From: Malus domestica
Taxonomy: Eukaryota; Streptophyta; Magnoliopsida; Rosales; Rosaceae
Assembly: GCF_042453785.1 (NCBI RefSeq)
Contig: NC_091663.1
Span: forward strand, 37,841,001 to 37,905,000
Length of the DNA stretch: 64,000 nucleotides
Direction of reading: 5' to 3'
Of the stretch, positions 1 through 64,000 are shown piece by piece. The translations under genes were made by a program, and so were the position numbers. How positions within the stretch are numbered: the first letter of the stretch is position 1; each line of letters opens with the position of its first letter. The notes below the pieces were generated by a model. The model had not been told where the DNA came from, made no database searches, and worked only from the letters and a program-made list of their open reading frames with translations.

Positions 1-2150
1 ATGTTTTGTGTAACATATGTTATCTTAATGGGTCATATCGTGTCACACCTGTTATCTTAACAGGTTCTTAACAAGTCGGGTCACTTTACCCAATAGGTAA
101 AACGACCCAACCCGTTATGACCCGTTAAGAAAAATATTTTTTTTTCTTAAATTTGCACATACCACATTGCCACATAAATATTACTTCAAAACATAAAAAC
201 ACATTTGTCGTTAAGTACTACATCTACACTCCAAAATAAGAGCCTAATAAAAAAAACCAATACACTAATAGTCTAATACAAAATATCATATGTGCAAGGA
301 TATACAAAATGAAGAAGTTTTTCTTTTCAAGGTTGTGAAGCCTTTCTCAGAAGTTAAAACCTTGCCAATGAAACTCAAAGCTTGCATGTTATTCCTTTTA
401 CAAAATCCTTCATTTTTAATCGATCGTCATGGGAAAATTGTATTGGAACTTTGGCTTGATTTATTGCTTTAAGAGTTATGTTGATAATGTTTTCAGTAAT
501 GTTTTCCACATCAGAACTCTCTTCCGCATAAACTAAGTATAGAAAAACCAAACATTATAAACTATTCAAATTATGAGAAGTTTACCAAAATAATTATGAA
601 AAGAAATAAAACAATAGTACTATACAATTTAAAATATATTACCTCCTTTTCAAATGTTCTAAATTTAATTTAATATATATATAATTATTATAGTTTTTTA
701 TGAGTTATCAAATTATTAAATTAATATTTTGCTTATCGTGCATCGAGTTACCCACGTGTATACCCAGACCAACTCGTTATCTTAACATGTTATCAGGTTA
801 CCGATAACGACCAGATTCGTTATTGTATCAACCTGATAACCTGTTAATTTCGTGTCGGGTTAACAAGTCGTGTCAGAAATCATCAGGCTTAACAGCTCAT
901 TTTTTTTATTGGAGAATTTCTAGGGTTTTGAAAACCCTTATTGCTTCTATTTTCTTTCTATTCTTTGACTCACAAATTCTACTTAGCGATTTTATAAATT
1001 GCGTTATGCATAAACATATATATATTGACAAATATATGAACATGTCCAATATATATGTAAATGTAGGGGAACCACGCATGATGGAAATTTTTTTCATGTT
1101 TCATGGTTGTTTAAAATAACTTACTTTATTTTAAAAGAACCTGATTGGCAGAAAACAATTCAGCCTTTCAATTTGTAAAGATCCTTCTCGGAAAGTCAGA
1201 ATTCTATCTCCAATGCATCATATCACATCCAACATAGAAAATTTAAATTGAATCAATAGCATGTAGATCAATTCAATAAAATAATAAGGTAATCATAAAA
1301 AGAATGATTAAATATAACTCCCTTGGAATATAAACAAACTCTTTTTAGCACAGCGTCAAGCGCGTGTTGATAACGTGTTGTATGTCTAGTTTAACTGAAA
1401 AGTATAAATGACAGAGAGAGAGCAGGTGCGGTGACAATAGAGAGAAGACAGAGATGTGTGATTCTGAGGTGTGTGTTATTTCATCATATTGTGTCTTTAC
1501 TTGTAGTCGTAGGGATTGAGGGGAAAGAGGAAGAGGGTAGGATTGCCATTTTTGAAAAATTCATTTAATGGCACTATTCACTCGCCTTTTGACAAAAAAG
1601 TTGGTTTTTCAAAGTTGGGTTATGCAACTTCATGTTTTTTGCTTCTTCTTTTTTTCACCTAGAACTGTGAAAAAAAAGCTGAAGTTGAATGTTTACCAAA
1701 CACAAAAAAACTTCTAGCTTTTTTTTATACCCGCTTTTTTTTTATAATTTAAGCAGTACCAAATTGGAATCTAGTCTAAGAGATATGTTAGAATCTCACA
1801 AGGATATCTAAGATAACATAAGATTTACATAACCATATTCCTAAACTATTTGGACTGCAACAGATTTTAAATTTTCCACACCATGATTGTAGTTGTATTA
1901 TTGAATACAAAAAAATTTAAGATGTTAATGTTCAGTAAATTAGAATGAAGTTTTTTTCCATTTAATTATGTAATGAAATAATATACGTACTTAATAGTTG
2001 AACGTCGTGTCGAGTAACATGTTAATTTAATGGGTCGAATTTGTGTTTGAATGTTTCAATCCGTTAGCTTAGTGGGTTTACATTATACAATTCGTTAAGA
2101 TAGGTTGACACTAATATGTCAAACACGACCCATTTACAAAGTCTAAAAGT
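1..2150. repeat. Degenerate GGGTC/ACCCGTTA-rich repeat clusters, no gene
   Basis: Three clusters (about 25-130, 760-895 and 1990-2140) share runs of GGGTC, AACACGACCC and ACCCGTTAAG-like words in both orientations. The outer two read roughly as reverse complements of each other, which would fit the ends of an old non-autonomous DNA transposon of about 2.1 kb. Between them the sequence is AT-rich, with only short spurious reading frames. No target duplication could be identified, so both the element and its limits are tentative. Confidence 0.35.
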
Positions 2151-2754
2151 GTAAGTTCTTTCCTCGAGAAAGTCATATTTTTTACCACGTGAGCATATTG
2201 TGGCGATTCACACAAAATTCCTCATCTATGAGAGCTATCCGAATCAATCATGCAACTTGGTACCTTTAGTTTCCAAATTTCTTGAATTCGAAGAGAACGG
2301 TCAATTCCTGTAAATTACTTATACGAAATGGAGTAGGATTCTCTCCCTTCTTTTTTTCCCTCCCCTTCTCTCTCCTCCTATATGAACGGTCAAGGTTAAG
2401 CCACGTCAATATTTTATATTAATCTTTTATAGAAAAAGAAAGACAAAATAAAAAATGTGAGAAAAGAGAATGGAAAATGATGGAAAGAGAAAGAAAGAGA
2501 ATCTTAGTCCATACGAAATTATAACACAAATCTTAAGAACTACTGAAAGACCCTAAGCCTTGGTGACATTCCACCAACCGGGACCATGGTCTCGAGATCC
2601 TAGCACCCAAACCGAGAGGCTTGCACCCAACCAGACCCTGGCACCAACCCTAGAACCAAATCGCGTTACCCTAGCGCCCAGGATGTGATAGCTGGACAAC
2701 ACAATTAGAACCCACCCACATGGCAAAATATACTCACCAAACAAGTGACATTAG
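2151..2754. other. Intergenic stretch, nothing recognised
   Basis: AT-rich sequence with polypurine/polypyrimidine patches around 2340-2500. One 63-codon frame on the minus strand shows no family feature. I see no gene, RNA or element boundary. Confidence 0.5.
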
Positions 2755-3417
2755 TTTAATTGTAGCAAGGTTTCTAAATTTTATCCTTAGTTTAATATTA
2801 GTTTATGAACTCTCATATTAATTTCTTTAGTTCTCGAACTTACAAATGTGTTACATGATTGATCATTTTCACAAACTCTTATCTTTTTTCTTCTTCTTTT
2901 TTCCGTTAAATTTAGGAGTACATAGGAACTTCAACTTAAAACTTCAAAACAATAGAAGAAGCTAAAAAACAAATTAAAATTTATAAATTAATATCTAAAC
3001 TTAAAACAAAATGAAATTTGAACTATTAAAATACAAATAGGATATGGTTGGACTTTAGCAACTTATAAATATTAGGCAATGCGACATCAGAGTTGGTAGC
3101 AGATCGAACTATGGCTGAACTTAAACAACTAACAAATCACTTATTGAACTGCGAACAAAGAAATCCTATGTATTCAAATTTCTTTAAAAAAAAGTGATTT
3201 TTTTCATTTCTCATTTTTAAATTTATTTTTAGTATTGTGAGATGAAGTTCCTAATATAATCTTAAATTTAACGGAAAAATAGACAGCGTTAGTGAAAAGA
3301 ATTAATGGTACAAACACATTGTAAAGTTCAAGAACTAAATAAACTAATATGAAAGTTCAGAGACTAAAATTTAATTACAGATAGAGTTTAAAGAACATTG
3401 CTACAATTAAGCCTTAA
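2755..3417. mobile_element. Inverted-repeat (MITE-like) element
   Basis: The sequence from about 2755 to 2945, starting near TTAATTGTAGCAAGG, reappears as an imperfect reverse complement from about 3235 to 3417, ending near TGCTACAATTAAGCC. The arms are therefore about 190 bp, far longer than chance allows. The 290-bp centre has no coding potential. Family assignment is not possible by eye, and no clean target duplication was found. The right arm is part of a later tandem duplication. Confidence 0.6.
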
Positions 3418-3741
3418 AAAAAAAGTATGTGGTGGTGAAAAAACTGGTAGAAATCCTATGTATTCAAATTTCTTTAAAAAAAGGTGATTTTTTTCATTTC
3501 TCATTTTTAAATTTATTTTTAGTATTGTGAGATGAAGTTCCTAATATAATCTTAAATTTAACGGAAAAATAGACAGCGTTAGTGAAAAGAATTAATGGTA
3601 CAAACACATTGTAAAGTTTAAGAACTAAATAAACTAATATGAAAGTTCAAAGACTAAAATTAAATTACAGATAGAGTTTAAAGAACATTGCTACAATTAA
3701 GCCTTAAAAAAAAAAAGTATGTGGTGGTGAAAAAACTGGTA
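3160..3741. repeat. 290-bp tandem duplication
   Basis: Two copies of a 290-bp unit lie head to tail, the first about 3160-3450 and the second about 3451-3741. Both begin with AAATCCTATGTATTCAAATT and end with GGTGGTGAAAAAACTGGTA. Only a few substitutions and A-run length changes separate them, so the duplication is fairly recent. The unit contains the right arm of the inverted-repeat element, so that element now has two right ends. Confidence 0.9.
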
Positions 3742-4312
3742 TGATATAATTAAATTTAAAATTTCTTGTTTACAAATGAAAAGATATACCATTAGATCAT
3801 AATACTAAGTCATGTTCCAAAAACAGCCTTAAGATTACCATTTTTTACTACACAATTGGTCCCTTTTTCAGTGCATAAAATATGGTCCACGGAACGGGGC
3901 TACTTTGACATGTTGGAAGGCGTGAGACGTGAGGTCATCAAATTCACAAGACATCCCCTGCAGATGAGTTTGATGGCATGAAATCACATAGCATAGTCGT
4001 TTTAACTTTAAAAAACAGATGAACACTCTCACACAAACCCATTCCCACAGAGAGATCTACTCACTTCATACTGTATGCATACATAAACAAACCATACTTC
4101 AGTCACATCACTTGTTAGTGTCACACACCAGTACATGCATCGAAGATTTTTGTCACACAATTCCCAGATTGGCTAAGTAAATGGATGTTGCTGAGTTTCA
4201 ATGTGCAAGTTTAATAGCTTTTACCAGCTACCAAAAATATAATTAGAGTACAACAGATCACCAACCGCTCCAAGTTTGCTTTAAGATATTGAGTAATGTT
4301 GTGGATGAGTTT

Positions 4313-4451
4313 CTAAGTCTCGAAACCGGCACTGGAAATGTTCTTTGAACGACAAGGTTCGCTGAAGAAGTCCATTGGTGAACCAGGAGACCCAGCACCG
4401 ACTGTCGAAGCCATTAACTAAAGATGGCCATTCCAAACATTATATTGTGAG

Positions 4452-4496
<45 letters not shown>

Positions 4497-7400
4497 ATAA
4501 TCACCTGATGAGGAAGGAGGAAGGGACCCCATGCTGAGCTGCTTCCTGTGTACATTACTGGTCTTTCTGAAACATATAAAATATAGAATAAACCATCCAA
4601 ATTGCAAGAATCACTCACAATACGATTACTAAATGATGCATGCTTAACTGAGGTTCGTTTCAAGACCCCTCCTTGACTCCTTTAGTCCTTCCCACTGCTT
4701 AACCATTCATTATCTATCCTTTTTATTTTTATTTTTTTTTTCTTATCAGAAATCAGATTTCTCCTTTCTATCATTGCCAGGAAGGTTCTCCATCTTCCTC
4801 CAACCCACTGCCCCTTCTGCTTTTCATAGAATAAATCATTTCATATAACCATCAGCTTTACTCTTAGAAAATTGCAGAAAAACTCCATTTTGTTAAATAT
4901 TCTTTGCACTCCCTTCCCTTTAGCTGATCAATCAAATCCGATGGAAAGTCCTCAGCCTACTCCTCTATGTGATTAGGACGACGTTGGCAGAGGATGGATC
5001 ACCTGTAAAAAGTGTAATTCTCACTTTACTATTCTCAAGTATCGTGAAATTTCAACCTTCATACCAAAATTTTTATTCGTCTGACTTTCACACATAAAAT
5101 TTGAATTTTGTGATACTTTCATACTTCCATTAGCCTTTTTGACAGGAGCTCAGTTAACTGATAATGTGGCAAGCCACTGGACAATGACTGCAAAAATGTG
5201 GGTGAACCCCAATAGCATTTTTTTATTTTTGGAAAAAAAAAATATTAAACCCAAATTGTCTTCAACCTTGGACTGTGGAAACCGACGAGGAAAACCCAAA
5301 TCATCTACGTCGCCAGAACCCAGAACCCAGAACCCACATAGAAGGCCAGCTCAAAACCCAAAACCCACATCCTCCACTTTACCAACTCAATTCCCAGTTC
5401 AGATTCACTCAAACCCATCTCGAAAATCCTTCTTACCGAGTCGAGGGTCGATCTTCGAAATAAGATTTATGGCTCGCTCACCAAGTCAAACCCCAACCAC
5501 CCTTCCAAATCCCTGCAAATTCAGATCATGGAAATTCGAGGAAAGTCGCTCACCGAGTCTGTGGAAGCCTTAATCATGGAAATTCGGATCTTTTACGCGA
5601 CCTGGAGAAACCCATTAGGGAGAAGAATGTTGAGGAGTGAAGAGTGTTAATGGACGGTGTGTTTGTATCTGGGTTTTAGGGCGATGCAGTTGAAGAAGCA
5701 GAGGGCGGTTTGGGATCAATGTTAGAGTGAAGACAGAGGAGACATGGGAAGGGGATATGGAGGGGCTAGTTGTTTGAGGGAAGGGTGGCACTGCCAATTG
5801 GGACAGCAGAGAATGGCAAAGAGCTGAGAGGAGAGATTGTGCGGTTCGGTGGAGAGGGGAAGAGGAGCGGCAGCGGCAAAGGAAATGGAAATAAGGGTTT
5901 TAGGAGGAAGAGGAAGGGTTCACGTGGGTGGCAGATAACGGCCATGGGTTTTCTCATCATCTTCTTCGGTCATTGGAGGAGGACCCGACCCAATTCACTT
6001 CATGGTATACGGATCAGGTGTTTGAGCTGTAAAGTGGGAGGAGGAGAAGGAGGAAGAAGAAGAAATGGTGTTTGAGTTGTAGAGTGGGAGGAAGAAGAGG
6101 ACCCGACCCAATTCACTTCGTAGTATACGGACCAAGAAATAGTCTTTGAGTAGTACAGTGGGAGAAGGAGGAGGAGGGAGTGGGTGGACCTAACTCGCTT
6201 CATGGTATACGGACCAAGAAATGGTGTTTGAGTTGTAGAGGAGGAGGAGGGAGTGGGAGGACCCAATTCACTTCATGGTACACGAACCAAGAAACGGTGT
6301 TTGAGTTGTAGAGTTGTAGAGTTGTAGAGTGGGAGGGGGGAAGAGGAGGAGGAGAAACTTCCTCGTTCTCCTTATCCTCTGAAGAAGAGGACGTGCCCAA
6401 AGTGCCACGTTGTAGAGTGGGATAAAAAAAAACATTTTTTTTATTTGTTTTATATGTCCACGTGGGGCGCACAGTGCAACGTTTCTTCACAGTCATCATT
6501 AAGTGGCATGCCACGTCATCACTTAATTGAGCCCCTGACAGAAAGGCTAACTGAAGTATGAAAGTGTCACAACACTCAAACTTGAGGAATGGAAGTGGGA
6601 CAAAAAATTTAGGTATGAAAGTTGGAATTTCACGATACTTAAGGATAGTAATGTGAGAAATACTCTTATAAAAAAACTCTTGTAGTCAACCTATTGCTCC
6701 ATCCAAACACTGTTAAAGCTTGTGCTCTGAACCACCAAATAATTATTTACCCTCAGCCATCTTTAATATACACTGCTGATATATTTCCTCCATTTCTAGC
6801 AAAATTTTGCATAAGAACTATTTTGTGTGATTGAATGAACTATACCATACATGCACCAATTTGGACATCTTAATGCATGTCTTTACTTTCATGTAGAGTA
6901 TGCACCAAATTTTGAAAATAAGGAACATTCTTCCACTGACCTGGTAGATCTACAGATGGATCGTTGAAGCAACGCATTGCAGCTGCCCAACCTGCATTTG
7001 AAGACATGCAATTATTAACCAATTCAAACCTCATACAAGTAATCACTGAAAAAGAAAAAAAACAAAAATACACCCCTTTAGTCTTTTAGTTAATCATGCA
7101 CAAAGTCCCAGCAAACTTTTATGCATAAAGAATTTTAATCCTAGCTCCAAAGAAAATACTCCTAGGTCAACTAATGGTTGGTAATCTTTACTTTCTTTGT
7201 AACTTTCTAAAAAGTCAAAAGAAACGTGGGTGGGGCTCAGGGGCTTGCAACATTATTTTCACTTTGAACTTTTTGTGAATGACAGTTGGAGAAAGGAATC
7301 ACCTGCAAGAATTTAAATGTACAACCTAAACCCTAAACTTATTTTGTATAAAAATACTAACAATATGAAAGGAGGATGTCAATGTGGGCATCATAACCTA

Positions 7401-10400
7401 TTCTCTATTGCATGTTACTTTCAATCATCAAGTTGAAATATCACGGATCACCTCAGGACCCTTGCTGATATCATTTGCACAAAAATGTATGGCAGAGCAT
7501 AAATAGGCTGATGAAAAAGAGCCAAAACAAAGTAATTCCTGTATTAACATATAGCAATTCCTTTTCAAGACACTGTTGACACATACGACTATGTAAGAGC
7601 TGGAAAGCTTCACTGGTGCAACACCCCTCTAGAGCTATTAACCCCCGAGAGTTCTCATTCAGAAGACTGCTGCTGCTTCCATCCCCATGATCCATAACAG
7701 AAATATTTCTTGAACTAGAAATTTGACTCTTCTCCAGATCACTCCCGCCATGAGGATTGTTAGTTCGATCAAACCGATCTGAAACAGTAACTTATAACCA
7801 CATTAGATATGTAACCCTAAAAATGTCACAATTTCCTCGACCACTCAACTTCTGGTAAACAAAAGAATAAAAAGATATGTACAAATAAGTCAAAAGAAAC
7901 AGCCCACAACAGCCTTTGGGACTAAAGACAGCTCCTCCTACTTAAGAACAAGGGTTGAGACACGCTTGAGTACCTATTTGTAAAAATACCAAACTGTGGA
8001 ATTACAGGAGAAAAAAATTGATAGGTCTCACTATAGGAAAACGTGAAATGATAAACATTAAGTAATAGTTGAAACTACTTAAACAATAAATGGAACGTTG
8101 TAAAAATAAAATAGAATACCCTAGATATGACAGATAGTACACTTTGTTATATTAAATTATTTGAGATATATGTACTGACATAAAAACTAGAATTGACAGA
8201 TACTAATATTTCCTGATAAAATTAGCATTAGAATAAGGATTAAAACTAATTCACGTTGTTGCTGTTTGTATCAGTGCTAACTGCTGAAAGAAATAATGAA
8301 AATATACATGACTTCTGATGGTTCCCAATGACATAATTTTGCTGGAGACATTCTTAAGAAGCATGAAGAATGTGTAAGAATCAAAGGGTTAAATAATTAT
8401 TGAGCTATAACAGAGAATAAACACAGTGCAAATTCACCAAAGACACTTAACATAACCATAACCAACAACTCAGGAGCAAAGGAACTCTGAACAAATCGCT
8501 TGTGAAGTGATTTCAGGATCAGTAATGCAAAATTATGAAATAAGTAGAATGTAAAGAGGATGGAATAAGAAAATATTGTAAGCATTATGTGTGATAAAAT
8601 CCATAATGGACTAACCGAGATTATATAGTATTCGTTTAACCATTCTCCAAGGGATGAAATGTTAGGCTTTAAGAGCATGAGCAACAAATATTGAATGTTA
8701 AGAAGGATGGTAAGAGTTTAGTAGAAACAAAATGATAAGCATTATCAGCAACAAATATTAATGACAGATTTACACAACTAAGCTTAGAAAGTTAGTACAT
8801 AAACCAAATTAAGGAAATTAATATAAGAGGTACTTGATTAAGAATCCGATGAAGACTCGCACATGATGAGGTAATATGTAAGGATCTAAAAGAAATAAGA
8901 TTTAATGGAAATTTGGTATATTAATCAGTGTTTTAAAAGGCCAAGGCAAAGCCAAGGGATTTAATGGATAGCCTTGCCTAGGCGATAGAAGTGAGCCAAT
9001 AGCCTCACGGTACCTAAGATTATTATAGTCCTTAATAAAAGTATAATATAATACTTTTTCTAAAACAAATATTCATTGTCATTCAAGGCTTGTTTTATCC
9101 ATTGGGCGTTGTAATGTTTTAAAAAAACATTGTACAATTATTTAAATATTTAATAATATAAGAAAAATGAGAAAAGGAAAGGAAAAAGGAAAATCTGATG
9201 AGTCTATGCAAGTCAGGTTCGCCGCAGTTCTAACCATCTATACTTCCGTTTCCATCATAGAGAATTGAGGCTGAGAAGATTTTAAAACCTTGCACCAACC
9301 TTATATGCCGCCTAGTCTGGTTGGGCAGAGGCCTTTTCTAGATATCCCCACCCAAAAAAGCACCAAGGCGAGTATCAAAACTAGTTTTTTAAACCATTTA
9401 TTGAGCAAATTATTCATTTCAATACCTCAAAGATAAGTTACACAAGTATTTATAGTTACACATTAGGAAAGCCAAAAGTTACTAAGAAAATGTAAAATTA
9501 CAGTAGTAACTTTCTATCTAACTTTTGACTCTTTTGAATTACTAACACATCTATGGACTTTATTATCCTCTTCACACCCCCTCAAGCTAAACGGAGAAGG
9601 CTGAAGAGAAAGCTTAGATCGAAGTTGGAGAAACCCTTGCCAAGGAAGAGATTTAGTGTGAATGCCTGCTAGTTGATCCTGACAGCATACAAATTGAACA
9701 GTAAGAAGCTTTGCCAAAACCAGCTCTTGGATGTAATGATAATCTATTTCCACATGTTTGGTTCTACCATGAAAGACAAGATTGGAAGCCAATGCAATAG
9801 CTGAGATATTGTCACACCAAATCTGAGGCAATGCAGGTAGTTTAAAGCTAATATCAGTGAACAGTTGACAAATCTAAGTGATTTCAGCAGCAGTATGGGC
9901 TAATGGTCTGTATGAAGCTTCTGTGGATGAACAAGCAACTGTATGTTGCTTCTTTGCACTCCAACTTATCATGGATAGATTGAACTGCCAAAGTAAGATA
10001 GATCCTTATAATAACTGGTTTGGCCACTGGGTTAAATGTGTCACTGAAATCAATACCTTCCTCTTGATTGTAGCGCTTAGCTACTAATCTGGCATTATAT
10101 CTGTCCACAGAACCATCTGGTTTCTTCTTAATTCTAAAAACCCGTTTATATCCAACAAGGTTTTGAGAAGAGGAGGAAGTAGGGTCCAAGTTCCTGTATT
10201 TAGCAAGGCATTAAACTCATCTTGCATGGCTACCCTCCAATGAGTATACTTGGAGGCTTGCAGGTAAGTCGAAGGAACATATTCAGTGTCTAGATGAGAA
10301 GGCAGGTGATGTTTAGTTGCAGTGTAGGCTTTGGGTTTGAAAATGCCAGATTTAGACCTAGTTTGCATAGGATGGGTAGAAGTGACAAGTTGTGATGGAG

Positions 10401-12410
10401 GTAAAGGTGCAGGGATAGGTTCTGGTTGAGATACAGATGCAGGAAAAGGGTCTATTGGAGGATTAATGGCAGATTCAGGTGTGGTTGAATGTGATGATGA
10501 TTGAGGTAAAGAGGCAGGGGAGGGTTGAGTTGAGAAGTGGTGTTTGGAGGTAGGATATGGGTGAGGAAAGGTGAGGGAGAAGGAAGAAGAATTGGATGTT
10601 GGGATAGATGGTGATAATTTCAAAAGGGTAATACTATGGAAAGGAAAGGAGTCTTCATCAAAGTAAACATGTCTAGAGATGTAAACTCTGTTAGTAAGAG
10701 GATCTAGACATCTATATCCTTTGTGGGTTAAACTATAGCCAATAAACACACATTGCGTACTCTTGGCTTCTAGTTTGGAATTGGTATAAGGTTTTAACCA
10801 GGGATAGCAGCTGCAACCAAACACTCTAAGTTGACTGTAATCTGGTGATTTCTTGAAAATTGTTCCCATGGTGATGGTTTAGAAAGAGGGGGTAGTTTGT
10901 TGATGAGATAGACTGCAGTAAGGAAGGCTTCTACCCAGAAGTAACGTGGTACTTTGGAAGCTATAAACAGAGTCCTTGCAGTTTCTACAACATGTTTCTG
11001 CTTCCTTTCAGCACAACCATTTTGTTGTGGGGTGTAAGGACAGCCAAGATGTTGTTGAATGTTATGAAGGGCAAGATGATACTTAAAATTAGAACTAAGA
11101 AATTCACCCCTTGAATCAGATCTTAAAGTACCAATTTTGTTACCAAACAAATTCTCAACAAGAGCTTGGAATTGAAAAAATGTAGCAAAAACATCCGATT
11201 TATTCTTGAGAGGATACAACCAAGTGTACCTAGTAAAATCATCAAGTATTTATAGTTACACTTTAGGACAGCCAAAAGTTTCGAAGGAAAAGTAAAAGAA
11301 TATTTACAGTAGTAACCTTCTAACTTCTGACTCTTTTGATTTACTAACACATCTATTGACTTTATTATCCTCTTCAACACTGATATTAATAAAGCCTCAA
11401 AATGCCATAAAACTTGTCACCTTCATCTCCATTGAAAATTAGGGTCCGTTTGATAACCATTTCTTTTTTACCGTTCACATGAAGAAGAAAAAAAAGAAGT
11501 AAAAATGAAAAATGAAAACTTGTTTGGCAATTAAATTCATTTTTTTTTTCACTTTTAAAGCAAACCAAATTATGAGAACTAAAATCAATTTCAGATGCTA
11601 GCTTTCATTTTTATTTAGTTGATTTTTTTGCACCTCCTTTCTCATTCACCAATATTACATCACAAAACATGCATTGCATTTATTTCCAAATGAACCTGAG
11701 CCCCGGGACCCTGGGACATAGTACCAACCCAAAATTCACAAATAAGGAAATTTCATTCCCAAAATTCACAAACAAGGAAATTTTCATTTCCAATTCCACA
11801 TAAAAGAGCATGTCGCTTTATCGTGGAGGACAGCAATCATCTCCTTCCTTAACAACTAACTAATTAACCCACTAACAAAATCACTCTACTAAAAAAATAA
11901 AATGTAAAACTAAAAACAGTTACCAAACAAACTTTAGTTTTATTTTTATTTGAAAACTGAAATCAATTACATGTTTTGCAGTTTTACAAAAAAAATTACT
12001 AGAAATTGAAAACTAAATGAACGGTTGATGACCATTCGGTTTAAGTTTTTGTTTGGTATCGATAGCTTTCAGTTTTCAGTTTTCAAAAACTGAAATGGTT
12101 ATCAATCGGACCCTCAGATAATGTAGCGTAAAAGAGATTAAGGTACATGGGGAAAAGGTGAAGTTACCTGCGGATTTGCGTCTGTTAAGAGGACGATTCC
12201 TGAAATGAATCAAATGAAATGCAAACAATTAACTAGTTTTCAATTAACTACTGAATTAATTTGATTTTAATAACATTGTTTTAAAGAAAAAAGGAACCAC
12301 ACCCACATGGAAGAACGAAACGAATACCTCTGATTGGGAGGAGCATAGCGCTTCACGACCGCCCCTGGATCTGCTGCGGCTGCTGCCGCTGATGGAGGAT
12401 TTTCCAGCAT
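4313..12410 (-). CDS. Conserved plant protein of unknown function, six exons, 174 aa
   Basis: Exons on the minus strand: 12410-12328, 12199-12168, 7778-7587, 6991-6941, 4566-4505 and 4417-4313 (TAG). Every junction is GT-AG and the phases (2,1,1,1,0) join into one 174-residue frame. The product is basic near the start, with YAPPNQRNR at residues 22-30 followed by LNRRKS. A serine/asparagine-rich middle follows, then NENSRGLIALEGCC at 79-92, WAAAMRCFND at 104-113, RPVMYTG at 121-127 and MASTVGAGSPGSPMDFF near the end. I recall plant proteins with this layout, but I know no function and see no enzymatic domain, signal peptide or membrane segment. An in-frame ATG 48 nt upstream (12458) could add 16 residues; I prefer 12410 because residues before it look unlike the family. 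Introns 2 (4389 bp) and 4 (2374 bp) are filled with transposon relics. Splicing is inferred from sequence only. Confidence 0.85.
4455..4492. repeat. (GA)n microsatellite inside an 87-bp intron
   Basis: About 19 GA units lie within intron 5 (4418-4504) of the minus-strand gene. In the transcript they read as a CU tract starting about a dozen nucleotides after the donor site and filling close to half of the intron. Length changes here would directly change the length of a near-minimal plant intron. Confidence 0.95.
5012..6665. mobile_element. Mutator-like non-autonomous element with ~190-bp terminal inverted repeats
   Basis: Sequence 5012 to about 5205 matches the reverse complement of about 6470-6665. 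For example, GTGTAATTCTCAC at the left end pairs with GTGAGAAATACTC at the right, and CAAGTATCGTGAAATTTCAA pairs with its inverted copy near 6625. Long inverted ends beginning with G are typical of Mutator-like elements. The flanks CTGTAAAAA (5003-5011) and TTATAAAAA (6666-6674) could be a decayed 9-bp target duplication. No transposase is encoded. The interior is richer in GC than the flanks and has long accidental frames, as expected if it was captured from elsewhere. It sits in intron 4 of the 174-aa protein gene. Confidence 0.75.
6005..6345. repeat. ~75-bp tandem repeats inside the Mutator-like element
   Basis: About four imperfect copies each carry GTTTGAGTTGTAGAG, a GGAGGA-rich stretch, GACC(C)AATTCACTTC and GTATACGGACCAAGAAA. 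Copy-to-copy changes include purine-tract length. The array ends in a triplicated GAGTTGTA near 6302-6322. Confidence 0.75.
7779..8935. other. Intron 2 sequence, gene-proximal part, nothing further recognised
   Basis: AT-rich intronic sequence of the 174-aa protein gene next to its third exon. Small frames on both strands show no family feature and no inverted or direct repeats stand out. Confidence 0.5.
8936..9386. mobile_element. Decayed hAT-like non-autonomous element (in intron 2)
   Basis: The left end CAGTGTTTTAAAAGGCCAAG followed by GCCTTGCCTAGGCGA resembles the CAGTGTTCTAAAA...CCTAGGCGG ends of the hAT element at 14300-15427. The right side carries GCCGCCTAG and CACCAAGGCGAG in inverse orientation. 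No 8-bp target duplication could be matched, so the right limit is uncertain. Confidence 0.4.
9402..11379 (-). mobile_element. Ty1/copia retrotransposon relic in intron 2
   Basis: In minus orientation the order is a partial 5' LTR (11379 to about 11243), integrase core pieces (about 11219-10870), the integrase C-terminal region with a proline/serine-rich linker (10869-10330), the start of reverse transcriptase (about 10250-9965), RNase H (about 9965-9600) and the 3' LTR (9576-9402). A polypurine tract reading TTGAGGGGG borders the 3' LTR. Recognisable stretches are FGCSCYPWLKPYTNSKLEAK, CPYTPQQNGCAERK and YNARLVAKRYNQEEGIDFSD. Gag, protease and the catalytic heart of reverse transcriptase (the VYGLKQ and YVDD regions) are deleted. 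Several frameshifts are present, so the copy is inactive. The LTRs are about 175 bp, 5' copy truncated. Confidence 0.85.
11441..12114. mobile_element. Inverted-repeat DNA element with AGGGTCCG(T/A)TTGATAACC ends
   Basis: The left end AGGGTCCGTTTGATAACCAT and the reverse complement of the right end AGGGTCCGATTGATAACCAT differ at one base. The element is 674 bp, AT-rich and non-coding, and lies in intron 2 immediately 3' of the short second exon of the 174-aa gene. The target duplication is unclear. Its ends resemble common plant MITEs; the superfamily is not assigned. Confidence 0.65.
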
Positions 12411-12586
12411 CCGCGGGTCAGTGTGATGACTATTACCCACACCCACCAAAAGACACAAGAACTCAGAAGCTCGAACTGCTCAGCAATGAGAGATGGGATA
12501 TTGGCTGTGTTAGTATATTGGGAATTTTGTAAAATACCCCTATTTTAGAACAAATGAACTTTTGCCCTTGTTTTCATATTGAGATA
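12411..12586. promoter_or_regulatory. Upstream region of the 174-aa protein gene
   Basis: This is the sequence between the preferred start codon (12410) and the next repeat. It should hold the 5' untranslated region and part of the promoter of the minus-strand gene. I see no convincing TATA box, so the call rests on position only. Confidence 0.3.
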
Positions 12587-12888
12587 ATTGTAGCATCATC
12601 CCTCAACTTTAGCTTAATTGGAATTTTCATCCCAAGCTAAAAATTAGTGAGTACTAATCTTAGAACTTATAATAGTGTGAATCCCTAGTCTCTTTGGATA
12701 ATTCCGTTAGAATTTCTAACCATTTTTTGTCCATTTAAATCCTTTTGTTTTGAATGAAAGTTCTAACGTGGTTGGCGAAAGTGATTAATGCTCTATATTA
12801 TAACAAGTTCTGGGATAATACTCATGAATTTTTAGTTTCAAGGATCAAAACTCCAATTCAGCCAAAGTTCAAGAACTATTGCTCTAGT
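12587..12888. mobile_element. Short inverted-repeat (MITE-like) element
   Basis: The left part, with TAGCATCATCCCTCAACTTT, and the reverse complement of the right part, with GAGCAATAGTTCTTGAACTTT, align over roughly 130 bp and meet in the middle. This gives an element of about 300 bp with no coding capacity. Similar AACTTT-containing inverted elements occur at 2755-3417 and 20931-21250. Confidence 0.5.
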
Positions 12889-13289
12889 TTTCTTTTTCAA
12901 ATTTTACAGAAGAATGTTGCTAAACAAACCTAGTTGTACTATTTTCTCCCTCTCATTTTAATAAAAATATTAATAACGTATTCATCCTATCATAAAAAAA
13001 TAACTTTTCAATCCTTATTTAATTAATTACTGAAACATTGAAAGAAATTTTTTTAAATAATAAATAAATAAATGAAAAAAATGAGTTTTATATATAGAGA
13101 CCAAAACTTTCTAGCTTTTAAACATGTCAAGGAGAGATAATAATATAAAAACAATTAAAGCTCGGCCCAAAAACATGGAAACAATGTTTTAAAATATCAG
13201 TTATACCCCTAAAGCTTTAGGATTGTTAATAGAACCTAACCCGCACAACTCCAACAAAATTAATATGTCTCGTAAACTCAACTCATCAT
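12889..13289. other. AT-rich spacer with a dispersed repeat copy
   Basis: The stretch around 12995-13065, containing CTTATTTAATTAATTACTGA, is repeated near 19600-19690 with the same flanking A/T pattern, so it is a dispersed repeat. No gene is visible. Confidence 0.5.
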
Positions 13290-14060
13290 CAACTATTTCT
13301 GCAGAATCAGTTTTGAAACTATATATAGAATCAGTTTATATTATTTCTTACTAGAATAAATCAACTTGTCCTTGACCATTTTTGCAGAATCAGTTCAACC
13401 CGTCTTCTACCATTTTTGCAGAATCAGTTCAACATGTCATCGACTATTTTTGCAGAATCAGTTTAATCCGTCTTCGACCTTTTTTGCAGAATTAGTTCAA
13501 CCTGTCCTCGACCATTTTTGCAGAATCAATTCAACTCGTCTTCGACTATTTTTGTAGAATCAGTTCAACCCGTCTTCGACCATTTTTTGCAGAATCATTT
13601 CAACCTGTCTACGACCATTGTTGCAGAATAAGTTCAACCCATCTTCGACCATTTTTTCAGAATCAGTTCAACTCGTCCTTGACCATTTTTGCATAATCAG
13701 TTCAACCCATCTTCGATCATTTTTGTAGAATCAGCATCTTCAACCATTTTTGCAGAATCAATTCAACCCGTCTTCTACTATTCTTGCAGAATCAATTCAA
13801 CATGTCTTCGACTATTTTTGCAAAATCAATTCAACCTGTCTTCGACCATTTTTGCAAAATTAGTTCAACCTGTCTTCGACCATTGTTGCAGAATCAGTTC
13901 AACCCGTCTTAGACCATTTTTGCAAAATCAATTCAACCTATTCTCGACCATTTTTGCAGAATCAGTTCAACCCATTTTTGACCATTTTTGCATAATCAGT
14001 TTTGTATATTTTTTTAGTAGAATCATTTGGTATAGTTTTAGTAGAATTAGTTTGTATATT
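13290..14060. repeat. 34-bp minisatellite array
   Basis: A unit of about 34 bp, built from GACCATTTTTGCAGAATCAG plus TTCAACCCGTCTTC, is repeated about 18 times from roughly 13370 to 13995, with degenerate copies at both edges. Copies differ by scattered substitutions (CAGTT/CAATT, CCCGT/CCTGT/CTCGT) and single-base length changes. Because 34 is not a multiple of three, one continuous plus-strand frame reads the unit in all three phases in turn. Stops are rare, which gives frames of 63 and 132 codons. These look incidental, with no codon or motif evidence of a gene. Confidence 0.9.
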
Positions 14061-14299
14061 TTCAACAAAACGACTATATGCCATTAGTCCAACCCATCAT
14101 CAATCAAATTATACATTCACAACACAAGAAAACAACAGACTCACGCTATAAACTAAAAATGAGCTGCAATTTATTCTGACTTAACGAATTAACAACTTTA
14201 TAGAAAAAACTACAAATGTTTTTCTTGGCTAATTTACTTTCAAATTTCTCTACACTAATTAAAGAATTAATGCTAAGTTCAAATAAATCTACTTCCATG

Positions 14300-15427
14300 C
14301 AAGGTTCTAAAAAACGCTAGGTGCTAGTCGGGCGGTGGGCTAGCACCTAGCGCCTAGGCGGCCTAGGCGGATTTTGGTAAATTTCTTATATATTTTATGA
14401 ATTAATTAAATTTAGTATATCAAATGTAAATAATTATTGACTAATATGTTATTTCTTATAGAAGAACATACATATGTGAATGTTTTATGTACATATATGA
14501 TATACTTGCCTAAGAAAAAAAAATTATCTAAATAATTTATAATTTATATAAGATTTATGCGCACGCACACACAATATATATAACAAACTTTTAAAACTAT
14601 AAAAAGCCCACTATGTGGTGGTTTTTATTATTAAAACCATCAACCTGTCCACCACACCTCTGCTCTTTCACATCACTTGTCCACCTTGGGTGGTTTTCAT
14701 TATTAAAACCATAGAGTCCATGGTTTTCATAATTAAAAACCATCAGCTTTTGACCTTGGATTTGAGATCCCAGTTCGCACCACTACATTTGAAATGTTTA
14801 TCTGTCTCTCTCCCTCTCTCTTTATTCGCACTATCTCCCAGACGTCCCAATCCGCACCACTTTCTTCACAGCTTCTCTCTCTCATCCACTACATTTGAAA
14901 TGTTTACCTCTCTCTCTCTATACTTCAATATCAATTGCATGATGAAAGGATTATCATTGTTCTCCATCATCTTCTCCGCCTAATTCCCCATCTTCTTACC
15001 CTGCAAAATTTCCCAAAACCTAGTCTAGCTCAGCAAAGATCCTCGAAAACGTTGCTAGCGTGAAGAAATTCGAAGAGTCCAGGTCAAATTTTTCCTTTTT
15101 TTTCTTCAGCAATTGCACTGTTATTCCTTCTACTAGTCTCTATCTCGCTCTCTCTTCCCTCATACTCTCTCGTTCTCTCTCTCTTTCAGATTTTATGTTG
15201 TCGCCCTCCTCTTCTACAATGTGTAGTGAAACAGCAACGTGTAATTTTTTTACAGAACCGCCTAGTTGGCCGCCGAGACCGCCTAGCTCACCGCCAAGAC
15301 CGCCCAGTTGGCCGCCTAGACATCGCCTAATACCCTTGCAGATTTATTGAACGTTTTTGGAAAAATCACGGCGACGGTCCGACGCCCAACGCCTAGGCGG
15401 GCGCCTTGACCGCGTTTTAGAACACTG
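14300..15427. mobile_element. Non-autonomous hAT element with perfect 8-bp target duplication
   Basis: The element is flanked on both sides by CTTCCATG (14292-14299 and 15428-15435). The left end CAAGGTTCTAAAAAACGC and the reverse complement of the right end CAGTGTTCTAAAACGC form imperfect terminal repeats. These extend into CCTAGGCGG-rich subterminal motifs at both sides, typical of hAT transposase-binding arrays. It is 1128 bp long. Short frames inside (for example a proline/tryptophan-rich one at 15180-15350, made by repeated CCGCCTAG motifs) are not transposase. Mobilisation in trans by a hAT transposase is inferred. Confidence 0.88.
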
Positions 15428-15616
15428 CTTCCATGAAATGAAAACTATTTATTTAAAAATTAAATATCATAAAAATGGACGCACTATTTTCTATATTCAA
15501 TTAGACAAAGCATTTCTTTTCTTGTTTATCTTAAAAAAAAAAAAAGGAAGAATGCAATAAAAGACAAAAGAATGATAGAAGCAGCAAAAGTAATAGCAAA
15601 ATGTGGATGTTGCTGT

Positions 15617-18600
15617 TGTAACGCCCCGAAAATTCTAATTTGGAAGCTAATTTCTAAGGTAGGCCCGAAAATTTTTTCTTAGCAAATTTCAATAAAAGAT
15701 TAATCTCAGTTATTTTATTATGGCTGTATCTAACCTCGTTAGACTGCCTATGTACCCTGCGAAGGGATCAAGCCATTCGTAGTTCACAAATTCAATTTCT
15801 AACTCATTTCCGAAAATTATTCAAGTGACTAACAATCACTAACTAGATTCAAACAAGTGAATCATACCAAATGCATATCAAATATGGTTGCAGAATATCG
15901 AAATATGCATAAAATGGTAGCATCGGCTCACTGGCTACGTGCTGCCGCGCGTGGCAATTTCCAGCGAACGGAAACCCCAAATTTTGATGAACTCTAAAAA
16001 TTACCAAATTTTACAGGGTTGTAAAACACAATAAGGGGAAGAACTTTTATACTTAGGCCGAAGCCTAGTTCAGTCGGGAAGTGGCCGGAATACCCCTCAA
16101 ATCGCCGGAAACCCCGATTTGGGTAGTTGTTGATTCGCCACCAAAACGAACTCCGCCGCCTCATCCAAGGCTTGGGCCTCATTAAAGCCCCCAGATGCAC
16201 CCGTGGATTTATGGCTTTGATTTGTGAATTTGGGTTTGAAACCTAGAATTCTAACACCATAGGGATGTTGGGCTCAATGAGAGCTTTCCATAGACACTAG
16301 AATCATCTTGAACGGATGTTGAACGAATGAGTTAGAGCCGGGTCAAGGAACCGGGTCGAGTCGGGTTGTACGAATCCAAAAGGATCCGGTGCTCCCTCAC
16401 CTCCCTCATTTCTCTCTCTTCTTCCTTTGTCGATTCGTTCTCTTCCCCCCTCATTTTCTCTCCCGTATCCCTATTCTTCTTCAAGATTTCTAGCCACAAT
16501 CACTGGCAATACCAACATCAGAAAATTTTTGCCATAATCATTATTAGCAAAACAAATACCATAAATTCCAACCGTAACCATCATCGGCCAAATAAATATC
16601 AGAATTTCAAGCCATAATCACCAGTGGCTAAATAAATATCATAATTTTAAGCCAACAATTAAAATTGGCAAATCAAATATAAGAAACTCCAGCCAAAATC
16701 ATTGGAATTTCTAATCATAATCACTGGTAAAATCACTTACCATTATTGGCTATACATAGCTGTCACCATCATTCACCTTTAGAAATCGTGTGCCAACATA
16801 ATCCAACTTGATGACTGGTCCAGTGACCGATTACCCTTACTTCAATCTGACCACAACATCACGAAGTAGGGTAACAAGAGTGTCCATTTAATCCTACACC
16901 ACAGATCCAAGTACCCTTCCCACGAGATATGGTACAAGTCCGTCCGTGTAGGCCTCTAGAGGTTTAGGAGATCGAAACCCAAGGCAACACACGGTGCCCT
17001 TCACTCCCAATGCCTTTCAATCTAGGAATGTCCATTTCCAACAACTATACCACATAGACTATCCCGCAGGAGTAGCCCATCTGTATAACACCCTCTGAAG
17101 GTTTAAGGGATCGAAACCTAGGGGAAACTCACAATCCCTTTCACTCTCAGGTCATCAAAATCATCCATGGAACCTGCATTTCCCATCCACAGAACCTGTA
17201 CTCACATCCCCACACGTGAGTGATTCACAATACATATATGTATCTCACACATTCATAGAAATTATGAAATATTGTAGCCCCAATGCAAATCATAATTCCT
17301 AGTAACAAAACTCCATAATCATCACGGAAATTGCACCATGCCACATAAGTGAGTAATCTACCATGTATATATATCACATGAATGCCACTTTATTCACAAA
17401 ATTTTGAAATAATGCATTCACAATGCATATGCAATTCACATAAATGCCTCATGATGCATAAAACTAAAGAAATATTGCAATATCACTGCAATCATACACA
17501 CACACACACATATATATTCACTCTCCTGCCAATGCAAGATTCATAATACGTGTGTATTTCACATTAATACCACATTAATCATAGAAATTATGAATAATGC
17601 ATATCAATGCAAATCATAATTCACATAGCACTTTGTTCACAAACTTTATGAAATAATGCATTCACATTGCATATCATATTTTACAACAATAAGAATTCAA
17701 GAATATTCCACACACGTCAGTGATTCGCAATATATATACGTTTCACATAAATGCCTCATTATTCATTGGAATTATGAAATAATGCAATCTCAATGCTAAT
17801 CATAATTCACACCAACATGAACTCGAGAATATTGCATACTGTAAAGCAGGATCATTCGCTCTGATACCAATTTGTAACGCCCTAAAAATTCTAATTTGGA
17901 AGCTAATTTCTAAGGTAGGCCTGAAAACCTTTTCTTAGCAAATTTCAATAAAAGATTAATCTCAGTTATTTTATTATGGTTGTATCTAACCTCGTCAGAC
18001 TGCCTATGTACTTTACAAAGGGATTAAGCCATTCGTAGTTCACATATTCAATTTTTAACTCATTTCAGAAAATCATTCAAGTGACTAACAATCACTAAGT
18101 AGATTCAAACAAGTGAATCATACCAAATGCATATCAAATATGGTTGCAGAATATTGAAATACGCATAAAATAGTAGTGTCGACTCACTAGCCACGTGCCG
18201 CCCTAGCGTGGCAGTTTCCGGCGAATGGAAACCCCAAATTCCGACGAACTTTAAAAATTACCAAATTTTATAGGGTTGTAGAACACAACAAGGGGAAGAA
18301 CTTTTATACCTGGGTTGAAGCCTAGTTCGGCCTGGAAGTGGCCGGAATACCCTTGGAACCGCTTGAAACCCTGATTTAGGTAGTTGTTGATTCGCCACCA
18401 AAATGAACTCCGCCGCCTCATCCAAGGCTTGGGCCTTGCTCTTGGGGTTGAGAGGAGTCTTTTGATGGTGGTCATCGACGGTGAAGCTCGCCAGAGCCAT
18501 CGAAAAAAGGTTAAAGCCGTCAGATGCACCCATGTGTTTGTGGCTTCAATTTGTGAATTTGGATTTGAAACCTAGAATTCTAACACCATAAGGATGTTGG

Positions 18601-19142
18601 GCTCGATGAGAGCTTTCCATAGACACTGGAATCACCTCGAACGGATGTCGAACAGAGAAGTTAAAGTCTGGTCAAGGAACCGGGTCGGGTCGGATTGTAC
18701 AGATCCAAAAGGAAGGATTCGGTGCTCCCTCACCTCCTTCCTTTCTCTCCCTTCTTCCTCTGCCGATTCGTTCTCTTCCCCCCTCATTTTCTCTCCTGTA
18801 TCCCTTATTTCCCTTATCTCTTCATCACAGCCACACACGTGGCACTCCTATTTCTCCAGAAAATATGGAGCCATCTAATTTAATGGCAAAATAATTATTT
18901 TTCCCTCAACTGCAATCATTAATAACTCATTCATTATAACACCGTTTCACAAATGGTTTTCGCCTACACGCTCGTGGAATCGTCCTCAATCCAAATTTGC
19001 CAAGAAATGCGATAAAATATACGAAGATAAAATACGTCCTCATAAAATTACCTTTAGTCAACGAGAGACATTTTTGTCTTTTCACTTTCCGATAAAAAAA
19101 TTCCACATAATCATATATTTTTAATTTTTTTAGGGTATTACA
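15617..19142 (-). mobile_element. Non-coding LTR retrotransposon with a truncated 3' LTR
   Basis: Two long direct repeats begin TGTAACGCCC at 15617 and 17873. The right copy (17873-19142, 1270 bp, ending GGGTATTACA) is the 5' LTR, because next to it lies GCTCTGATACCA (17858-17869), the complement of a Met-initiator tRNA primer site read on the minus strand. The left copy matches only to about 16497. The interior (about 1.4 kb) has no gag or pol, and the polypurine tract next to the left LTR is missing. The two LTRs also differ by a ~75-bp indel near 16170/18440. No 5-bp target duplication was found. This is an old, deleted, non-autonomous copy. Confidence 0.75.
16498..17850. repeat. Two families of internal tandem repeats in the LTR element
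   Basis: From 16498 to about 16760, 30-40 bp units carry AGCCATAATCAC and TGGCNAAATAAATA-like words. From about 17210 to 17850, four or five units of 120-190 bp each carry GATTCACAATA, TTTCACAT, GAAATTATGAAATA and AATGCAAATCATAATTCACA. Between them (16940-17160) a block with AGG-TTTA-GG-GATCGAAACC is present twice. All are non-coding. Confidence 0.65.
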
Positions 19143-20159
19143 ACTGCTGCAGTGCATGTCCCATAAAAAGAAGAAGTAGCGGTCCAACTGTAAATTCCTC
19201 AACATGATCAGATTATTAACATTTTCTAAAAAATATGAACTGTGATTTGCCAAAGCATAAATTTTTGAAAAATATTTGCTCGTGATAAAACATAAAAGTA
19301 GTCTAGCATAGTAGAGAAGAAGGAAAAGTCGGACAATATTTTTGAAAGAGAGAAAGAGAGAGAATGGAGCAACAGATGAAGGAGATAGAAGTGTGAAAAG
19401 ACTTTACCATTATAAAGCATATTTTGGTCACTTACACTGTAAAGAAAAAAATTCAATGATGTCATTTTCACATTTATTAACTTTTGTCTTACTTTGAAAT
19501 GTTTAAAAAGTGTTGTCTCAATATATAATTAAGTATTAAAAGTATACTCTATGTGTAATTTTTCAAAAAAAAAAAAACGTCTCTCTTTCAGAAAAAAAAT
19601 AACTTTTAAATCCTTATTTAATTAATTACTGAAACATTGGAATAAATTACTTTAAATAATTAATAAATAAATTCTAAAAAAAAAATTAGCGGAATTTTAT
19701 TTTTAGAATGTAAATTTTCTTGTTTGGTAACATAAAAGAACAATATAATTTGAATACGAAATTTGTTAATTTTAAATTCTCACCATAGAAATTGAAAATA
19801 TTTATTTACATAGAATTTAAACTTAAAAATTAAAGATTTCAAATTCCAATTTTTTTTTCCACGTAAAAATTCTAAATTTCTATTTTATGAATTCAGAATC
19901 GATGTATGTCAATTTATAAATTTTAATTTTTGTCAAAATTTAAAATTTATTTTCCCCATCCAAACTGATATTCCTTCTTCAACATCTCACATGCCCACCA
20001 CCGCCAAAACCCAATTCCTCAAACGGCACAAAAATCGTCGCTCCTCAAACAATTCCTCACCATGATCATCGACATCCTAGTACTATACGCCTTCCTCACT
20101 TATGCCGCCACTTCCAACCTCGAGAACGCCCTATGTTCGTTCTCCACCGCTTCCAATTC
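19143..20159. repeat. AT-rich spacer with a dispersed repeat (about 19700-19950)
   Basis: The 19700-19950 stretch (TTTTCTTGTTTGGTAACATA ... TCTAAATTTCTATTTTATGA) has a clear second copy at about 52545-52805, in the same orientation and with the same internal order of landmarks. It is therefore a dispersed element of at least 250 bp. Short minus-strand frames at 18927-19471 lack family features. The remainder is low complexity. Confidence 0.6.
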
Positions 20160-20395
20160 GATCTCTTTTGATGTGTTTGTTTCCCGTAAAATACACCTAG
20201 ACTTAGGGGGACTTTGTAAAAATCTTAATTGACTACTCAACGATTTGGATGTATTCTATAAAATTCTCTCAAATCTTAATTTGACTACACCATGATTTCA
20301 AACTCTTTTAAAATCTTCTTTCAAAATCATAGTTGAATACACCCGGATTTTAGAGTCTATTAAAATCCCACCAGATCCTATTTGACTACACCAGT
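20160..20395. repeat. Dispersed AT-rich repeat with TTGAATACACCC-type motifs
   Basis: Recurring words such as AATCTTAATTTGACTACACC and GAATACACCCGGATTTTAGA also occur around 31430-31625. Spacing between motifs is irregular. It is likely one family of short DNA elements, type unresolved. Confidence 0.45.
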
Positions 20396-20638
20396 TTCCT
20401 GGAGGCACATAATACTTATTCTTCTTCTCACCATATCTTTCATTACCTCTATAGATTTTCCTATTAAGGTTCCTATATCCCATGTTCCTAAACGTATTAT
20501 ACTATGTTGAGTCCTACTCTTATGTCCTAACTTCCTTGACCTTACCTGTTTAGTATGGTCAAAATACTTCTTGTGCATTTCCTGGATAATGTTGATGTCA
20601 TCATATGCTTCCAAACAACTTTGAGTGGAGTTGTTCAA
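20298..20638 (-). pseudogene. LINE fragment: start of the endonuclease domain
   Basis: On the minus strand, 20638-20378 encodes a stretch with RLGTWDIGTLIGKS, then MVRRRISIMCLQETG. These are the opening motifs of the apurinic-endonuclease domain of a plant LINE (canonical form GTWNIGTLTGK ... IMCLQETKW). The homology stops after about 30 residues. An overlapping frame continues to 20298 with weaker similarity. No reverse transcriptase is nearby, so this is a short relic. Confidence 0.7.
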
Positions 20639-20639
20639 A

Positions 20640-20930
20640 AGAAGCTTCTACAACACCCTTGCTTGTTTAACATTGCATTAGAGCGCCGATTGAGATACAA
20701 CAACCTATGTTAACTTATCATTGTGTCCGGGCCGCACAACGTATCACCTCTGGAGGACGATCTAACTTTAGCGCAATTTTGTTTAGGATTCATATCACAT
20801 GGGACCTGACGTGAAAATAGAGTGCCCCATGTTGACTATCTAATACCTTCCCCTTTCTCCTTTATCCGGCTCGAGATCAATAGCGTAAGATAAACTTTAA
20901 CATGCAGAGTTAAAAACTAGTGTAGCTAAT
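20640..20930. other. Spacer, nothing recognised
   Basis: Mixed-composition sequence, probably repeat-derived (it contains CCGGGCCGCACAACGTATCA). No gene or clear boundary was seen. Confidence 0.4.
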
Positions 20931-21250
20931 TTTTTCTTGAACTTTAATTTTAACCGGTTACTCCCTTGAACTTTTATAAATAGCCAATTTCCTTCCTAAC
21001 GCTAGATTTTAAAAAATTTCATCCAATTTTTTTATCCATTTTGATCATGGGTACAACACCTGACAACTGTATGAGAGCAAAAAGAATGGAAAATTAGATG
21101 AAAAATTTAAAATCTAACGCTGGGGAAAAAAGCAGCTATTTATAAAATTTTACGGGGGATACAAAAGATAAAGTTCAGAAAGAAATTGGTTAATTATAAA
21201 AGTTTAGGAGATAATCGGTTAAAATTAAAGTTTAGAGAGAAAATTAGCAC
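20931..21250. mobile_element. Inverted-repeat (MITE-like) element
   Basis: TGTAGCTAATTTTTTCTTGA at the left and the complement of TTTAGAGAGAAAATTAGCAC at the right pair. The two arms (about 120 bp each) stay alignable inward through TTAATTTTAACCGGTTA and its inverse. The centre is about 80 bp. It belongs to the same loose class as the elements at 2755 and 12587. Confidence 0.6.
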
Positions 21251-21979
21251 CTATACACAAATTCAGGAGGCAAACCAATAAATACCTTTAAATGTATTAT
21301 TTATTTTAAAAATTAAAGATGATATTAAGTTTCATCTTGATATGTGAACTACTTGTAGAACAAAAAAAACGAAGCAAAAAACGTCTTCTTTTTTTTTTTT
21401 TTTGAGTAAGCAAAAAACGTTTTGGACCAAAATAAGAAAACCCAATACCCAATTGGGATAGTAGCATTATTATACCATACTAACCGAATTTCATGGCATA
21501 TGGAAAATTTGGTATGGTAATGGTATTAAATTTCGACATTCTAAAAGTTTGATATGATAATTGTATGGTAACTGTACCAAACTCACTTTGATTGAGAATA
21601 GCGTATATAAAATAGGTTTATCGTCACGTGACGTCTCGATTAATTATATATTATTATATAAGGAAAAACTTACATATTAATAAATTATTAGACAATAGTC
21701 ATCACGTAACGCTCAACCTGTTCTAGTTATAATGCTAGAGAGAATAAACTTTTAAACTAAATTTACAAACCAAATGATATGTTAATAATAAAAAATAAGC
21801 ACATTAATCAATACTTAAATAATAATCTTATCACCAATAACCACATTATTTAGTTCCCGAAATTTGATGTCCATATTACCTTAAAATGTTGTTCTCCTAG
21901 CGTTGTTACCCTATCGAAAAGAAGAGAGAAAGCTCAGAAGGAAACGTGGAGAAGAGATAGAGCGGTGAGACAAAGGGAA
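21251..21979. promoter_or_regulatory. Upstream region of the RPA-interacting protein gene
   Basis: AT-rich sequence ends in a purine-rich 5' untranslated region (about 21905-21979). Two ACGT-containing words lie at 21623-21637 (CGTCACGTGACG, a G-box-like palindrome) and near 21704 (CATCACGTAACG). The palindrome could bind bZIP or bHLH factors, but its distance (about 340 bp from the start codon) and function are untested. Confidence 0.3.
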
Positions 21980-24900
21980 ATGGAGGGAGAAGCAGCCGCA
22001 GCAGAAGGGCGGCATCCTCTGAAACCCCATCCTCTTTTCAATAACCATAACAGCTGGAAACATAAGGTCTCTATCACACAAACCACGAACAATCCAAGTT
22101 TATGAGTCATACATTATTATTTCGTAATTTTAATCCTTGCTTGGATTTTTTATTCAATTTTATGATCCAGTTTATTTTGATTATACAGATTATGTATAAT
22201 TTGAAAATATTTGTTAGTGTGTATTGTATGTAAGCTTAGCAAACTGTAATTGGTATCTGTAATTTGTTTTGCAGCTGAGAGAGAACTGTTACAAAAGGGT
22301 TCGAGAAGACAGAAGGCGGTTGCTTTGGAAGATGAGAATGCTGCCCACTCCACAAATTCTCAATCATATTCCAAATGTACTCCACGGTCTTCACTCTGTC
22401 CCTAATTTTTTTCTTTCTTTCCTTTTATTTTCTCTGTGAGAATTTGGTTTGCACTTTCCAATTATATTTGTGGAACTTGTGTTTGCAGGGTTTGATCAAA
22501 TCTGCATTCCAGGACATAGTTTCTGCTGAATTGGAAAAAATTAAGGAATCGTCATTGGATGAAAATGTAAGGAGTTCAACATCTGTCCCTGAGGCCAATG
22601 ATGTGTTATGGGAATACGATGGCCTTACAAATATATACCAAGGTGATTGTGAAGAGATATTGTTAGCAATGCAAAGGATCTTTTATGAAGACCTGACTAC
22701 TCATCCAACTAGAAAAGAAGGTGAAAAATTCGGTGCTTTTTTCCCGATGAAATTATAAGCTCAATTGTTGTATCAGAAGTCTCTTGACTATCAACTGTTA
22801 TAATTTACTCTAGCTCTTTGCAGAAACAGAAATATGTGTTGAAACATGGGAAGATGAAGAGGATGAGTATTTGTCCCAGGCAATTTATGAGCATATGCAA
22901 CTGAATGACAAGCAGGTATAACAGCAAAAGTTATGGTTATTCCCATGCAACAATTTATACGAATTTGTATCCAGTTTACACATTTTATTGTATCATAATA
23001 ATTGTTAATCATTGAATTTATGATTAGTGATATTATCAATTAATTCTTTATTATGATATTGGTATTGTAATGAAAAACTGTACTCAAGCAACTGTATGCT
23101 TGGCATCTCAGAGAGTATCACTTTAGCTGTTGATTAACTCCAAAGTACGTTTAATGTTGTCATTGTTTCTTTTTAAACCCAATTATCTGTTGTAATGAAC
23201 ATTGACCCTCCCTATAAAGAGCTAGTTATATAATTTTATTTTCCCCAAAGATGGTTTTAGCAAAATATGGAAGATAATATTATTTCCTAACTTTTATTAG
23301 AGTAATATTAGAAGTATCATATTTCTTGAGAGCACCTCTAGTGGTGTGGTGTGTCTTAACAACAAGCTATACTAGAAGCCTAAGATTTCTTGACTACACC
23401 AGAGTTAAAACTTGATCTGAGCTTCAGCTTCTAGATCATGTGTTATTTGGTGGAAGAATATGGTCATTCTAACGTAAGTTTCCCCCACATAAGGAAACTT
23501 TTGGCTCCATCCCTGCTTGCCCTGCACAAAGAAGTGTGATCCAAAGGGTAAATTGTGAAACCAAGATCTCTAGACTGAATTACTGAAGATTACATGAGGC
23601 AAATATAACCAAGATGGTTGAGGAGATAGGGTGAGAAGATTCTAAAGTCCATGTGTTGAGTCTCACATGGCCTACTTACGTTCAGGGGAATGCTATATAT
23701 GTGAGCTTACTATCTCTTATAATCACAGGCCTTTTCTGCTCATGAAGGCTAGGTTAAGCGCCAAGTGGTAATTATATGACCATGTGGATGGGGGTCATTC
23801 AAATCAGGAGTAAGAGAACTTGGAGCTCTTAATCAGGCTATCTTGTGCTTATGGATTTTATTATGCCTAAGCTGATTTTTTATTAAGGAACATTCTTGTA
23901 ATTTTTTTCAGGAAAAGAAAAAATAAAACAAAATAGATAAGTTGTGCCATAAATGAAGGCTTGATTCACAAACTATGTCAGGAAATGAAGGTTGAAATGA
24001 ATGACCTGACCATCAAGTAGGACCCAAATAAAGCCTTATGACATGATTAAGATGAGATCTTTGCTGTTTTCTCTGTTCCAGTTGCTTATTTTCTTGCTAT
24101 TTGAGCAAAATCTGCATACTAGTGAACATTCCGTTACAGCAGCAGCAAGTTTGATTCTATGGCTAAATCATTCTTCTCTATTTGTTAGTATTATAACTTT
24201 AGTTCCAATATTTTATTACAGCTGTGGTCCCAGCTTCTAATTATTTTTCCAGTCAAATTACTTCCTTATCTATCAAAGTGTGGTAAAATTAATGACAGCA
24301 TGCTATATGCTTTATATCCATGTGAGAAAAAGGCTAAATCATTCCTCACTATCAGTCCCTTCTTCTTTGGTACTGATTAGATTGTTTTGGCTGTAATGCT
24401 AGATGGACAGGGAGGAAGTTTGGTGCCCCGTCTGTAAGCACGGAGTACTACAAGAGAATTACAACCTAATATACTGCACTTTATGCAAAGTTCAGCTCAA
24501 CAAAGCCAATGAGGTATTGTTATCTCCTTATGTTTTTATTTATGCTTATGCGTTATAATGCAGATATCATAATCCAAAATTTGACCAAGTTCTCCATAAT
24601 TTTTGAAGGACGTAAAGAAATAAAAATCTCGATTCCCAAATTCCCAAATAGCATGTTTTGTGGTTTTGGAAAGGGCAAGAAATAAATCGTGCTGTATAGA
24701 TAGTAGATATGGGTGACAGTGCGATTGAAATGCATTTTGTTTGGTTTTTTTTTTTTTTTTTTTTCACCCAGAAAAACAAGCAAAGGGAGTTTTAAACTTG
24801 TCTGAGTTCTGGTCAGCGTGCTCTCCACTAGTATAAGATACTAGCTATCAAAAGATTTTAAAAGACATCATTTATTAAGTTATATGCATGAATGCGCCAC

Positions 24901-25260
24901 TTCTATAATTTTTACTCGTTTCCTTGTTATATATTGTGAAAAAGGTCTCCTTGAAAATGTAATTCCAAATGACATTAGTATAAGTAGTTTGTCAATTTGA
25001 TTAATCATCTTGACCATCATATGGTTATTTAGTAGTATATTTCCTGTTACTACTTCAGAAAAAGAAAATTCATTTATATTACGAGTTAAAAATTCCAGGT
25101 TAATTTGGAAATAATGCGGGGCAGGCTAGCAGAAGTTCACACAGAGCATCTTGATCGTGGCTGCAAACTGAAACCCAAGTTTTGCATCGAGACTAGATTT
25201 AATATAACTGCACTGTACGTTTTCTGTGCTGGTTGTAATACATTTGAGATTGTAATATAG
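21980..25260 (+). CDS. RPA-interacting protein (RPAIN/RIP family), six exons, 261 aa
   Basis: Exons: 21980-22066, 22275-22376, 22489-22720, 22824-22915, 24403-24513 and 25099-25260 (TAG). All introns are GT-AG and the joined frame is 261 residues. In this family the protein binds replication protein A and escorts it into the nucleus. The N-terminal helix-rich motif SWKHKLRENCYKRVREDRRR spans exons 1-2 (residues 25-44). The middle motif IKSAFQDIVSAELEKI opens exon 3. The C-terminal zinc-binding module has CPVC (179-182), CTLC (196-199), C230, C237 and CAGC (251-254), matching the RPA-interacting C-terminal domain. The acidic linker EDEEDEY lies just before it. Intron 4 (1487 bp) is long and without recognisable genes. 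The start is the first ATG after a purine-rich leader and fits family length. A solo LTR begins 94 bp after the stop and may influence 3'-end formation. Confidence 0.92.
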
Positions 25261-26011
25261 ACTACAGCATCTTGATCGTGTTCACTATGTAATATTCACT
25301 ACTTGTTTTCCGAAATTTTCAGCATGCACACGCACTGTTTCCATAGGGAAAGCTGTTACAACCACCCCCATATTTTTATTCTATTTCTATTTTCCCCTAG
25401 AACATATTTTAAATCTATCAATTTAATCCTTTATCTCTTTTAATCCTAACCCTTGATCTAGATTCCCTATCTCTCCTAAACTGCCAAGTGGCAGGTTCTC
25501 AGAGCTCTTCTCTTCCCTCTCTTCCCGAGTGTCCCCTTGCAAATCTCTCTCTCTGTCACGGGAACTCTCCTCTCTCCCTTCACTCCCTGCACCGTGACTA
25601 GCCAAGCATCCTGCATGCAGCTCTAGTGTAGACCATCATCATCATCTCCCTTGCACCATCTCTATCTCTCTCTCCGTCGCAGCGAGGTCAGGGAGCCCAG
25701 AGAAAGGACCTCCGATGGATTTCTCCATTTCTTCCGGCTAGGTAAGTTAGATTTTCCTTTTGAAATTCCCATTGTTGTTGTGGGACGTTGTGTGTTGAAA
25801 GTTATGTTGTTTTTCCAAAGTTTTGAGGACGGGAACGGCACGGGGAAACTCACCCGCATTTTCCGACGAAACCGTGACTTTCGAGGATTCTTTCCGAGCT
25901 CTCACAGCTGTTCACGGTGAAGCTAGGGTATGAAAAATACTCCATTCTCTTCCCTCTTCATTTTAGTACTTGGTTTGAGTAGTGGTTTATTTGTTCGCCA
26001 TCGACCAGAGC

Positions 26012-26720
26012 CAGTGGCGGATCCAGGAAAAAATGTTTATGGGGTCATAGCGCGCGTAGCGCGAAATTTTTTTTTAGCCTCGTTTGGTACTTCGGACTGT
26101 ATTGACTATTTCAGTCGGATAAGATAAATAGTCGTCGGATAGTACTAACTCCATTAGTCGGGCGTTTGGTGCAGTATCGAATTAATCTGTGCATGGAACA
26201 ATAATAAAGTATAGGGACTGACCCAAGATTCTGGCATATAAATCACATCATAATTCGTTTATGTGGATTCATGCAAGTAAGTTTCACTTAAACTTCCTCT
26301 TTTATTGTCTTGTTACTGGCGTATCCAAATTTTTGCTTTCCCTGACAGCTTGATGTTTCAAATTAATTTCCGTATCTTCTTAATGTTCTCGTTCTCATAT
26401 AGCACTCCTCCAACCCCTATCATTTCTTTATCAGAAAGACCAATTAAACTGGATAGAGTTATAAAAAGTAGCATGTATAAATATCATTCACTTGACAAAA
26501 ATAGGCATGCAACCAAGCACACAACCAAGCTCATTTGAGTGGGCTGCTTCTTCTTCCTCTTCCTGCCCAGTTTTCGTTCAGGGCTTTTGTCGAACAGTTG
26601 GCGTGCCTCCGACCCCGACGACCCCAGCTCCAAGAGGTCGCATATGGGAGCTTCAAGGTTGTTTCCATGGTTTCCAAGGGGTCGTGCGACCCCGACGACC
26701 CCACTGTGGATCCGCCACTG
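26012..26720. mobile_element. hAT-type element nested in the solo LTR
   Basis: The inverted ends are CAGTGGCGGATCCA (26012) and its complement TGGATCCGCCACTG (ending 26720). The flanks ACCAGAGC (26004-26011) and ACCGGAGC (26721-26728) are an 8-bp target duplication with one change. The element is 709 bp with no transposase. The interior includes TAGCGCGCGTAGCGCG near the left end and a GC-rich part with two copies of GACCCCGACGACCCC (26612 and 26689). Length, end sequence CAGTGG and 8-bp duplication support hAT. Confidence 0.85.
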
Positions 26721-26849
26721 ACCGGAGCTATAACAGCTTCGGTGTTCTTCCCAGATAACACCCAGGCAACCAAGCCTTCTCAAAACACCCCGGGCCTTAG
26801 CCCTTACTTGGACCGGCCCAGTTCCCTTTTGGTTAATTGGCCTGCGGGC

Positions 26850-27092
26850 CGTGCATGTGCATGGAGTGTGTGTGTGTTTTGTGGGCCGTGCATGTGTGTG
26901 GTTTGTGTTTGTGTGTGTTGGGCTGATTGTATGTGTGGTGTGTGTGATATGTTATGCATGTGTGTGTTGTGTGTGTGTGTGTCCGTGTGTGTGTGTGGTG
27001 TGTGTGTGTAAGTATGTGTGTGCAGGTGTGGGCATGCGTGCTGTGCATGCATGTGTATGTGTGTGCTGGCGTGTGTGTGTGTTGTGTTGTGT
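26850..27092. repeat. Interrupted (TG)n tract
   Basis: About 240 bp are dominated by TG dinucleotides interrupted by CATGCATG-like and GGGC words, inside the solo LTR. Open frames of Cys/Val or His/Thr repeats on both strands are by-products. Confidence 0.9.
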
Positions 27093-28403
27093 GGGTTTGG
27101 GCTCAAGCCCAAACCACCACCCATTTTTTTTGTTCCTAGGCCTATCCAAAACCAAAACCCATTAGGTTCTTACCCTATTTAACCTAAACCTAAACCCTAA
27201 TCCGAATCCAAACCCAAGACCCATTTCCATTTCTTAAAGTTCTATAGTTGGGAATTTTGAATAAATTGTACATTTTTGTGCTTAGGTGAAGTTGCTAGTG
27301 GAGATTTCCTTAATTATTTTCCGCACAACTCTGCTGCTACGGAGTATCTGTGAGTGGACCCCTTCTAAAATTACATGATTTCATAGTTTAATTGCATAAA
27401 TGAATAGCATGCCTTGCGAGTTTATGAACTGATTTTATGTTAAGCATGTTTATGAAATATGTTGTTTATCGTCTCGTTTTTTGTGAGGAATTAATTGTTG
27501 GCCTATATTGAGCTATATTTTAAAATATCGTATTTTTTATAAAAACCATGAACTGGTAGACTATCTGTTGGATGACGATAGGATGATAGAGCATGTTTTA
27601 GAAACCCCTATTTATAATATAGACGATAGATGACTTTATACTATGAAGTGGTTATTTTTGAGAGGCGTAACTATTTGTGCGTACCTAGTGGACACTATGC
27701 TGCCTGGGGCGAGGATCTGGTGTTGGTAGATAGGCCGGGAGAAATAATCCCTAGCTACGGGCTGAGGGACACGGAGCAGGCATTGGGCCGGGAGTTGGTA
27801 ATCTCTGACTACGGGCGTAGAGACCACGGTGCTGGCATAGGGTCAGGAGATATATTTATTTCAGTGATCTTACTAGTAGTACATCATGCGACGAGACGAT
27901 CTGTGAGACGTTTGGTATTTTATTTTCCATGATGATTTTTGAGATATTTTTGGCATGCTAGGGTTTTCAGTAAAACCATCATTTATTATGCTAGTAGTTT
28001 TCTTTATATAAAGTGTGGGGGTTAATATCTTGATAACTGTTTTATTATTATTGTATTTATGAACTTGATCCACTCACCTTTATTATGCGCCCCCATCCAG
28101 GTCTTAGAAACGAGGGCTACGACACAACGTACGAGGCATTCCCCTACCAGTAGCAATCTATCACCCATTTGTGTGATATCCTGTAATGATCTTTCCTTTT
28201 GTGATATTGTTTTAGAACGTGTTCTGGGCACTCTAGACATTTCCTTAAACCTTGTTTATTACTTCTAGATTTTAATGTTTATTCATGAATATTTCCTCCT
28301 AATCATTACTCTTGTAATCAATAAATGGCTTTTGTCACCTTCAGGTGTCGGCCAGCACGTGTCTATTCGGGTATTAAGAGAATATCGGGGTCGGGACGTG
28401 TCA

Positions 28404-28776
28404 AAAGCAATGGGTTTTTTTTTTTTTAAATTTTTTTAATTCAAGAGTAATAAGTAATGAAACTTGCGGGCTTCTAGCACTTGAGAACAGTTGGAGGAGT
28501 AACCCATAGCCTTAATTATTCAATGCAGAACATAAAACTTAGTCCCAATTGTATTGTTCGTCATGAAAGTAAGCAACTTCAAAACTATTGTCATTTGTCT
28601 GGTTCTGGTTGTAAAGATAAATATGTATGAACAAAAATCATATGCACTGCCAGGTTACACAAGAACATCATCGTCCACAAAAACAGATCAGTGATGAGTG
28701 CTAACCACTAACCAGCAGCACAGTCTAGATCATATTACCATCTTCGAAACTCCCGGATGCCTGAACCAAAGACCTC
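28404..28776. other. 3' flank of the WRNIP1-like gene
   Basis: The spacer between the solo LTR and the stop codon of the minus-strand ATPase gene. It must contain that gene's 3' untranslated region. No separate gene seen. Confidence 0.5.
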
Positions 28777-30543
28777 TCATCCATCGGATTTGGTTTTGGT
28801 GCTATTACTAGTGATCGGCCAATCCAGGAACTTGTAACCTTCAAGTGAGGGTGGTAGATATGCCTGCGTGACACTGGCTGAGGGATTGTCAGGAGGGTAA
28901 ATGTATCCGTTGGCATACCCAAGTTCCTTCATTAGCTTGGTAGGCGCATTCCTCAGATGAAGAGGCACTCCCTCATTCTGTCCGACAGAGTCCCTCACCA
29001 CTTGTTGTGCACTCCCTATTGCTTTATAAACAGCGACAGATTTAGGAGCCAATGCCAAGTAAGCCACACACTGTGCAAGAATGACATTGCACTCTGGCAT
29101 TCCCAGAAAATGGCAAGCCTGATGACAAGCAACGGCCTGGCTCAGAGCGGATGGGTCAGCCAACCCAACATCTTCACTAGCAAACCGTATGAGTCGGCGG
29201 GCAATATATAGAGGTTCTTGGCCTCCTTCTAGCATCCTTGCCAACCAATAAATGGCCGCATTAGCATCACTTCCTCTCATGGACTTGTGAAGGGCACTGA
29301 TGAGATTATAGTGCTCTTCCCCCGCTTTGTCAGAGGCGACATGTTTGCATTGCAAAGCCTCTTTGGCATCCTCTAAGGTAACAACAGCAGTAGCCACTAA
29401 CTTATTATGATCATCATCATCATTCATAGAGGTAGGGGTAGAGTTAGAGATCGTGGAACTAGAGGTAGAGGCCGCTCGGGCAGCTGCTGTTGTTGCAGAA
29501 ACTTCCAAGGCATTGAGTGCCACCCGAGCATCGCCATCGCAGTTGGCGGAGATGAAATGGATGGCCTCATCATTGACATGTACAGGCATCTGCACACCAG
29601 GAGCCAATCCCTTATCGGAGTCATTGGCGGCCCGCTTGAGAAGGAGCTCAACCGCGTGGGGTCTCAGAGGGTGGAGAACAAGAACTCGGCAGCGAGACAA
29701 GAGCGGCCTGATCAAATGGAAGGAAGGGTTCTCGGTGGTGGCCCCCATGAAGACTATACTGCCGTCTTCGATGACGGGCAAGAACGAGTCCTGCTGTGAC
29801 TTGTTGAACCTGTGAACCTCGTCCACGAACAGCACTGTTTGTTTTTTCTTAGCCGCCTGTTTCTTCTTGCGGGCCTCGTCGATAGCGTCCCTCACGTCTT
29901 TAACCCCGCAAGTGACGGCGGACAACGAAACGAATCGGTAGGAGGAGCAAGGGCGGGAGGCGGAATTGATGATGGATTTGGCAATGGAGGTCTTGCCGAC
30001 GCCTGGTGGACCCCAGAACACAAGAGAAGGGAGACGTTCGCAGTCGATTGCGGAGCGGAGCAGAGAGTTTGGGGCAAGTAGGTGGTCTTGGCCCACGACG
30101 TCGTCTAAGGTGCGAGGGCGCATGCGCTCCGATAACGGCTCGTTGGTGGTTTTGTTGGCATTTTTGGGGTTTGCTGGGATCGCTAGTTTGAGACGTTTCG
30201 ACTTGGAGAGTGCAGCTTCTTCTTCTGGCCCCTCTCCCCCTGCGGCTGGGGTGGATTCCGATTCCTCTTGTAGTTTGCGAGCGGAAGCGGGGACGGGACG
30301 TGGATAATCGGAGGAAGGAGGCTTGGACTGGAACAGAAAGAAGCGGTCGAGCTTGGGTTGGCAAGGCCGCCCGGATGAAATCGGGCTCGGATTCGTGCTA
30401 GTGCCGGCGGATGTGGATGATTCGCGGTTGAGAATCCATTCTGTGGCCTTGAGAATGGAGTTGCCCCCTGTCCCTGTGGCAGCTAGGGCTTGGGCCGCCA
30501 ACTCGCTGGGGAAGCCCATGCTCAGCAGCTGCTCCATTTCCAT
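28777..30543 (-). CDS. WRNIP1/MgsA/RarA-type AAA+ ATPase, single exon, 588 aa
   Basis: A single open frame of 588 residues. Residues 3-40 (EQLLSMGFPSELA ... EWILN) form a UBA ubiquitin-binding domain. QPKLDRFF at 62-69 fits the PCNA-interacting PIP box (QxxLxxFF). The linker 100-130 is acidic then lysine-rich. The AAA+ core opens with ERMRPRTLDDVVGQDHLL (140-157). Walker A is GPPGVGKT (178-185), Walker B LFVDEVH (238-244), sensor 1 GATTEN (267-272), a likely arginine finger R284, and sensor 2 CDGDARVALNALE (335-347). The C-terminal third is the MgsA/RarA oligomerisation region, with KSMRGSDANAAIYWLARML and DNPSASVTQAYLPPSLEGYKFL-type endings. Known relatives act at stalled replication forks in the nucleus. 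The start at 30543 begins directly with the UBA domain; a 36-codon upstream extension has no homology feature. Asp/Asn/Ser-rich repeats near residues 355-385 look unstructured. The absence of introns is notable beside its intron-rich neighbours. Confidence 0.93.
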   Translation of the reverse strand: MEMEQLLSMGFPSELAAQALAATGTGGNSILKATEWILNRESSTSAGTSTNPSPISSGRPCQPKLDRFFLFQSKPPSSDYPRPVPASARKLQEESESTPAAGGEGPEEEAALSKSKRLKLAIPANPKNANKTTNEPLSERMRPRTLDDVVGQDHLLAPNSLLRSAIDCERLPSLVFWGPPGVGKTSIAKSIINSASRPCSSYRFVSLSAVTCGVKDVRDAIDEARKKKQAAKKKQTVLFVDEVHRFNKSQQDSFLPVIEDGSIVFMGATTENPSFHLIRPLLSRCRVLVLHPLRPHAVELLLKRAANDSDKGLAPGVQMPVHVNDEAIHFISANCDGDARVALNALEVSATTAAARAASTSSSTISNSTPTSMNDDDDHNKLVATAVVTLEDAKEALQCKHVASDKAGEEHYNLISALHKSMRGSDANAAIYWLARMLEGGQEPLYIARRLIRFASEDVGLADPSALSQAVACHQACHFLGMPECNVILAQCVAYLALAPKSVAVYKAIGSAQQVVRDSVGQNEGVPLHLRNAPTKLMKELGYANGYIYPPDNPSASVTQAYLPPSLEGYKFLDWPITSNSTKTKSDG

Positions 30544-30777
30544 CTCTCTGGAGTCTGGTTTGTGTTTTCTTCTTTTATTAAATAAGAGAAAAAGATAAAT
30601 CCATATAAAAGAACAAGGCAGCGATTGAATCTGTCGGATCTCAAATTCCAATCGATTTCAACCCATTTTCTCAGCAACCAGAGGCTTGGGATCTCAAATT
30701 CATCGTCTTGGAGATTGGTCTCTGCTTAATCAGCGAAAAATTGGATCCCTTGTGAGAAGTGGAAGCGCCGATTCGAT

Positions 30778-31019
30778 TCGGCGATGGAGAAGACGAATTA
30801 ACGCAGGAGAACGCAAGGGAGAGAGAGACGACGGAATGCGAGCGCACGAGAGAGAGAGGAGATGAATTGAGATGGGATTGCGAAACCCTTGTTACTCGGC
30901 GATGGAGAAGACGAATTAACGCAGGAGAACGCTAGAGAGAGAGAGAGAAGACGGAAGGAATGCGAGCGCACGAGAGAGAGAGGAGATGAATTGAGATGGG
31001 ATTGCGAAACCCTTGTTAC
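30778..31019. repeat. ~120-bp tandem duplication upstream of the WRNIP1-like gene
   Basis: Copies at 30778-30895 and 30896-31019 share TCGGCGATGGAGAAGACGAA, TTAACGCAGGAGAACGC and GATTGCGAAACCCTTGTTAC. They differ mainly in the length of GA-rich tracts. They lie 235-477 bp upstream of the start codon on the minus strand, so the duplication affects the leader or core promoter. Confidence 0.88.
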
Positions 31020-31925
31020 TAAACCCTTGTTTTGAAGGATAATTATCTTTTGAGTTTTAAAGATAAAATAAAAGGTAAAGTGAATTATGATTGAATTTTT
31101 AGTGTATAAATATGATTTTTTGTTAAAATGAATAATATCAGGAGTTTTTCGTTAAAATTCTCTTGTTTTAATTCTCTCTTCTAATCCTGTGTTTAGTCCC
31201 CTTCTGTAAATTATCCAAACAAGGTGAAATTTGTGAATGTTTAAATTCATTGAGTTTAAGGGGGTTTAATCAATTCGTAGAGATTTCATGAATTTTTTTT
31301 ATTCAATTCCACCGAAATCTGAGGGGCATATGTGAGATTTGTGAATGCTTAAATTGCACTAGAAAATCTCTTCAATTCCCTTAATTTCCTCAACTTTTTA
31401 AAATTGTTTAAAATAAATTTCTAATTGAATAGATCTGAAATGATATAAACTTCTTTGAAATCTTAATTGAATACACCCAGATTTCTAAGGATTTTAATAA
31501 ACTATCTTAAAATCCTAATTAAATACACGTTAAATTTCAGAGAATCATTTAAAATCCTGATTGAATACTCATAAATTCATTAAAAGAATTAAAATTCTTC
31601 AAATTCTCAATTGAATACACCCTCCTAAACCTAAGGAATTTTAAAATCACGGAAATTCGAATGATGAGATTTTATTTTGGGTGATTTTTTTTATAAAATC
31701 AATAAAAAGTTTCAATATTAACAATATATCAATCATATTTATACTAATTATCAGTTTTCTAAAAATCGGTCTATGTGGTGAAAACCCTCTGCGATTTAGG
31801 GTAAATCGTTTCAAAAAATCTGTCTGGAGCTAGACGGTTGCCTAGGCGGCACCTAGGCGGATTTCGTTTTTTTTTATTTTTTATTGTGTGCTTTTTAAAT
31901 TTTTTTTTTTTAAAGTTTCATGGTG
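31020..31925. other. AT-rich spacer with repeat remnants
   Basis: The stretch 31430-31625 repeats the TTGAATACACCC-type motifs also seen at 20160-20395. The segment 31830-31870 (TTGCCTAGGCGGCACCTAGG) matches the subterminal part of the hAT element at 14300 and is a fragment of that family. The chromovirus inserted about 60 bp beyond it. No gene. Confidence 0.5.
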
Positions 31926-31930
31926 GTATA

Positions 31931-34122
31931 TGACACACCCCGATCCGGAGGATCCAGGTGTGCTGGCCGTCACGTGGGCGTGACGTAACCATAGGCGCAA
32001 CACGGAAGCAAAATAACCACATAAATTAGCAGAAATTCAAACCAAACTCAACATAACCGCCTACGAACATAACCAGACGACTTATAAAGTAAACACATAA
32101 GTTCAGAGCATAGGTTTAAGTGCAGTCAAGTAGGACTAAAATAAAATACATCACCCTCAGGTGAGTCCTACATGTCGAAGGTCTGTCAGAAAGCCGGAAA
32201 AGACCTCGAGAGCCACCAACCGCTAATTTAGAACCTGGAGGGGCGCAAAACAAAATGAGTGGGTCAGTAAAACCAAAGATTTTTCCAAAACATTTCAATT
32301 AAAACATTTCTAACCCCTCACCGTAAAACCTGTATACTTTCCCAGAAAAATATATATAAATACAACTATATGAAATCTCAAAACTTGAATCCCAAATCTT
32401 CAACATTTTTCTAGAAAAACATGCCATGCCATAAATCAAATATAAATCAGGTGAAATAAGGAATCAATCGGAGACCCTGCAGTTGGTCCTATACGATTAA
32501 TTCAACAGCTCAATATCCCACTAAGCCGGAGTCACCACCGTGACCTGTACGGCCCTACTCTGCACATCACTCGGAACTACGTAAGGTAGTCTATACGATG
32601 AAAGGTGTAAAAATACGCTATAGTGCTTCTCTCATCATATCATCAGCGCGCATAACTAAGGTCACCCACTAGTCGGAATCACGCCTAGTGATCTGTACGA
32701 CTAGCATGTCGGAACCCTCACATGGTCTGTACGACATCCACCTACTTGGATCCAAGGCGAGCGTGCAGTGTGGTGAATAAAATAAGCACTAACACCTAGG
32801 GTGCAGGTTATGAGCTTAAAACATCTTATCAACAATCAATTAAATGAATAAGTGAACTCACCTGACTTACCTGTGCCTCCACAGCACCATGCAACATGTA
32901 TGCATCATATATCAATCATATAACTCATATGCAATTCACATTTTTCAAATAATTCTATGCATGGCATTTTCTAAAACATATTTTCACATAAAATCATTTT
33001 CTGGGAAAAATCAATAGTATAAAGGTAATACGAAAACAAAACTGCCCACTCACTGGTAAGTCGACGGGTCGTAACCCCCGTGGCGTCCCTAGATGCGGTC
33101 GTCCTCGGGATACGTCTCACCTATATGCGAAATAACTATAAAAACGTTAATTTTAAACACATCACCAATATTTCGAAATAATTTCTCATACGATGCTCAA
33201 TTTGGGTATATGAATATACCACATCGACCTACTCGACGTCACGAGCGTCGAGAAATTTTTAGAAACTGATTTGGACTCCCCACGCGCCCTCACGCGCCGG
33301 TTAGAGCTCGGCTCTACGCGCAGGCCACGCGCAGCCACGCGCGGCACGTGTCATCGTCTTCCCCAGGGTTCGCCGGACTGGTCTTTCCGGCGACCCAATT
33401 CCGGCCAAACTTTAAACCTCTTGTTCTCCTTCGTTTTTCACCCATTTTCTTCGTATTTTATACCAAATTGAAGCCCTAAGAGTGTACTATCACGTTGGAC
33501 TAGTTTTAGGGTCTAAAAATCAAGAAATCTCACCGAGCAAAATCCAAGAATTCGGCCAACTTTGAAACCCACGATCCCGACGTCCAAATCCTTCAAACGA
33601 ACGTCCCCGAGCTTCCTTAGGACCTCACTAAGCTTGCTATAAGCTTGAATTCCCCTGAAACACAACATTTTACGTTCGCATGAACAGTACCCAACAATGG
33701 AGGTTTCGGATTCCACGTGAAATCGAAGGTTTCACTTCCTAAAACTAGCACCAATGAACTCAGGACATCAAAAGGATGAAGATACATACCTTATTTGTCT
33801 CGATCCGTCAAGTTTTGAAGGGTTTTGGTGGTGGTCCGTACGTGGAGGGTGAGGGAAAGAGAGAGATCGTGAGGGAGAGAGACAGAGAGTGCTACGGGAG
33901 GGAGAGAAGACAGGGAGTGCGTGTGTGTGTGATTGTGTGGTCCAACACAATCCTCACCATCCATCCAAATCCCTAACCACAAAAATTCCAATTCCAATAG
34001 TTTAATCCCAAAACTTACAAAATTAATTCAAATAATGTCACGCACACGTACCCAAATGTCCGCCAAGGGTAATTACGTCAATTCACGCCCCCGATATAGA
34101 AATCCCGGGACAGGCTGTGACA
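31931..34122 (-). repeat. 3' LTR of the chromovirus
   Basis: 2192 bp, the same length as its partner at 39098-41289. By eye I count 11 differences, all transitions, 10 of them CpG/TpG or CpG/CpA pairs. It includes a (GA)-rich tract near 33850-33930 and ACGCGC-rich stretches near 33278-33350. Confidence 0.95.
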
Positions 34123-34140
34123 ATCTCCCCTCCTTATAGA
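34123..34140 (-). other. Polypurine tract of the chromovirus
   Basis: Read on the minus strand, the bases next to the 3' LTR are TATAAGGAGGGGAGAT, the expected purine run that primes plus-strand synthesis. Confidence 0.8.
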
Positions 34141-34176
34141 ATTTCGTCCCCGAAATTCCCACAATCAAATAACCAC

Positions 34177-35127
34177 TTAGTACCCATAAAATAACCTTGG
34201 GTACATCTCTCTCATCCGATCTTCCGTCTCCCAGGTAGCTTCCTCTGCAGAATGGTTCCTCCACAACACCTTGACCAAACTCACCGTCTTGTTCCTTAGA
34301 ACCTTATCTTTCCAATCCAATATAGTGACCGGTTCCTCATCATACGTCAAATCCGGATTAATCTCTAACGGTTGAGGAGGGATCACATGAGAAGGATCAG
34401 AAATATAATGTCGAAACATGGAGACGTGGAACACATTATGGACTTTAGATAACTCCGGAGGCAGTTCTAACCGGTAGGCAACTTCACCCACTATTTCGGT
34501 GATCACATAAGGTCCAATGTATCTCGGACTTAGCTTTCCTCTTTTTCCAAATCGAACCACACCTCTCCAAGGTGACAATTTCAAAAACACCCAATCACCC
34601 ACATCATATACTCGATCAGTAGTATGCCGATCCGCTAAACTCTTCTGTCGGTCCTGGGCTGCTTTCAAGTTTGACTTAATTACCTGAACATTTTGAGTTG
34701 TCTCATCCACAATCTCAGGGCCTTCTAACACCCTTTCACCAACCTCAGACCAACATAATGGTGTTCGACACGCCCTACCATAAAGTGCCTCAAACGGAGA
34801 CATACCAATGCTTAAGTGAAAACTGTTATTATAAGCAAACTCCATCAAATCTAGACGATCATGCCAGGAATCACCAAACTGTAACACCGAAGATCTCAAC
34901 ATATCTTCCAACGTCTGGATGGTCCTCTCCGATTGCCCATCAGTTTGAGGATGATAAGCTGTGCTATACAGTAATTGTGTACCCAGAGCTTCCTGAAAGG
35001 CCACCCAGAATTTAGAAGTAAACCTTGGGTCTCGGTCAGAGATAATATTTACTGGAACTCCATGATACTTTACAATCTTTGAAATAAACAACTTAGCCAA
35101 TTTATTCAGAGGGTATTTCTCCCTCAC
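34177..35127 (-). pseudogene. Integrase C-terminal part and chromodomain, downstream of a stop codon
   Basis: This frame is in phase with the upstream gag-pol frame and separated from it only by the TGA at 35155-35157. It carries IISDRDPRFTSKFW with the second catalytic Asp, HPQTDGQSER with the catalytic Glu, a GPY-like region (GPYVITEIVGEVAYRLELP) and a chromodomain near the end (VKVLWRNHSAEEATWETED). Its own first ATG is internal to the integrase, so it would be made only by stop readthrough. Confidence 0.9.
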
Positions 35128-35154
35128 TGGAATGGAATGCGCTGACTTGGTAAG

Positions 35155-38100
35155 TCAATCTACAATCACCCAAACGCCATCAAATCCATTTCGGGTACGA
35201 GGAAGTTTATACACGAAATCCATGGTTATATTTTCCCATTTCCACTGGGGAACGGGAAGTGGCTGCATTCGCCCAAAGGGCTTCTTTCTTTCCGCTTTAA
35301 CCTGCTGGCAAATAATACATCTACTCACATAATCTGCAATTTCTCTTTTCATACCCGGCCAATAATAAAATGGTCGAATGGTATGATACATTTTTGTTCC
35401 TCCCGGGTGCATCGCATAAGCTGAACAATGAGCTTCATCCAGAATTTCCTTATTCAATTCCTCATTATTCGGAACATACATTCTGTTTTCTTGCATGAGC
35501 ATACCATCAGATTCCCGAATTCTGAGGTCTTTCTTTTTCCCTCCACTTCTTAACTGAACCAACTCCTGAATTTCTTCATCCACCATCTGAGCTGCAAGTA
35601 TACGATCCACCAAAACTGGCCTGACTTGAAAACTAGCAAGAAAAGCTCCATCTCGGTTTTCAAATTCCAACCTTACCCCCGTTGTCCTCAATTCAGCAAG
35701 AAGAGGAACACGACTAGCATATAAGGCATTAAGCCTACCTTGAGGTTTCCTACTCAGAGCATCTGCTACCACATTAGCACGACCTGGATGATACTCAATA
35801 GTACAATCATAATCACTTAGCAATTCCATCCACCTTCGCTGACGAAGATTAAGATCATGCTGAGTAAACAAATACTGAAGACTCTTGTGATCAGTGAAGA
35901 TCTTACACTTCTCACCATACAAATAATGCCTCCAAATCTTTAAAGCAAAAACAATTGCTGCCAATTCAAGGTCGTGAGTAGGATAATTTCTTTCATGATT
36001 TTTCAACTGCCTAGAAGCATAAGCAATCACCTTATTATGCTGCATCAAAACACATCCCAAACCATTTAACGAAGCATCACTATAAATCTCAAAATTACCG
36101 CTATCATCAGGGAGTACCAACACCGGTGCATGGGTGAGGCAATACTTCAATTGCTGAAAACTCCGCTCACAATTCTCATCCCACTCAAATTTAACATCCT
36201 TCCTGGTCAACTTTGTTAACGGTAAAGCAATCATAGAGAAATCCTGAACGAACCGTCGATAATAACTTGCTAAACCCAGAAAACTGCGTACCTCAGTGAC
36301 GGTTCGAGGTTGCTCCCAATTCTCCACCGCTATTATCTTTTGAGGATCAACTTGAATTCCTTGAGCCGATACAACATGCCCCAAAAATGCCACTTCGGAC
36401 AACCAAAACTGACATTTACTGAACTTGGCATACAACTGATGCTCCCTCAATTTCCTTAACACCAAATTAAGGTGTCGGATATGATCTGCTTGAGATTTAG
36501 AGTATACCAGAATATCATCAATAAAAACAATAACAAATTTATCAAGATATTTCTGGAATACCTCATTCATCAATCTCATAAAAGCTGCAGGTGCATTAGT
36601 CAACCCAAATGGCATAACAAAAAATTCATAATGTCCATACCGAGTCCGGAAGGCCGTCTTAGGTACATCATCTTCCTTAATCTTCAATTGGTAATACCCA
36701 GATCTCAAATCAATCTTAGAAAATACACACGCACCTTTCAGTTGATCAAACAAATCATCAATACGAGGCAATGGATAACGGTTTTTAATCGTTACCCGGT
36801 TCAATTGCCTATAATCAATACACAATCGCAGAGTTCCATCCTTCTTCCTCACAAATAATACTGGGGCACCCCAAGGTGAAGAACTAGGTTGAATAAAACC
36901 CTTATCAAGTAATTCTTGCAATTGAATTTTCAATTCTCTCAACTCAGCAGGAGCAATTCTATAAGGAGTTAGGGATATAGGGTCAGTACCTGGAAGCAAA
37001 TCAATAGTGAATTCCACCTCCCTGTCTGGTGGCAATCCCGGCAAATCATCAGGGAATACGTCCGGATAATGTCTGACCACACCAACTTCTTCTATACTAG
37101 TAGGGGCAACATCATTTAACACCACATGCGCCAAATATCCCTGGCAACCTTTCGATAACAATTTCCTCGCCCTTAAGGCAGAAATAACCCCATGTCTCAC
37201 CCCACTTCTCTCGCCCACAAAAGTAACCTCGGGTAATCCAGGACGATAAAAAGTAACTGATTTACCATAACAATCAATATGGGCACGATTATGGTGTAAC
37301 CAATCAGCCCCTAAGATCACATCAAAATCCACAATATTTAACGGAATAAGATCAGCGGACATAATCACGCCCTCAACCATCATTGGACACCCAAGATACA
37401 CACTATCCACATAACATTTATCTCCTCTAGGCATGGCGAACTCTAAATCAAATCCTAGAGGTGAAGGGTGAGGTTGGGTCATTTGAGCAAACGTATGAGA
37501 AATCACAGAGTGCGTAGCACCACAATCAATCAAAACCTTAGCAAAATGACCAAGAACATTTAACGTACCCATGATCAAGTCTGGATGGTTCTGAGCCTCC
37601 TGCAGAGAAATATGATTAACTCGTCCCTGAGCTTGATGACGTCCACCTCGGCCTCTACTGCCCTGATTACCTCGTCCCTGAGGATTACGCCCCTGGCCTG
37701 GCTGACTAGGCTGCCTGGATGATCCTACACCACCAGTAGCAACTTCCCCCTGACGGGGCTGACCTCCCTGATGCCACTGCGATCCACCAGCTGGCATAGA
37801 GGAATAAGATGAATAACCTCCAAAATCCTGAGAATACCCAGCCTGAGAATAAGGCTCCTGGGAATACTGATAAGGTCCGGGAGCATACGGAGCAGCATCC
37901 CCTTGATAGTGGTAGGCACCACCACGACTCGGCTGGCCATAACTGCCTGATCCAAAACTCTGTTGAACTGGTGCTGGAGGTGGCATAGTGGTCTGCTGCG
38001 GTCTCTGCTGACCCTGGGGGCACTGAGAAGCCCGATGTCCCATCTGCCCACACGTAAAACAAGCACCAGTACCTCTCCTACACTCACCATGGTGACGGAA

Positions 38101-39018
38101 GTTACAACGGCGGCACCATGGAGCGCCAGATCCACCAGCACCACCAGAATCCCTCTGACCCTGAAACCTGGGTCCACCAGAAAATCTTCCACCACCTCTC
38201 CTCGGGCCAGTAAAACTATATCCCCCACTAGAAGAACTCGAACTCGCTCCACTCTTCTTAAAATTCTGTGTCTGCCGAGGTCCCGGAATGGAGATACCCT
38301 TACCTTTATCATTCTTCTTTTGACCCTCATTCTTGTCCTCATCATCCTCACTGTCAGGAAGATTATCAGAGTCCTCCATCCTAACCAAAATCTCGAAATA
38401 CTCATGATAATTAGCGCAGGGGAGTGCATTGGCAAAGGTACGCCACTTCTTCTTAGATCCCAACTTGAAACGTCGAAGCATCTCTCCCTGATTACCAGCT
38501 ATATCAGGGTCATAACGAGACAAATCAGTAAACCTTCTATAATATTCATGTGCCGACATTTTTCTCTGTTTCAACCTGGTGAATTCCTGTTTCTTACGAT
38601 CAATATACTCAGGAGGGACGAATCTCTTCATAAAATTCTCTTTGAACACTTTCCAGTCGGCTGCCGTCTCAGGTGACATGTACCTAGTCTGATTCATCCA
38701 CCATGCTGCTGGTTCACAACCCAAAAACCAAGTGGTGGTCTCCACCCACCTATTAGCAGGGAGATTCCCCTGACTCTGCATCACCTGGAAGGTCTTCTCA
38801 ATATGATCTAGCCATTTCTCTGCCCCCTCATGACTTTCATTACCCATAAACCGATCTAACTTCAAGTTGTACATGGTCTCCAGAGGTGTCCTCGGAGGAG
38901 GGGGAGGACGAATCACATTCTGTAAAGCCTGGGCCATCGCTTCCCCTAGCTGAGTAATATCCGGGAAATTAGGTTCAGAAGTACGGCGGGACTCCCTACG
39001 CTCCCTACGAGGTGGCAT
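35155..39018 (-). CDS. Chromovirus gag-pol polyprotein (to the premature stop)
   Basis: Residue numbers count from the first in-frame Met at 39039; the likely start is MPPRRERR at residue 8 (39018). Gag capsid region about 75-220. Zinc knuckle [14 protein letters not shown] at 327-340 (CX2CX4HX4C), preceded by a Cys/His cluster at 309-320. Gly/Gln/Tyr-rich linker to 470. Protease IDCGATHS at 504-511. Reverse transcriptase about 690-900 with FIDD at 839-842. RNase H from about 984 (IYSDAS) to 1100. Integrase zinc-binding HX6H (1204, 1211) and CX2C (1241, 1244), first catalytic Asp at 1274. The frame ends at TGA after VWVIVD, where relatives read on. There is no frame break between gag and pol. 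Only this element's own mobility is implied; no host role. Confidence 0.93.
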
Positions 39019-39082
39019 GATTCTGACAGAAAACATCAAAAGATCGTTAAGACATTAACAAATTTACAGGACTGCAACCTAA

Positions 39083-39094
39083 GCTCTGATACCA
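39083..39094 (-). other. Primer-binding site (Met-initiator tRNA)
   Basis: TGGTATCAGAGC on the minus strand begins three bases after the 5' LTR end and matches the usual plant initiator-Met tRNA 3' complement. Confidence 0.88.
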
Positions 39095-39097
39095 AAC

Positions 39098-41289
39098 TGA
39101 CACACCCCGATCCGGAGGATCCAGGTGTGCTGGCCGTCACGTGGGCATGACGTAACCATAGGCGCGACACGGAAGCAAAATAACCACATAAATTAGCAGA
39201 AATTCAAACCAAACTCAACATAACCGCCTACGAACATAACCGGACGACTTATAAAGTAAACACATAAGTTCAGAGCATAGGTTTAAGTGCAGTCAAGTAG
39301 GACTAAAATAAAATACATCACCCTCAGGTGAGTCCTACATGTCGAAGGTCTGTCAGAAAGCCGGAAAAGACCTCGAGAGCCACCAACCGCTAATTTAGAA
39401 CCTGGAGGGGCGCAAAACAAAATGAGTGGGTCAGTAAAACCAAAGATTTTTCCAAAACATTTCAATTAAAACATTTCTAACCCCTCACCGTAAAACCTGT
39501 ATACTTTCCCAGAAAAATATATATAAATACAACTATATGAAATCTCAAAACTTGAATCCCAAATCTTCAACATTTTTCTAGAAAAACATGCCATGCCATA
39601 AATCAAATATAAATCAGGTGAAATAAGGAATCAATCGGAGACCCTGCAGTTGGTCCTATACGATTAATTCAACAGCTCAATATCCCACTAAGCCGGAGTC
39701 ACCACCGTGACCTGTACGGCCCTACTCCGCACATCACTCGGAACTACGTAAGATAGTCTATACGATGAAAGGTGTAAAAATACGCTATAGTGCTTCTCTC
39801 ATCATATCATCAGTGCGCATAACTAAGGTCACCCACTAGTCGGAATCACGCCTAGTGATCTGTACGACTAGCATGTCGGAACCCTCACATGGTCTGTACG
39901 ACATCCACCTACTTGGATCCAAGGCGAGCGTGCGGTGTGGTGAATAAAATAAGCACTAACACCTAGGGTGCAGGTTATGAGCTTAAAACATCTTATCAAC
40001 AATCAATTAAATGAATAAGTGAACTCACCTGACTTACCTGTGCCTCCACAGCACCATGCAACATGTATGCATCATATATCAATCATATAACTCATATGCA
40101 ATTCACATTTTTCAAATAATTCTATGCATGGCATTTTCTAAAACATATTTTCACATAAAATCATTTTCTGGGAAAAATCAATAGTATAAAGGTAATACGA
40201 AAACAAAACTGCCCACTCACTGGTAAGTCGACGGGTCGTAACCCCCGTGGCGTCCCTAGATGCGGTCGTCCTCGGGATACGTCTCACCTATATGCGAAAT
40301 AACTATAAAAACGTTAATTTTAAACACATCACCAATATTTCGAAATAATTTCTCATACGATGCTCAATTTGGGTATATGAATATACCACATCGACCTACT
40401 CGACGTCACGAGCGTCGAGAAATTTTTAGAAACTGATTTGGACTCCCCACGCGCCCTCACGCGCCGGTTAGAGCTCGGCTCTACGCGCAGGCCACGCGCA
40501 GCCACGCGCGGCACGTGTCATCGTCTTCCCCAGGGTTCGCCGGACTGGTCTTTCCGGCGACCCAATTCCGGCCAAACTTTAAACCTCTTGTTCTCCTTCG
40601 TTTTTCACCCATTTTCTTCGTATTTTATACCAAATTGAAGCCCTAAGAGTGTACTATCATGTTGGACTAGTTTTAGGGTCTAAAAATCAAGAAATCTCAC
40701 CGAGCAAAATCCAAGAATTCGGCCAACTTTGAAACCCACGATCCCGACGTCCAAATCCTTCAAACGAACGTCCCCGAGCTTCCTTAGGACCTCACTAAGC
40801 TTGCTATAAGCTTGAATTCCCCTGAAACACAACATTTTACGTTCGCATGAACAGTACCCAACAATGGAGGTTTCGGATTCCATGTGAAATCGAAGGTTTC
40901 ACTTCCTAAAACTAGCACCAATGAACTCAGGACATCAAAAGGATGAAGATACATACCTTATTTGTCTCGATCCGTCAAGTTTTGAAGGGTTTTGGTGGTG
41001 GTCCGTACGTGGAGGGTGAGGGAAAGAGAGAGATCGTGAGGGAGAGAGACAGAGAGTGCTACGGGAGGGAGAGAAGACAGGGAGTGCGTGTGTGTGTGAT
41101 TGTGTGGTCCAACACAATCCTCACCATCCATCCAAATCCCTAACCACAAAAATTCCAATTCCAATAGTTTAATCCCAAAACTTACAAAATTAATTCAAAT
41201 AATGTCACACACACGTACCCAAATGTCCGCCAAGGGTAATTACGTCAATTCACGCCCCCGATATAGAAATCCCGGGACGGGCTGTGACA
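39098..41289 (-). repeat. 5' LTR of the chromovirus
   Basis: 2192 bp. In element orientation it starts TGTCACAGCCCGTCCCGG and ends GGATCGGGGTGTGTCA. It drives the polyprotein at 39018-34177. Confidence 0.95.
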
Positions 41290-41294
41290 GTATA

Positions 41295-42756
41295 CTTATG
41301 GAAATAGTGTACCTAATTTGCAAATGATGGATTGACTACAAGTTCATCTAATTGTGAAATGAATTGGAGAACTTTTGAGGGGATACGTTAAAAAAAAAAA
41401 AAACTAGATACAACAACGTTAAATAATTTAGTCTATGTCCAATTCAATGCAAGGATCATGAACAAGAAGAATTTAGTCTATCATCCATGAGTACTCCTCA
41501 TTATGATTATATGCTTATTGTTTTTTAAATATTGAACTTGTTGGATGGATGTATTTTGTGTATTCTTTTACTTAAATACATTTAAGATATACAAAAATTA
41601 CAAAAGATGCCATTACAGTTGGCATCTTTAAATGATACCTCATTTCTCATATTTTTCATATTTTGAAATAGGTCAATACGAACACTGTTTTCTGATTATG
41701 GTATTATTGGATTTAGACGCTGTGTTGCAGTATCCATTTTCTGGTTCTATTTTTTTCCATCACTCAAGTGCCTTCTATTCTTCACACCTCATGCAATTCC
41801 TAATTTTGGATTTGGATTCAAACACTGCAACGCAGTGTGCAGTGTCTATTTTTACTTTTGGATTCAGAATGCAGTGTCTGTTTCCTATTTCTTTTTGTTT
41901 TTAGCATTTTAATTCATATACTGCATTGCAATGCCTATTTCCTAGTTCTTTTTTTTTCTTTCTTTCTTTTTTCATTTTGATTCTAACACTATGTTGTAGT
42001 GTTCGTTTTCTGGTTCTATTTTTTTTTAATAAAACACGAATCAATAGTTATCGTAGAGTTTCCAACCTCCGCCCCCACCCATCTTTGCTTTCTCCTCAAT
42101 CCTTCTCTTTCTATCTCATTCTCCCTCTCTATTTTTCGTTCTAATCCTCCCTTACGTACGAGAATGACACTATAAATTGTCGTCAACCACCCCTGGGTTT
42201 TGATCAGAAGTTAGCGATAGCAAATTTGAAAGTTGGACTTGTCATCGATCATCTTTGGGCTCCATAACGAGATAAGAATTGAAGAAGAGAAAGTGAAGAG
42301 TAAGAGGGAGAAAATTAATAGGGTGTCACCGGAGAAATTATCACCGTTGATGGAGATGGGTCGTTGTCGGAAGTTCATGGTGGCACATAGTGGGTGGTTG
42401 CTGTGAGTTTTTGGTGGGGGCTAATATTTTCGAATTTCTGTATCACTTTTGAGAATTGTAATAGACAAGGTATTTTTTCAATCGAACTATTTATTCTGGT
42501 TAGATGGATGAGAGAGAAAGATAGAGAGGCAGGGAGAGGAGAGATAAACATGAGAGAGTGAAGAGAAAGATGGGAAGAGAGAGACATGATAGAAAATCGG
42601 AAGAGAATGAAGTAAAAAAGGACGAGAGAGTGGGGCAGATAAGGAATAGAATAAAGTTAAGAGAGAAGGGTATAATAATTGTTTTATAACTAACTTAAAC
42701 TCATGTGACATGATTCATGGACCTATGCATAATTATTATAAATATTTCATGATTAT
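41295..42756. repeat. Spacer with degenerate repeats (about 41690-42035), no gene
   Basis: Four imperfect units between 41690 and 42035 each combine CACTG(T/C)..TGCAGTGTC with TTTTCTGGTTCTATTTTT. The short frames there come from these T-rich repeats. 42480-42640 is a GA-rich purine stretch. No gene or RNA was recognised. Confidence 0.55.
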
Positions 42757-43732
42757 TGTGAACACGGAAAATTCCTGAAACGAAAGAGACAAGAACAACG
42801 TGCACAAACAAAATATTTGTATTTGATGATTTTGGGTTACAATCTCTCTCTATTTTGATCTTCTGATTCGATCTCCGTAAGGTGTGTATTTGTGGATGTG
42901 CGATTGATCCAAAGGGCTGTTGGGCTTGATCTAAGGATGAACGTTCTTTAAGGGCCGTGGACTTGATCTTGAAGGTGGATTTGAGCGGATCTTCAAAGGG
43001 GCTTTTGGGCTTGATCCTTGAAGAACAGTGATGAACGGATCTCCAAGGGCTTTTGGGCTTGATCTTGAAGAACAGTGATGAACGAATCTCCAAGGGCTTT
43101 TGGGCTTGATCTTGAAGAACAGTGATGAACGGATCTCCAAGGGCTTTTGGGCTTGATCTTGAAGAACAGTGATGAACGGATCTTCAAGGGCTTTTGGGCT
43201 TGATCTTGAAGAACGGTTGGATGTGTGGATTTGTCGACGTTGTTGATCCAAAGGGCCGTTGGGGCTTGATCTTGGATGAACGGATGATGAACGATGGTGC
43301 TTTCTTTAAGGGCCGTCGGGGCTTGATCTTGAATTGGTGGATGGTTGATCCAAGGGCCGTCGGGGCTTGATCTTGGAAGAACGATGAACGAAGAACGAAG
43401 AATGCTTTCTTGATTCTTCGGGAACTTGGATGCTTGAGAGCTTCGGAGTTTCAGAGCTTCAGAGCTTCAAGGTGTAATATCAATTCGTTTCCTCACATGA
43501 ATGAATTAGCCTTCTATTTATAGAAATTTCCAAGGCCTAATTTTGAATATAATATTCCAGATGAAATAAGTCGTTTCTGCCAGGTGTTGACACATGTCCT
43601 GTTTGATGACTTTTCCAATTTATTTCGATTTTTTGTTTAGACACACGCTACGTGTAAAATTTATGTAATACATGAGCGTTGAAACTTTGATTTATCGGTC
43701 AACATTTATTTACCAAAATTTCGATGTCTACA
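42757..43732 (-). repeat. 3' LTR of the pol-less element, with 47-bp tandem units
   Basis: Contains four tandem 47-bp units (GAAGAACAGTGATGAACGGA plus a TCTCCAAGGGCTTTTGGGCTT-type half), against three in the other LTR. A 24-bp insertion near 43435-43465 makes up the rest of the 71-bp length difference. Many scattered copies of GGGCCGTNGGGGCTTGATCT also occur. Confidence 0.93.
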
Positions 43733-45790
43733 AATGCCCCCACTTCAAGGCGCGTCGTATACATGTGCTTGTCACGTGTAGGAGATGCGTTTTGAAGTCC
43801 CTTAATGTAGATGTCGATCCAAGGGCCGTTGGGGCTTGATCTTGAATTGGGCTGGAAATTTCTTCAAGGGCCGTTGAGGCTTGATCTTGAATTGGGTTGG
43901 AGATTTCTTCAAGGGCCGTTGAGGCTTGATCTTGAATTGGGTTGGAGATTTCTTCAAGGGTCGTCGAGGCTTGATCTTGAAGGTTGAAATTGGACCACAA
44001 GGAGCTTCATGTGGTAGATGATCTTTGGCTTTGGTAGTGGATGAATCGACACGTATTTTGTTGCGCTTGTTGACTTTCCACAGCTTTGATCTTGAACTGG
44101 GTTGGAGGATTTTCTGGATTCCTCCAATTGTTGATTTTCTACAGCTTATTCTTGAACTAGGTTTTGATTTAAGGGTGGTAGACACTTGATCTTGAATCGG
44201 ACTTGTGATTTCTTCAAAGGCCGTCGAGGCTTGATCTTAAATTTGGCCGGAAACTTCTTCAAGGGCCGTTGAGGCTTGATTCTTGAAGGTTGACTCGAAC
44301 ACATGGCAAGCAGGCACGAGGTGAAGGTGACGACTTGTTGCTTTGTTCAATCTTTCTAATTCACACCTAAGCAGTTTGGTCAACGGTATGATCTTCAAGA
44401 TTGATGGGCTATTCTTCCAGTTGGTGACTTGATCTTTAAGGATTTGATTCAAGGGTGGTGAATCGGCACGTGCAGCCCACAACGCCTAGTAAGTCGACCC
44501 AAGAATTTGAGGGTCAAAACGAGTTCACCGTCCAGAGTGATTGCAACCCTGATGATATGAGATACTTTTGATTTTGAAGAAGTAGCGGATGACTCAGCAC
44601 GTGCTTTGTTGCACCTGTCTCCACATGCTTCAAATGTTCCTTTAAATGTTCCTCAGGCAGATGCGGCATCTTCTCGAGTTCTTCATCTCAGACTCCTTCT
44701 GATGAGTTGACTGTGCATGCTGCATTCTTCTCTACTTGTTTCTTCAGGCAGATGTGGCAGCTTCTCGAGTTCCTCAGTTCGGACTCCTTCTGCTGAGTTG
44801 ACTGTGCAGACCGCATTCTTCTCTGCTTGTTTCTTCTGCACGTTGTCTCCACATGCTGCAAGGTATCATTTTCACTTGCATTTATCTGTTCTTCAGGCAG
44901 ATGTGGCAGCTTCTTTGGAAGTACAGCAGCAGTGGGAGACGAGTACTCGAGAGCAATGCTAGGTAGGCAATCAGGGAAGGGTTCCCAGCAGTCGGTTCCT
45001 TACTCGAGTTTGAGTGGAAGTTCCGGCATATTGTTTTCTTTATCCTTGTCTTTGTAGGTAGGACAAGGACAAAGGAAAGGACAGGGAGAACGCATGATAT
45101 GAGATACTCTTGCTTTCTACCCTGGTGATATGAGATACTTTTGCTTTGGAGTCATTGGCTTGTAGAGGTACCCCAAGGAATAAGGAACACTGAGTGACCC
45201 GAGAGGCTTCGTTGGGAAGGCATTCTCGGAGATAAAGAAAGGTTCTGTATGTCCACCTTGCTATGGAAGGTGAAGGTGGACAGTTATAGGAAGTTCTTTG
45301 ATACCTGTAGAGGTACTATTCTTTCACTCGTGTCGGCAACCAATGCGTGATTGAACAGTAAACTTCACGTGCTTTCTCCTTCACCGAAAATCTTTGACAA
45401 ATTGCCCGTGATTTGCGCAAAGTTGAGTGTGCATATGACAGGTGTTTGACGAGGTTGAAAAAGACTGGCGCCTCTTCGATATCTGGGATCGGCGCTTCGA
45501 CAAATTGCCCGTGATTTCCGCAAAGCTGAGTTTGCGTGTGACGGGTGCCGACGCTTCTGGAAAAGCAAGATGCTTCTTCGATTTCTGAGCTTGCCTCTTT
45601 GATTTTTGAATGGCCTCTTCGAATTCTGAGCTCGCCTCTTCGATCTCTGAAATCCCATCGAGTGCTGATTTTTTTATAGAGGCACGCTGTTCGTTTCAAA
45701 GCACACTTGAATTTTCGCTTGTGAAAACTCCCTTCTTGCACTTCTAAGATCTTGATTTGTCCGATCTCTTCTTTCTTCAACACTTTGAAA
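43733..45790. repeat. Internal repeat-rich region of the pol-less element
   Basis: Three repeat sets are seen. At 43815-44000, about four 57-bp units carry TTCAAGGGCCGTTGAGGCTT, the motif also amplified in the LTRs. At 44650-44915, units of about 100 bp carry CAGATGNGGCA, CTTCTCGAGTTC and GAGTTGACTGTGCA. At 45405-45545, a unit of about 110 bp is doubled (CAAATTGCCCGTGATTT). Frames across the region are repeat-driven. It lies upstream of the plus-strand ORF at 45791 and may hold its promoter. Confidence 0.75.
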
Positions 45791-46459
45791 ATGTCTGGAC
45801 CCTCCGACCGTCGTTTTGACTTGAATCTTGGTGAAGAGGCAGTCCCGCCTTCTCCAGACAACATATGGCGCCCATCCTTCATATCCCCTACTGGTCCTCT
45901 TACCGTTGGGGATTCGGTGGTGAAGAATGATATGACCGCTGCGGTGGTGGCTCGAAACCTTGTCACTCCCAGAGATAACAGACTACTTTCCAAACGGTCT
46001 GATGAGTTGGCTGTTAAGGATTCTCTGGCTCTCAGTGTGCAATGTGCAGGTTCTGTGTCTAATATGGCCCAAAGCCTATTTGCTCGGACCCGTCAAGTTG
46101 AATCATTGGCGGCTGAAGTGATGAGTCTCAAACAGGAGATTAGAGGGCTCAAGCAGGAGAATAAACAGTTGCATAAGCTCGCACATAGCTATGCGACAAA
46201 CATGAAGAGGAAGATTAACCAGATGCAGGAATCTGATGGTCATATTTTACTTGATCATCAGAGGTTTGTGGGTTTGTTCCAGCAGCATTTGCCTTCGTCT
46301 TCTGGGGCTGTACCGCGTAATGAAGGTCCAAATGATCAACCTTTGGCTCCTCTTCTTCCTGGAGTTCCGCCGAGTGGTGTGGCTTCAAACAGTCAACCTC
46401 CGGCGCCTCTCATTTCTGGAGCTCTGTCGAGTGGTGAGGCGGCACCTGATCGTCCTTGA
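45791..46459 (+). CDS. Antisense accessory ORF of the retroelement, 222 aa
   Basis: A complete frame opposite in orientation to gag. It starts MSGPSDRRFDLNLGEE; the ATG at 45791 is chosen over one 39 nt upstream because the conserved-looking start begins there. A predicted coiled coil covers about residues 100-145 (VESLAAEVMSLKQEIRGL, then a Lys/Gln/Glu-rich continuation). The tail holds two or three Pro/Leu-rich repeats (QPLAPLLPGVPPSG, QPPAPLISGALSSG). No catalytic motif is visible. I recall closely similar ORFs recurring in Rosaceae genomes, consistent with a transposon-borne gene. Antisense extra ORFs are known in Tat-lineage elements, but their function is unknown. An A-rich tail with AATAAA-like words follows at 46530-46555. 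Confidence 0.75.
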   Translation: MSGPSDRRFDLNLGEEAVPPSPDNIWRPSFISPTGPLTVGDSVVKNDMTAAVVARNLVTPRDNRLLSKRSDELAVKDSLALSVQCAGSVSNMAQSLFARTRQVESLAAEVMSLKQEIRGLKQENKQLHKLAHSYATNMKRKINQMQESDGHILLDHQRFVGLFQQHLPSSSGAVPRNEGPNDQPLAPLLPGVPPSGVASNSQPPAPLISGALSSGEAAPDRP

Positions 46460-46582
46460 AGATCCCCTCTTGTAAATTTGATTTGATTTTTTTTTAAGTA
46501 TGTATAATGCAAATTTATGTAAAATTTTCAGAAAAAATAAATAAAAACGGACTTTATTTCTCTTAATGCTTTTTTTTTTTTG

Positions 46583-46584
<2 letters not shown>

Positions 46585-46626
<42 letters not shown>

Positions 46627-46664
46627 CACACACATATATATATATATATATATATTATACACAC

Positions 46665-46702
<38 letters not shown>

Positions 46703-46966
46703 CATATATATATACACACACACATATATATATATATATATATTATTTTTTTTTCGCGTGGAGTGATCCACCATCCCAAAACCCATTTTCCCTTTGTTTT
46801 TTGCATGGTGCTAGCCACCAAGAATCCACCTTCTCTTTTTTTTATTTTATTTTATTATTTTATTATTTTTTCGTCTGCTTTCACATGGTGCTTGATCCAC
46901 CATTCCCTTTTTTTTCACGTGGTGCCAGATGCACCACCACCTCTTTTTTTTTATTTTTTTTATTTT

Positions 46967-46997
<31 letters not shown>

Positions 46998-47000
46998 TTT
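46585..47000. repeat. (TA)n/(CA)n microsatellites and T-rich repeats
   Basis: 46585-46745 is almost pure TA with CA interruptions, and 46973-46997 is a second TA run. Between them four degenerate copies of a word like CACGTGGTGC..GATCCACCA are separated by T-rich tracts. Open frames of alternating Tyr/Ile residues are artefacts of the TA repeat. Confidence 0.92.
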
Positions 47001-47044
47001 TTGTTTTCTATATAAATTTGGGTGACGGGATGAGGAATTTGTAA

Positions 47045-47671
47045 GAAAGGATGAAGACGATGGAGATGCTGCAGTCGAGGCTTTATGACCGGCTAGTCGT
47101 TTGACGGCGGTTATTGAAGCTCTCCGCCGTTTGACATTTGCCACTGCCATTACACAACCATTGCTCCGCCACTGCATTCTTGCTACCTTGCACTGCCGCC
47201 ATTGCACAGCCGCTGTACTGCCTGCCGTCGCAAAGGAAGGGATCATATTTGCAACTTGGGCGCTTCCCACCAGACCACCAAGCGTTGCCACAAGACCCTC
47301 GAAATCCACCTCCATGAAGGGACTCGCCAAGCCGTTGCTGTTCATGGTGGAGTCAAAGACCGTATCGCCAAACTTGAGCTCCTGTGAGCTGTCGGACGTG
47401 GTGTCGCAGCTCACCCAACCTCCAGGGTCTCAACCTTTCCAGGTGCTTCAGCTACAGAAGCTATCTTATCTTCCAGTGCTGGCATTTGGTTAGTAGAATC
47501 GGGCATTTCTGGTATTTGATGAGAGGATGACTCACTCTTCCGAGATTGCAGTCCAGTAAAGCGTGCAAGATCAATCCATTGCTGAGTTCCCCAATATGAG
47601 TTTATTGTCCGAGAAACAAAAGACAGCAGATTCACAAGTAATGTTTGAGAAGCAAACTCGTTAGAAATTCG
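47045..47671 (-). other. Segment of unknown origin inside the element
   Basis: Minus strand 47671-47411 keeps an open coding-like frame (with [20 protein letters not shown] and later [19 protein letters not shown]). It joins directly to the carboxylase fragment but does not resemble that enzyme. It may be a third captured exon. 47400-47101 gives another coding-like frame (SQELKFGDTVFDSTMNSNG). I cannot identify either. Confidence 0.4.
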
Positions 47672-48597
47672 ATGCTCTAGTGTAGCAGCTGTGAAACGCT
47701 GGAGTGTTCTAAAACACAAGAGCTCCTATCCAAACGACTGCTCAATGACTTCACCTTGGACAGTGACACGGAGTGAACCATAAATTGTATCTGGTGGTTG
47801 AGACAATATAGCAAGATGGGTGGGACCACCTCCCATTCCAACAGTGCCACCACGACCATGGAACATAGTTAGCTTCACACCAAATTTCTTAGCAACGTTG
47901 ATAAGCTCCTCCTGTGCCTTGTATAACTGCCAGGCTGCAGAGAAACGCCCTGCATCTTTACCAGAATCTGAGTACCCAATCATGACTTCTTGCGTTCCGT
48001 TGATCCGCTCTCTATACCAATCAATCGAGAAAAGCCGTGACAAAGCAGCAGGAGCAGCCTCCAGATCTGCAAGCTTCTCAAACAGTGGAACGACTCTATA
48101 ATGGTTTCTTCACGTGGCATTCACGTTGCAGGAGCTCAACTGCGAGCACATCAGATGGAGCAGTCGCCATTGAGATGATGTATGCTCCAAAGTTATCAGA
48201 TGGAAGTTCTGATATCACATGTAATGTGTCCAAAACATCAGAGATTTCTTCCGTTTTTGGAAGATCAGGACCAAACAGTGGGCGCTTGCCACATAATTCA
48301 GATAAAAGCCACTCCTGACGGCTTTCTTCAGACCACTCACGATAGGAACCAATTTCCAGATGCTTGGTGATGGCGTCTATCACATCAGTATGCCTGTCAG
48401 ATTCTTGCCTAATATCGAGCTTCACAAGTGAAAGTCCAAAGGTGGACCCTTGCCTTAAGAAATCAAGAAGTGACCCATCAGCAATTGCTCGGTTACCACA
48501 AGAGCAGAGTGATATGTAGCAGGGTTCGAGAGGTTCCAAGAACTGCTCAACACTGATCAGTGTTGCCTCCTCCGGAATGTCAGAGTGCCCACTGGCA
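47672..48597 (-). pseudogene. Phosphoenolpyruvate carboxylase gene fragment
   Basis: About 300 codons from the C-terminal half of plant-type PEPC, starting near SDIPEEAT and ending at [15 protein letters not shown]. Landmarks: [79 protein letters not shown]. The coding frame is broken: one extra base after HVKKPL near 48096 and an altered, stop-containing join near 47726. The glycine-rich catalytic loop reads [12 protein letters not shown], where plant enzymes have Arg in place of Met. Both ends of the enzyme are missing. The region corresponds, as I recall, to one large exon in plant genes, so it does not show whether capture was from DNA or RNA. Confidence 0.92.
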
Positions 48598-49010
48598 TCA
48601 CCTCATCGTGGTGGGCGAAGTAGTTGTTGGAAATCGTGATTCCGGTGGACCCATGATGGCGTCGATCAGTCCGTCGGCGCAGAACGAGAGGGAGCAGTGG
48701 TCGATCTAGATTTTGCGAGCGCCGAAGAGGGAGATGCCATCGCCGTCCGATTTGCCGCGCCAGCCAACGTGGGTGGGGCTGGAGGCGATGTTGGTTGCTG
48801 GCGGGCTTGCAGTGGTGCACGTGGACGTTGACGCCGTGGCCGTCGATGGTCTTGAAGCTGTTGACAATGAGCTCGTATTTGAGCTTAGTGGTCATGTCGG
48901 CCGAGAAGATGATCCAGAGGGGTTCGTTTTGGATGACGGCGTGGCGGAGCGTGCCCGGAGTTGGGTTCGCTGGGTTGGAATCGGAGGAGTCGGTGACTAT
49001 GTAGATCAGG
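48598..49010 (-). pseudogene. Pectate lyase gene fragment
   Basis: The minus-strand frame from about 49010 reads YIVTDSSDSNPANPTPGTLR, PLWIIFSADMT, ELIVNSFKTIDGHGVNVHV. After a frame change it reads THVGWRGKSDGDGISLFGA, a stop, then IDHCSLSFCADGLID and [17 protein letters not shown]. These are successive blocks of a plant polysaccharide lyase family 1 pectate lyase. About 17 codons are deleted where NVHV joins HHCKPAS; both sides carry a NVHV-like repeat, suggesting slippage. Frameshift, stop and missing ends make it non-functional. It abuts the carboxylase fragment at about 48597. Confidence 0.9.
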
Positions 49011-49578
49011 CTGAAGACATGAGGGAAAGAAGGAGCCAAGTGGGCGAGGAAGTTGATGGGCCCATATGTCATGGGTTTTTGAGCTGAATGAGGATGGGCC
49101 ATGGGATTTGTCTGGACCATTGTTGGTGCTGGACCGAGACATACATATATATATATATATGTTTCATTTTCCTTATTTCCTTTTTTTCTTTTTGAAGAAA
49201 TTGTATTTTTTTATTTTTTTTAATAAAATTGACTCTATTTAATAAAACATTTTTTTTTAATTTTGATGTGACTGAACTTGAAATTGAATTTTCAAGCTGC
49301 CTACTTACCCTTCCAAAGAAAGAGATCAAGTCAAAACGTAGTTCAAATACATACATATTTTTTTTTGGTATTTTTTTTTTTTTTGTGCCGTTTGCAGTTT
49401 CAGCTCATGCAGGCAAGGAGCATTTGGTGCTGTGTTGCAGTTTCAGCTCGTGCAGGCAAGGAGCGTTTGGTGTCGCCCTTTATGTTCGTGCGGATCAGGA
49501 GCGTTGTGCCATGCAGTTTAGACTCGTGCGAACAATGAGCATTGGTGAATTTTGTCAAGCAATTTTGGAGAGGCGTTC
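49011..49578. other. Region between captured fragments and gag
   Basis: Contains a TA run (49143-49162), T-rich tracts and, at 49394-49560, three degenerate copies of a unit with TGCAGTTTCAGCTCGTGCAG and GGAGCGTTTGGTG. No pol remnants recognised. Confidence 0.6.
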
Positions 49579-51471
49579 CTAACAATCTTCATAGCAAGGA
49601 GCCTTGACCGAATGATTGAAGAAGTCTTCAGGAAAGAAATCGCGCATCGTGATGGGGATGGACGGTCTATGTGTCGAAATTTCATCATCTTCAACACGTT
49701 CACGTTGCTTTGAAGGTTGACAAGAGCTGCTTTGCCCCCTTTCCGATTGGCGGACTTGTGGAGGAGACGTATGCTTCTTGTGCAATTTCTTAGGAGTGAC
49801 TCGAGTCCATCCTTCAATTTTGCTTGTCTTGGAGGATGCCCCCAGCGGTTGAGGTGAAAACTTTGAGTTGGAAGAGCCAGAAGTGAAGGTGGTATAGTTT
49901 GACTTCACCACATCGTCAAGATCTAGCTCGATGATTCCTTTCTGAGCCAGCTTCATGATGAGATCTTTCAGCATGAAACATTTTTCCGTCGGATGACTGA
50001 TGAAGCGGTGGAATTTACAGTACCTTGGACTGTCAGTGCAATTCATCTCTTCTGGCCGTTTGCACTCAGGCAAACTAATCACCTTCTTTTCCAGCAAGTC
50101 TTCTAACATGGCAACCACATCAGAGTCGGGGAATGGATAAGTCCTCTCCTTAAGCTCATTCAAAGTGCGTCTACGCATCTCTTGATCACGAAAAGCTTCG
50201 GTTTGAATCGCCTTGCCTCGTGTAGGGATTTTGACGGGAGCTGTGTGGACTGTCATTACTTCCTTGGTGGGTTTCCACGCAGTCTTCTCCAACTTTGGCC
50301 CAAGAACTTTGTCGTTCTTGTAGTCGGCGATCGGTTCTTTCTTCCCATGATGGGCGATGCTCAACTCCATGTCATGGGCGCGAGTGGCCAATTCCTCGAA
50401 AGTCAGTGGTTTAATGCCTTGAAGGATGTATTGCAAACCCCATTGCATGCCTTGGATGCACATCTCGATTGAAGAGGTTTCCGAGAGCCTGTCTTTACAG
50501 TTGAGGCTTAGAGTGCGCCATCTGTTGATGTAGTCAATGACTGGCTCGTCCTTCCACTGCTTTGTGCTCGTTAGCTCTAGCATGCTCACAGTGCGGCGGG
50601 TGCTATAGAAGCGGTTGAGGAATTCCCGCTCCAATTGTTCCCAGCTGTTGATGGACTCAGGTTCTAGGTCCGTGTACCACTCAAAGGCGTTTCCTTTCAG
50701 CGAGCGCACAAACTGCTTGGCAAGGTAGTCTCCCTCCGTCCCCGCATTGTTGCAAGTTTCGACGAAATGTGCAACGTGCTGCTTTGGGTTTCCTTTTCCA
50801 TCAAACTGCATGAACTTTGGTGGTTGATATCCCCTTGGCATCTTTAGGGCATCAATCTTCTTTGAATAAGGCTTTGAGTACAACCCGGAGGTATTTGAGC
50901 TCCCTTCGTACTGTGCCTTGACGGTGCTGGCGATCATCTCCTGCAGTTGCTGGATAGAAAGAGATCCCATGAGTGCCGTTGCTTGGTCTGGCTCCGGCTT
51001 CACATCGATATTCTCCACCGGAGGCTCATCTTCTGGGTTAGGGTTATTGTCGTCCTGTGGCTCCAGTCGGCTGATGAGTGCAGCGATTTGCAAGTCTTTT
51101 TCTTCCACAGTTCGGGTTAGCCTTGCGATTGCTTCATTCATTTGAGCCAGCTGCTCATCGATTGAAGTTGCTCCAATGGTCATGACTTGCATGGCTGAAC
51201 TGCTACTCGAATCGGCATCGGAGAGCATGGATTCAGAGTATTTCCTTGGACTTTCGCCCCTTGGTGCCTTTGGCGAGGCTAAGGTGATCAAAGGCTCGTG
51301 CCTTGGGTGCTCTTGTTCCCTTGGCAGAGTTGATGCAGAGGTGAAAGAGGCGGCAGAAGTAGCTATTGCCTTGCTTCGAGTCGTGATGCCTAAAGTGACA
51401 CCACTTGCGACGAGGATGCTCTTGTTCTTTGCGCCAGTTGCGGGAACAGTTCGAGCCTTCCTTGATGCCAT
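49579..51471 (-). CDS. Gag protein of the pol-less retroelement, 630 aa
   Basis: The only intact element protein in sense orientation. A Ser/Thr-rich N-terminus is followed by a coiled coil at about 105-137 (EQLAQMNEAIARLTRTVEEK) and an acidic Pro-rich linker (138-162). The capsid-like retrotransposon gag domain spans about 205-375 (PPKFMQFDGKGNPKQHVAHF, GNAFEWYTDL, WEQLEREFLNRFYS, QGMQWGLQYILQGIKPLTF). A Cys/His motif at 485-498 (CKFHRFISHPTEKC) resembles the unusual zinc motif of Ogre/Tat and Athila gags. There is no protease downstream. The start 79 bp from the 5' LTR leaves a very short leader. The conserved frame suggests selection for gag packaging function, or recent descent from an active family. 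Confidence 0.9.
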   Translation of the reverse strand: MASRKARTVPATGAKNKSILVASGVTLGITTRSKAIATSAASFTSASTLPREQEHPRHEPLITLASPKAPRGESPRKYSESMLSDADSSSSSAMQVMTIGATSIDEQLAQMNEAIARLTRTVEEKDLQIAALISRLEPQDDNNPNPEDEPPVENIDVKPEPDQATALMGSLSIQQLQEMIASTVKAQYEGSSNTSGLYSKPYSKKIDALKMPRGYQPPKFMQFDGKGNPKQHVAHFVETCNNAGTEGDYLAKQFVRSLKGNAFEWYTDLEPESINSWEQLEREFLNRFYSTRRTVSMLELTSTKQWKDEPVIDYINRWRTLSLNCKDRLSETSSIEMCIQGMQWGLQYILQGIKPLTFEELATRAHDMELSIAHHGKKEPIADYKNDKVLGPKLEKTAWKPTKEVMTVHTAPVKIPTRGKAIQTEAFRDQEMRRRTLNELKERTYPFPDSDVVAMLEDLLEKKVISLPECKRPEEMNCTDSPRYCKFHRFISHPTEKCFMLKDLIMKLAQKGIIELDLDDVVKSNYTTFTSGSSNSKFSPQPLGASSKTSKIEGWTRVTPKKLHKKHTSPPQVRQSERGQSSSCQPSKQRERVEDDEISTHRPSIPITMRDFFPEDFFNHSVKAPCYEDC

Positions 51472-51550
51472 TAATTTTGGAGGCGTGCTCGAATTTCTTG
51501 AACGGAGAAAGAGATGAGAGGTAGAGATGATCCCACTGGGCGTGCCAATT
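51472..51550 (-). other. Leader and primer-binding site of the pol-less element
   Basis: Immediately after the 5' LTR the minus strand reads AATTGGCACGCCCAGTGGGA. TGGCACGCCCAGTGGGA is a candidate primer site. Its form (TGGC..CCA.TGGGGA-like) resembles non-initiator tRNA sites known from Tat-type elements; the exact tRNA is not assigned. Confidence 0.6.
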
Positions 51551-52455
51551 TGTGAACACGGAAAATTCCTGAAACGAAAGAGACAAGAACAACGTGCACA
51601 AACAAAATATTTGTATTTGATGATTTTGGGTTACAATCTCTCTCTATTTTGATCTTCTGATTCGATCTCCGTAAGGTGTGTATTTGTGGATGTACGATTG
51701 ATCCAAAGGGCCGTTGGGCTTGATCTAAGGATGAACGTTCTTCAAGGGCCGTGGACTTGATCTTGAAGGTGGATTTGAGCGGATCTTCAAAGGGGCTTTT
51801 GGGCTTGATCCTTGAAGAACAGTGATGAACGGATCTCCAAGGGCTTTTGGGCTTGATCTTGAAGAACAGTGATGAACGGATCTTCAAGGGCTTTTGGGCT
51901 TGATCTTGAAGAACAGTGATGAACGGATCTTCAAGGGCTTTTGGGCTTGATCTTGAAGAACGGTTGGATGTGTGGATTTGTCGACGTTGTTGATCCAAAG
52001 GGCCGTTGGGGCTTGATCTTGGATGAACGGATGATGAACGATGGTGCTTTCTTCAAGGGCCGTCGGGGCTTGATCTTGAATTGGTGGATGGTTGATCCAA
52101 GGGCCGTCGGGGCTTGATCTTGGAAGAACGATGAACGAAGAACGAAGAAGGCTTTCTTGATTCTTCGGGAACCTGGATGCTTCAGAGCTTCACGGTGTAA
52201 TATCAATTGGTTTCCTCACATGAATGAATTAGCCTTCTATTTATAGAAATTTCCAAGGCCTAATTTTGAATATAATATTCCAGATGAAATAAGTCGTTTC
52301 TGCCAGGTGTTGACACGTGTCCTGTTTGATGACTTTTCCAATTTATTTCGATTTTTTGTTTAGACACACGCTACGTGTAAAATTTATGTAATACATGAGC
52401 GTTGAAACTTTGATTTATCGGTCAACATTTATTTACCGAAATTTCGATGTCTACA
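51551..52455 (-). repeat. 5' LTR of the pol-less element
   Basis: 905 bp with three 47-bp tandem units. Against the 3' LTR I see roughly a dozen substitutions besides the two unit-sized indels, so it is clearly older than the chromovirus insertion. Confidence 0.93.
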
Positions 52456-54399
52456 ATTATGTCCATAAATAAAATTGACCATTGATATATGGCTAATTAG
52501 TAAAGTTTTTATTGACATTTGGCCAAACATCCTTTTTATTTTTTAGAATTTGTGAATTTTCTTGTTTGGTTAACCTAAAAGAACAATAGAATTAGATATG
52601 GAGTTTGTTATATTTAAATTATCAATCACGGAAATTGGGAGATGACACTTATTTACATGGAATTTAAACTTGGGAACTTAAGATCCCAAATTCCAAGTTT
52701 GTTTTCTATGCGGAAATTCTAAATTTCTATGTTTATGAATCTAAACAATGAAATTGGTGCATATCAATTTATAAATTCCAACTTTTACCCAAATTTCATG
52801 TTTATTTCCCTCATCAAACATAGTTACCCAAACAGATGATTTATTTCGACTCTCAAATGGATTATGAGTGATTTTATTTGTACTCATATAACTTCATTCT
52901 ACAACCAACTTATTCTTTACACCTATATTATTTTAATGAAAGAATTAATCTTTCTTTAAACCCAAATTTACTACCTAAACTATCATCATAAACTCAATTT
53001 AAAATGTAAATTTCTCTTTACACCCATTTAAAAAAATAAAATCTCAAATTGAATAATTTGATGAAGTTTCCTCTCTCTACACCCTTATTGTTTGTATCCA
53101 TGTCCCCGTAATTTTATTTGAATAAGCATAAAGCACTATAGCGTGCTTTCGTTAATGTAATACAGTTGATGTAGTACATCACTATAGTGTATAGAAATTA
53201 ATAGAATTTCTTGAGTTGATATGCCCCATTTTCTGGAGTTGCGTCTATATATGCATGGCGTCTCCTATGGCTACTTTGCTACTTTCATTCAAATTGTTCA
53301 ATATTTTTGAAGAAAAGAAATCTCAATGTATATAACAATCTATCAAAAACGCATTTTGTCAATTTTCAGCATTGATGGTTGTGAATTGAAACTTAAAAAC
53401 TCATATTCTCAACTCTAAAAAAAATTGAACATAAACAAAAAAAAAAAATTGTATAAATCGATTCATACCTTAGCTGAAGGATTCAAAACTTTAAAATCAC
53501 CATTCATCGATTAAAAAAACTTGTTTTTCTCTGTAGGGCTCTTAAGGTTTCAGCCATAATAAACGTAGAATAAACATTGCGTGATGGTATAATTTAATTT
53601 TTAATTTCTTTTAATAGAAAACTTCATTCTAATCCTTGACAAATATGACTTTTAGACTAAAACCATGGGTAAGATCAAAATATAATTTTAGTCCCTTGAT
53701 ACATTAATAACCTAATTTATTAATTACATTTTGATTTTTTAATTATTTCTCATTTCTTCCTAATTTTAATGTATTAATTTTATTTCATTATAATTATAAT
53801 TTTCATTTCATTTATCGTAATATGTTTTGTTGTAAACATTTAGATAAACTAATATTTGTTATACAATATATTTCAACGTACATTGTCTTCTTCATTTAGA
53901 TATATTAAATTCAATATAATACATTTCGGTGCATAAATTTAGATACACACATTTTGGTACATACATTTCGATACAAACATTTAGGTACATTAATTTAATA
54001 TAATACATTTTGGTACATACATTTCGGTGCATACATTTCTGTATACACATTTAGGTACATTAATTTAATATAATATATTTCAATGCATATATTTCAGTAA
54101 ATACATTTCGGTACTAACATTTAAATACATTAATTCAATATAATACATGTCGCTGCTAACATTTAGGTACATTAATTGAGTCTTTCAAGTTTGAAGAATG
54201 GTAAATAAAATTAATAAATTAAAAAAAAACTTTTCTTTGGTTAAAAAAAAACTTTTTTTGGTCAAAAAATAAATTAAAATTTGTATATTAATAAATTTAA
54301 ATATCTAATGGGAGACATTAAATAAAATGCACATTAATTATTTTGAATTAAGGACACATCAAGGGACTATAATCAATATGTAATCTAACACTAGGTTTG
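52456..54399. repeat. AT-rich spacer with two repeat blocks
   Basis: 52545-52805 is the second copy of the dispersed repeat also found at 19700-19950. 53870-54190 is a degenerate tandem array of words such as ACATTTAGGTACATTAATTT, AATATAATACATTTCGGT and GCATACATTTCGGTACA. No gene was recognised. The rest is low-complexity sequence. Confidence 0.6.
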
Positions 54400-57300
54400 T
54401 AACATCCCACATCGCCTAGGGGAGTGGATCCTGTAAACACACATTGAGTTGTTTTGGGTTGCATCTTAGTGGTATTATAGGGTTTTAAAAGAGGATAGCA
54501 TGCACAACCAAAGATTTTAAGATGAGAAATCTGAGAAGGTCAACCAAAAAGACATTTATATGGTGAAAACATGTGCAAGGTTTGACAGGGCATTCAATTA
54601 ATAAGGTACACATAAGCAGCACAAGCATGAAACCAATACTTAGAGGGCATGGAAGCATTTTGTAAAAGGGTGATAGTAGTTTCTAAAATATGTCGATACT
54701 TTCTTTCTGCAAGACCATTTTGCTCAAGGGTGTAAGGGCATGATTTTTGATGAACTATACCCTTGTCAAGCAAGAAATGTTTGAACTGATTACTTGAGTA
54801 TTCACCTCCTCCATCACTTTGAAAGGCTTTGAGATGGGTAGAAAATTGAGTATTCAAAAACTGATCAAAGTGAACAAAAATATTGAACACTTCACTTTTA
54901 TTTATCAATGGAAAGATCTAGGTAAACCTGGTATATTCATTTACAAATGTAACATAGTATTTGTAACCTTCAACTGAAACAGTAGATGAAGGTTCCCAAA
55001 CATCATTATGTATCACCTCCAAGGGTTTTACAGTTTTATTTGCAGGGAAAACAAAAGGAAGCTTTGTAAATTTGCCCTCTAAACATGATTTACAAACTGA
55101 AGACACATGAGAAACAGGCATAGGTATATTGGATTGTTTTAACATTGCAGATGTCACAATGTTGGAAGGATGTCCTAGCCTGTGGTGCCACACCGTTATT
55201 TTGACTTGTTGTCCAAGAAAACATGATTGTGTTGAAGTGAATGCAGATGGTTGTTGTGCTTGATTGATGAGATGTTGTGGAATGTAGAAGGGAATGGGAT
55301 ATAAGCCAGCTCTACACAGTCTCTGGAGAAGGATTCTCCCTGTGACCTTGTCCTGGATACAGTAAGAGAACTCATCACATATAAATCTACATTTGTTATC
55401 CTTACTAAATCTATAAATGGATAATAAATGTTGAGATATACGAGGAACATGTAGAATTTTCTTCAATTCAAATGCATATTTAGGTGTCCTTAATGTACTG
55501 GAGCTAATATGAGAAATATGCAAACCTGAACCACTAGCTGTGGTTACTGTATCTGTGCCAGAGAATGGAGTGACAAGATTAAGGTTTGCCAAATCAGAAG
55601 TCATGTGAGATGTTACACCTGTATCAGCCACCCAAAACTGTTCTTGAGGTGCTGATGGTTGAAAAGTTGTATGCATAGCAGATAGATTGGAAGATGTAGC
55701 CCTTCCTTGGTATGAGAAATCAGTTATGTGATAACATTGCAAGACAGTATGTCCAAATTTCCAACAGATTTGACACTGTGGCTTGGAGGATGGAGTAGTG
55801 GTGGATGAATGTCTCTAGAAGCAGTCAATAGTAATGTGACCTCGTTTGTTGCAAATTTGGCAGGTTGGAATATCATAACCATGATCGGTACATGTAGAAA
55901 CATGTGGTTTTCCTGGACCAAGAATTCCTGCTTTGGAATTTGAAAACCCAGAATTGAGTCTGTTATTAGAATTATAGTTGGTTATGCCTCTTCCTCTTCC
56001 TCTATAATTGGAACTGTACCTTCCATTATGATTAGAAGAGCCACCATTATAAGTACCAGTGCTGGTTGATCCACTAGGATAGTTTTGTGATTGAGATTGA
56101 TTAGACCATTCTCCCAACATCAGAGCCTTTCCTTTGTCTTTTTGCTCATTTGCCATCATTGCAGACACAAAGGTTTCACTCACAGAATTATTTTCAACAA
56201 CTGCTTCTTCTGCTAATAGCTGGGACCTAAAATCCTTGAGTGAAATGACATTGTCTCTCCCCCTTATAACTGTTCGAAAAGTATTATACTCAGCAGGCAA
56301 GCCTTTAAGTGCCAAAATTACAATGTCATCATCTTCAAAGATCACTCCTGTAGTAGAGAGATGATCCCTTACATCCTTGATCCTTTGAAGATATTGAGAG
56401 AATGAATCATAACCTTTCTTTACATTCTGCAACTCAGTTTTCAACTGAAAAATACTGGCTTTCGTGACTGTGGAGAACCTATCCTTCAAATTAGTCCACA
56501 TATCATGAGAAGTGAGACAACCAATGATACAAGACATGGCTGTGGGAGATAGTGTAGCAATGATCAACTGCATAAGAGCACGATCAACTGCATAAGACCA
56601 CGATCATGCATTTTCCAAATCTGAAACTCCTCAGTTTCAACACCTTCAACATCCGAATCATCTTTAAATCGAGTAGGACATGGATGAGTGCCAACAACAA
56701 AGTCAAAGATACCATGACTTTCAAGAAGTAATCGAATTTGATAGTTCCATACAAGATAATTTGTATCATCAAGCTTCACAGTAACAGAATTAGAGACATT
56801 CGTAATGAGATTCGTGATCGGAGACTCTACAATCTGTAATTGTGCAGCAATCACCATATTTGCAGAGATAACTATGCAAGAATTTGAGAATTTGTGAAAA
56901 AGATCATAGAATTAGGGTTTCAGAAAGAGGAATTGTGCAAAATCACAAAGAATTCAACTTGTAGAGATCTTGGAAACTGATATCAATGCAAACAGATCTT
57001 GTAAGAAGCAATTAATTGAACACTTGGTGTGCACAATCATGCATATACTTCACAGAACAACTTTGTAGATACACAAACGCACAGAGCTATGGAGAGAAAA
57101 AAAAAAAGAGCAGAAATTCACACCAGAACATATTGATCAGGAATGCGGAAGCAAAAAAAAAAGCTCAAGATCGAGAAATCTTCATCCCCGGCGAGGATAC
57201 CATGTCAGAATACAAAGAAATTCTTGTTCATCATATGTGTTCTTGATAGAGAGAGAGAGATTCGAGAGAATAGTAGTTTTTAGAGAGAGAAAAGAATTAT

Positions 57301-57450
57301 ATCTTATATGTATTGAATGAATTCTTCTGAGTTACACAACTACACATATACATAGACAAGACTATCATAGTCACTAAGTAAGCTAACTACTAATAACAAA
57401 TTTAGCACCTAATCTACGTACACTTGTCAATATCTGAAGCATCTAATACA
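54400..57450 (-). mobile_element. Truncated Ty1/copia retrotransposon
   Basis: Minus-strand order: 5' LTR (about 57450-57203, starting TGTCAGAATAC on the plus strand), a primer-site-like TGGTATCCTCGCC, gag (56857-55815) with zinc knuckle CQICNKRGHITIDC, protease motif ADTGVTSH, pre-integrase WHHRLGHPS, and integrase with SDGGGEYSS and EQNGLAERKYRH. Then homology stops at QCVF near 54435. A 20-bp tandem duplication at 56560-56599 shifts the gag frame, and a stop lies at 54915. Reverse transcriptase, RNase H and the 3' LTR are absent. Beyond the break, GTAACATCCCACATCGCC looks like the start of an unrelated LTR, suggesting a chimeric junction. Confidence 0.88.
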
Positions 57451-58130
57451 TCTTTACATGTATCACCTGCCTGATTCAATGCGTATTAAGAGTGCTTTCC
57501 AGGGAGTGAAAGAACATGGTTTCTTCATGAAGAAGCAAGACTTTTATTAAATGATTGCAATAGGCCATGTTTACGCAAGTACGTGGCCTCAAAAGTTAGG
57601 CGATTATTTTAATTCAAAGAGTTTTACAAGAACTGCTGCTATATAGTACGTAATACAAAAGGCATTATAAAGAGCGAAAAAAAAAAATTTCAAAGTCACA
57701 AGCCTCTACTAGGAAAGCTCAGAAGACCTTTTTACTTCACAAAGAGAAGAAAGAATATATACCAAGTCAATGGAGTTCCAACTGACAAGATGACGTTTCC
57801 GGGCTCTGCATATGTGAATGAACTCGGAGTCGGACCCAAAGAAGACTCAGTGACAGATGAGCCCACTCACTCTTCATCAAAAGTAGTATCTGTATCTGGT
57901 ATTATCCATAGATACGTTTCGAATCTTAATGAGGATTGGTGTCCTGCAAGTCTTACAAGTTCAGTTACATCAAGAGTTGTTAAAAGTTGGCCTGAAGAAC
58001 TCTTGAAGACTAAAGCAGCTGACTTTGGTCAGAGAAGACACGAGCTTAATAAATTGAAGTGGATCGGAAAACGTCTTGTCACGGGCTCGTATAGTCTTTG
58101 GGTTTCTCCAAGTAATTAAGGAACACACCC
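57451..58130 (+). other. Possible gene remnant, 109-codon ORF at 57790-58119
   Basis: The frame beginning MTFPGSAYVNELGVGPKED and ending LVTGSYSLWVSPSN has coding-like composition (SLTSSVTSRVVKSWPEELL, HELNKLKWIGKRL) but no domain I recognise. A second coding-like stretch (SMRIKSAFQGVKEHGFFMKK) lies upstream at about 57480-57555, ending in a stop. These could be exons of a small or decayed gene. Splice signals joining them were not convincing. Confidence 0.3.
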
Positions 58131-58527
58131 TGCAGTATATCTTTGCAACTTCAAGGGTAAATATTTTCAGGCCTCGCTTCTTCCTCTCTGGCAAGTCGTA
58201 TTTTTAAAATGCCATGATATGTTTCAACCGGTGCGCCATATGGTACGTATATGTGTGGTTTAAACCTAATAGGTTGCCGCCCGTAACAAGAATCTTATTT
58301 TTAGAGAATTGTTTTGCAGGTGCATGATTAGAGCATAATGATAGGAAAAGCAGTTGCCGTAAATGCTATTTCTGGTATAATTTGCACAACGACCTCGTTT
58401 ACTCAACATCTAATTAAAACACAACATTCCTTCCCCCTCTCTCCCTAACCTCCTTGTTCCTATTCAATTTTATTGTCTTTCCTCTTCTACCTCTGATAAA
58501 GAGAAAGGGAAGTGAAGAGAAGAGACA
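58131..58527 (+). promoter_or_regulatory. Upstream region of the PMEI gene
   Basis: A mixed spacer, then a CT-rich then GA-rich leader (about 58425-58527) directly before the start codon. No clear TATA box is visible by eye. Assigned by position. Confidence 0.35.
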
Positions 58528-59070
58528 ATGGAGCTCATCAACAGCCGCATCCTCCTCGTAATCATATCCATATCTTCTCTCCTCTTCTCTTCCGGTCAAG
58601 GCTCATCAGCCCCAATCCCACAAGTGGATGCGGCTCTTGAAAAAATCTGCGCAAAAACTGATAACCCTGTTCTTTGCTCCAGCACCATCCTTCCTTTTGA
58701 ACACGGTGCTGCCGACCCTATCAGCGCGCTTCAGATAGAGATTAAAGCATGCTTGAACCGCATGCAACAGGCCCTCGCCCAGTTCAAGAAGCTGGGTGGC
58801 CTTTCCGCATCAGATATGTCGACTGTCCAAGTATGCCAAGAAGAATACGAATCCGCAGTTGATGACCTCAACGGTGCTACTGATGCGATTGTCGCACACG
58901 ATGTCGGCACAATACAAACCAGGCTTAGTGGAGTGATTACCTATTTGGGCACGTGTGATGATGCCGTCGCTGAGTCTCCGGGGTTCAAGTTGCCCTTCAA
59001 GGATGAGGATGTTGTTACATTGCGTAAGCTGGCTAGCAATTGCATGGCCATCTCGACGCTGCTCCATTAG
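58528..59070 (+). CDS. Plant invertase/pectin methylesterase inhibitor-like protein, 180 aa
   Basis: The intronless frame starts with a signal peptide (about residues 1-28: charged start, hydrophobic ILLVIISISSLLF, small residues before the cut), so the product is secreted to the cell wall or vacuole. Mature Cys residues are 41, 50, 75, 103, 143 and 172. Cys41-Cys50 in CAKTDNPVLC and Cys103/Cys143 match the two disulfides of the PMEI four-helix bundle. Family length (about 170-200 residues), the start ICAKTDNP-LC and the spacing near YESAVDDLNGA fit well. Family members block pectin methylesterase or invertase; which one is targeted here cannot be read from sequence. It stands alone, with no operon-like or paired neighbour. 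Confidence 0.92.
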   Translation: MELINSRILLVIISISSLLFSSGQGSSAPIPQVDAALEKICAKTDNPVLCSSTILPFEHGAADPISALQIEIKACLNRMQQALAQFKKLGGLSASDMSTVQVCQEEYESAVDDLNGATDAIVAHDVGTIQTRLSGVITYLGTCDDAVAESPGFKLPFKDEDVVTLRKLASNCMAISTLLH

Positions 59071-60547
59071 AAAAATAAAAATTAACCTTGATTGCGGAGA
59101 TGGAATACATGGGATGTACTAATTATTAAATAATTCAAACGTATTGTCATGAATTCAAAAGATTTTCGCCCTCAATATTAAATATAATAACACTTTTTTT
59201 TTCACAAATTGATCACATTGATGACCTCTTCTCAAACTTCTAATTAATAAGGATGACTTCACTATTTTATATGACTCACCTGTATTAAATAAATCTAACA
59301 ATTTAATCAGTTTTGTGTGTCTAAGAACATTACCTTTTTGTGTTGGTGTATAATCCTTTAGCTGAAGCTTGGCAGCAAGAATCATATTTCTATGTGTTGT
59401 TTCAGTTTGAATGTGAGCCTTTGGATCATAGTCCACATGGCATTTCAATCTTGTATCTAGCCTAAGTAATAGAATAAGCCAAGTGGCATCATCTCATAGG
59501 ATGATACCAATGAATGGCTAAGATTGCATTGTATGTTGAAGAGTGAAGGATCTCCCTTCCCTTCCTTATAAACGGTTAGATTGTATTATGCAATACATGA
59601 AAAAAAAAAAAGAAAATTGAAGAGACATCTTTGAGCTTCTTCTCTCTCGGAAACTCTTTCTACCTTTGAAAACAACCTCCATTGAAACATATACTAAAAC
59701 TACACACACAAACACTAACATTTTGTAGTTATTCATCCATTTTCCTATAACAATATCTCCTCTCAAAATGAAGTGACACTTAGTGATGAAAAAGAAGAGA
59801 AAAGAAGGATCAAAGTGGAATACGATTGTAGCTATTCAAGTAAAAGCAATTAGCAAAAATAATTAGTTTTTGACATTTGGTTGCAAAATGATCAGTGTTA
59901 TGTCTTTAATATATCATCATTACACATGGTTGTTATGTCATCTTTGAGTCATGATAAATATGACATTGCTAAAAATGATCATTTCTACAACCAAAACTCA
60001 AAAACAGATTATTCATGCTAATTGCCCTAAAAATAGAAGGGAGTCCATTTAATTTTTCACTTTGGGCATTTTAGCCCATGGGAGGTGCGAGTAATAAATG
60101 GAACTTGGTGGAGGTGCAATTTAAACATGGGTTGGGGGGGCTTGAATGAAACGTAGAAGCGTCAAATCCAAGGAGCGTCAAATCCAAGGAGAAGCCAATA
60201 TTATGAGTACTAACAAGAACACAAGAAGGAAACAATGGAACTTGATGTCATGAGTACTTAATCCCATAAAAGGCGACCCTGCTACTGTCAAGTAGACTAA
60301 TTTCTCATCATCGTCATGTGTTTAAATGGCATAATCCTCTCACTCCCCCCTCAAAAAACAACTTCATGCTATAATGTCCACGAGAACGGCATGAGTCTAC
60401 AATATCTTTACTTTTTGGTAAAAAGCCACCAAAACAGTCAACTTACAGAACCAATGAGGAAAGCCCTTCGCTATCATCAAATGATAACTGAGTTGACTAT
60501 ATGCTAATTTAAAGTAAACATGACTTGTTTTAACCCCGCTATCCATC
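59071..60547. other. Intergenic, repeat-like, no gene recognised
   Basis: AT-rich. A promoter- or LTR-like stretch around 59450-59760 has CTTATAAACGG, (A)n and a TC-rich run. The small minus-strand frames at 59155-59448 and 59566-59766 show no family features. Around 60160-60190 a 17-bp direct repeat (CGTCAAATCCAAGGAG) occurs. Confidence 0.45.
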
Positions 60548-60836
60548 TTATAAGGTGTGAGGTTGCAGCCCCCGGGGGGGGGTGGTTGGTGGAATGAAGT
60601 AACAAGAGCCGCTGATGGAATGAAGTAACAAGAGCCGCTGAATCATCTGGAAGCTGGTGAACGTAATTACAGCTGCTGGTGTCGTCCTCAAAAGGTTGGT
60701 GGCACAGCCACGGTAGAAACCAGGGAGGCCCTCTTGATGAAATACTTTTCTAATGTAATCAACAACACCAGCATAGCGCTTCTCAGAGTGGTGGCCTTGC
60801 TCTTGAAGCCTTGAGCGTACCACCTGAATATGATAT
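60548..60836 (-). CDS. Last exon of a mitochondrial NAD-carrier-like protein (NDT type)
   Basis: After an acceptor (TTTCCAG, ending at 60837 on the plus strand) the minus strand encodes QVVRSRLQEQGHHSEKRYAG, YIRKVFHQEGLPGFYRGC, then ATNLLRTTPAAVITFTSF. This is the third repeat of a mitochondrial carrier, closest in memory to plant NAD transporters NDT1/NDT2. The signature normally reads PHEVVRSRLQEQG; here the start is HIQVVRSRLQEQG, so the P of the carrier motif is altered. A 26-bp tandem duplication (60591-60642) lies in the C-terminal codons and shifts the frame of the tail. No upstream exon lies in the window; a copia element begins 22 bp upstream. Either the remaining exons lie beyond 64000 or this is a stranded exon. 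Confidence 0.75.
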
Positions 60837-61195
60837 CTGGAAATAAAATACAATTTCTGTTGGTGCAGGGTCTTTCAGTATACTGATAAACCAAGCCATG
60901 TGCTGCTGACTTGAAATGATTATGCTGCTAAGCCATGTGCTTATGAAGATGGACAGAAGAATAACATAGCTAGATAAACACTGCTAAGCCATGTGCTTAT
61001 GAAGATGGACAGAAGAATAACACAGCTAGACAAACACTTTCTGGTAGTTGTTTATTGCATGCGTAGCTTTTATTATTGCATGCGTGTATGTAAATCTTGT
61101 ATAAAGAACATGCTGCTGTTCAAGAGTAAATCATCGAATTCAATTAAGTTGAATATATGAAATCAGTCTCTGGAAACCCAGTTTAAATTCTTTCA

Positions 61196-61209
61196 TGGTA
61201 TCACAGAGC
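61196..61209 (+). other. Primer-binding site of the copia element
   Basis: TGGTATCACAGAGC differs from the usual initiator-Met complement TGGTATCAGAGC by a two-base insertion and lies directly after the LTR end. Confidence 0.75.
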
Positions 61210-61253
61210 TAAGAAAGTCTCACGACAACCCTAGAATTTTTTTTTCTCTCACC

Positions 61254-63830
61254 ATGGCCTCTTCTGCGTTTTCCTCCTCCGATTCCTCTTCTGCCCTAAC
61301 CCCTTCTGCTATCCCTAATGTCTCCAATTTTTTGACGATCAAGCTTGATCGTACCAACTACCCTCTTTGGCATGCGCAAATGCTTCCCCTGCTTCGTAGC
61401 AGGAACCTCGTCTCCTTCGTTGATGGCACTAGTCAGTGTCCTTCGGCTTTTCTCAAAGATACTGACGGCAATCTCACCACTGCTGTCAACCCCGCTTTCG
61501 AACTATGGATGCAGCAGGATGCCATGGTTATATCATGGATCAACAGTTCCGTTCACCCCACTGTTTTGGCCACTCTTATTGGCAAAAATAGTTCTCACTC
61601 CGCTTGGACTTCTCTCCGAGAACGTTATGCTTCCACATCCACTGGTCGTCTTTTGCAACTCAGGAGTGATCTGATGAACACGCATCGTGGTGATTCATCC
61701 ATTGCTGATTTTCTGGATCGTGTGAACTCTCTCGCTGACACTCTATCTCTCTCGGGGTCTCCTGTTTCAGACTCGGACTTGGTAGCCATTGTTCTCAACA
61801 ATGTTGGTCTTGCGTTTGAAAGCACCGTCTCGTCTGCTCAAGCTCGCGAGGATGCCATCTCCTATGGTGCTTTGGAGGCCTTGCTTCTCCGTGCCGAACG
61901 TCGCCACAAGATGAGTCAGGTGGTCCACCTTGATGCTGCCCCTACTGCTCTCATTGCTGGCCGTGGAGGGCGTGGCTTTCAGGCCGGTGCTGGTCGTGGT
62001 CGTGGCTTTCATGCTGCTGCGGGTCGTGGCGGCCGTGGTCCTTTTTATGGTGGTCGTGGCGAGATTCGACAGCCAGGAGCTCGTGCTCCTAATGATGGTG
62101 TCCTTGGTGTTGGCCCTCAGCAAAGTTATGGCTTTAATCCCAATGGTCGTGTTCATTGTCAAATCTGCCACAAACCTGGTCACTCTGCTATCAATTGCTA
62201 CAATCGTATGAACATGGCATACGAAGGTCGTGTTCCTGCGCCCAAGCTTCAGGCCTTTGCTGCCGCTGCTCATGCTCCTGACCATCTCCCCGTGGCTCCT
62301 CCTCAAGTTCAAAATTGGCTCTTTGATTCTGGAGCTAATGCTCATATTACGAATGATCTTACACAAGTGGCTGATCCCCGAGAGTACAATGGAAATCACC
62401 ATGTGAATGGTGTAGTTGGCGGCACAGGTTTGCATATCTCTCAAGTTGGTCACTCACATATTCGCACTCCCTCCCATACCTTTAATCTTTCCAACACCTT
62501 ATATTGTCCCAATGCTTCTACCAATATTATTTCTATCAATCGTTTTACTATGGATAACCACTGCTCCCTGACCTTATATCCCCATTCTTATCGTGTTCAG
62601 GACCTAACAACAGGGAAGACCCTTTTGCAAGGCCGGAGTAAGAACGACTTCTATCCTTTTTCCAGTCTTTTATCAAACAATAAACATGGCGTTTTTGCAT
62701 TTTATGGTGGTCGCGTCTCTGATGCAGTGTGGCACTCTAGATTAGGGCATCCTTCTTCTTCTATTTTAAAGTTTTTAGTTGCTAGAAATAAATTGCCAAT
62801 TCATGGTCATGTGACTTATGCTCTATGTCACTCTTGTCCTCTAGGCAAAAGTCACAAGCTTCCCTTCCCGCTTTCAAGTTCAATTTCCAAATTTCCTTTA
62901 GATTTAATTCATTCGGATGTATGGACTTCCCCGTCTTACTCGATTGATGGTTTTAAATATTATGTGATTTTTATTGATGATTATTCGCGCTACTCTTGGA
63001 TATATCCTTTAAAACTAAAATCCGAAGTATTTAATACTTTTGTCACTTTCAAGAAACTCGTTGAAAATATGTTTAGTAGACATATCAAATCTTTGCAAAC
63101 CGATGGTGGTGGCGAATATATGAATCATGTTTTTAAAACCTATTTATCCTCTCATGGCATTCATCATCGTTTTACATGTCCTAATCACCCTCAACAAAAT
63201 GGCCTTGCCGAACGTAAACATCGACATATAGTTGAAACTGGCCTTACCCTTCTTGCTCATGCATCCATACCTGTCACGTTTTGGGTAGAAGCTTTTCACA
63301 CTGCCAATTATTTGATTAATCGCTTGCCCACTAAAGTTTTACATAATGCATCTCCCTTTCAAACATTATTCTCCACTCCTCCTACCTATGAATTTTTAAA
63401 GGTTTTTGGATGTGCATGCTTCCCATATCTTCGCCCATATACTCAAACCAAACTTCAATTCCGGTCTAAAAAGTGTATTTTTCTTGGATACTCTTTAAAT
63501 CAGCTGGGCTATCGTTGTTTTGATCTATCCACGGGTAAAATTTTTATGTCTCGCCATGTTATTTTTGATGAAAAATGCTTTCCCTATAAGGATATGGTTG
63601 TTCCTCCGGTTCTGCATACTCCATCCCCTGACATGATCAACATTGATCACATCCTGCCACCTACAAACCCACTCACCCACACTTCCCACCGTGTCCACCC
63701 TATAACCTTGCCACCTAATCCTAACCCACCTCTACCTTTATCTACTCCCACTCCACCGTTTGCCAACCCAACTATCCCTCTCATACCAACCACTATTCCC
63801 CCCAGACTCCACTCTTTCCCTTACCTCTAA
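61254..63830 (+). CDS. Copia gag-pol polyprotein (gag, protease, integrase), 858 codons
   Basis: Gag covers about residues 20-230 (IKLDRTNYPLWHAQMLPLL, WINSSVHPTVLATLIG). A Gly/Arg-rich stretch (235-275) precedes the zinc knuckle at 302-315 (CQICHKPGHSAINC). Protease is WLFDSGANAH with Asp358. The pre-integrase zinc-binding region includes WHSRLGHPSSS and CHSCPLGKSHKLPF. The integrase catalytic triad is D555, D617 and E653, in spacing usual for copia, followed by FGCACFPYLRPYTQTK and the GYRCFDLSTGKIFMSRHV module. The frame ends in the Pro-rich linker before reverse transcriptase because of a shift near a run of six Cs (about 63797-63802). Confidence 0.93.
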   Translation: MASSAFSSSDSSSALTPSAIPNVSNFLTIKLDRTNYPLWHAQMLPLLRSRNLVSFVDGTSQCPSAFLKDTDGNLTTAVNPAFELWMQQDAMVISWINSSVHPTVLATLIGKNSSHSAWTSLRERYASTSTGRLLQLRSDLMNTHRGDSSIADFLDRVNSLADTLSLSGSPVSDSDLVAIVLNNVGLAFESTVSSAQAREDAISYGALEALLLRAERRHKMSQVVHLDAAPTALIAGRGGRGFQAGAGRGRGFHAAAGRGGRGPFYGGRGEIRQPGARAPNDGVLGVGPQQSYGFNPNGRVHCQICHKPGHSAINCYNRMNMAYEGRVPAPKLQAFAAAAHAPDHLPVAPPQVQNWLFDSGANAHITNDLTQVADPREYNGNHHVNGVVGGTGLHISQVGHSHIRTPSHTFNLSNTLYCPNASTNIISINRFTMDNHCSLTLYPHSYRVQDLTTGKTLLQGRSKNDFYPFSSLLSNNKHGVFAFYGGRVSDAVWHSRLGHPSSSILKFLVARNKLPIHGHVTYALCHSCPLGKSHKLPFPLSSSISKFPLDLIHSDVWTSPSYSIDGFKYYVIFIDDYSRYSWIYPLKLKSEVFNTFVTFKKLVENMFSRHIKSLQTDGGGEYMNHVFKTYLSSHGIHHRFTCPNHPQQNGLAERKHRHIVETGLTLLAHASIPVTFWVEAFHTANYLINRLPTKVLHNASPFQTLFSTPPTYEFLKVFGCACFPYLRPYTQTKLQFRSKKCIFLGYSLNQLGYRCFDLSTGKIFMSRHVIFDEKCFPYKDMVVPPVLHTPSPDMINIDHILPPTNPLTHTSHRVHPITLPPNPNPPLPLSTPTPPFANPTIPLIPTTIPPRLHSFPYL

Positions 63831-64000
63831 CCCTTCCCCTGCGAATATTGGGATCACGAGCACTGTGCCCCTGACACCTCCTCTACCATCTCACTCCATG
63901 CTTACCCGAGCCAAAGATGGCATTCGTAAACCTAATCCCCGCTATGCTTTAATTGTTGTCGCTAATCCTTTGGTTGAACCCTCCAGTTTTACACAGGCTA
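63831..64000 (+). pseudogene. Continuation of the copia polyprotein in another frame
   Basis: From about 63803 a different plus-strand frame continues the linker (SLTSNPSPAN ... SHSMLTRAKDGIRKPNPRYA), which is the standard lead into copia reverse transcriptase. A one-base length change in the C run would join the frames, so either the copy is mutated or the base call is wrong. The window ends before the reverse transcriptase core. Confidence 0.8.

Follow-up and report, generated by a model that had tools for sequence, protein, structure and literature searches.

Gag-only TR-GAG elements are short, about 4 kb. Antisense ORFs are usual in the Retand lineage of Ty3/gypsy elements, in which the region before the 3' LTR is long and holds antisense ORFs and tandem repeats (PMC11963269, PMC7264820). 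In the sections of PMC11963269 consulted, 10 of 63 clusters lack at least one gag-pol domain, and the antisense ORF carries TRP28 (PF04195) in 97% of clusters, two sunflower clusters being without it; the Retand literature considers that this region may have arisen by transduction (PMC11963269, PMC7264820, in part). LTR-driven retroduplication has been described in pepper, tomato, potato and rice (PMC5664825, in part), and apple harbors the high-copy LTR element HODOR (KX869746, 9,716 bp; sections of PMC6901071, PMC13334179, PMC8558331, PMC6445120 and PMC11197308). Host-gene acquisition by plant LTR elements has so far been argued mainly from finished products.

Here we describe a minus-strand LTR retrotransposon of 9,699 bp at positions 42757-52455 of a 64,000-nucleotide stretch of Malus domestica NC_091663.1 (the window), which holds fragments of a pectate lyase gene, a PEP carboxylase (PEPC) gene and a third gene between its gag and an antisense ORF. 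The element is probably a single insertion from a Retand-like family of gag-only LTR retrotransposons that loads spliced host cDNA through template jumps. Its features are as follows.

42752-42756, no strand: target-site duplication ATTAT, left copy (sequence)
42757-43732, minus: 3' LTR, 976 bp, containing a minisatellite with units of about 47 bp
43733-43745, minus: candidate polypurine tract, sense AAGTGGGGGCATT, adjoining the 3' LTR (read by eye)
43746-45790, minus: long spacer with internal repeats, from antisense ORF to 3' LTR
45791-46459, plus: antisense ORF, 222 residues
46460-47050, no strand: AT-rich microsatellite that borders the cargo bay
47051-47215, no strand: backbone border, common to many places at 84-89%
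47216-47465, minus: older piece, no parent found in the genome search
47466-47667, minus: third gene fragment; parent C1:26409888-26410499, 97% (genome search)
47668-48596, minus: PEPC fragment; parent C3:32261098-32262157
48597-49011, minus: pectate lyase fragment; parent C7:24374934-24375414, 96% DNA identity
49012-49578, minus: post-gag repeats
49579-51471, minus: gag, 630 residues; family dN/dS 0.17-0.35 (10 pairs, 5 copies)
51531-51550, minus: candidate primer-binding site, sense AATTGGCACGCCCAGTGGGA (read by eye)
51551-52455, minus: 5' LTR, 905 bp (LTR pair alignment)
52456-52460, no strand: target-site duplication ATTAT, right copy (sequence)

The precise ends claimed by an earlier, sequence-only reading of this DNA were borne out by alignment: the element has paired TG..CA LTRs, the 5' LTR reading from 52455 to 51551, and is flanked by the 5-bp target duplication. 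The two LTRs align with 894 matches, 11 mismatches and 71 gap columns (K2P 0.0123), the gaps stemming from a single 47-bp unit and a 24-bp indel. The same reading had described an intact gag without pol. The gag is of Ty3/gypsy type (Pfam Retrotrans_gag, 2.8e-14) and nearly complete rather than intact, its stop lying 8 residues short of the end of the relative P0002. The absence of pol held: with a cutoff of E 0.1, the sense frames of 43733-49578 show no reverse transcriptase, RNase H, integrase or protease domain, and a comparison with other elements of the window gave no pol-fragment match better than E 0.58. The window copy thus lacks the protease, reverse transcriptase, RNase H and integrase of an autonomous LTR retrotransposon. 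The antisense ORF is open, as had been proposed, running from an ATG at 45791 to a stop that ends at 46459, and Pfam returns weak coiled-coil matches and nothing else. Its dN/dS across the family is 0.23-0.39 (21 pairs, 7 copies, with C16a excluded for a broken frame); the gag values leave out C10a, C12 and L035, whose frames are broken, as well as copies from which no gag was extracted. Both gag and antisense ORF are under selection across the family.

The predicted pectate lyase and PEPC pieces, both in gag orientation and meeting at 48596/48597, have DNA parents on contigs C7 and C3, and the parent of the third gene piece is on C1. Chance resemblance of the PEPC piece is excluded by its 98.4% DNA identity to the C3 parent over 877 bases. 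It also gives Pfam matches of 1e-50 and 4.5e-64, and its identity to the top five plant matches is 80-85%; the frame shifts near 48100 and is interrupted by a stop at 47726. Many metagenomic plant PEPC fragments start at or just before FLEPLE, and the intron position was confirmed in the parent gene. Protein matches of the pectate lyase piece are weak (Jun a 1; P0293, Pfam domain Pectate_lyase_4), since it contains frameshifts and has lost 63 nt between TCCACGT repeats. The suspected third fragment is real; PDB and Pfam searches gave nothing useful for it, and the genome search gave its parent and no gene name. The older piece at 47216-47465, whose matches extend to 47477, the cut point of the C12 copy, is perhaps also cargo, and another short cargo piece may flank the pectate lyase fragment at about 49012-49145. 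Base-level inspection of two joins revealed 8 shared nucleotides between PEPC and third gene (TAGAGCAT) and 2 (GC) between pectate lyase and PEPC, the latter read by eye, as the exact-match script stopped earlier at a substitution. As a side observation, the Malus protein records P0145, P0241 and P0242 read across one or both cargo joins, and P0169 has the pectate lyase and PEPC pieces behind a different start; cargo elements may account for some chimeric gene models in apple annotations.

Aligning the fragments with their parental genes, introns included, had been suggested as a check. The PEPC piece is without its parent's GT-AG intron of about 130 bp and the third gene piece without one of about 410 bp, both missing to the exact base, and therefore both pieces derive from spliced RNA. 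Parents were mapped for the cargo of three copies, and exon-block mapping gave the same pattern in the other two. In the C15 copy, an aminopeptidase piece lacks 6 introns, a second gene 1 and a MATE gene 1; in C2, 2 introns are missing from RETICULATA and 1 from PB1, while the 52-bp gap in the IPO5 piece of that copy may be a deletion. Seven fragments are thus of cDNA origin, two by base-exact intron loss and five by exon-block pattern; the pectate lyase piece is uninformative.

Several gene pieces in series and in one orientation are also what a Helitron or Pack-MULE typically carries, and the cargo could represent such a gene-collecting DNA transposon nested inside the LTR element. These transposons copy genomic DNA, whereas the introns of the cargo are gone. 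A simple scan of the bay found neither inverted repeats nor CTRRT ends at its borders: no inverted match longer than 10 nt links the two, and each of the seven CTRRT sites accompanied by a hairpin below -6 kcal/mol falls within a gene piece. Given also that the slot stays constant while the cargo varies between copies, we regard a nested transposon as very improbable and rejected it in favor of cDNA loading.

The genome search recovered the PEPC/third-gene block in five further copies. In four of these, the block and all or part of the pectate lyase piece lie between two LTRs, and in the fifth, C16b, the 3' LTR was seen; LTRs and captured block therefore do recur together, and gene capture by a spreading, gag-only LTR family, as first suggested, is upheld. 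The six copies carry the C3 allele at 29, 29, 29, 29, 28 and 24 of the 29 sites that separate the homeologs and the C11 allele at none; at six sites, every copy that has a base there departs from the C3 parent. A single PEPC capture has accordingly spread to several insertions. In other copies, the same slot is occupied by fragments of P450, NLR, aminopeptidase, chaperonin, kinase or photolyase genes. A host Pfam domain lay near the antisense ORF in 11 of 17 copies not chosen for their cargo, the gag side also being seen in 8 of the 11; the antisense-ORF search of the genome scored 40 of 3,867 first-look candidates. The domain search found no sense host domain in C13, C6, L036 and L038, nor in the new piece of C16b; the REF piece of the C1 copy is antisense cargo. 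Thus, the cargo is variable within one slot. The insertions C10b and C17a are recent, with LTR K2P of 0.0010 and perfect 5-bp duplications. A single freak capture in one copy, devoid of wider meaning, has its precedent in maize Bs1 (described in part of PMC13317346), but the five additional block copies and the other host domains in the 11 of 17 otherwise chosen copies rule it out, and we give it next to no credence.

The sequence-only reading had placed the fragments where pol is expected. Capture stands, but the cargo is not simply a stand-in for pol: at C16b and C8, reverse transcriptase-RNase H-integrase domains lie directly upstream of host cargo (sequences taken without their 5' LTRs). 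Since these copies carry pol and cargo together, the bay sits between gag(-pol) and antisense ORF, and the loss of pol is a separate matter. Pol-bearing relatives exist, and their domains comprise RVT_1 as well as RT_RNaseH and RVT_3. A double RNase H is a Tat trait. Open frames of at least 2,300 residues contain 11 of 150 scored protease matches, and 6 of 40 antisense-ORF matches have a protease match 3-6 kb away in gag sense.

Where copies share cargo, the common part mostly adjoins the antisense ORF and is truncated on the gag side, a polarity that is partly shown. The gag-ward end of the shared cargo falls at 47477 (C12), just beyond 47667 (C2), at 48780 (C16b), at 48815 (C10b and C17a, one cassette) and at 49011 (window, C16a and C10a); C1 was dropped, as it shares the backbone border alone. 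Similarly, L043 and L044 have in common the antisense-ORF-side 1,043 bp only, and the 1.8 kb of the C15 copy that recur at C11:18491937 are also those on the antisense-ORF side. Exceptions are C8, where pectate lyase lies gag-ward of chaperonin, L034 and L036, which share 220 bp on the gag side, and C4:15395342 and C8:21491600, whose listed matches to the C15 cargo cover a middle piece only. Such a polarity is predicted by template switching during first-strand synthesis.

The cargo is also younger than most of the backbone. Between C10b and C17a, it differs by p 0.006-0.010, compared to 0.079-0.080 for the LTRs, 0.045 for gag, 0.068 for the antisense ORF and 0.056-0.070 for the 3' spacer. The window PEPC piece differs from the five other copies by 0.012-0.024, and the gag from the four that have one by 0.058-0.088. 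The C10a antisense ORF is as near to that of the window (p 0.017) as the cargo, so the exchange tract there is not cargo alone. Being younger than the backbones that carry it (1% vs 4.5-8% in one pair), cargo has been exchanged between backbones. Gene conversion could also swap cassettes, and processed retrogenes formed elsewhere could have recombined into the elements at the DNA level. However, no separate PEPC or third-gene retrogene was recognised among the 109 and 75 matches listed, with 40 candidates scored for each, and the microhomology joins and usual polarity suit reverse transcription, which leaves this route unlikely.

Under the favored reading of template jumps, reverse transcription of packaged element RNA would sometimes jump to a host mRNA and back, depositing a piece of spliced message between gag (or gag-pol) and antisense ORF. 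Later rounds would begin at the RNA 3' end, copying older cargo before switching to a new mRNA; older cargo would thus tend to stay near the antisense ORF and be cut on the gag side. Finished cargo would move from one diverged backbone to another as a cassette, the simplest route being jumps between element RNAs packaged together, and pol-less copies would receive reverse transcriptase and integrase from pol-bearing relatives. We infer the packaging of host mRNA, the switching enzyme and the help in trans. More tentatively, and with rather less than even confidence, the family may have a standing cargo bay that continually samples the host transcriptome, many members differing in their set of spliced host fragments, with older layers mostly 3' and cassettes exchanged also with pol-bearing members; it would then act as a host cDNA library that its members share and recombine, perhaps favored by its own gag or antisense-ORF protein.

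With many recent copies, varied cargo and mappable parents, the family is a record of individual jumps from which template choice, join sites, direction and cassette exchange can be counted. Its host-gene fragments, with many 21-mers identical to the parents, are also a large natural resource for silencing tests. In the PEPC piece, 614 of 857 21-mers are exact in the parent, and captured pieces might act on their parent genes via small RNAs. We consider such action unlikely, since sense transcripts alone make no small RNAs, the cargo frames are broken and there is no sign here of cargo kept by selection.

That LTR elements capture host genes is known; we found no description of a bay that is reloaded and exchanged, and in a literature search that mostly covered papers outside subscription, none was recognised as describing this family. 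HODOR nearly equals the window element in length (9,716 vs 9,699 bp) when compared by description alone, and a single consensus would not reveal a variable bay. TR-GAG elements share its LTRs, its gag and the absence of pol, whereas the window element, at 9.7 kb with cargo and antisense ORF, is not short. Retand elements likewise have an antisense ORF between gag-pol and 3' LTR and a long repeat-bearing region; the window antisense ORF differs in showing no TRP28 at E up to 1 or 10, and the parts of PMC11963269 and PMC7264820 covered do not report living copies with host cargo. Maize Bs1, likewise an LTR element, carries pieces of three host genes and is a single element in the part of PMC13317346 covered, whereas the apple cargo is varied across a family and exchanged. 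The elements of PMC5664825, as far as its accessible text describes them, resemble the apple family in enclosing spliced host genes many times over, with about 72% of retroduplicated NLRs in elements without gag or pol; unlike them, the apple family has a gag and an antisense ORF under selection, and its cargo is chimeric.

ATTAT duplications bound the element (42757 to 52455), which is a minus-strand insertion. As the sequence-only reading proposed, it is a gag-only LTR element holding host gene pieces: the LTRs pair, gag has a Pfam match, and the sense frames from gag to the 3' LTR gave no pol domain at E up to 0.1. Its parts, in element-sense order, are:

52455-51551, minus strand: 5' LTR
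after the 5' LTR and before gag, minus strand: candidate primer site
51471-49579, minus strand: gag
between gag and the three host gene pieces: repeat-rich stretch (post-gag repeats)
between the host gene pieces and the antisense ORF: AT-rich border
45791-46459, strand opposite to the element: antisense ORF
after the antisense ORF: long spacer, then candidate polypurine tract, then 3' LTR

Over 905 aligned bases the LTRs have 11 differences (K2P 0.0123), placing insertion about 0.5 million years ago at 1.3e-8, a substitution rate taken from PMC5664825 that may not be apple's. Both LTRs (42757-43732, 51551-52455) contain a minisatellite of ~47-bp units (CAAGGGCTTTTGGGCTTGATCTTGAAGAACAG...), with one extra unit in the 3' LTR and similar units in the 3' spacer. 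The gag frame stops 8 residues ahead of the end of its relative P0002. Among 120 of its 537 relatives, Malus domestica proteins at up to 93% identity predominate and lengths of 638-654 residues are common; a single 90% cluster contains 552 members. Elsewhere in the window, a second gypsy-type element (34177-39054), whose gag-pol frame has 1,299 residues and whose integrase side is in a frame of its own, showed no real tblastn similarity to the cargo element. A long minus-strand ORF at 28777-30657, open for 626 residues, presumably resembles a WRNIP1-type AAA ATPase gene. We take the ORFs at 10084-11249, 54918-56603 and 61161-63830 (the last open, 889 residues) to be Copia-like, and a 184-residue ORF at 58516-59070 to resemble a pectin methylesterase inhibitor.

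The host pieces, or cargo, occupy a bay between gag and the antisense ORF. The PEP carboxylase (PEPC) and pectate lyase fragments recognised earlier have clear parents: the PEPC piece (47668-48596) matches a gene on contig C3 at 98.4% identity over 877 bases and a C11 gene at 95%. A C7 gene matches the pectate lyase piece (48597-49011) at 96%, the piece having lost 63 nt between two copies of TCCACGT. The suspected third fragment proved to be 47466-47667, 97% identical to an unnamed C1 gene. Eight nucleotides are in common at the PEPC/third-gene join and, read by eye, two at the pectate lyase/PEPC join. The adjoining 47216-47477 is an older piece with no parent assigned, and 47051-47215 is backbone. 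Alignment to parental genes including introns, as had been suggested, revealed that PEPC and third-gene introns are missing from the element. The PEPC parent's intron, GTACTG...GTCTAG, is flanked by GTTGAGCAG and TTCTTGGAACC, and the element there reads GTTGAGCAGTTCTTGG; the third gene's GT-AG intron is ~410 bp long. The pectate lyase piece is uninformative on intron loss. In a copy on C15, the aminopeptidase piece is spread over seven exon blocks of a single C15 gene, another piece over two C15 blocks and a MATE piece over two on C8. In a C2 copy, RETICULATA corresponds to three C1 blocks and PB1 to two C13 blocks, and the two blocks matched by IPO5 are separated by 52 bp, which may be a deletion. 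Exon-block mapping and intron comparison thus yield seven intronless fragments with multi-exon parents, from the three copies whose cargo parents were mapped; loss was verified to the base in two of the seven.

The observation was real and well judged, and the phenomenon is larger than one element. The genome search (651 Mb, 19 contigs; window on C3) bore out the expectation of a spreading family, locating the PEPC/third-gene block at five further places: C16a, C10a, C10b, C17a and C16b. The first four were examined for paired LTRs and target duplications. The duplications are perfect in C10a (GATGT), C10b (GGGTC) and C17a (GAGAC) and have one mismatch in C16a (ATAAC/GTAAC); LTR K2P values are 0.0124 (C16a), 0.0185 (C10a) and 0.0010 (C10b, C17a). 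Pectate lyase is complete in C16a and C10a and cut in C10b, C17a and C16b. Malus protein records span the pectate lyase/PEPC join (P0145) or both joins (P0241, P0242), and P0169 has both genes behind another start. All six copies fit a single capture of the C3 PEPC gene.

The bay's contents vary from copy to copy. The block search returned nine places besides the window, and domains were sought in sense frames, save for C1, at E 0.01 here and in the post-gag sample, and at 0.001 in the antisense-ORF sample. The C10b bay holds a P450 piece, with a 98.6% identical one in C17a; C2 holds PB1, IPO5-like and RETICULATA, C12 Rx_N and a weak NB-ARC (E 0.001), C8 a chaperonin, and C1 DUF1191, a WDR5-type WD40 and an antisense REF gene. 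This REF/SRPP gene (2731-4919 of the C1 locus L021; Pfam 4.1e-81) lies between two WDR5-like cargo parts and is either nested or a reverse-strand capture. The extra piece in C16b had no Pfam match in sense frames at E 0.01; its match is to the gene model P0169, taken here to be AINTEGUMENTA-like. From 25 listed places matching the post-gag repeat, five were picked on that repeat alone, and three of the five carry host domains between these repeats and the antisense ORF: C5 (KCS, WD40), C2b (HVA22) and C15 (aminopeptidase, MATE). C13 and C6 had none in sense frames at E 0.01. Selection by the antisense ORF alone (ranks 2-13 of 40 scored matches) gave host domains in 8 of 12 loci: photolyase (L034), AAA (L035), kinase and thiolase (L037), kinase (L040), GH17 (L041), Sec15 (L042), subtilase (L043), and dioxygenase and PPR (L044). 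The gag side was also seen in L034, L035, L040, L041 and L043; L037, L042 and L044 were covered for 2.8 kb, short of gag. L036 and L038 had no host domain (sense frames, E 0.001), the L038 ORF being presumably a UDP-apiose/xylose synthase, and L039 and L045 are nearly empty, with only 290-360 bp from antisense ORF to post-gag repeats. L036-L045 and the five post-gag picks were recognised by their internal parts.

Pol-bearing relatives were sought with the protease-side part of a related gag protein from Malus (150 scored matches of 2,646 candidates). Frames open for 2,300 residues or more surround 11 of the 150, and 6 of 40 scored antisense-ORF matches have a correctly oriented protease match, five at ~5.3 kb and one at 3.1 kb; judged by the C16b spacing, these distances are enough for pol and leave little for cargo. 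In C16b (L013, C16:32842001-32851000) and in C8 (L022, C8:3783001-3793000), a more distant relative (antisense ORF 70%), the cargo is directly preceded on its upstream side by domains of reverse transcriptase, RNase H (two) and integrase. Relatives with pol therefore exist, some sharing the antisense ORF and some able to carry cargo.

In the block lineage, shared cargo starts on the antisense-ORF side and runs different lengths towards gag. It stops at 47477, inside the older piece, in C12; just beyond 47667 in C2, which retains ~32 nt more of the third gene; at 48780 in C16b; at 48815 in C10b and C17a; and at 49011 in the window, C16a and C10a. L043 (C14) and L044 (C3) form another such lineage, having in common only the antisense-ORF-side 1,043 bp, at 97.9%, and diverging further towards gag (subtilase versus dioxygenase and PPR). 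C11:18491937 matches the C15 copy over 1.8 kb on the antisense-ORF side. First-strand synthesis runs from the RNA 3' end towards gag, so that a jump to a new mRNA would retain the copied part and cut the part still ahead. We therefore consider it probable that the family loads its bay by reverse-transcription jumps to spliced host mRNAs, with cassettes later exchanged between backbones. Exceptions weaken the polarity rule: in C8 the chaperonin is followed towards gag by a pectate lyase piece bearing the same 63-nt deletion, L034 and L036 are 95% alike over 220 bp on the bay's gag side, and the match of C4:15395342 and C8:21491600 to the C15 cargo is confined to a piece in its middle. Such cases may come from jumps between element RNAs; they lower confidence in jumping and lend weight to DNA-level capture or gene conversion having placed processed retrogenes in elements, which we nonetheless regard as improbable.

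Exchange of cassettes is indicated by unequal divergence. Between C10b and C17a, cargo differs by 0.6-1.0%, and the LTR, gag, antisense ORF and 3' spacer, on either side of it, by 4.5-8%. Between the window and the other block carriers, PEPC differs by 1.2-2.4%, pectate lyase by 2.2-3.8%, the third gene and older piece by 1.5-4.2%, gag by 5.8-8.8%, LTR parts by 3.2-8.0%, and the antisense ORF by 1.7% (C10a) to 7.0% (C10b); the low C10a value indicates that the young tract there takes in the antisense ORF. Gag is constrained (dN/dS 0.17-0.35; 10 pairs from 5 open gags of 8 cut out), as is the antisense ORF (0.23-0.39; 21 pairs, 7 of 8). Despite this constraint, gag divergence exceeds that of the broken cargo, which is presumably neutral. 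More tentatively, the standing bay might keep sampling the host transcriptome, making the family a shared, recombining library of host cDNA, a reading that the polarity exceptions also weaken. Cargo transcripts might feed small RNAs against the host gene families, as proposed earlier. One family with a fixed bay, copy-to-copy cargo differences and cassette exchange was not found in the literature searched; LTR elements are already known to capture spliced genes, as described for Bs1 (PMC13317346) and pepper (PMC5664825).
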